Numbered from the stretch's first letter, positions 1-34,938 are shown. The stretch is 34,938 nt of DNA from Candidatus Peribacteraceae bacterium (GCA_028711345.1 JAQTSK010000013.1:1-34938), one strand, 5' to 3'. Translations and numbers: made by a program. The notes: generated from the sequence alone by a model not told the origin.

Positions 1-100
1 TCGTAAAGTCCGTGTGTTTTCAGAGAGTGAAGCATGTCACAGACCGTAACAGGTTTTTTCTCGGTGTTCTGCTCTTCAGGTTGCGGAGAAGTTCAAATTG

Positions 101-379
101 CTACCCACTCGATTTCCCGAAGAGCCACTCCGTCAGCGTGGAACTGTCTTTGCAGGATTCGTCAAACTCCGTGGAAAGTCCGATGAGGAGGTGTCCTTTC
201 TTCCCGATGTTCACCCCTCCGTCGGTATCCGTGCAGTTCGGAATGAAGATGCTGGTTGCCGCATACCCGACCGATGATTCAAATTGGTTGAATTGGAGTG
301 AGATAGTCACGCCGAGAATAATCCCGACTCCAATCACGAAAGAAATGCCGGAATAGTTCCGGAAAGGGGCAGCACTCAT
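101..379 (-). CDS. small membrane-anchored/secreted protein with partial CTDTDGG-type Cys module
   Basis: 92-aa ORF MSAAPFRNYSGISFVIGVGIILGVTISL...CTDTDGGVNIGKKGHL...ESCKDSS; hydrophobic N-terminus; the C-terminal half resembles the C-[ST]-D-[ST]-D-G-G modules of the 1169-aa protein at 7435-10944. Confidence 0.55.
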   Translation of the reverse strand: MSAAPFRNYSGISFVIGVGIILGVTISLQFNQFESSVGYAATSIFIPNCTDTDGGVNIGKKGHLLIGLSTEFDESCKDSSTLTEWLFGKSSG

Positions 380-446
380 GGTAGAAGAGAGAAGGAAGAG
401 GATACAGTTCGATTGTCCGGCAGAAGATTAGGATCTGACACCGGCA

Positions 447-474
447 ATGCCTCCCCTCTTCCGAAGGGAGGCAT
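447..474 (-). terminator. hairpin downstream of the giant ORF (possible terminator, no clear U-tract)
   Basis: perfect 9-bp stem ATGCCTCCC / GGGAGGCAT with 10-nt loop, just past the stop at 506. Confidence 0.45.
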
Positions 475-505
475 GCGCATGGATCCAAAGATTCAAAGAA
501 CAACG

Positions 506-3500
506 TCAGTTGGCATATGCCGTTCCGTTGACGACGGTTTCGGGCATATCGACCCAGAAGATGTCAGTGGCAGTCGCAACATCCTTATCAAACCAGGAAA
601 TATGGCTGTCAGAGAAGAAATAACGCGTGTGAAGCGGATCGGTAAAATTGTTCAATGAAATCTGAAGAGCGGATCCGGCACCCTGGGTACCGGTCACGTC
701 TGCCAGAATCCCGAACGTCTTCGACTGGCCGCTGCTGATGGTATTGTTGACCGGACTGTAGTCCCCTATCCCGCAATCGAGCTGGATTGTCCCAGTCACC
801 GTTCCGGTCGTGACACTCGTCCCGTTCACATAAGGTATGCAGCGTTCGAACTGTGTTGGCCCATTCTCCTTATCATAGATTTTGAACTCCTCAGCTGCGA
901 GATCGACATTGACTGCATTCACAGTGAATAAAATACTGTCAAAATGAATGACATTTGGACCATACTTACCGTTACTGTTCGCTGCAGCATCGAATTTGAA
1001 AGCGCCAATGTCACGATGAGCGCCCGTCGGAATAGCCGTTCCGTTGGCGTTCGGATCGGCATTGGTGATGGAAGTGACCTTGGACATCACGACCTGCTGA
1101 AAGGATCCAATGATCTCGCTATTTGCAGCCGGAACGGATGTCCCGACGAAGACTTCGCCTTCTGCGACTGCGTCTCCGTCATTTACTGCAAGTGCGTTGC
1201 TTGAAATGTCGCCGCGTGCTTCGACAGTCACCACTTGGGATAACAGTCTGAGCTTGAACGAATCACCCGATACACCACCAACCATATCGGACTTGATTCG
1301 CGGTCGGGCGATGACCTCGACCTGTGCTCCGGCAGGTACCACCAACTGGCGTGACTGCAGAATGACACAGAATGAATCTGTCGCCCCCGGGTTCCATCCG
1401 GCACATCCTCCGATCGTCGCAACACCGAAGGGAGTGGAATCCCCTGCCCGGTACAGCTCCACTTGATCGATGGATCTGGAAGCGAGCGAAGTGCTTATGC
1501 GAATGGCCGTGACATCCACTGACTCGGCATCCGCTCGGAACGTGAGCCGGAGCGCCTCCTCACCGAGCGTGCCGCCGAGGAGCTGCCTCGAGCGGGTGGG
1601 CGTCGAGGACTTCGTAACGTAGAGGTTTCCCGCAGGAACGAATGTCCATAGCGTCGAAGGAACCGTTGTTACCGAAATCTGGCACGTACCGGCGCAGACA
1701 CCGCCGGTTTTGATGCCGGACAGTACCTCACCGTTATCGACCGTTTCGGCCTGAACATAACCGGATTGCAAGGTTGCAAACTTCAGCCGGAATGTCGCCT
1801 CCGTTCCCGACAACAGTCCAGAAGCGACGTCAGCGTGCACTTCCATGATCACTGCGGACGTTGTAGGAATGACATACCCGCCGCCTGCAAGGTCGACGAA
1901 CGTCACCTTTCCGTACTCCGAACCGACTCCTTGCTTGAGGATGGTATCGACGGCACCGTTGCTGTCGGTATCCACCCACAATGTGTAATTGACGGCATTC
2001 ACGACTGTTCCCTGTCCGGCATCAAACGTCATTTCCGTGAGGAGGACTTCCTCATGCTGTGCGCGGGACTCAAAGCGAAGAAGATTGATATTCTTCTGAT
2101 TAGCGACTGCGGTGTTGGTCGATCCGATCGCTTTCTGCACAATTGAAAGCTGGGCAACTGCTACTTCAGTCTTGCAAGTGGCACTGCATCCGTCGCCATT
2201 TACCGTGTTCCTGTCATCGCACTGTTCGCCCCAGTTGGGTTCATCATTTGTCCCGTTTTCCACAATCCCGTTGCCGCAGGTCACCGGAGCCGGATCTTTC
2301 CCCAGGCCGGAGTTCTCGACAATCATGGGGTCCTTGGCATCCACTTTGTGATCCACGTTCGCGTCCACCAGACACACTTTCCACGCAGGGAAGGGCAAGA
2401 ACGGCGGCACGGTCATCCCGGCGATATGTTGGCTGATCAGGAATGCGTCAGCGGCACTCTGTACGCCACCCTCATCCGCATCGCCGATGACTTTGGGCAA
2501 GGGAATCGCACAGCCCTCGGTCTGCATGCGCACCAGGTAATAATCCGCCTTGGTGATGGTCGGTACTCTGACGCCTTTCGCTCTCTCCACATCGGCAAAG
2601 GGCAAATCGTCGGTCGGAATCATTGCGATACCATTGATATGCTTCTCGATCATCTCGTAGTCCGTCCGATCAATGTCCCCGTCGTTATCCACGTCGCCGA
2701 GAGAACGGGGGGAGGATGGAGGAGGCGAAGGAGGAGGAAGAGATGAAGATGATGAGGAAGAGGAAGAGGAAGATGGAGGAGGAGGAAGGGGAAGAGGGGG
2801 AAGAGAAGAGGAGGAGAATGATGAAGAGGAAGATGGAACGGCTCCCTGAATCGTTACAAATCCGCTGCAAATGTTCCCGTTGTTTCCGTGGCATAGTTTG
2901 ATCTCCTCACCGATGTCCAATATACGGCCGAGCTCTCGCAAATTCGCCGTGGCGGTACGGTTGTCTCCTTTCGCACAAAGGAAGTTGATCCGCTGATCAA
3001 ATTTTCCGGTTTTCGTATAGATGGAAGCGCACGTTGCAAAGTTTTTTGAGAACACAATGGTGATCTTCCCGTCCGCCACCGCAGCGCTTTGGAGAGCGAG
3101 CCGCTCTTCGACGAGACACGTCGCACTACAACCGTCACCATTCGTCGTGTTCCCGTCATCGCACTGCTCTGTTGCGGGATCCTGATTGTTCAGCTGACTG
3201 TTGCCGCAGAGCACGGGCATGTCCGATTGATGCAGGCGACCGATCGCCAATTCACCGATAAGCGTGACATCCTTTGCGTCAATCGTCATATCGGCATTCA
3301 GATCCGCGAGGAAGCGCTGCTGGGGCGTCGGCTGCTCGAGATCCGCAGCGTAGCGGGAAATCTTGGATCCATCGAAAGCCGTCACGGAACCGTTACCGGA
3401 TACATCTCCGTACAATTGCGGCAATGCTGCAATGACGCCCTTGATCGTCGCATCCATAAGGTAGTAATCCGCAAGTGTAATCTTGGCATCCTCATTCACA

Positions 3501-6500
3501 TCGGACATCGTGATGGATTTGGTTACACCATCTGTACATCCCTCTGAAACGGTATTTACATCGGTACGACCGAGGAACGACTTCACGATTGCCAGATCCG
3601 CCGCATCAATCGTGCCATCGAGGTTCGTGTCAGCGAACGCCCACGGCAATGTTTTGATGCAACCGACGACACGGAAGCCGAGAACGCGCTCATCCGCCTT
3701 GGATACTCTGCCATCCTGATTCACATCAGCGGCCTCCAGCTCCTCGGCAGATAGATTCCGGTGACTCGGATCCGTCTCCGGGAGGAGGTACTGCCCTATG
3801 TAGGAGGCATCCATACCTCCAATAATTCCGTTGCCATTCACGTCGCCGAGCTGACGAGGCGGGCACTGCACATTGGTAAGAACCGGTGAAGTAGCATTGG
3901 AGTTGTTCACAATGTTCGGATCGAGCGTGGAGGATGAAACGGACGCAACGTTGCGAAGTGTCGATCCTGACCCGCAGGCCATGGTTTCCGGAACATTGAA
4001 GTGAAGCTTAATCAGCATCCGTTGTGTCGTGGGGAACGATCCAACCGTGCACAGGACCGTATTGCCCGAAGCCGAACAGGCGCTGCCGGCGGACGACCCG
4101 ACGTACTCGAGACCCGCGGTAAACGTATCGCGAACGACAACGTTCTCAGCGGTAGAGGGGCCGCTGTTCTTCAAACTGACCGTATACGTCAGCCCGGTTC
4201 CGCTCATGACTGAGTCAGGTCCGGTCTTGAAAAGCGACAGATCCGCCTCTGACACGGACGCGCCGACGTACTGCGTCGATCGCACGACAGTCTCCGGGTA
4301 TTCAATCCACCAGAATTCGCCGACAGAAAGACCGTTGTCTTTATCCAGCCAACGGATGTGGCTGAGACTGGAAGACATACCCATAAGTGACGGATCGTTG
4401 AACTTCGTGAGAGATACAACGAGCGAAGAGGTCTCAGTCCTGCTGATCGCCGGATTGGTGATATCCGCTTCCAGAACAAACGTGGCATCCGTTCCCGAAT
4501 CGATTGCCGTGGTCACGCCGGAGTTGCCGGCATCCCAACAGGCAACCCAGAAATGATGCTGATCTGAGGTTCCTTCGAGATCGTAACACCGAGCCTTTAC
4601 TGTGGGGTCGGCTTTGTTATAAAGCTTAAAGCCACCCGAACCGAAAGCGACATTCGTCGCATCGATATCGAAAATGACATCGGTGAGTGTGAATTTGTTC
4701 GGGCCGTTCTTCAGATTGTTGTTGGCGGCGGCACTGAACTTGAACTGGCCAACCGGAGCGACCCCAGCCGGTACCTGCGTACCGTTCGGATCCGGGTTCA
4801 CATTCGTGATGGAAACGACCTTGGAGAGAACGACAACGTTCTTATTGCCGGTGATCTCGCGATTCTGACCTGCAGAGTCCGTACCGATGAACACTTCGCC
4901 TTCCAAAGCGGCGTCACCGTCGTTCAAGAGCAATGCATTGGAAGAAGCCAGTCCACGTGCACGAATCGTCGTGCCCGATGCATCGTCCACCATGATCTTC
5001 ACGAACTGACCGGAGACCGCTCCGTCCGTATCCGTCCGCATGCGGGGACGTACGAGAACGTTGACGGTGGATTCCTCCGGAACCACGAGCTGTTGGTTCG
5101 TCATCTTCGCACAGAAGGAGTTGGCGGGAACCTGGTCCGTGCCGCATCCCCCGATCGTAGCGGTGGCAAACGGAGTCGTGGCGCCTGCCTTGTACAGCTC
5201 GAGTCTGTCGACGTTCTGTGCGATCTGTGCCGCGTTCGTATCCGTTGCAGTGAGAACGATATCAGTCACATCGATGTCTTCCAGGTCCGCGCGGAACTGA
5301 AGGCGGAGAATCTCGTCACCCAACGTGCCGCCGAGGAGCTGGCGCTCACGGATCGGCGTGGAGGACTTCGTGACGAAGAGGTTGCCGACGGACACGAATG
5401 TCCAACGTGTCGCCTGTCCAGTCACGACAACGGTCTGACATGTCGGATAACCGTTCTCCGTCCTGCACGTACCGTCAGTAGTAATTCCAAGTAGTGGGGT
5501 CCCGTCACTGACCGCTTCAGCCTCGACGTAGGTCGTCGGCTGCGGCGTGGCAAAGGCAAGCTGGAACGTCTTCGGCGAGAGGGACGATGCGACGTCTCCA
5601 TGTACCTCGAATACAGCCGAACTGCCGCTCTTCGGGACGACATATCCGCCGCCGGTGAGTTTGTCGAACGTGACAAACCCGTTCGCCGCGACCGCTCCTT
5701 TCTGAAGGATCGGATCGACGGCTCCGTCAGCATTGATGTCTACCCAGAGCGTATAGTTCACCACATTCGTCAGATCGCCGTCTGAGTTCCTGAAGCTCAA
5801 ATCTGTGAGCAAGACATCTTCGACCTCGTTCGCGCGTGCTTCGAACTTGAGGAGGTTAATATTCTTCTGATTGGCAGTGGCCGTGTCATTCGGAACAGTG
5901 GCCTTCTGCGTTACTGCAAGGGTCGGTACGCCGACCAACTGGTAGCTGCCGGTCATCACCCCGCCCGGACGCACACTCGTGACGCGCTGGCCATTCAACG
6001 TTGATGCAATGAGAGAGTGGCTTGTGCTCGAGGGAATGGAGGATGAGAACTTGCAGAGAGGATCGGAAGAGCCGGCCGCAGTCGTGCATGTCCCTGCCCG
6101 GAACTTATCACCGTCCCGGGTATTGAGCGTGAAATCACCACGGATCTCCCACTGATTCATCCCCTTTTTCAGCATGAAGTTATTGACCCGATAGAGACCG
6201 AACTGACCATCAGACGTCGACACACGCTGATACAGACGGGCGGGAACCGTTTGACCGGTCACCGTATTGCGAATTTCGAGATTCTGCACAAACGTATCGA
6301 TCATGGCGATGCCGCCCTTCGGCAGATTCTTGAGAGCGGCGAAACCCTGCACCACCAACACCCCCTGATTCACGCTGATACCGGTCGACGCCTCCATCTT
6401 CACGTTGGCGAAGACGACATCCTTGGTGCCGGGCTTGTAGGTCTGTGTCACCGGACCGTCAAAGGAGATGTCGATCTTCGGCTGTTCGACGCAGGACACG

Positions 6501-6994
6501 GAAAGAAGTTGTGACATCGCATTGTTTGAGGTGATCCTGTCCGGGTGACTGGAAGCGACGATGGTCGCACCCAGCTTGACTGACTGCGGACACTTCAGCG
6601 TCGGGAGGGCTTGCAACGTCATGGAATAATTTGCAGCCGCATTGGGTTTGATCGGACCGCTTGTGCACTCCACGATCTGGCCGATAACCTTGCACTCTCT
6701 CGTTGCGGGAGGAGTCTGGACCGTGATCCCCTGCGGGAGCGTCACGCGCATCGTGCTCTTCGTGGTCGCCGAGGGACCGTTGTTCCCCATTTTGAAAATC
6801 ACCTGGATGTTCTTCATCCCGGGAGTGACAGCCGTGACACTCGCTTTGATGTTCGTCGCGAGATCCGCTTCCTTCTGCACCGGACTTCTGACGGGTGCAT
6901 ACGTCTGGGCATTGACGGCAAGCGGTGCGAACACCTCGGATGCCAGAAGGAAAGCCGCCACAACAGTGGCGAAACGCTTCGCTGTATTTCTCAT
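506..6994 (-). CDS. giant secreted multidomain protein (DUF11-like, dockerin-like/EF-hand repeats, CGNG..CDDGN..GDGCS..C repeats, Ser/Pro linker, duplicated ~550-aa module)
   Basis: ORF 506..7093; likely start at 6994 (MRNTAKRFATVVAAFLLASEVFAPLAVNAQ signal peptide). Motifs: SEADLSLFKTGPDSVMSGTGLTYTVSLKNSGPSTAENVVVRDT (DUF11-like), LGDVNGNGIIGGMDASYIGQYL (dockerin-like), EQCDDGNTTNGDGCSATC. Confidence 0.9.
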   Translation of the reverse strand: MRNTAKRFATVVAAFLLASEVFAPLAVNAQTYAPVRSPVQKEADLATNIKASVTAVTPGMKNIQVIFKMGNNGPSATTKSTMRVTLPQGITVQTPPATRECKVIGQIVECTSGPIKPNAAANYSMTLQALPTLKCPQSVKLGATIVASSHPDRITSNNAMSQLLSVSCVEQPKIDISFDGPVTQTYKPGTKDVVFANVKMEASTGISVNQGVLVVQGFAALKNLPKGGIAMIDTFVQNLEIRNTVTGQTVPARLYQRVSTSDGQFGLYRVNNFMLKKGMNQWEIRGDFTLNTRDGDKFRAGTCTTAAGSSDPLCKFSSSIPSSTSHSLIASTLNGQRVTSVRPGGVMTGSYQLVGVPTLAVTQKATVPNDTATANQKNINLLKFEARANEVEDVLLTDLSFRNSDGDLTNVVNYTLWVDINADGAVDPILQKGAVAANGFVTFDKLTGGGYVVPKSGSSAVFEVHGDVASSLSPKTFQLAFATPQPTTYVEAEAVSDGTPLLGITTDGTCRTENGYPTCQTVVVTGQATRWTFVSVGNLFVTKSSTPIRERQLLGGTLGDEILRLQFRADLEDIDVTDIVLTATDTNAAQIAQNVDRLELYKAGATTPFATATIGGCGTDQVPANSFCAKMTNQQLVVPEESTVNVLVRPRMRTDTDGAVSGQFVKIMVDDASGTTIRARGLASSNALLLNDGDAALEGEVFIGTDSAGQNREITGNKNVVVLSKVVSITNVNPDPNGTQVPAGVAPVGQFKFSAAANNNLKNGPNKFTLTDVIFDIDATNVAFGSGGFKLYNKADPTVKARCYDLEGTSDQHHFWVACWDAGNSGVTTAIDSGTDATFVLEADITNPAISRTETSSLVVSLTKFNDPSLMGMSSSLSHIRWLDKDNGLSVGEFWWIEYPETVVRSTQYVGASVSEADLSLFKTGPDSVMSGTGLTYTVSLKNSGPSTAENVVVRDTFTAGLEYVGSSAGSACSASGNTVLCTVGSFPTTQRMLIKLHFNVPETMACGSGSTLRNVASVSSSTLDPNIVNNSNATSPVLTNVQCPPRQLGDVNGNGIIGGMDASYIGQYLLPETDPSHRNLSAEELEAADVNQDGRVSKADERVLGFRVVGCIKTLPWAFADTNLDGTIDAADLAIVKSFLGRTDVNTVSEGCTDGVTKSITMSDVNEDAKITLADYYLMDATIKGVIAALPQLYGDVSGNGSVTAFDGSKISRYAADLEQPTPQQRFLADLNADMTIDAKDVTLIGELAIGRLHQSDMPVLCGNSQLNNQDPATEQCDDGNTTNGDGCSATCLVEERLALQSAAVADGKITIVFSKNFATCASIYTKTGKFDQRINFLCAKGDNRTATANLRELGRILDIGEEIKLCHGNNGNICSGFVTIQGAVPSSSSSFSSSSLPPLPLPPPPSSSSSSSSSSSLPPPSPPPSSPRSLGDVDNDGDIDRTDYEMIEKHINGIAMIPTDDLPFADVERAKGVRVPTITKADYYLVRMQTEGCAIPLPKVIGDADEGGVQSAADAFLISQHIAGMTVPPFLPFPAWKVCLVDANVDHKVDAKDPMIVENSGLGKDPAPVTCGNGIVENGTNDEPNWGEQCDDRNTVNGDGCSATCKTEVAVAQLSIVQKAIGSTNTAVANQKNINLLRFESRAQHEEVLLTEMTFDAGQGTVVNAVNYTLWVDTDSNGAVDTILKQGVGSEYGKVTFVDLAGGGYVIPTTSAVIMEVHADVASGLLSGTEATFRLKFATLQSGYVQAETVDNGEVLSGIKTGGVCAGTCQISVTTVPSTLWTFVPAGNLYVTKSSTPTRSRQLLGGTLGEEALRLTFRADAESVDVTAIRISTSLASRSIDQVELYRAGDSTPFGVATIGGCAGWNPGATDSFCVILQSRQLVVPAGAQVEVIARPRIKSDMVGGVSGDSFKLRLLSQVVTVEARGDISSNALAVNDGDAVAEGEVFVGTSVPAANSEIIGSFQQVVMSKVTSITNADPNANGTAIPTGAHRDIGAFKFDAAANSNGKYGPNVIHFDSILFTVNAVNVDLAAEEFKIYDKENGPTQFERCIPYVNGTSVTTGTVTGTIQLDCGIGDYSPVNNTISSGQSKTFGILADVTGTQGAGSALQISLNNFTDPLHTRYFFSDSHISWFDKDVATATDIFWVDMPETVVNGTAYAN
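2696..2840. repeat. polypurine/polypyrimidine tract encoding the Ser/Pro linker
   Basis: long almost uninterrupted G/A run on + strand (gaggaggcgaaggaggaggaagagatgaag...); - strand encodes PSSSSSFSSSSLPPLPLPPPPSSSSSSSSSSSLPPPSPPPSSP. Confidence 0.85.
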
Positions 6995-7199
6995 AAATAG
7001 AAGGGGGAAGAATAGAATAACACGCCCGAAATGGGGCGATTCATCAGGTAAAACGCAGGAAGAGAAGTATTCCTTACACAATTTTGGGTGCATTTTAATG
7101 ATTTTATTGATTCTGTCAATGGTTCGCTGGGGATGAACTCACGAATTGGCTGAGATCTCGTCAGCGAATCCTCGGAGATGAGCCGCAATGATCGACTCG

Positions 7200-7239
7200 G
7201 TTGTCGTAAAGACGCCCGATCGGGCGTCTCTACGACAAC
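7200..7239. repeat. 40-nt near-perfect palindrome
   Basis: GTTGTCGTAaAGACGCCCGATCGGGCGTCTcTACGACAAC; a single mismatched pair. Confidence 0.9.
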
Positions 7240-7434
7240 AACGTTTGTTTCTGGAAGACCGGTGCACTTTCTTTTTGCATGAACGATGATGACTTTCTGC
7301 AACAGCCGATTCCTGAGTGTATTCTTCGCTGGTGCTTGGTTTCAGGTATTCGCTTCCGTGAGATCAGCCGATTCGTGATTGCACTCTGTCAAACCTGCCG
7401 ATCTACAGACCGTCGTCTGCGTTCAACCGACCGG

Positions 7435-10400
7435 CTATCGAATGTCCTGCAGGCACAATGCGCTGCATCCGTCCCCATTGATCGTATTCCCGTCGTCGCA
7501 CTCTTCTCCCACCAATGCTTCACCGGTGAAACCGAACAGATATCGGAGAATGAGTACACCGTCTTCCGAACCGGTCGTTTGACCATTGCCATCGATATCC
7601 AACGACTGCGCATTCTGCGACAATTGCCCCTCAATCTCGACAGCGTTTGTGCGCGTCGCTCCATTGCCTATGGCACCATCAATGAGTGCGGTGCCGCGGA
7701 TACCGCTGAAATATCTCTGCACCAGAATACCATCACTGAGCGCATCGAACGCGCCGTTGTTGTCGATATCCAGTGTCGACCGGATGCCGCTCAAGTACGA
7801 TGTGATGCTCGCAGCAGTCAGCCGAGTGGCAGTAGAGGCGGGAACATTTTCCAGATTGCCGTTGCCACAACCGAGCTCATTTCTGCATGTCGCACTGCAC
7901 CCGTCTCCGCCCGTCGCATTGCCATCGTCGCACTGCTCAAGAAGATCCAGCAAACCGTTTCCGCAAGCCGCCTTGTAACTGATCGCTCCGTAGAGAACAT
8001 TTATCGTCGCAAGTTCGGAAAGGTTGGTCACACCGTTGCTGTTGAAATCCGCCCGCAGGTTTCCGGACTTTATGTCGGCATCCAAACGAATGGCTCCGGC
8101 TGCCGCTTCACTGTCCGTGATTTTCATATCGCCATTCGTATCCACGTACTTGAATGCCCGCACAACTGCCTGATTCGTCACTCCAAATACAGGCGTCAGG
8201 TAGGAATAATCTCCGAAGTCCACCCAGCCTGTTCTATCGAAGTCTGCAACAGTGTCGGTAGTGTTGTACGCCATACCGAAGCGAATCAATGCACTTGCAG
8301 TCTCCGCGGGAGAGATGGATTTGTCGTTATTGGCATCCGCAAAGCTGAACGCCTTCGACTGCGGCGTTGGGATTTCTTTCAAACATGTTGAGCTGCACCC
8401 GTCACCGCTGACCGTATTCCCGTCATCACACTGCTCTTCAGCTTCAACCTTGCCATTCCCGCACACGGCGACAGGCTGTGACAGGCAGGTGCCGTCTTTG
8501 CAGCCGTACTGACAGGTCGATGTGACGGTCGCGAATGATGCGTCGCCCGTACAGTAATACTCGCGGAGTTGACCCGAGTTGTCGCAGTAGTCCGTCGCCG
8601 AAACCCCTCCTCCGGTCTTGACGATAGACGTTGTCCCTTTCTGCGCGGGAACAATCCCTCCATCGCTGTCCGTGCACGTGACGGGCGGCACCGCCTCCTT
8701 GCGGCACGTACTGGAACAACCGTCGCCGCTTTCCACATTGCCATCGTCACACTCCTCGCCTTCCTCCACTTTGCCGTTACTGCAGACAGGTGCCGCCTGC
8801 CGGAGACAGGCGCCGTCCCTGCATCCGAATTGGCAGGAGGAATCGATGGCGGCATGTCCGTTCCCGTAGCAGTAATGCTCCGTGACGAAATAGCCATCCC
8901 TGCAGGTATCCTGTCCCGTCTTCGATCCCCGTACGCCGTACCGCGCGGTACCCGCAACGAACCGATCCTCGCCTCCGTCCGAATCCGAGCACTGCTCGGC
9001 AAGGCAGGTGATGGTGCACCCATCGCCGTCAAAGTTGTTCCCGTCGTCGCACTCTTCTCCCGATTCGGTTTTACCGTTGCCGCACGCCGGCTGCGTCTGG
9101 GACAAACAGGCGCCGTCTCTGCAACCATTGACGCAGTCGTACACATAACTCTGGTACATCGCACCCTCACAATAGAACTCTTCGAGTGACTGCGTACTTC
9201 GACAGGAATCGGTCCGCGTCTCCCCGCCTCGCGAAAGCCGGACGGTGCCTCTGGTTGCGATCACCCGGCCGGCATCCGTATCGGAGCACGTCTCATTTTC
9301 AATGAGGCATCCGCTGGAACAACCGTCACCGCCGGACGTGTTTCCGTCGTCACATTCCTCGAGGGATTCCCGCGTGCCGTTGCCGCAGACGGAGCTCCGA
9401 CACTCGCCGTCACTGCAATACTGGCTTCCGTAGCAGGTCTTCATGTCTTCCCAGCCGACACAGCCGTCCTGCAGCTGCGTGCACTGCTGGACGTTCTTGC
9501 CGAGACAGCGCTTCTGCCCGGCCGTGCAGACGGACGGGCATACGCTCGCTTCTTTGCAGCCGTCCACGGTGCATGTCGCGCTTCCTGCACACGTTTTGAA
9601 GGTATCCCAGGACAAAGCCTCCGCACCGCCGACGTATCGGCATATCTGCAAATCCTGACCGACACAACGACGGATGCCATCCCCCGGACAGGTATCGCGG
9701 GGAATCGGCGTCACCTCGATACTCGTCGTCTCGCGGTTGTTGGCGGTCGTCAGCTCACTCAACAGTCCCTTCGGATCGATCTGAACGCGGATGATGTACG
9801 TTCCCGGGTTCCGGTAGATATGCTCGAGGTTGGAAGAATTATCCTCGTCGCGATCAAGTGCGATGATCGTCGATTCCTCAACATTTCCATCGCCCCACGC
9901 GACAAGCAATCGGGCGTTCGGCGCGCCGCGCTGGCCGACATTGGCGATCCGGACACCCAGGGAAAAGGACTCCCCCTCCCTGACATCGGATCCGGGCTCA
10001 AGCGACACGAAAAGATCGGGTAACCGTTGAGGCGCACTTTGAGTGAATCCCGTCTCCTGACTGACTTTCATGGCCGTGCTCGCGGCACTCATCTCTACTT
10101 TGCCGATGTTCGCAATCGTCTTCTCCAGTGCGCCGACCGTGGAAGCGTCACTCACCGCGGGCGATGGGGCGACCGCCACAGGCTGAGACGATGTGATTCC
10201 TGCGGGTGATACCGACGAGGAAGCCGAAGAAGCGACAAGCAAAGAACCGTCGCTTGCGGATGAAGCCGAAGCAGTCTCTGGCGGTGCCTCCGATGCCGGT
10301 TGCTCTGACGGAGGCAGCAGGGACATGCCGGATGTCTCCGATTCCAGCTGGCGAACCAATGAGACGAGGTTCGTCCGCTGTCGATTGGTCTCTGAAGCGA

Positions 10401-10944
10401 TGTACGTATTGAGAGCGATCTGCGTACGCGAATCCGGAACCCTGGACGCGAGTGCTTCCGCCTGCCGGGTATTCGATACGATTTCCTCCAGCGTCTCCTG
10501 ATCCACGGTTCCCTGTCCCGTCAAGACGGTCGCCTCCTCCAGTCGTCGGTTTGCCAGCTTGAGGTGCAGACGGCTGCGCTGCTCCGGCGAAGAGGAGGCA
10601 AGCAACTCGAGATTCTCCACGGTTCGCTTCAGGAAGTAGAGATTGCTGGCGCGGGTCACGGAAGGAGAAACGTAAGCGTACGCGGTTGTCAGACCCGTGC
10701 CGGCGACGGAGAGCAGTACAACGGCAGTGACCGCCCAGAAACGGAAGATCGCATGCAGGGAAAACGTCCCTCTGCCTGCGTGAGGCTCGTTCGCTGACTG
10801 CTGATGCACGTATGAACGGACCAGACGACCATACAGCTCGTCACGGAACTCCTGACGGGGCTCTGCACTGTTGGCTTTCCGCTTCAACAGGGACTCGATG
10901 AGAGCCTGTTCCTCGGCCGACAGATGTACAGTGTGACGTTTCAT
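7435..10944 (-). CDS. membrane protein: putative anti-sigma/DUF5667-like N-terminus, CARDB-like domain, Cys-rich CGNG/CDDGN repeats, dockerin-like C-terminus
   Basis: starts inside the ECF sigma stop (ATGA). N-terminal ~70 aa polar, then TM (FRFWAVTAVVLLSVAGTGLTTAYAY), then VSPSVTRASNLYFLKRTVENLELLASSSPEQRSRLHLKLANRRLEEA; LPDLFVSLEPGSDVREGESFSLGVRIANVGQRGAPNARLLV (CARDB-like); several E..CDDGN...GDGCS..C motifs. Confidence 0.88.
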   Translation of the reverse strand: MKRHTVHLSAEEQALIESLLKRKANSAEPRQEFRDELYGRLVRSYVHQQSANEPHAGRGTFSLHAIFRFWAVTAVVLLSVAGTGLTTAYAYVSPSVTRASNLYFLKRTVENLELLASSSPEQRSRLHLKLANRRLEEATVLTGQGTVDQETLEEIVSNTRQAEALASRVPDSRTQIALNTYIASETNRQRTNLVSLVRQLESETSGMSLLPPSEQPASEAPPETASASSASDGSLLVASSASSSVSPAGITSSQPVAVAPSPAVSDASTVGALEKTIANIGKVEMSAASTAMKVSQETGFTQSAPQRLPDLFVSLEPGSDVREGESFSLGVRIANVGQRGAPNARLLVAWGDGNVEESTIIALDRDEDNSSNLEHIYRNPGTYIIRVQIDPKGLLSELTTANNRETTSIEVTPIPRDTCPGDGIRRCVGQDLQICRYVGGAEALSWDTFKTCAGSATCTVDGCKEASVCPSVCTAGQKRCLGKNVQQCTQLQDGCVGWEDMKTCYGSQYCSDGECRSSVCGNGTRESLEECDDGNTSGGDGCSSGCLIENETCSDTDAGRVIATRGTVRLSRGGETRTDSCRSTQSLEEFYCEGAMYQSYVYDCVNGCRDGACLSQTQPACGNGKTESGEECDDGNNFDGDGCTITCLAEQCSDSDGGEDRFVAGTARYGVRGSKTGQDTCRDGYFVTEHYCYGNGHAAIDSSCQFGCRDGACLRQAAPVCSNGKVEEGEECDDGNVESGDGCSSTCRKEAVPPVTCTDSDGGIVPAQKGTTSIVKTGGGVSATDYCDNSGQLREYYCTGDASFATVTSTCQYGCKDGTCLSQPVAVCGNGKVEAEEQCDDGNTVSGDGCSSTCLKEIPTPQSKAFSFADANNDKSISPAETASALIRFGMAYNTTDTVADFDRTGWVDFGDYSYLTPVFGVTNQAVVRAFKYVDTNGDMKITDSEAAAGAIRLDADIKSGNLRADFNSNGVTNLSELATINVLYGAISYKAACGNGLLDLLEQCDDGNATGGDGCSATCRNELGCGNGNLENVPASTATRLTAASITSYLSGIRSTLDIDNNGAFDALSDGILVQRYFSGIRGTALIDGAIGNGATRTNAVEIEGQLSQNAQSLDIDGNGQTTGSEDGVLILRYLFGFTGEALVGEECDDGNTINGDGCSALCLQDIR

Positions 10945-11576
10945 TGTCGGGGGGCGAGGCAGGAAAGGTACTTCTTGAGCGTTTTCATGGATCGGGAGAC
11001 GTACACATTGACTTGATTTTCAGTGATGCCCAGCGTCGATGCAATCTCCTTGTGGGGCAAATCAGCGGTCAACTTGAGTGCCCAAATGTCCTGCTGGGCT
11101 TGCGGAAGGACCTTGAGGGTGGCCCACAGCTTGTCGGAGAGAACGCTCCGATCAATCGCCGCCATATCGAACTCGCAGCTCGGCTCCTGCGAAGGATCCA
11201 TCTCATCCAGCGACTCCGTGACCCGCCCTTTGCAGCGGCGGTAGAAATCAATGAGGATGTTGTGCGCGATTCGATACATCCAGACAGAGAACGGAATGCC
11301 TCGCTCGTGAAACGACGGGAGCCCCTGCGTGATCTTCATGAACGTCTCGGACGTCAGATCCTCAGCATCCTCTCTGTGCCGGAGACGGGCGTAGAAGTAG
11401 CGGTACACGGGCTTGAAGTGGCGATCGAATAATGGCGTAAAATAGCGAATGTCGCTGCGTGCCCGGAGCGCCAGCTCATTGTCAGAGAGCTTGTCCGTAC
11501 TGTGATCTGTAGAAGGGGACACGGTGTGCAGCGTATGGGAGAACGGAAACGTCGATGATAATCTTACAGTTTTCAT
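10941..11576 (-). CDS. ECF-type RNA polymerase sigma factor
   Basis: LFDRHFKPVYRYFYARLRHREDAEDLTSETFMKITQGLPSFHERGIPFSVWMYRIAHNILIDFYRR (region 2) and LPQAQQDIWALKLTADLPHKEIASTLGITENQVNVYVSRSMKTLKKYL (region 4). Confidence 0.93.
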   Translation of the reverse strand: MKTVRLSSTFPFSHTLHTVSPSTDHSTDKLSDNELALRARSDIRYFTPLFDRHFKPVYRYFYARLRHREDAEDLTSETFMKITQGLPSFHERGIPFSVWMYRIAHNILIDFYRRCKGRVTESLDEMDPSQEPSCEFDMAAIDRSVLSDKLWATLKVLPQAQQDIWALKLTADLPHKEIASTLGITENQVNVYVSRSMKTLKKYLSCLAPRQ

Positions 11577-11716
11577 TGAGACGGGCAGATATACTGCTCC
11601 CCCAAGCCTCGTTTCGGCTCAAAGGATGAGCTATTTAACTGCTAATATGTTCTTCTGTCAATGGAGCCACGAAGTAAAATGAGGACATCCTTGCAGGAGA
11701 CTCTCAGTCTGAACGT

Positions 11717-12229
11717 TTACCTGTATGGCTTCCGATGACCCTTCCAAGAATTCCACACCATCGAGATGCCGATCGCCAAAGCGGCGAAACCAATGAAGAA
11801 ACTTCCCAGAGCCCGTTGATGCTGTCCGGCTTGCAAGGTCGAACGTCCGTGGCTCAAGGGATCGTACGCGACCTCGATGCGCCTTCCTTCCGGAAAACGC
11901 TCCCTCGCTCTCTTCATCGCTTCTCTGTCATCAATCATCTCGGCGGTGTAACGATCGAGAAGATACGGTCCGTCCTCCGCAGTGTACGTTTCCGCACCGA
12001 CTTCGTACCGGTAGCTCACCCACGCATCGAACCATGTGGAACGCCTGCTCCGTTCTTCGCGTACCGCAACACTCGTCACCGTACCGGCTGTCCGCGGCCA
12101 CGATGCACTCTGTTTCGCGAGTTGATTGAATGTGAACCCGCGGAACAGAAAATACGCTGCCACCATCATGGGAATAACCCAGAACAATGAGCGGAGCAGT
12201 ACTGTTGCAGCCGATCGCTTGGGAGTATG
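11717..12229 (-). CDS. DUF3592-like membrane protein
   Basis: two hydrophobic segments flanking TAGTVTSVAVREERSRRSTWFDAWVSYRYEVGAETYTAEDGPY...RIEVAYDPLSHGRSTLQAG; likely start MHTPKRS at 12229. Confidence 0.75.
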   Translation of the reverse strand, partial: HTPKRSAATVLLRSLFWVIPMMVAAYFLFRGFTFNQLAKQSASWPRTAGTVTSVAVREERSRRSTWFDAWVSYRYEVGAETYTAEDGPYLLDRYTAEMIDDREAMKRARERFPEGRRIEVAYDPLSHGRSTLQAGQHQRALGSFFIGFAALAIGISMVWNSWKGHRKPYR

Positions 12230-12315
12230 CATGGAGCAATTGATCAGATTTTCGAGCAACACTCGGCAATGGCGGAGCGGGAATGCAGACCGGAGTCGCC
12301 GAACCTTCCGTAGGC

Positions 12316-12774
12316 TTACCCCATCTTGGCGAAGTGCGCGTACGCCTTATTGGCCTGCGCCATCTTGTAGACATCTTCCTTCTTCTTCACGGCAGACCCC
12401 TGCTCCTGAGCGGCATCCAGCAATTCGAGTGCGAGCTTCTCGGCAATCGGGACACCTTTGCGGGCGCGGGCTGCAGTCAGAATCCAGCGGACACTCAGGG
12501 ACTGCTGTCGCTTGGCGGGAACCTCGGTCGGCACCTGATACACGGCACCTGCGATACGCTTCGGACGGACTTCCACGAGAGGGGTGGTATTCAGGAGGGC
12601 TTTGGCGAAGACATCCATGGGAGCATCCTTGGTCCGCGTTTTGATGATGTCCATGGCATCAGCAAAGATCTGGCGCGCGAGTGCCTTCTTCCCTTTGTTC
12701 ATGAGACAGTTGATGAACTTCTCCAGAACGGGATCGGAACCTTTGGGGATGTACTGCTTGGGGAGAGTGGCCAT
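12316..12774 (-). CDS. rpsG: 30S ribosomal protein S7
   Basis: PKGSDPVLEKFINCLMNKGKKALARQIFADAMDIIK...VEVRPKRIAGAVYQVPTEV...RKGVPIAEKLALELLDAA. Confidence 0.98.
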   Translation of the reverse strand: MATLPKQYIPKGSDPVLEKFINCLMNKGKKALARQIFADAMDIIKTRTKDAPMDVFAKALLNTTPLVEVRPKRIAGAVYQVPTEVPAKRQQSLSVRWILTAARARKGVPIAEKLALELLDAAQEQGSAVKKKEDVYKMAQANKAYAHFAKMG

Positions 12775-12782
12775 GGAGACGA

Positions 12783-12874
12783 ATGGTTAAATGGTTAAAC
12801 GGTTAAATTGTTGGCAGGCAAGAAACAATGAATGAATGATAGCAATTGAACAATTTAGCAATTTAACAATTTGA
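12783..12874. repeat. inverted pair of octamer arrays between rpsG and rpsL
   Basis: ATGGTTAA ATGGTTAA ACGGTTAA then CAATTGAA CAATTTAG CAATTTAA CAATTTGA. Confidence 0.85.
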
Positions 12875-12889
12875 AAAGAAATAAACTCA

Positions 12890-13315
12890 CTATTTTTTGA
12901 CCTTAGGTTTTTTGGCTCCATAAAGCGACCTTCCCTGCTTCCTGTCGCGCACACCTTCCGTATCCAGTACTCCGCGGACGATGTGGTAACGCACACCCGG
13001 CAAGTCTTTGACGCGGCCGCCGCGGACAAGCACGACGGAGTGCTCCTGCAAATTATGGCCTTCGCCGCCGATGTACGCCGTGATCTCCTCGCCGTTCGTC
13101 AGGCGAACGCGGGCGATCTTGCGGAGAGCGGAGTTCGGCTTCTTGGGCGTCATGGTGGTGACTTTCAGACAGACGCCGCGCTTCTGCGGTGCGCCTGCAG
13201 GCAGACGGACGCGCGTCATGCTGAGCGCGTTCCAAGTGTGCTGAAGATTGGGGGCCTTGGTCCTGCGGGACTGAGAGCGTCGGCCGTGACGGACCAACTG
13301 ATTGATGGTAGGCAT
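12890..13315 (-). CDS. rpsL: 30S ribosomal protein S12
   Basis: [13 protein letters not shown]...[73 protein letters not shown]. Confidence 0.98.
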
Positions 13316-13371
13316 AGTGCGGGCGGGAATGGTAATGATGGATGGTGAGAGAGTAAAGGGAAAACGGCTTG

Positions 13372-13432
13372 GTAGCAGGTAGTAAGTAGTTGGTAGCAGA
13401 GGACGAAACCCTTGCTACCCGCTACTTGCTAC
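13372..13432. repeat. inverted pair of heptamer arrays overlapping the rpoC stop codon
   Basis: GTAGCAG GTAGTAA GTAGTTG GTAGCAG ... TTGCTAC CCGCTAC TTGCTAC; the rpoC stop (13429-13431) is in the last unit. Confidence 0.88.
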
Positions 13433-16400
13433 TTTTTCTTTTTCTTCTCCTCCTCCTCCAGCTCGAACCGCTTGAGGAAGGTTTCGCCTGCGGGAATGAG
13501 ACGACCGATGATCACGTTCTCCTTGAGACCGCGGAGATAGTCGACCTTGCCGGTCGTGGCGGCCTCGACCAAGACGCGGATGGTTTCCTGGAAGGAGGCG
13601 CCTGCGAGCCATGATTCCGTTGCAAGCGAGACGCGGGTCAAGCCGAGGAGCAGCTGCTCGAACGTCGGCTCTTTTTTCTCCTTCTTTCCCTTGGTCTTCT
13701 TCAGCACTCCGACTGCGCGGCGCACATCCGCGATGTCCACGACCTCGCCGGCCAGGAGATCGGTGTCTCCTCCGTCAACGATCCGGACTTTGGAGAACAT
13801 CTTGCGAGCGATGATCTCGAGGTGCTTGTCGTTGATGGTTTGTCCCTGTGATGCGTAGATGTGCTGCACTTCGTGGACGATGTAACTCTGCACGGAATAC
13901 GCGCCCTGCTTCTCCAGCAATTCCTGCAGATTGTAGTGTCCGGCATTCAGCGCCTGTCCCGCCTTGACGAGATCGCCGTTCTTGACGAGCAGTACCTCGC
14001 GACCGACGAACTCGTACGTACGCTCCTGAATGTCCGAGTGACGGACGACGATACGGCTCTCCGTGACCTCAGCCACCTTGCCGGCGATCAACACTTTGAT
14101 AGTGGATTTGTCGGTCACCGCCTTGGCGATGACCATACGCTCCTTCACGGCGTCCCCCTTCTTCACGGTGATCTGATAGCCTGCCGGAACGAAGTAAGAA
14201 TCCTGACCCAGTTCTTCGCCGATGACCTGCAACGTGGTCGTACCTCCTTTGTGGCTGATCTTCACACGTCCCGAGATGTCGGACAACGTAGCGGGCGTCC
14301 GCGGAGGACGCGCTTCGAGGATCTCTTCCACGCGGGTCAGACCTTGGGTGATGTCGGATCCTTCGGCGACTCCTCCCATGTGGAAGGTTCTCATCGTGAG
14401 CTGTGTGCCCGGTTCACCGATGGACTGGGCGGCGATGATGCCGACCGGCGTCCCGATCTTCACGGTCTTGTTATTGGCCAGATCACGACCGTAACACTTG
14501 ATACAGATGCCTCCGTCGGTATGACAGGTAATGACGGAGCGGAGCGTTACGGCATCGATCTTGTGCCGCTGGAACACGGCGATCAGATCCGCATCGATCT
14601 CCTGATTGCGCTTGGCGAGGACCTCTTTGCCGTCCTTGACGTCTTCGCTGAGAGTTCGGCCGAAGATGCGAACTTCGAACTTCTCACCGATACGCTCGGA
14701 CTCGGCGCGGGTGATGACGTGACCGAATGCGGAACCGCAGTCCTGCTCCTTGATGACGATATCCTGCACCGCATCGACGAGACGGCGGGTCAGGTAACCG
14801 GCTTCGGCAGTCTTGAGCGCGGTGTCGGACTTGCCTTTCCGGCCTCCGTGCGTGGCGATGAAGTACTCGAGAATGGTGAAACCTTCCTTCAGGTTGCTCT
14901 GGATCGGCAATTCGATGGTGCGACCCGACGGATTGGCGACCAGTCCCTTCATACCGGCGAGCTGCGTGATCTGCCCCCAGTTACCGCGGGCGCCGGAATC
15001 GATCATGTAGGTGATGCTGTTGCGATCGGCGGCCGTGAAGTGCTTGATCATGGTGGAGGCGATATCGCTCTTGGTCTTGCTCCAGATGCGAATGGCGTGC
15101 TGGTACCTCTCGTCGGCGGTGATCCAGCCCTTCCAGTACTGATTGTTGATCTTGCGGATCTTCTCGTTGGCGTCACCGAGGATCTTCCCCTTCTCTTCCG
15201 GAACGATAATATCGCTCACGGCGATGGAGATGCCGGAGCGTGTGGCATAGCGGAACCCGATGTTCTTGATGTTATCGGCCAGCTGGGCGGTCCGCTCCGG
15301 TCCGACGACGTCGAGTGAACGTGCGATCAGCTTGGAGAGCGACCCCTTCTTCTGCGTCTCGTTAATGCGACCGAGTTCGGGCGGAACCACCTCCTGGAAG
15401 AGGAGGCGGCCGACAGAGGTCTCCACCAACTCATGTTCGCCGTCGGTATCGGGGAGCGGGAAGCGCACTTTGATCTTCGCCTGCATGCTGATGATGTCAT
15501 GCTCGTAGGCGAGGATGGCCTCATTGGAGGAGGCGAACAACATCCCCTCCCCTTTCTCCCCGTCATGGACGTTGGTGAGGTAATAACACCCGAGCACCAT
15601 GTCCTGCACCGGCGTGATGATCGGTTCACCGGCAGAGGGTTTGAGCACGTTCTTGGATGCGTTCATGAGCTCGCGGGCCTCCTTCTGCGCCTGCTCGGAG
15701 AGCGGAACGTGCACCGCCATCTGGTCTCCGTCGAAGTCGGCGTTGAACGCGGTGCAGACCAGCGGGTGCAACTGGATGGCCATCCCTTCGATGAGCCGCG
15801 GCCGGAACGCCTGGATACCCAGACGGTGCAGGGTGGGCGCACGGTTTAGGAGCACGAACTTGTCCTGAATGACTTCCTCCAAAATGTCCCACACCCGCTT
15901 GCTGCCGTCCATGACCATGCGCTCGGCGCTCTTGACGTTGTGGGCAAGTTCATCGCGGATCAGGCGTCCGATGACGAACGGCTTGAAGAGCTTCATGGCC
16001 ATCTCCTTGGGCAAACCGCAGGAATCGATGGGGAGATCCGGCCCGACGACGATGACGGAACGGCCGGAGTAGTCCACGCGCTTGCCAAGGAGGTTCTGAC
16101 GGAAGCGACCCTGCTTTCCTTTCAACATGTCGGAGATGGAACGCAGCTTGCGTCGGTCGCCGGCGGTGAAGAGGGCCTTCCCGGCACGTGCTGAATTATT
16201 GAGGAGCGTATCAACCGCCTCCTGCAGCATGCGTTTTTCATTGCGGTTGATGACTTCCGGTGCGCCGATGCTCATGAGCTTCTTGAGACGGTTGTTCCGG
16301 TTGATGACGCGTCGGTAGAGATCGTTCAAGTCGGATGCGGCGAACCGTCCGCCGTCCAACTGCACCATCGGACGGAGGTCCGGCGGGAGAATGGGGAGAC

Positions 16401-17301
16401 GCGTCAGGATCATCCACTCGGGCTTGATGCCGGCCTGCTCCAACGACTGCACGAGCTTGAGCCGCTTCATGATCTTCTTGAGACGCTGACCGCTGCTCTT
16501 CTGCCGCTCATCGAGCAAGGTCTCCGCCAGCACTTTGAAGTCAATGGCGGCGATGATCTCGCGCAGCGACTCGGCACCCGTTCCCGCACGGAACAGGTGT
16601 CCGAACTTCATGTTCATCTCGCGGAACTTGAGCTCGGAGAGCACGGACCCGACGTGCAGGTTCGCCACATCCTCCAGCGCGTCCTTGTGGTTGAGCTTGA
16701 GAGCCTCCAGCTTCTCGGCCGTTGCCGAGTCCAGCGCATCCAGCTGATCGCGCGTGGGCTTGCCTTCCTTGAGCCGCTTCACCTCATCGTCGTGCTCGCG
16801 CTTGATCTGGTTGCGACGTGCTTCGTGCTCCTGCTTCAGCTCCTTCTCGGCGGTTTTCCGGCCTTCGTCATCGACGGTCACGACGATGTACGCGGAGAAG
16901 TACACGATCTGCTCCAGCGTCTTGATGGAGAGATCCAACAGCAATCCCAAGCGCGACGGCGAGCTGCGGAGGAACCAGATGTGCGTCACCGGAACGGCGA
17001 GGTTGATGTGCCCCATCCGCTCGCGACGGACAATGGAACGCGTGACTTCGACACCGCACTTCTCGCACACGACGTTGTTGTAGCGGATCCCTTTGTACTT
17101 GCCGCAGAAACACTGGAAGTTCTTGGTAGGTCCGAAGATGCGCTCGCAGAAGAGTCCGTCCGGCTCCGCACGCTGCGTGCGGTAGTTGACGGTCTCCGGC
17201 TTGGTCACTTCTCCGCGTGACCAGCCGAGGACATCCTCGGGGCTGGCGACGGAGAGCGCGACGGCATCGAACGAATCGGAAGTGCGGGGGATGAACGCCA
17301 T
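13429..17301 (-). CDS. rpoC: DNA-directed RNA polymerase subunit beta'
   Basis: GLFCERIFGPTKNFQCFCGKYKGIRYNNVVCEKCGVEVT, NADFDGDQMAVHVPLS, GEPGTQLTMRTFHMGGVA. Confidence 0.99.
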   Translation of the reverse strand: MAFIPRTSDSFDAVALSVASPEDVLGWSRGEVTKPETVNYRTQRAEPDGLFCERIFGPTKNFQCFCGKYKGIRYNNVVCEKCGVEVTRSIVRRERMGHINLAVPVTHIWFLRSSPSRLGLLLDLSIKTLEQIVYFSAYIVVTVDDEGRKTAEKELKQEHEARRNQIKREHDDEVKRLKEGKPTRDQLDALDSATAEKLEALKLNHKDALEDVANLHVGSVLSELKFREMNMKFGHLFRAGTGAESLREIIAAIDFKVLAETLLDERQKSSGQRLKKIMKRLKLVQSLEQAGIKPEWMILTRLPILPPDLRPMVQLDGGRFAASDLNDLYRRVINRNNRLKKLMSIGAPEVINRNEKRMLQEAVDTLLNNSARAGKALFTAGDRRKLRSISDMLKGKQGRFRQNLLGKRVDYSGRSVIVVGPDLPIDSCGLPKEMAMKLFKPFVIGRLIRDELAHNVKSAERMVMDGSKRVWDILEEVIQDKFVLLNRAPTLHRLGIQAFRPRLIEGMAIQLHPLVCTAFNADFDGDQMAVHVPLSEQAQKEARELMNASKNVLKPSAGEPIITPVQDMVLGCYYLTNVHDGEKGEGMLFASSNEAILAYEHDIISMQAKIKVRFPLPDTDGEHELVETSVGRLLFQEVVPPELGRINETQKKGSLSKLIARSLDVVGPERTAQLADNIKNIGFRYATRSGISIAVSDIIVPEEKGKILGDANEKIRKINNQYWKGWITADERYQHAIRIWSKTKSDIASTMIKHFTAADRNSITYMIDSGARGNWGQITQLAGMKGLVANPSGRTIELPIQSNLKEGFTILEYFIATHGGRKGKSDTALKTAEAGYLTRRLVDAVQDIVIKEQDCGSAFGHVITRAESERIGEKFEVRIFGRTLSEDVKDGKEVLAKRNQEIDADLIAVFQRHKIDAVTLRSVITCHTDGGICIKCYGRDLANNKTVKIGTPVGIIAAQSIGEPGTQLTMRTFHMGGVAEGSDITQGLTRVEEILEARPPRTPATLSDISGRVKISHKGGTTTLQVIGEELGQDSYFVPAGYQITVKKGDAVKERMVIAKAVTDKSTIKVLIAGKVAEVTESRIVVRHSDIQERTYEFVGREVLLVKNGDLVKAGQALNAGHYNLQELLEKQGAYSVQSYIVHEVQHIYASQGQTINDKHLEIIARKMFSKVRIVDGGDTDLLAGEVVDIADVRRAVGVLKKTKGKKEKKEPTFEQLLLGLTRVSLATESWLAGASFQETIRVLVEAATTGKVDYLRGLKENVIIGRLIPAGETFLKRFELEEEEKKKKK

Positions 17302-17309
17302 ACGAGGGG

Positions 17310-17455
17310 AAGGTAAGGAAAGTAAGGTAGGTAATGAAGGTAAAAAAGGTAAAGCGGGAGGATTCCGAGGAGTCCGATGATTCCGAGGAAACCGAGGAAC
17401 GACGTCTGTTCGTCGGACTCTTCGGACTCTTCGGCTTCCTCGGTTTCCTTGTCCT
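17310..17455. repeat. nonamer array with inverted arm (locus A)
   Basis: 9-bp register from 17310: AAGGTAAGG AAAGTAAGG TAGGTAATG AAGGTAAAA AAGGTAAAG CGGGAGGAT TCCGAGGAG TCCGATGAT TCCGAGGAA ACCGAGGAA; inverted arm CGTCGGACT CTTCGGACT CTTCGGCTT CCTCGGTTT from 17411. Confidence 0.9.
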
Positions 17456-17569
17456 TATTCACATACGAAACATCGCAGCGCCCCTGCAGTGCGATCGTCT
17501 GAATCGCGCGGGGTGCTCCGATGATGGGGGGATCTTACGTAAAAGAAGGCGGGGATGCAAATGGAAATT

Positions 17570-17612
17570 GAGGATTCCGAAGAAACCGAGGAGTCCGAAG
17601 AGTCCGAGGAAA
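17570..17612. repeat. nonamer array, single arm (locus D)
   Basis: GAGGATTCCGAAGAAACCGAGGAGTCCGAAGAGTCCGAGGAA. Confidence 0.88.
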
Positions 17613-17658
17613 AATCTCCCGGATCATCCGTACGATTTCTATGATTGGAATTGATTGA

Positions 17659-17874
17659 TCATATTGCTCCACACTCTTCTGTCCTCGTACCAACAGAACG
17701 CAATTCTCCGCCGGGTTCACCTTCCCAAACATCAGTCTTTTCTTCTTGGGGAATAGAACGCATCAACTCCTTAAATCTTTCTTGTTGCTCAGGACTAAGC
17801 CGCCTGATCGCATCGTAAACATTTTTCGGAACTCCCTCCCCCTCGCCAAGATCTTCAGTGAAATGATTTTCCAT
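17659..17874 (-). CDS. small hypothetical protein
   Basis: MENHFTEDLGEGEGVPKNVYDAIRRLSPEQQERFKELMRSIPQEEKTDVWEGE; TAGAAT 8 nt upstream of the ATG. Confidence 0.5.
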   Translation of the reverse strand: MENHFTEDLGEGEGVPKNVYDAIRRLSPEQQERFKELMRSIPQEEKTDVWEGEPGGELRSVGTRTEECGAI

Positions 17875-18040
17875 ACAAACGCATTCTACATCAATGGTAA
17901 GTAGAGTTGTCAAATTTTTCAATGTGTACGCAACCCCGCACTCACTCAATGCTGAGTTCCTACCTTCCTACCTTCCTCCTTCCTGCCTTTCCTGCCTTTC
18001 CCTTGTCCTCCGAAGCCTTGGCGAAGGAGGATGCCCTTCC

Positions 18041-19240
18041 CTACAGCCCCACCCGCGCCAGCACGGCGGACCAGAGCGAGAACCGGCGGCGGCCGACGAG
18101 CAGCTTACTGATGCTCATGTCGTAGCGGAGGGCTCTGCGCATGCGCCTGAGCAACTTCCGGTGCCCCATGCGAATCAGCACATTCGCTTCACCCAACGTA
18201 TCCAGCGACGAGGCGATCAAGTTCGCGGAGCCGATGAAGAGTTTCCGCCGATCGACCAGGAGCAGCTTGGCATGCAGATTGCGAGGGAACGTGAAGATGC
18301 GGATGTTTCGCGGCTCACCCTGTGACATCAGCCGATCAACGGCCTGCAGGTTCGCATGACCGTGTACGTCCGGCGCCTCGGGAAGAATCAGCGTGACACG
18401 AACGCCTTCATGACTTCTGCGTGCCAGTACTTCAATGGTCTCCGGATCCGAAAAATAGGAATGTTCCAGCAGAATCGATGAGCGCGCGTCGAGCAGCAAT
18501 TGCCTCAGCTTCGGCCGCACGTTCATCCGTCCTCCCGGTGCATTGAGGATCAGTTCTACGGTTCCGTTGACTGACAGGATACTGCGACCCTGCAGGAACG
18601 CCTCCACCCAGTACCTCCCCCGCAGCTCCACGAAGTAATCATGCCACTCCAGATACTCCGTGCCGACATTCATGCCTCCGAGCAGCAAAACTTTTCCGTC
18701 GACAACGAATATCTTCGCGTGCTCACCGCCGGAAAAGTGACGCACGGCGATGGCAGGATGACGCCAGAAGCGATCCCACGGAGCGGATGCCGATCGTCGC
18801 GTCCCGACGAAATCACTCGCAAATTCGAAACCGTCGCCCATCGCATCCTTGGTGATATCCACCTGCACACCGCGATCCGCCGCTTCGACCAATGCGGCTG
18901 CAAGCTCCCGACCGAGACGGTCATCCCTCCAGATGAACATCTGAATCACGATGCTCCGCTGCGACTTCCGGATCAACTGCCGGAGCCGGGGAAAGAATTC
19001 CCGACCGTCCACCCAGATCTTCACCTTCGATTGGGACCACCCTCGCAGAGAACGCGACGAGTGCAGCAATCCCTCCACCCGAAGCCGGAAGAGCATGCGG
19101 GTCCGCAGGAGAGAGAGCACCCAACGCTCCCGGCGCATGTAGCCGTTCCATCCACGCTTCAGAGACTGCCAGAACCGAAGTGACAGGCACATCCGCAGCC
19201 GACCGATCACCCGCCGACCAAGATTGGAATGTCCTCCCAT
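18041..19240 (-). CDS. phospholipase D / cardiolipin synthase family protein
   Basis: two HKD motifs: HAKIFVVDGKVLLLGGMNVGTEY and HAKLLLVDRRKLFIGSANLIASSLD. Confidence 0.92.
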   Translation of the reverse strand: MGGHSNLGRRVIGRLRMCLSLRFWQSLKRGWNGYMRRERWVLSLLRTRMLFRLRVEGLLHSSRSLRGWSQSKVKIWVDGREFFPRLRQLIRKSQRSIVIQMFIWRDDRLGRELAAALVEAADRGVQVDITKDAMGDGFEFASDFVGTRRSASAPWDRFWRHPAIAVRHFSGGEHAKIFVVDGKVLLLGGMNVGTEYLEWHDYFVELRGRYWVEAFLQGRSILSVNGTVELILNAPGGRMNVRPKLRQLLLDARSSILLEHSYFSDPETIEVLARRSHEGVRVTLILPEAPDVHGHANLQAVDRLMSQGEPRNIRIFTFPRNLHAKLLLVDRRKLFIGSANLIASSLDTLGEANVLIRMGHRKLLRRMRRALRYDMSISKLLVGRRRFSLWSAVLARVGL

Positions 19241-21818
19241 ACGCCAATGGTACGATATCCGCGCTCGTCGGTCAGATCATTTCCGCCTTTCATTCCTTTT
19301 CCTTTCTTCCCTTCCTGATTTCCTCGTGGACGCCTGCGCCATCATCTCCGCCAACCACCTCGGTCTCGCTCGCGTCATGCTGACGTCATACAGACGGCAT
19401 AATCCCGATGGTCGTTTCTTCCTGCTGCTGCTCGATGAACCGCTTCCCTCCGACGATCTCGGGGGATGGACGATCATCCGTGCCGAAGAGCTGGAACCGG
19501 CCGATCTTCCGGCACTGCGGATGCTGTACACGGCCTACGAGCTCAGCATGGCGTTACGACCGGCGTTCCTCCTCCACCTGATGCGCCGATGGAACGCAAA
19601 CACGCTGGTGTTCGCCGATGCGGATCTGTACTTCACCGGCGGCATCGATCACGTGAACGCGCTCCTGGAACGTCATTCCTTCATTCTGACTCCTTCGTAC
19701 CTGACACCGATTCCGGAGGACGGTCGCCACCCCACGGACCGCCAATTCCTCGCCGCCGGCATCTACAATGGAGGGTTTGCAGGATGCAGGAAGTGCGACG
19801 AAACGCTGGCGATGCTGACATGGCTGAACGAGCGGCTGAAGAAGTACTCTTTCCTGCGACCGGAAGACGACATGTTCGGAGATCAGCGCTGGCTGGATTT
19901 GGTGCCGAGTTTCATGAACGATCTCCTCATTCTGCGCGACACGACAACGAACGCCGCATACTGGAACCTCCACGAACGGATCATCACGCAATCCGGAGGC
20001 CGGTACTTCGTGAACGGGCAGCCGATGGCCTTCTTCCACTTCAGCGGCTTCAAATGCGGCTCACCGCCGACGCTGTCCGTTCATCAAACCAGAACGGATC
20101 CCGGTCATCACCCTGCGCTGATGCAACTGTGTCTGGAGTATCAGGAACACCTCCGCGAGGTGAACCATGAAGAACGCAAGCGTCAGCCCTATGCATTCGA
20201 CCGATTCGAAAACGGTGCGGGTATCACACCGGTGATACGGCGCGTATACGAGGAAATCGACGGTCCGAAACGATTCCCCCACCCGTTTGCAACCGCAGAC
20301 GATTCGTTCTACTCGTGGCTCACGACACCGGAGATGCGCAACGGAAAACCGCTTCCCATCAACCGTCTCCACCGCACGATTCACCGCATGAGCATCGAAG
20401 CGTCCGCACGCTTCCCGAAACCGGCATCCGCCGATCTCAGACTATTCGCACTCTGGCTTCTGAACGCTCATTCGCGTGTTCTGCCACTGGATCCGATCTT
20501 CCTCGAACCGCTGGATGTGTTCGTCCGACGATCCGGAGGGGAGCCGAGGACGAACCGGATGTGGCGCTGCATCGATCGTCGACATTCCTTTGCGCCCTAC
20601 CAACTCCTCTGCCGTATCGTGAAGCGCATCATCGGCAAGAAACGCTACGACGCGCTGAAGCCGCGTAGCGAATTCCCGACCATCCCGCGCTTCCTGCTCA
20701 GAACGCACCGCACCGGACAAGTCGGCGGCGTGAACATCCTTGCGGGAATCGGCGCGGAGAACGGCGTCGGCGAAGCGGTGCGCGGGCACTTCGCGGCATG
20801 CCGGGCAGCGGATCTTCCCGTCGCCGTTTCGAATGCTCACACGGCACCCGGAAGGGAACGGATCGTGCTGCCGGAGCAAGTGCAGGATGAGTGCATGCCC
20901 TTTGCAACGACGTTGATGGAAGGAGGACTCCACGACCTGCACCGGGGACTTCAGATGCTCCCGCGAGGAGGAACCGGCTCGCGCGTGATCGGACATCTGG
21001 CGTGGGAGCTGGAAACGATACCGGAGAAAACGGTCGGATTCCTCAATCAGTTCGATGAGCTCTGGGTGGCGAGCCGATTCATTCGCGACGGCGTCTCCGA
21101 TCAACTTTCCATCCCCGTCCTCACGATGCCCTACGTCGTGGACGTGTCCGGCGTTTCGCAAAAATCCCGGAAGGATTTCAACATTCCGGAAGATACGACC
21201 GTCTTCCTCTTCGTCTTCGATTTCTACAGTCACATCGAGCGGAAGAATCCGCTGGGTCTTCTTCAGGCGTTCCGGAAGGCGTTCGGCGATGATCCAAGCA
21301 AGCTGCTTCTGATCAAACACAGCCACGGAGAAGCGTTTCCAGATCAGTGGCAACAACTGCAGGATGCGGCATCCGCTTCGGCAAACATCCGCCTCATGGG
21401 AACGTACATTCCCCGTCCCGATCTCCTCGGACTGCTGCGATGCGCCGATGCGTACGTCTCGCTGCACCGCGCGGAAGGATTCGGCCTGACGATGGCGGAG
21501 GCCATGGCGCTGGGCGTACCGGTCATCGGAACGGAGTACGGCGGATCGACAGAGTTTCTGACTGACAGAACAGGATTCCCGATTCCGTTCTCTCTTCAGA
21601 CGATCAGCCGGACCATCGACCCGTACGAGAAGGGAATGAGATGGGCGGAACCGGATCTCACTGCGGCGGCGGAAGCGATGCGATCAATCATCTCGAAGAA
21701 AGCCGAAGCCGAGACTCGCGCCGCACGGGCGAAGACATTCATTGAACGGAACTTCAGTGCGAAGAATATCGGTCAACGTATGAAGAAGAGACTTGAGCGT
21801 CTCGAAACCACCCGCTAA
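19224..21818 (+). CDS. two-domain glycosyltransferase (GT-A-like N-terminus, GT4-like GT-B C-terminus); start uncertain
   Basis: N-terminal VDACAIISANHLGLARVMLTSYRRHNPDGRFFLLLLDE ... NTLVFADADLYFTGG (DxD); C-terminal RCADAYVSLHRAEGFGLTMAEAMALGVPVIGTEYGGSTEFL. A GTG at 19326 is an alternative start. Confidence 0.88.
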   Translation: MECPPIRQWYDIRARRSDHFRLSFLFLSSLPDFLVDACAIISANHLGLARVMLTSYRRHNPDGRFFLLLLDEPLPSDDLGGWTIIRAEELEPADLPALRMLYTAYELSMALRPAFLLHLMRRWNANTLVFADADLYFTGGIDHVNALLERHSFILTPSYLTPIPEDGRHPTDRQFLAAGIYNGGFAGCRKCDETLAMLTWLNERLKKYSFLRPEDDMFGDQRWLDLVPSFMNDLLILRDTTTNAAYWNLHERIITQSGGRYFVNGQPMAFFHFSGFKCGSPPTLSVHQTRTDPGHHPALMQLCLEYQEHLREVNHEERKRQPYAFDRFENGAGITPVIRRVYEEIDGPKRFPHPFATADDSFYSWLTTPEMRNGKPLPINRLHRTIHRMSIEASARFPKPASADLRLFALWLLNAHSRVLPLDPIFLEPLDVFVRRSGGEPRTNRMWRCIDRRHSFAPYQLLCRIVKRIIGKKRYDALKPRSEFPTIPRFLLRTHRTGQVGGVNILAGIGAENGVGEAVRGHFAACRAADLPVAVSNAHTAPGRERIVLPEQVQDECMPFATTLMEGGLHDLHRGLQMLPRGGTGSRVIGHLAWELETIPEKTVGFLNQFDELWVASRFIRDGVSDQLSIPVLTMPYVVDVSGVSQKSRKDFNIPEDTTVFLFVFDFYSHIERKNPLGLLQAFRKAFGDDPSKLLLIKHSHGEAFPDQWQQLQDAASASANIRLMGTYIPRPDLLGLLRCADAYVSLHRAEGFGLTMAEAMALGVPVIGTEYGGSTEFLTDRTGFPIPFSLQTISRTIDPYEKGMRWAEPDLTAAAEAMRSIISKKAEAETRAARAKTFIERNFSAKNIGQRMKKRLERLETTR

Positions 21819-21821
21819 CCA

Positions 21822-21917
21822 CTGCTCACCACCCGCTTCCCACTCGTGTTCCGCGGGAAGCATCCCGCTCCCAATCAATGAAAGCTAACCGCTGCTCGCC
21901 ACTTGCTACCCGCTCAT
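21822..21917. repeat. two direct heptamer arrays flanking a short hairpin
   Basis: CCACTGC TCACCAC CCGCTTC CCACTCG and CCGCTGC TCGCCAC TTGCTAC CCGCTCA. Confidence 0.7.
21853..21868 (+). terminator. short hairpin after the glycosyltransferase gene
   Basis: GCGGGA-AGCA-TCCCGC; no T-tract. Confidence 0.35.
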
Positions 21918-21919
21918 TC

Positions 21920-21935
21920 GCAGGAAGAATCCTGC
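21920..21935 (-). terminator. short hairpin directly after the stop of the 118-aa gene
   Basis: GCAGGA-AGAA-TCCTGC, 1 nt past the stop codon on the - strand. Confidence 0.35.
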
Positions 21936-21936
21936 A

Positions 21937-22293
21937 TTATTTTGTGGCTCCTCCGATATCCTTGAACAACCTCTCGAACGAACCCTCGTACCGCTCCAGT
22001 GCGCTCCGCAGGGTGTGCATTTCCACCTCCGTCAGGGACACGGTCGATGAGACATTGAGGAGGTGATCTCTCTTGACGACGCCGGCGACGGCGACCTCCT
22101 GATCCGTGACATTGACCTGCAGCACGATGAACGCGCCGCAACTCTCGCACTTGAGCTGGAGAAGCATGATGTTCTCCTCAGCGACTTTCACGGCCGGAAA
22201 ATCGACCGGCACTTTCGTTCCACACTGCGGACAGCGCACCTGTTCGCGAATGCGGCTTAATATTACGTGAAGGGAATGCGGGTTGACGTCCAT
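21937..22293 (-). CDS. zinc-ribbon hypothetical protein
   Basis: VRCPQCGTKVPVDF ... LKCESCGAFIVLQV (two CxxC pairs). Confidence 0.75.
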   Translation of the reverse strand: MDVNPHSLHVILSRIREQVRCPQCGTKVPVDFPAVKVAEENIMLLQLKCESCGAFIVLQVNVTDQEVAVAGVVKRDHLLNVSSTVSLTEVEMHTLRSALERYEGSFERLFKDIGGATK

Positions 22294-22455
22294 GCATCAC
22301 AGTGTAGCAGAAAACCGGCAGTGTTTGATTTGACAGAACAATATTTGAAGTTCTCGCGCTTGGAAACATGCACCCAACTTGCTTTGCTTCATGCTCGCGG
22401 TAAATGTCCATGCGAAGTTCCCGACTGACGATGGCGAACAAATCGGATGAACGGC

Positions 22456-22461
22456 TAGAAT
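22456..22461 (+). promoter_or_regulatory. -10-like hexamer for a possible leaderless transcript
   Basis: TAGAAT, 6 nt before the ATG at 22468. Confidence 0.4.
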
Positions 22462-22467
22462 GATCGC

Positions 22468-23178
22468 ATGCTCCCATCCTCCACCAAGCGGACATCCATC
22501 AAAAAATCATCAAAACGATCTGCCTCCCCGCGGAAGATCGTTTCCACGAAGCGCAGTAAACGATCAACGCGTGCGGCCGCACCTGTCCCACGGAAACGGA
22601 TTGCCACGAACATGAAGCCTGCAGTGGTGACGGCACTTCCTTCGAAGCGGAGGTCGCTGCTGGCGTCGCTCGGCTTTCAAGTGTTCATCGCCGGATCGGC
22701 GGCAGTCGTTCTGCTGGCTCTGGGTGTCGTCGGGCAGGGATTGTTCGCAACACACGGCAGCCAGGCGGCGGATACTCCTCCCGCGACCGTCGGACTGGAT
22801 CACTCTTCGCCGCTCGCGCTCTCGTTCGTGATCGCCCGTAAAGAACTGGCGGGCTACGTGAACATCACCAATGACTCTCCGGACCCGATCCGCGTGTCCC
22901 TCCCCTCGACGTGGCAGCGGGTGGAAGTCCGCGGTGCCGCGCTGACCGACTTCCCGGCGGACATTCCTGCGCCCGATGTCGTCCGATGGACCATCCCCGG
23001 ACGCGCCGGCATTCGTTTGGTCCTGAGCGCCGTGCCATCGAGCGTCCACTTCGATTCCGTCGCCGCCAGTTCCGCAGCCGTCACGGTGAAGTCCATCGAT
23101 CTCACCACCGAACAGATCCGGACGAATGTCCTGCTCCTCAAAGAGCGGGCGACGACGGGGCTGTGGAATGATGAATGA
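22468..23178 (+). CDS. single-pass membrane hypothetical protein with Lys/Arg/Ser-rich N-terminal tail
   Basis: basic N-terminus, TM LLASLGFQVFIAGSAAVVLLALGVVGQGLFA, then an extracytoplasmic domain. Confidence 0.75.
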   Translation: MLPSSTKRTSIKKSSKRSASPRKIVSTKRSKRSTRAAAPVPRKRIATNMKPAVVTALPSKRRSLLASLGFQVFIAGSAAVVLLALGVVGQGLFATHGSQAADTPPATVGLDHSSPLALSFVIARKELAGYVNITNDSPDPIRVSLPSTWQRVEVRGAALTDFPADIPAPDVVRWTIPGRAGIRLVLSAVPSSVHFDSVAASSAAVTVKSIDLTTEQIRTNVLLLKERATTGLWNDE

Positions 23179-23187
23179 TGATGAAAG

Positions 23188-23343
23188 AAGGATTTCGAGG
23201 AAACCGAGGAGTCCGAAGAGTCCGACGAACGTTTGCTGTTCCACCATCCAAGGAACGGATATTCTTCACAGCCGAACGTGATTCTGGTGTTCGACAGATG
23301 TTCCTCGGAATCGTCGGTTTCTTCGGACTCTTCGGTTTCTTCA
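23188..23343. repeat. nonamer inverted pair with ~70-nt spacer (locus B)
   Basis: arm 1 AAGGATTTCGAGGAAACCGAGGAGTCCGAAGAGTCCGACGAAC; arm 2 TTCCTCGGAATCGTCGGTTTCTTCGGACTCTTCGGTTTCTTC. Confidence 0.88.
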
Positions 23344-23388
23344 TCTACACTCTTTCCGATTCCAGTTACCCCCGATTACTCTTCCATC

Positions 23389-24291
23389 ATGCTCATCCTA
23401 CCGATCACAACACGGAGACTGAAGTCCGGAGATGATCTGGCTGCCATCCTGCATGCGACGGGGATGATCGAAGCGGGCGATATCGTGGTCATTTCATCCA
23501 AAGCCGTCGCGACCGTTGAAGGATCATCCATCGATCTCAGATCAAAAAAACCGGTTAATCGTGCGGAGGAACTCGCGAAGATCTGCCATCAGAATCCGCT
23601 TTTCACACAAGCGATTCTCGACGAAACCGAACGGCTGAACGGCGACGTTATCGGAACCTGCCCGTGGACGCTGCTCACATCACTCAAGCCAAAGGGAATG
23701 AAAAGCGGAAGAATCCTGTGCCCCAACGCGGGGCTGGATCAGTCGAACGTGGAAAAAGGATACGCCATCGGATGGCCGGTGGAGCCGGTGGAGTCGGTGA
23801 GAAGATTGAGAAAAGAACTGGAGACTGTGGGGAGGATTCCGAAGAAACCGGGGAGTCCGAAGAATCCGACGAACAGTCGATATTCCTCGGTTTCATCGGA
23901 ATCTTCGGATGCCTCGGGATCCTTCCGAATCGCCATCATTCTCACCGACTCCTGCTGCCATCCGACGAGAGCGGGTGTCGTCGCATTCGCACTGACCTGC
24001 GCAGGCATCGATCCTGTCCGGAGCGAAGCGGGGAACCGAGATCTCTTCGGAAGACCGCTGCAGTTCACGACGGAAGCCGTTGCCGATCAGCTGGCGACGG
24101 CGGCGAATGCCGTGATGGGCAATGCGGCGCAAGCGACGCCGGCGGCAATCATCAGAGATCACGGCATCGCATTCTCGGATTTCTGCGGGTGGGTGGAGGG
24201 GATCGAGGAAAAAGATGATTTGTTCGAGGAACTGTTCAAACCGATTCATATGAAGGGCAAAAAGGTAAAACGGAATGAAGGCAAAAAGTAG
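23389..24291 (+). CDS. cofE: CofE-like (coenzyme F420-0:L-glutamate ligase family) protein with repeat-derived insertion
   Basis: MLILPITTRRLKSGDDLAAILHATGMIEAGDIVVISSKAVATVEG ... CPNAGLDQSNVEKGYAIGWP ... IAIILTDSCCHPTRAGVVAFALTCAGIDPVRSEAGNRDLFGRPLQFTTEAVADQLATAANAVMG. Confidence 0.82.
   Translation: MLILPITTRRLKSGDDLAAILHATGMIEAGDIVVISSKAVATVEGSSIDLRSKKPVNRAEELAKICHQNPLFTQAILDETERLNGDVIGTCPWTLLTSLKPKGMKSGRILCPNAGLDQSNVEKGYAIGWPVEPVESVRRLRKELETVGRIPKKPGSPKNPTNSRYSSVSSESSDASGSFRIAIILTDSCCHPTRAGVVAFALTCAGIDPVRSEAGNRDLFGRPLQFTTEAVADQLATAANAVMGNAAQATPAAIIRDHGIAFSDFCGWVEGIEEKDDLFEELFKPIHMKGKKVKRNEGKK
23831..23928. repeat. nonamer inverted pair inside the cofE-like gene (locus C)
   Basis: GGAGGATTCCGAAGAAACCGGGGAGTCCGAAGAATCCGACGAAC / ATTCCTCGGTTTCATCGGAATCTTCGGATGCCTCGGGATCC. 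Confidence 0.88.
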
Positions 24292-24335
24292 CCTTTTGCC
24301 CTTTTGCCCTCTTGGCCTCTTGCCTTACTCTTCCC
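24251..24335. repeat. octamer inverted pair spanning the cofE stop codon
   Basis: GGGCAAAA AGGTAAAA CGGAATGA AGGCAAAA (agtagcc) TTTTGCCC TTTTGCCC TCTTGGCC TCTTGCCT. Confidence 0.8.
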
Positions 24336-24337
24336 CC

Positions 24338-24967
24338 ATGAACTTCCTCGCCCTCTCCTCCTCCCGCGGCACGACGTTTCAGGCGACGCTGGACCGCATC
24401 GCCGACGGATCGCTGAAATCCAAATGCATCGGACTGATCACCGATTCTCCCGACCGCGGTTGCATCCAAAAAGCCAAGGCTGCGAATATTCCAGTGGTGA
24501 TTGTGGACAAGAAGCCCGATGAACCCCGCGAGGATTTTGACAAACGTTTGCAGCAAGCGATTCTCCAACTCTGCACACAACCAAAAACCAAAAACTTGAA
24601 ACCTGAAACCGGCGCCATCGTGGCGTGCATGGGCTGGCTCTGGATCCTCTCTCCGTGGTTCATCCGTCAATTCCCGAACCGAATCCTCAACGTCCATCCG
24701 GCTCTCCTGCCGAAATACGGCGGCAAGGGCATGTTCGGTCATCACGTTCACGATGCGGTGCTTGCGGCGAAAGAGAAAGAAAGCGGCATCACGATCCATT
24801 TGATGGACGAAGGTGTGGACACGGGAAAAATCCTGCTGCAAAAATCCTGTCCGGTATTGCCTGATGACACCGCTGCAACGTTGCAGGCCAGAGTGCAGGA
24901 GCTGGAGAAAAAATACTATCCGAAGCTTTTACAAATGATCGACGAAGGATCAGTCAATCTGGAGTAA
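24338..24967 (+). CDS. purN: phosphoribosylglycinamide formyltransferase (PurN-like)
   Basis: SSSRGTTFQATLDRI ... ACMGWLWILSPWFIRQFPNRILNVHPALLPKYGGKGMFG..VHDAVLAAKEKESGITIHLMDEGVDTGKILLQ. Confidence 0.9.
   Translation: MNFLALSSSRGTTFQATLDRIADGSLKSKCIGLITDSPDRGCIQKAKAANIPVVIVDKKPDEPREDFDKRLQQAILQLCTQPKTKNLKPETGAIVACMGWLWILSPWFIRQFPNRILNVHPALLPKYGGKGMFGHHVHDAVLAAKEKESGITIHLMDEGVDTGKILLQKSCPVLPDDTAATLQARVQELEKKYYPKLLQMIDEGSVNLE
24579..24613. repeat. heptamer array inside purN
   Basis: AACCAAA AACCAAA AACTTGA AACCTGA AACCGGC. Confidence 0.85.
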
Positions 24968-25297
24968 CCGTTACTCGTTGGCTCGTTATACGAGATTAAT
25001 CCTCTTCGGGTTTAATTCCCCGCAGCTTGCTGCGCTTCCGCTTAAGGTGGGCTGGTTCAAGGAATGACTCCGTAGATACCGCGTCAGCTTGCTGCGCGGT
25101 ACATCATTTTGAATGCTACCGTAGCTGCGGTTCGACCTTCGACAAGCTCAGGTCGCCCTGAGGAATTCGAAGGGCGAAAACCGCAGCGGCGGCGATTTTC
25201 GAATCGCCGCTGCGGAGATAAAAATTCAAATCAGGTTAATTTCGTATTACTCGTTTCGATCAATCGAGCAACGAGAACGTTTCGAGAAACGAGCAAC
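24968..25297. repeat. composite palindrome island between purN and the FNR-like gene
   Basis: CCCCGCAGCTTGCTGCGC (25018-25035); TACCGCGTCAGC-TT-GCTGCGCGGTA (25077-25101); CTTCGACAAGCTCAGGTCGCCCTGAG (25137-25162); CCGCAGCGGCGGCGATT..AATCGCCGCTGCGG (25181-25215); flanked by inverted CGTT/ACGAG-type words. Confidence 0.85.
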
Positions 25298-25301
25298 AGT
25301 A

Positions 25302-26021
25302 TCAAATATAGCCTTCCCCATGCACATTCGCCTTCGGCATCTGCAGCGTCTCGATGCAGAGCTTCTTCGTATCTGCCAACATGGCCGGTGAACCGCAGAG
25401 GAAGATCTTCGTCTGAGCGGGATCTTTGATCAAATCCGGGAGAATCGCCTGCACCCTGCCCTTCAGCCCCGTCCAATCGGAACGTGGCGCACTCAAGGTC
25501 GGATGGAAACGGAAGTTGGAATGTTTGCGTGCGAGCTCATTGAATTGATCCGTCCAGAACAGATCTTCGCGATTGCGGACGCCGAAGACGAGATCCATCC
25601 GCGCATCCGTCGTCCGATGGTCCAGACACGACACAAGGTGCGACCTGAGCGGCGCCACGCCGCTGCCTGTGCCGACGAAGACATAGTGACCGCCGCTCTC
25701 GGGCGTGAGCGTGAAGAGTCCCAGCGCTCTCCCCATGCCGACGATGGATCCCTCAGCCAGAACTTCCGCCACCCAGCGGCTCGCACGACCTCCGGGTTTC
25801 AGCTTGATCACGAACAGGAGATCCTTCTCCTCCGGAGCGGATGCGATGGAGTACGCCCGCGGCTGGAGGTCGGCGGGATTGTCCACGAGCGGGACATCGA
25901 AGAGAACGAACTGGCCGGCTTTGTAGGAAAAACCCTCGGGCTTGGTCAGCACGATTTCATACACATCCGGAGCAAGGAGGACATTCTTCTTGCAAGTGAC
26001 GAAGTAGGCGGGAGGAGACAT
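25302..26021 (-). CDS. FAD/NAD(P)-binding oxidoreductase, ferredoxin-NADP reductase family
   Basis: AGQFVLFDVPLVDNPADLQPRAYSIASAP ... YVFVGTGSGVAPLRSHLVSCL ... KIFLCGSPAMLADTKKL; no PyrK-like C-terminal Cys cluster. Confidence 0.9.
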   Translation of the reverse strand: MSPPAYFVTCKKNVLLAPDVYEIVLTKPEGFSYKAGQFVLFDVPLVDNPADLQPRAYSIASAPEEKDLLFVIKLKPGGRASRWVAEVLAEGSIVGMGRALGLFTLTPESGGHYVFVGTGSGVAPLRSHLVSCLDHRTTDARMDLVFGVRNREDLFWTDQFNELARKHSNFRFHPTLSAPRSDWTGLKGRVQAILPDLIKDPAQTKIFLCGSPAMLADTKKLCIETLQMPKANVHGEGYI

Positions 26022-26174
26022 GAGGGAAATGTATTGAGGTAATCCGATTCAGATTCCAAGTTTGTCAGAAATGAGCGTCATCCGAAAGATTCAATGATAC
26101 TTTCCGAGTCTATTCCCTGACTGCAATATCGTCCCTCTCCCCTGAGCCTTATCCAGTCCCTCCCTCTCCTTCAT

Positions 26175-26209
26175 CCTCTCCCTCCCCGCGCGACGCCGGG
26201 AGGGAGAGG
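26175..26209. repeat. hairpin with 12-bp perfect stem upstream of the FNR-like gene
   Basis: CCTCTCCCTCCC (26175-26186) / GGGAGGGAGAGG (26198-26209). Confidence 0.88.
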
Positions 26210-26296
26210 AAACATCCTGCATCTGTTTTGCCAATCGATCCCGAAAATCCCGACTCTGATTCGTACATGACTTATCACTCACCAAATCTCGACTGC

Positions 26297-27439
26297 TCAC
26301 TGCTTTCTCATCACCCCCAAAAACTCATCAAACAGATACCCCGCATCCTCCGGCCCCGGCGTCGCCTCCGGATGGAACTGCACCGAGAAGAATCTGCCGG
26401 ACTCATGCCTGATTCCTTCCACAGACTGATCATTCGCATTCGTAAACCACACATGCCAACCCTGCGGCAGCTTCTTGGCATCGACCGCGAATCCATGGTT
26501 TTGCGAGGTGATGATGCATCGCTTCCCGTCTGCTCCACGCTTCCCGCTTATCGCTTCCCGCTCTTCGATACACGGCTGATTCGCCCCCCGATGTCCGTAC
26601 TTCAGCTTGTACGTGTCGCCACCGACAGCGAGCGCAAGGAGCTGATTCCCGAGACAGATGCCGAATGTCGGAATGTCCTTGGCCAGCGCATACCGCATCT
26701 GCTCGATGGTCGCCGTGCATTTCTTGGGATCACCCGGACCGTTGCTCACGAACACGCCGTCATATGTAAGGTTCGATGATTTGAGATCGTAGTTCCACGG
26801 CACACGATGCACCGTCACTCCCCTCCTCAGCCACGAACGGAGGATGTTCCGCTTGATGCCGCAATCGTAGGCGATGATCGATGCAACCGGCTTGCTGCCG
26901 CCCGTCGGCTGGTACGTGATCGCTTCCTTGCAGCTGACTTCGGCGACAAGGTTGTCTTCGTTTGGATCTGGGATCGTTCTGATCGCTGATCGCTGATCGC
27001 TGATCGCTGCGGAATCATCCGCGATGATTCTGCCCAGCATCACACCCGTCTCCCTGAGCTTCTTCGTCAGCGCCCGCGTATCAATTCCCGAAATCCCCGG
27101 AATCCCGTGCTTCACCATCCAGTCATGCAGTGAGCTCTTGGCATTCCAGTGACTGAAGTCGCGGCTCTCCTGACTCACAATGATGGCGCGCACGTGGATG
27201 TTCTCGCTCTCGAAAAACTTCGAAAATCCCCACTCGTTCATCTCCTCCGACGGAACGCCGTAGTTGCCGATGAGCGGGAACGTGAAGACGAGGATCTGTC
27301 CGCGGTAGCTGGGGTCGGTCATGGATTCCGGATAGCCGACCATGCCGGTATTGAAAACGACTTCGCCGTCGGTGTCTTTGGCTGCGCCGAAGGATTGGCC
27401 GGAGAAGGTTGTGCCGTCGGCGAGGATTAATGATGCCAT
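26297..27439 (-). CDS. carA: carbamoyl-phosphate synthase small subunit
   Basis: LILADGTTFSGQSFGAAKDTDGEVVFNTGMVGYPESMTDPSYRGQI ... GVFVSNGPGDPKKC ... TFGICLGNQLLALAVGGDTYKLKYGHRGANQP ... ITSQNHGFAVD ... SVQFHPEATPGPEDAGYLFDEFL; start MASLILADG at 27439. Confidence 0.95.
   Translation of the reverse strand: MASLILADGTTFSGQSFGAAKDTDGEVVFNTGMVGYPESMTDPSYRGQILVFTFPLIGNYGVPSEEMNEWGFSKFFESENIHVRAIIVSQESRDFSHWNAKSSLHDWMVKHGIPGISGIDTRALTKKLRETGVMLGRIIADDSAAISDQRSAIRTIPDPNEDNLVAEVSCKEAITYQPTGGSKPVASIIAYDCGIKRNILRSWLRRGVTVHRVPWNYDLKSSNLTYDGVFVSNGPGDPKKCTATIEQMRYALAKDIPTFGICLGNQLLALAVGGDTYKLKYGHRGANQPCIEEREAISGKRGADGKRCIITSQNHGFAVDAKKLPQGWHVWFTNANDQSVEGIRHESGRFFSVQFHPEATPGPEDAGYLFDEFLGVMRKQ
26520..26565. 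repeat. heptamer array inside carA (site 2)
   Basis: CGCTTCC CGTCTGC (tcca) CGCTTCC CGCTTAT CGCTTCC CGCTCTT. Confidence 0.82.
26981..27008. repeat. perfect 7-bp x4 tandem repeat inside carA (site 1)
   Basis: GATCGCT GATCGCT GATCGCT GATCGCT. Confidence 0.95.
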
Positions 27440-27581
27440 ATGAAATTGGGCGCATGGTAGCGGATACGTCAAACAGTTGCCACCGGACGACATGTTCCGA
27501 TCTGTCGCCATTTATTCAAGAACGCTCCGGCGTCTCAGGACCATCTGTCTTTGGGGTGAATTCATAATCGTTGAACAATCG

Positions 27582-29750
27582 TCAATTGCTCACCAGCGTT
27601 GGTATCGTTGCTTTGAGAAAATTTACTCTTGTACTTATCGCAGAAGATTCGGGTAGCGTATTGACTGATGCCAGTTCCGACTCAAGTGCTTCCCGGTACG
27701 TTTTGACAATAGTACTCAGATCAGGTGGAGTTTCTCGTTTTGCTTTCTCATACTCTTTCACCAAGGTTTCCGACAAGTTTCGATGGAGTGCATACGTCTC
27801 GATCTGTGCATAGCTTTCGCGCTTAGTCTTTGTATCTTGTATCACTTGAGCAATACGCTCGGATGTTCGTAGTCCTTCAGGTGATCTATTTTGACCGAGA
27901 ATACGCTCCTCTTGCACCAAAGCGCTGATTTGTCTGTCCAAAGATTCCTGTGCTTTCTGTGCTAGTAATACCAATTTCATTGGATCATTCTTTACAGTGT
28001 CGTCGCTCCCCATAAACTCATTGATGTCGCTTTCCAGCGCAGCATACTCTTGTGCTTCAGGATCGACCTCGACACCGACAGGTACCGCCACATACATTCG
28101 CTTGAGCTCTTCCGGTGTTTTGGAAACGAGACGGAGTTGTCCCTGACGACCGTCTGCGCCACCGGCAAATCGTTCGATGATTTGAAATGGAATCGCAGTA
28201 GTGAACAAGAAACCGATTTTTGCGGGTCCACTGGAAGTAGCATCCAAACGAAAGACTTGGATCCCCTTCCCGGTATCATACAACTGGCCGAACGGAGGAA
28301 TATTGGTCCAGGGAATGTCGGCAGTCACTCTGTTACGGACATTGTCATCTTCCGAGGTACAGTGAATGATTGCGGGAGTATTGCCTTCCTCCCACTCCAA
28401 GACTCCGCCCGAACGTGCGCCGGTAAATGTACTTCCATCGATTGGCCGCCCGTTTCCACCCGGCGCTCGTTCGAAGATTGTTCCGGATGGTCCGGCGGCT
28501 CCTATTGGCCCTTGGAGGCCGGTGGCACCAAACCCTGTCTCAGAGCGTTCCGGTTGGTCAGCCGGTACTTCAATGCGTCGGCTTCCGACGGTGAATGTGC
28601 CCGGCTTCGTGAAGTGGAATGAGCAATTTTCAATTTTTCCCGAATTGCGGAATTCGATGATTTCAGGATAGATACCTGCACGCTCCATTCTCTGCAAGTC
28701 ATCAGGATTCCACGTAAGCTTGCCGGATTGTAAGTACAACAACACCCTTTGTTCATTCCCCTGCATATCGGGGAAAGTCAGCACGATCGAACCTCCGAGA
28801 TCAGAAGGAATGTCTTGCTCGGAGAGAGTGTATGTTTTTAGCGTATTCTTTCTGTATCCGTTGGGGTCCGCAGGATCCAGCCTGTCACGGATCTCCCCGA
28901 TCTCTCTCCTTCGATCAATCGCCGTCTCGATCTCCTGAAACTTTTGAAGCCATGTGTTAATATCAGAAGAAGTTCCTCTGCCTTCTCTCACTGCAGATCG
29001 TTCGTACTGTCCGTACAACCTGTCAAACGCATTTCGCAGACTTCCTCCAAAACTCGTCGTCCTGATCCGCTCCACCAACTGCTGCAGTTCCAACCTCGGA
29101 ACGCTCAGATTCTCCGAGGGACCTCCTCTGACACCGTACCGATGGTTCTCCGTAGTATTCACATATCCACCACCCTGCGTCTGCACAAACCGTCCCCCGC
29201 CACCCACCAGTTGGCCGATGTGTGCGGCTGCCGCGCGATCAGACCAGTTCGTCCGCCCAGGCCCAATCAGGTTCTCATTCCGTGATTGCTGACGATCGTT
29301 GGCAAGCCAGGCTTTGTTATAAGGCGAAGCATTATTCGTACGTGCCATGTGATGATCCACCGGCAAATTTCTTCCTTCTCCCATATCTTCCCACGGCCTG
29401 CCTCGTCCGCTCCGTTCTGATCGTCCACTGCTACTTGGCATACTCTGTGGTACGACCGCAGGTTTGCTCTGAAGAATTCTGATCGTTGTGAGGAATCGAT
29501 CTCGCTGTTCCGGTGTGACCGAAGGCCGGTTTGCGGCCGCCGCCACACGATCGACAGTTTGCTGAGTTCCTTGAATAGCAGCGGCCTGCTGCTTCTGAAC
29601 GTCTGCAAGACTTTTTGATATTTCGATTAATGCTGCAACATCTGCTCTGAGCGCTTGGACTTCAGGATTCACCCCCTGAAACACACACCTCTCCTCACGG
29701 CTGAGCCATGAACGAAAACGCGTGCCGACGGTGATGCGGAGCTCTTTCAT
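27582..29750 (-). CDS. large hypothetical protein with short collagen-like GXY stretch
   Basis: ORF 27582..29924; start MKELRITVGTRFRSW at 29750 overlaps the upstream stop by ATGA; contains GATGLQGPIGAAGPSGTI. Confidence 0.8.
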   Translation of the reverse strand: MKELRITVGTRFRSWLSREERCVFQGVNPEVQALRADVAALIEISKSLADVQKQQAAAIQGTQQTVDRVAAAANRPSVTPEQRDRFLTTIRILQSKPAVVPQSMPSSSGRSERSGRGRPWEDMGEGRNLPVDHHMARTNNASPYNKAWLANDRQQSRNENLIGPGRTNWSDRAAAAHIGQLVGGGGRFVQTQGGGYVNTTENHRYGVRGGPSENLSVPRLELQQLVERIRTTSFGGSLRNAFDRLYGQYERSAVREGRGTSSDINTWLQKFQEIETAIDRRREIGEIRDRLDPADPNGYRKNTLKTYTLSEQDIPSDLGGSIVLTFPDMQGNEQRVLLYLQSGKLTWNPDDLQRMERAGIYPEIIEFRNSGKIENCSFHFTKPGTFTVGSRRIEVPADQPERSETGFGATGLQGPIGAAGPSGTIFERAPGGNGRPIDGSTFTGARSGGVLEWEEGNTPAIIHCTSEDDNVRNRVTADIPWTNIPPFGQLYDTGKGIQVFRLDATSSGPAKIGFLFTTAIPFQIIERFAGGADGRQGQLRLVSKTPEELKRMYVAVPVGVEVDPEAQEYAALESDINEFMGSDDTVKNDPMKLVLLAQKAQESLDRQISALVQEERILGQNRSPEGLRTSERIAQVIQDTKTKRESYAQIETYALHRNLSETLVKEYEKAKRETPPDLSTIVKTYREALESELASVNTLPESSAISTRVNFLKATIPTLVSN

Positions 29751-30094
29751 GAAAACGTCGAAATAGCCTGATCGATGTTCTCCAGTGCCTGCTGATCGTT
29801 CTGCTTCTGCTTCTTCTCCGCCGCCTTGCCGGTCTCGCGTGCGAAGCGTGAATACTCCTTCTGCACCGCCAGATCGACGGCTTTGCGGTGGTTGTCGAAT
29901 ATCTGAAACGCTTCCGTGTACCATGCGTACCGCGCCGTCCGCTCCTCCGGAGTCTCACCGGCATGCATCTCATCGGCATGGTCGATGTTCTGCGTCGTCA
30001 GCTCCGGCTCTATCTGCGACATCCACAGGTCGTAGAGTTCCTGCGCAGTCGGCATGGGTACTGCCTGCTTCCGCTGTTTCTTCCTCTTCGGCAT
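29747..30094 (-). CDS. hypothetical protein, paralogue of 31275-31601
   Basis: AQELYDLWMSQIEPELTTQNIDHADEMHAGETPEERTARYAWYTEAFQIFD. Confidence 0.75.
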   Translation of the reverse strand: MPKRKKQRKQAVPMPTAQELYDLWMSQIEPELTTQNIDHADEMHAGETPEERTARYAWYTEAFQIFDNHRKAVDLAVQKEYSRFARETGKAAEKKQKQNDQQALENIDQAISTFS

Positions 30095-30216
30095 GGAATG
30101 GATGGGAATGAGGATTGTTGTCAGTTTTCGCTAGTATTGTACCAAAAACGAGGCGGAAAGGCAATGGGGCGACCTGTAATCGCTCACTGACGTTGCGACC
30201 GTCGCCTCACCCCCCG

Positions 30217-30298
30217 ACCCCCTCTCCCCTTGTCCGATCATTCTTCAATCATGTCAGGTGCTCCGGAATGAATCGATCAGAGAACGTGGAGAGGGGGT
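30217..30298. repeat. long-loop inverted repeat
   Basis: ACCCCCTCTCC (30217-30227) / GGAGAGGGGGT (30288-30298). Confidence 0.85.
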
Positions 30299-30523
30299 GA
30301 CTTTCTCCGGAGCCTGCTTTGAACCGTGTTTGTCAGATCATCTCGCACAAACAAGCGTTATTGAAGCAAGAGCGGCTCTCCTTCTCCCCGTTCATCGAAA
30401 GAAATCCTGCCATCGCTGTTGTCATTGCGTCACCAAGAAGCGGGAGGATGAGGCGGGACGGAGGACAATCCGCCGTACGGCGCAGAGTAAGTGAGCAGCT
30501 ACGGCGACCTGCCGGAAAAAGGT

Positions 30524-30802
30524 TCACAGACGGGCGGATGCGCCTTCCAGGAGCACCAGTCTACGATCGTGATCATCCAGACGGTCCTGTTGCTGGGCGA
30601 ATCGGTCTTTATGCGCATCAACCACTTCTTCCCGCACAATCTGAATACCACGCTGGAAGTCGGTCTTGATCTGTTGCTCGGAAGCCAGCATCTCAACACG
30701 GAGCTCTTCTGCCAAAGAATCTAGCCGGGCCAGAACTTGGTCGATCACATCCAGAATATGCTTGCCGTCGGCTTTGGTGAGTGGAGAGGAATCGGAGATC
30801 AT
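30524..30802 (-). CDS. small coiled-coil protein, paralogue of 30824-31120
   Basis: GIQIVREEVVDAHKDRFAQQQDRLDDHDRRLVLLE. Confidence 0.75.
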   Translation of the reverse strand: MISDSSPLTKADGKHILDVIDQVLARLDSLAEELRVEMLASEQQIKTDFQRGIQIVREEVVDAHKDRFAQQQDRLDDHDRRLVLLEGASARL

Positions 30803-30823
30803 AGAGAATCATGAAGAAAATCT

Positions 30824-31120
30824 TCAGCGGCGGGAGGAAGCTGCTTCCAGCACGATCATTCTTCGATCGTGATCATCGAGACGGTGCTGATGTTGGGCCA
30901 TCCTGTCCGCATTGGCTCCGATCACCTCCTGTCGGACAATCTCGATGCCCGTACTGAAGAAGCTTTTCATCTCTTCCTTGGCGGCATGGAAATCTGCTTT
31001 CATGCGCCGTTCAGACTCCGCAATCAATCCGCGGGTCTCATCCATGAACCCCCCGATCATCTCCATGATCATGCGGATATCCTGTTTCGTCGCCGGTGCT
31101 GTGTCGTCTCCTGCAGGCAC
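30824..31120 (-). CDS. small coiled-coil protein; proposed GTG start
   Basis: VPAGDDTAPATKQDIRMIMEMIGGFMDETRGL...GIEIVRQEVIGANADRMAQHQHRLDDHDRRMIVLE; TACCAT 6 nt before the GTG at 31120. Confidence 0.7.
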   Translation of the reverse strand: MPAGDDTAPATKQDIRMIMEMIGGFMDETRGLIAESERRMKADFHAAKEEMKSFFSTGIEIVRQEVIGANADRMAQHQHRLDDHDRRMIVLEAASSRR

Positions 31121-31274
31121 CCGATCATGGTACCACACGGCACAAATTTTCCGGTCGAAATCGACACGGAATATGCCGGAATTTCTCGCTGTCCCGCGGG
31201 GCGACGGAACGGAATTCAAGGCTTATGAAAGAACAAAATGCACCTTACTGCCTTTATTTCCCTCTCATCCCCCT

Positions 31275-31601
31275 CTATTTCCCGATCATCTTCTTCAGTT
31301 CTTCCTCATCTTCCTTCTTCGCCTTGGCTTCCTCCGCTTTCAATGACGTTCGCTTGGCCGTTTTCACGCGCACATTCACATCGTCTTTGAACGCCTTCAG
31401 CGCGACGTCGAACTTCCTGTATGCCTCGGCGTACCGCGCCATACGCACCGTATGCTCCTCCGGTGTCTCCGCTGCATACTTGGCGTCCAGCACCGGAATA
31501 TTGGCGAGCAGGAGCTCCGGCTCGATCTCCGCCATCAGGAGATCGTAGATCTGCTCTGCGACGAGCTGGTTTGCTGAGGGTGGTGGGGTGGGGGTGGGCA
31601 T
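31275..31601 (-). CDS. hypothetical protein, paralogue of 29747-30094
   Basis: MPTPTPPPSANQLVAEQIYDLLMAEIEPELLLANIPVLDAKYAAETPEEHTVRMARYAEAYRKFD. Confidence 0.75.
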   Translation of the reverse strand: MPTPTPPPSANQLVAEQIYDLLMAEIEPELLLANIPVLDAKYAAETPEEHTVRMARYAEAYRKFDVALKAFKDDVNVRVKTAKRTSLKAEEAKAKKEDEEELKKMIGK

Positions 31602-31620
31602 CGGGAATGTAGGAAAGTGA

Positions 31621-31962
31621 TCAGTGTGCGACAGCAGGCTGTGCGCCGCCTCCAATGAGACGTTGGAGTTGCCCAATGGTGTTGGCTGAAACCTGCATCG
31701 TTTTGTCGATGGCCCTGTATGTCCCGCCAACCAGCACTCTGTTGCTCGCTGTTATCGCCCCAACCGGTAATTTTAGTGGTGAAAACGCAGCTGTGGAAAA
31801 TAAACTCCAAAGGGCGGTCCATGTCTTCTTCACTGTATCGGAGACATCATCCACGATGGACGTGTGCTCTTCCGCTCCTTCGGGTTTCGCCAGATTGCTG
31901 AGAGTTTTCACAGCTGATTTGAAGCTCAGACCTGCGCCGGAGGAGGGAGAGGAGGAGGACAT
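31621..31962 (-). CDS. small hypothetical protein
   Basis: MSSSSPSSGAGLSFKSAVKTLSNLAKPEGAEEHTSIVDDVSDTVKKTWTALWSLF...; start at 31962 is just past the upstream gene's stop. Confidence 0.65.
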   Translation of the reverse strand: MSSSSPSSGAGLSFKSAVKTLSNLAKPEGAEEHTSIVDDVSDTVKKTWTALWSLFSTAAFSPLKLPVGAITASNRVLVGGTYRAIDKTMQVSANTIGQLQRLIGGGAQPAVAH

Positions 31963-32021
31963 GGGTGTGCTGTATTTGTGTGTATACGAATGAGGATTCA
32001 GACATGACCGTACATCATTCT

Positions 32022-32861
32022 TCACGCAAACATCGACGTGACAATGCTCTTCCCGATACCCCCGACCCATCCTGCAACATCGATACCCATCGCCTGCAGT
32101 GCGCCTGCTGCTATGGCCGTTGCCCAAACCGGATGCTGTTTTGCCATCTCACCAAGACCACCGATTGCCCGGAAAGGTGCGGCTGCAAGGTGCTTTACAC
32201 CGTATGCACCCAGTGCCAGTGCGCTGGTATTAGCCTGTCCATCCGGACCCTTCAGACCGAGAGGAGTACTGAGACCGCGGACGATCTTCTGCCCGACATA
32301 ATCGGCTGCCACCAAAGGAGACTGCACGATATTGGCCGCCGTGTTGTACCCGACAGTCGCATAATTTTTGATGCCACCCCATGCAGAACCGACTGCGTTG
32401 TTCAATTTCGAGAGAATAGGAAGCTTCTTCAAATATTTCCATGCCAGGAATCCGCCTGCAACGGCAATACCTGCGGGAGGAGCCACCATCAGACCGGCAC
32501 CGATGAGAGTGGGTTTCACCAGATGCTGCCTGACATTTGCTCCGGGGACAGGATCATGGAGTCCGTTCCACTTCAGAAACTCGAACGTCGGCTTGTAGCT
32601 GGTGTCCCCTGTCTCCGGAACCACGGCCTTGACTGCGTCACCGGTCTTCGCAGCCTCAGCATCCACTTTCTTCGCAGCTTCCGCTTCCGCTTTCTTCGCA
32701 CCCGCTGCTGCCGGCGCTTCTTTCTTCTCTGCGGCACCTGCCGCAGCAACTGCCTCCGCCCGTCCTTTGAACAGGAGACCGCAGTCGACATACATCAGAG
32801 AACGAGCGCTGAGGGGCGCTGTTGGATGGCCGGAGAAAAATGTATGTGACATCATGATCAT
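32022..32861 (-). CDS. membrane-associated hypothetical protein with Ala/Lys/Glu-rich N-terminal segment
   Basis: KKAEAEAAKKVDAEAAKTGDAV; hydrophobic LIGAGLMVAPPAGIAVAGGFLAW; AAPFRAIGGLGEMAKQHPVWATAIAAGALQAMG. Confidence 0.72.
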   Translation of the reverse strand: MIMMSHTFFSGHPTAPLSARSLMYVDCGLLFKGRAEAVAAAGAAEKKEAPAAAGAKKAEAEAAKKVDAEAAKTGDAVKAVVPETGDTSYKPTFEFLKWNGLHDPVPGANVRQHLVKPTLIGAGLMVAPPAGIAVAGGFLAWKYLKKLPILSKLNNAVGSAWGGIKNYATVGYNTAANIVQSPLVAADYVGQKIVRGLSTPLGLKGPDGQANTSALALGAYGVKHLAAAPFRAIGGLGEMAKQHPVWATAIAAGALQAMGIDVAGWVGGIGKSIVTSMFA

Positions 32862-32875
32862 CTAACGAAATATAT

Positions 32876-34894
32876 TTATTCAGTCTTCTTCTCTGCCCCA
32901 TTCTTTCCTGACATATACGTCACGATCGGTTCCATCCAGCGCCAATACCACTTTTTCTTATCCCAATCCACATTTTGTAAGGGATACGACAACGCTGCGA
33001 GCGCGGCTCCCGCCCCGACTCCTACAAGAGCAGCAGGCGCGATACCGGAGACTCCGCCACCCATAAGCAACATTCCGATCTCCGCAGCTGCAACTCCTCC
33101 GATGGTAACGTTTCCACCTCTCTTGAACCACTGTCCGACCTTATGCTGCGTCGTGCCCTCCCTCTTCCGCTGAATATCCTTCCAGAGACGCTGCGCTTCG
33201 GATGCCCAGACTGTCCTAGCTTTGTTGAGAAATTTTTTTCCTGCTTCGTCGACAGGATCCGTCGTGAATAACTCAACTGATATTTCTTGCGCCATTTCTT
33301 TCTTTTCACTTTCTTCTTTCTTTTTTGCTTTTGCTTCTTCGCCAGTTGCATCAGTCGCTTGTCTTCCAAGCTCTGCCAACAATTCTTTCACATCGGGATC
33401 ACTCATTCTCGTATTATTCATAGCTTTTGCTTGTGCTAAAGCTGCATTGGCTGTCCTCGTTGCTTTTTTCGCTTCCAAATGCTCCCTCTCCGCTTGCGTC
33501 GTTTCCCCCTGTGCACGCGGCTTCCTCATCTTTTTGCCGGTCAAACATCGCCGCAACGGCAACTCCAACGCCACCGCCAATTCTTCCGCGCTCCGGATCT
33601 CCTTATCATCCTTCGCTTTTTTGATAACGTCGGCCGGTATTTTCTTGATGAGTTCGAGAATGTATTCCTCCTGCGATCCTTCTTTCGGCTTCGCCGTGGA
33701 GTCCGCTTCCGTCACCAGACGCGCATCGAACAGACCTCCGGAGAGATCCGTCAGTCCTTTCACGGAGAGAACGGGCTTTCCTTTAGCATCGAACCTCAGT
33801 CCTTTGGGCTTGCCTCTCATAACGTGCAATCCCTTCTGCCCCGCTGCCGTGAGCGCCGAACAAACGACCGGATACCACGAGAATCCCGCGAAGGGACCCA
33901 GAGCGGCGGATAGCGCAAACGCGGAGCTGACGCCCATGACCGTGCGCATGCGCCAAGCTTTGGACTGGTGGAAGTCGAAGAGCGTCTGAGCATATCGCCT
34001 CGCGGCACTCATACGACTCTTGAGAATTCGTTCTTTATCTTCACGATCGGGGGTATCCGCATCCACTTCTTCGATCATGTACTGATCAACCAGCTTCTGC
34101 TGTTCAGCGTTCAGACTGCCGGGATTATCATGCAGATCGATGCACGCCTGCGTGAAGTGAGCGAAGCAGTACTGCTCGTACACCGCCACATTGTCGCCGA
34201 GGGGCGGAACCTGGTGCGGCAAGCAGCCTGCGTGCTCCGCAACCAACTCAATGAAGTGCTCTTCCAGAAAGAAGTCCTCCAGCGTTTCGAAGTCCTCGAC
34301 GGGCGTGCCGATGGCAGCAGCCATATCATCGTTTAATGCCTGATTCCATCTTGGAGTTTCCGTCATTCTTTCACCATCACCTGCAGACTTCGCACATTCG
34401 CTTGCCAAGCAAGATTGGAAATCATGCGCAATATCCTCCTGCTCCTTTTTCGGAATCTCGCCGCGCAACCATTTCAGTGAAACTCCGATGAAAGGAATAT
34501 TTCTCAGGACACCCGTCTGCGCCGCGCACAATGCGATAGTGGTGCTGATATTCGCGAACGCTTGCGTTCCCAAACCTGAAAACGTTTCCGGAATCAATTT
34601 GAACAATGCCGGTTCGAGTACGAAATGCGCCAATCCCACCGGCGCACCCAACCTGACGACCCATTTGTCCACCCATTTCAGCACAGGATTTGTGACGCAT
34701 GCCTGCTCCCATTTGACACGCGCAGCGCTTGTCCGCGTATTCCCGATGTTCCGAGGTGACCGATTCGACGGTGTCACAGAACAGCCAGCGGCATCTATGG
34801 CCGCATCAAGACGCGAACGCGCATTTTCCAACTCACGTCTTGCATCCTCCAATTTACTCTCGGTAGAAACAAAATCACTGTTCACATCTTTCAA
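32876..34894 (-). CDS. large membrane-associated hypothetical protein; frame open to the window edge
   Basis: 672-aa ORF with hydrophobic segments and charged coiled-coil regions; the listed start is a TTG and the frame has no stop up to the right edge, so the 5' end may lie outside the window. Confidence 0.75.
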   Translation of the reverse strand: MKDVNSDFVSTESKLEDARRELENARSRLDAAIDAAGCSVTPSNRSPRNIGNTRTSAARVKWEQACVTNPVLKWVDKWVVRLGAPVGLAHFVLEPALFKLIPETFSGLGTQAFANISTTIALCAAQTGVLRNIPFIGVSLKWLRGEIPKKEQEDIAHDFQSCLASECAKSAGDGERMTETPRWNQALNDDMAAAIGTPVEDFETLEDFFLEEHFIELVAEHAGCLPHQVPPLGDNVAVYEQYCFAHFTQACIDLHDNPGSLNAEQQKLVDQYMIEEVDADTPDREDKERILKSRMSAARRYAQTLFDFHQSKAWRMRTVMGVSSAFALSAALGPFAGFSWYPVVCSALTAAGQKGLHVMRGKPKGLRFDAKGKPVLSVKGLTDLSGGLFDARLVTEADSTAKPKEGSQEEYILELIKKIPADVIKKAKDDKEIRSAEELAVALELPLRRCLTGKKMRKPRAQGETTQAEREHLEAKKATRTANAALAQAKAMNNTRMSDPDVKELLAELGRQATDATGEEAKAKKKEESEKKEMAQEISVELFTTDPVDEAGKKFLNKARTVWASEAQRLWKDIQRKREGTTQHKVGQWFKRGGNVTIGGVAAAEIGMLLMGGGVSGIAPAALVGVGAGAALAALSYPLQNVDWDKKKWYWRWMEPIVTYMSGKNGAEKKTE

Positions 34895-34938
34895 GATAAC
34901 CTGGAATGTCCTTTCGTTATTCTGATTTATTTTTAAAA

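What the first reader, a model, noticed from the sequence alone, without database searches (positions are those of the whole stretch)
12783..27008. Unifying hypothesis: STRR-like 7/8/9-mer arrays colonising intergenic and coding DNA
Heptamer (13372, 21822, 24579, 26520, 26981), octamer (12783, 24251) and nonamer (17310, 17570, 23188, 23831) arrays occur within ~14 kb, often as inverted pairs. Established parallels are the heptameric STRR sequences of heterocystous cyanobacteria and RPEs of Rickettsia. The combination of variable unit length, inverted pairing and in-frame incursion into housekeeping enzymes is what I do not recognise as described. A templated or slippage-based replication mechanism is conceivable.
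Basis: inference. Interest (0 to 1): 0.85.

Follow-up and report, generated by a model that had tools for sequence, protein, structure and literature searches.

The report
Quantised 7/8/9-base repeat blocks, inverted pairs
A bacterium of the candidate phyla radiation is peppered, across its genome, with short blocks of about four and a half imperfect copies of a 7-, 8- or 9-letter DNA word, usually as mirror-image pairs and sometimes in frame inside essential enzymes; the same kind of element was described for one word in Xanthomonas and explained by G-quadruplexes, which the words found here mostly cannot form.

Summary
Degenerate 7/8/9-mer arrays are real (none in shuffles), genome-wide (28-46 per 100 kb) and absent or rare at periods 10-12. 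Four rules emerged. (1) Quantum: 57 of 87 heptamer and 35 of 66 nonamer arrays have 4-5 units, and isolated 2-3-copy precursors are almost absent. (2) Each unit is an invariant core plus 2-3 freely varying phases, the same at independent loci (nonamer GAnGAnnCC). (3) Neighbouring arrays are inverted (30:0), always close, with the G-rich arm 5' (28:2 here, 18:3 in relatives, 19:3 in other phyla). (4) Arms share the core but not the variable letters, so they are not fold-back copies. Orthologous sites show whole-block gain and loss, and unit replacement with the core kept. At least ten conserved enzymes carry arrays in frame. The closest known thing is the Xanthomonas GGGAATC heptamer (four units, core plus variable positions, convergent pairs; PMC4692102). 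The 8- and 9-mer pairs behave like RPE/REPIN-type dispersed palindromes. No reverse transcriptase or transposase tracks the arrays; MutS is missing throughout the family and SbcD almost throughout the class. Best reading: blocks dispersed as units, then concerted core-anchored turnover. The generator is unknown.

The parts
12782..12872 (.). octamer inverted pair (TTAAATKG family) between rpsL and rpsG; inner segment TTGTTGGCAGGCAAG resembles the conserved inner motif of the octamer family
   Evidence: (z -3.0)
13371..13434 (.). heptamer GTAGYNR inverted pair abutting the rpoC stop codon, between rpoC and rpsL
   Evidence: z -5.3; the same unit recurs at other loci of the genome, reversed-pattern control 0
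17308..17353 (+). nonamer array of the GGTAA type just upstream of the rpoC start
17358..17449 (.). nonamer palindromic element, arms (GAnGAnnCC)x4.5, short loop
   Evidence: z -5.0
17570..17611 (+). third nonamer arm (single)
17957..18001 (+). octamer TTCCTACC array followed by a nonamer TTTCCTGCC array
21806..21915 (.). weak, strongly degenerate heptamer-like stretches; no hairpin
   Evidence: z -0.5
23196..23342 (.). nonamer inverted pair with a 73-nt loop, between ORF 22468-23178 and the F420-ligase-like gene
   Evidence: z -6.9
23775..23799 (+). nonamer GCCGGTGGA array inside the F420-ligase-like gene
23831..23930 (.). nonamer palindromic element inserted in frame in the F420-ligase-like gene (about residues 198-231)
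   Evidence: alignment to relatives and to solved structures breaks exactly there; fold z -4.3
24254..24324 (.). octamer GGCAAnAR inverted pair that contains the stop codon of the F420-ligase-like gene
24579..24610 (+). heptamer array in frame in purN (QPKTKNLKPETG, extra relative to solved PurN)
26520..26562 (-). heptamer array (AAGCGGG/AAGCGAT) in the NQPCIE loop of carA
26979..27009 (-). perfect heptamer array (AGCGATC) in the interdomain linker of carA

Best explanation
The window carries members of a genome-wide population of STRR-like elements: blocks of about 4-5 tandem units of 7, 8 or 9 nt, each unit an invariant core plus 2-3 free positions, standing alone or as a convergent inverted pair (G-rich arm 5', C-rich arm 3') that can fold into a long imperfect hairpin. 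Shown: the architecture, the copy-number mode, the pairing polarity, the core/variable design, whole-block presence and absence at orthologous sites, and unit replacement with the core kept. Inferred: blocks enter a site as a whole (not by growth from two copies), survive where a hairpin or a short peptide is tolerated (gene ends, surface loops), and are then kept uniform in the core by core-anchored misalignment and exchange between units, while the free positions drift. The 8- and 9-mer pairs, whose inner loop motifs recur at different loci, are dispersed palindromic families that behave like RPE/REPIN elements. Lack of MutS and of SbcCD in this lineage plausibly lets such degenerate inverted arrays persist. 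What writes or moves the blocks is not identified.
For: Window arrays against shuffles. Genome density and period spectrum 7, 9, 8 with none at 10-11 in the first census and almost none later. Copy number: 57/87 heptamer and 35/66 nonamer arrays have 4.x units; perfect heptamer arrays of 3 or more copies are never isolated stubs and never exceed about 5 copies. Heterogeneity of mismatches by phase: 271 against 192 sd 7 for heptamers, 503 against 342 sd 10 for nonamers. Inverted against direct neighbours 30:0; polarity 28:2, 18:3, 19:3. Arms alike in core (0.98) but not in variable positions (0.50, against 0.53 between pairs). Orthologous turnover: CarA loops in 30 genomes, nearly every genus with a different array; G026/G050 intergenic pair GTGAATA versus GTGAAAA; G020/G047 nonamers with changed free positions; G000/G001 AGCGATC versus AGGGATC; clean presence/absence of a pair in G013 versus G044. 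F420-ligase empty sites. Recurrent inner motifs of octamer pairs in two genera. MutS: none in f1 apart from one weak match in G017, present in 14 of 23 sampled genomes of other families; SbcD over cut-off in 1 of 59. Independent parallel in Xanthomonas.
Against: No target-site duplication was found, and no mobilising enzyme was identified. Heptamer pair loops are unrelated to each other, so dispersal by copying is not shown for heptamers. Core conservation could also be plain selection. The copy-number mode for degenerate arrays is partly shaped by the detection threshold, although the perfect arrays show it too. In other phyla the same heptamer cores form long perfect arrays, as slippage predicts, though that search required at least five cores. 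Density differs greatly among genera that all lack MutS.
Confidence: 0.5

Rival explanations
1. The arrays are classical non-autonomous mobile palindromes (REPIN/RPE/MITE-like) moved in trans by a RAYT-type transposase or a nuclease such as DUF559, and only look tandem because the arms carry sub-repeats.
For: Discrete nonamer and octamer elements with recurrent inner motifs, in-frame insertion with empty sites, five Y1_Tnp matches in the genome, DUF559-like ORFs commonly flanked by another palindrome family.
Against: Y1_Tnp count does not track array density (rho 0.25, p 0.2); none detected in array-bearing G013, G014, G028, G029 and G030; the RAYT genes of this genome are not closely flanked by arrays; too many different cores; variable phases saturated while the core is intact; no target duplication seen.
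Confidence: 0.25
2. Ordinary replication slippage: 7-9 nt is the duplex length held by the polymerase, so loops of that size form most easily, and loss of mismatch repair lets them stay.
For: Period limited to about 6-9; MutS absent in the family; long perfect heptamer arrays in other phyla; the polymerase-footprint idea is quoted in PMC4692102.
Against: Copy number peaks at 4-5 with hardly any isolated two- or three-copy precursors and no long perfect heptamer arrays here. Slippage gives neither inverted pairs (30:0) nor their polarity. Loops of 7-9 nt are poor mismatch-repair substrates anyway (general knowledge).
Confidence: 0.15
3. The arrays are functional RNA or DNA structures (terminators, mRNA 3'-end stabilisers, G-quadruplexes or protein-binding sites) and the core is kept by selection.
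For: Core nearly invariant; strong predicted hairpins; enrichment outside ORFs (24 of 29 pairs and 67 of 115 singles, against 25-29% for random placements); a pair kept at an orthologous site with changed units.
Against: Only one window pair coincides with a terminator-like site, and such sites are no commoner than in shuffles. Enrichment near stops and near starts is similar and modest. Most units have no G-tracts. No covariation between arms. Many arrays sit inside enzymes.
Confidence: 0.1

Closest known systems
GGGAATC heptamer repeats of Xanthomonas (Rehm et al. 2015, PMC4692102)
   Same: Heptamer; positions 1-4 and 6 conserved and the others free; most arrays have four units; 70-75 cases of two sites in convergent orientation close together; mostly intergenic; extensive length and sequence variation between two species at the same positions.
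   Different: One G-quadruplex-capable unit there; here many cores, lengths 7, 8 and 9, mostly without G-tracts, and array insertions in conserved enzymes. That undercuts G4 formation as the general cause of the four-unit mode.
Heptameric STRR / GGGGAYT repeats of heterocystous cyanobacteria
   Same: Degenerate tandem heptamers, dispersed, intergenic.
   Different: Few paired repeats in Nostoc (PMC4692102), long perfect arrays; no 8- or 9-mers that I recall. The original STRR papers were not available here.
TAACTGA repeats of Beggiatoaceae, Cyanobacteria and Bacteroidetes (MacGregor 2015, PMC4679880)
   Same: Heptamer direct repeats, patchy across distant phyla, some within ORFs, no mechanism known.
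   Different: One unit, largely unpaired, in Beggiatoaceae mostly just before start codons.
Rickettsia palindromic elements (RPE)
   Same: Palindrome inserted in frame in protein genes (nonamer element in the F420-ligase-like gene). Comparison from general knowledge.
   Different: Arms made of degenerate nonamers; no sequence comparison with RPEs was made.
REP/REPIN palindromes and RAYT (Di Nocera et al. 2013, PMC3733652)
   Same: Short palindromes, often as inverted dimers, some intragenic; Y1_Tnp genes present in this genome.
   Different: No GTAG/CGTC tag except that one heptamer core happens to be GTAG; no arrays closely flanking the RAYT genes.
Borg tandem repeats (PMC9879509)
   Same: Fast-evolving tandem repeats, also in ORFs, arising independently (abstract).
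   Different: Direct repeats on archaeal extrachromosomal elements; the abstract mentions neither convergent pairs nor a 7-9 nt class.

Membership tests
Xanthomonas-type heptamer repeats | tandem heptamer with conserved core and free positions | tested here: met
   (the open AATN position is nearly always T or G in the listed f1 matches); also true at 8 and 9 nt
Xanthomonas-type heptamer repeats | mode of four units | tested here: met
Xanthomonas-type heptamer repeats | convergent inverted pairs | tested here: met
Xanthomonas-type heptamer repeats | G-quadruplex-capable unit (GGG tracts) | tested here: not met
   most units (AATKGAN, GTAGYNR, AGCGRNM, GAnGAnnCC) lack GGG tracts
Cyanobacterial STRR | degenerate dispersed heptamers | tested here: met
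   similar arrays seen in Oscillatoria loci L203 and L222
Cyanobacterial STRR | named STRR unit sequences | not tested
   original unit list not available in the paper library
RPE | palindromic element in frame inside an ORF with an empty site in relatives | tested here: met
   nonamer element in the F420-ligase-like gene
RPE | sequence homology to RPE families | not tested
   no RPE sequences were fetched
REP/REPIN | GTAG or CGTC tag at one end of a palindrome | tested here: not met
   nonamer and octamer arms have other sequences
REP/REPIN | association with RAYT | tested here: not met
   no arrays closely flanking RAYT genes; density does not track Y1_Tnp count
MITE / transposon | target-site duplication | tested here: inconclusive
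   none evident at the few clean sites, but relatives are too diverged for a firm answer

The most novel reading that the evidence does not exclude
A single, undescribed repeat-writing process common to many bacterial phyla produces blocks of 4-5 units of 7-9 nt with a fixed core and random filler positions, and lays the second block convergently downstream so that the G-rich arm is always 5'. STRRs, GGGAATC, TAACTGA and the arrays here would all be its products.
Probability: 0.2. Interest if true: 0.9.

Novelty: new variant of a known kind. Interest (0 to 1): 0.62.

Why it matters
Heptamer excess in bacteria has been noted for years without an explanation. The unit quantum, the core-plus-filler design and the G-rich-first pairing are simple rules, testable on any genome, and they speak against both plain slippage and G-quadruplex selection. 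The arrays also rewrite surface loops of housekeeping enzymes (CarA, CarB, GuaA, PurN, HMG-CoA reductase, UvrC) between genera, a source of coding novelty and of annotation error in CPR genomes.

Tried and rejected
Fold-back copying of one arm into the other: rejected, variable letters are no more alike within than between pairs. Compensatory covariation: not seen. Reverse transcriptase link: one weak, split RVT_1 match. RAYT link: no correlation and no closely flanking arrays. Intrinsic terminators: at shuffle level. Arrays flanking a cargo gene: no excess of inverted over direct pairs beyond 100 nt. MutS loss as sole cause: suggestive, but density varies widely among MutS-less genera. SbcD loss does not discriminate, since it is absent almost throughout the class. 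Literature searches for CPR short tandem repeats found nothing relevant.

Full report
Check of the observation. In the window, self-matches at lags 7, 8 and 9 give 15 high-scoring segments and dinucleotide shuffles give none. The window is contig C42 of a 1.77 Mb, 93-contig genome. In 539 kb of the same genome there are 196 arrays of period 5-12: 80 heptamers, 35 octamers, 58 nonamers, none of period 10, one of 11 and four of 12. On stretches not chosen for arrays the density is 28-46 per 100 kb. Two single-contig genomes of the same family have 10-12 per 100 kb, other genera up to 84 on small samples, and two genomes of another family almost none.

Anatomy. Four regularities stand out. First, copy number: after relaxed extension 57 of 87 heptamer arrays and 35 of 66 nonamer arrays hold four to five units; perfect heptamer arrays of three or more copies never exist as isolated stubs, never exceed about five copies, and isolated perfect duplications are near shuffle level except for a small excess of 2.5-copy heptamers (13 against 1). 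Octamers peak lower, at 2-4 units. Second, unit design: mismatches concentrate in fixed phases. The nonamer is GAnGAnnCC with the fixed positions nearly invariant; heptamers are GTAGYNR, AGCGRNM, AGGTnnT, AATKGAN. With the fourth position left open in a search of the class, the listed family matches carry almost only T or G there. Third, pairing: neighbouring arrays within 150 nt are inverted in 30 cases and direct in none; beyond 100 nt the excess is gone. The G-rich arm is 5' in 28 of 30 pairs here, 18 of 21 in relatives and 19 of 22 in loci from other phyla. About half of the pairs here belong to one nonamer family and are not independent, but the ten or so unit families seen here agree in direction, with one reversed pair in the AAT family. 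Fourth, the two arms share the core but not the free letters (0.50 within pairs against 0.53 between, 401 of 500 permutations at least as high), so one arm is not a copy of the other.

Two grades of element. Octamer pairs share inner sequence beyond the arrays (TTGTTCGCAAGCG...CGCTTGCGAACAA), also with G022 of another genus. Nonamer pairs share a short degenerate centre (about GAACArTCGATTGTTC). These look like dispersed palindromic families. Loops of heptamer pairs are unrelated. The nonamer core pattern was found only in this family: 119 three-unit windows here, 29 in G014, a few in five other f1 genomes, none in the other Patescibacteria searched, with the reversed control near zero. Heptamer arrays with the AGCG core occur in many phyla, there often long and perfect.

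Evolution at orthologous sites. In carA, three surface loops hold a different array in nearly every genus: ISDQRSA, VISHKSEV, PLPTTHYPLPT, KLTIDNGQLTID, KDSEDSKDSKD and others, mostly 28-35 nt. The sister genome G001 has other units in the same loops (AGGGATC against AGCGATC) and a third array where this genome has none. An intergenic pair in G026 and G050 is kept, with units GTGAATA and GTGAAAA. The carA nonamers of G020 and G047 keep GAnGAnnCA while the free positions differ. A whole heptamer pair just after a stop codon in G013 is absent from G044. In the F420-ligase-like gene the nonamer palindrome is an in-frame insertion; G022 carries one at the same site, G024 a low-complexity acidic/serine stretch, and most genera have the empty site. 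Other conserved enzymes with in-frame arrays are PurN, CarB, PurP, GuaA, HMG-CoA reductase, an RsmB/F methyltransferase (a whole pair), UvrC, GHMP kinases and glycosyltransferases.

Genome context. Arrays prefer non-coding DNA: 24 of 29 pairs and 67 of 115 singles lie outside ORFs of 150 aa or more, against 25-29% for random placement; closeness to stops and to starts is raised about equally (crude ORF calling, no gene finder). Pairs fold strongly, but terminator-like sites are at shuffle level. MutS is absent in the family apart from one weak match in G017, and present in 14 of 23 sampled genomes of other families. SbcD is over cut-off in only 1 of 59 genomes. Reverse transcriptase: one weak split match. 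RAYT-type transposases: five matches here, but no relation of count to density (rho 0.25, p 0.2) and no arrays closely flanking them.

Interpretation. Growth by slippage from two copies does not predict a fixed copy number without intermediates, nor inverted pairs with a polarity. A classical transposon does not predict saturated free positions beside an intact core, nor dozens of cores. The reading that fits best is that blocks arrive as wholes at tolerant sites (shown by empty sites for pairs and for the nonamer insertion, inferred for single heptamer blocks) and are then kept uniform in the core, either by misalignments that need the core to prime or by selection. The generator is unknown. 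Lack of MutS (which also blocks exchange between diverged sequences) and of SbcCD (which cuts hairpins) would help such arrays persist; that is inference from known functions.

Comparison with the known. The Xanthomonas GGGAATC repeat shares the heptamer length, conserved positions 1-4 and 6, the four-unit mode and convergent pairs (PMC4692102). Its authors linked four units to G-quadruplexes; the same mode with units lacking G-tracts argues against that as the general cause. TAACTGA repeats (PMC4679880) and cyanobacterial STRRs are further cases of the kind. The finding is therefore a new variant of a known kind, in a new lineage, with three unit lengths and with rules that look general.

Noticed in passing
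L181 (G036) about 7715-8178: The F420-ligase-like gene of G036 carries, at the same loop that holds the nonamer palindrome in this genome, an in-frame DUF559/Vsr-like nuclease domain flanked by CCTCCCCC...GGGGGAGG palindromes; the family name rests on my reading of the motif, no Pfam scan was run on it.
   Followed up: partly
L033, L048/L124, L115, L121, L141, L157: Homologues of that nuclease are repeatedly flanked by CCCTCACCC...CCTCTCC / GGAGAGG palindromes, on both sides as terminal inverted repeats in L033; it may be the partner of that widespread palindrome family.
   Followed up: partly
window 26161-26221: CCCTCTCC...CCCCGCGCGACGCCGGGAGGGAGAGG palindrome of the type that flanks the DUF559-like genes.
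   Followed up: no
window 25101-25180: TTCGACAAGCTCAGG...CCTGAGGAATTCGAAGG palindrome, REP-like, within an intergenic stretch rich in short hairpins.
   Followed up: no
window 24965-25290: Further degenerate heptamer-like stretches (TTACTCGTTGGCTCGTTA ... AACGAGCAAC) facing each other between purN and an oxidoreductase gene; not scored by the scan.
   Followed up: no
family f1: MutS_V absent from all sampled genomes of the family except a weak match in G017, while most other families of the class have it.
   Followed up: partly
G040 C14 and C20: Two carA copies, each with about 85-90 extra bases in the interdomain linker.
   Followed up: no
G088 (family f2): Long perfect AATTGAG arrays at several loci, unlike the short blocks of family f1.
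   Followed up: no
window 506-7093 (-): 2195-aa protein with dockerin, DUF11 and DUF4215 matches and an acidic hexamer repeat at 2711-2838.
   Followed up: no
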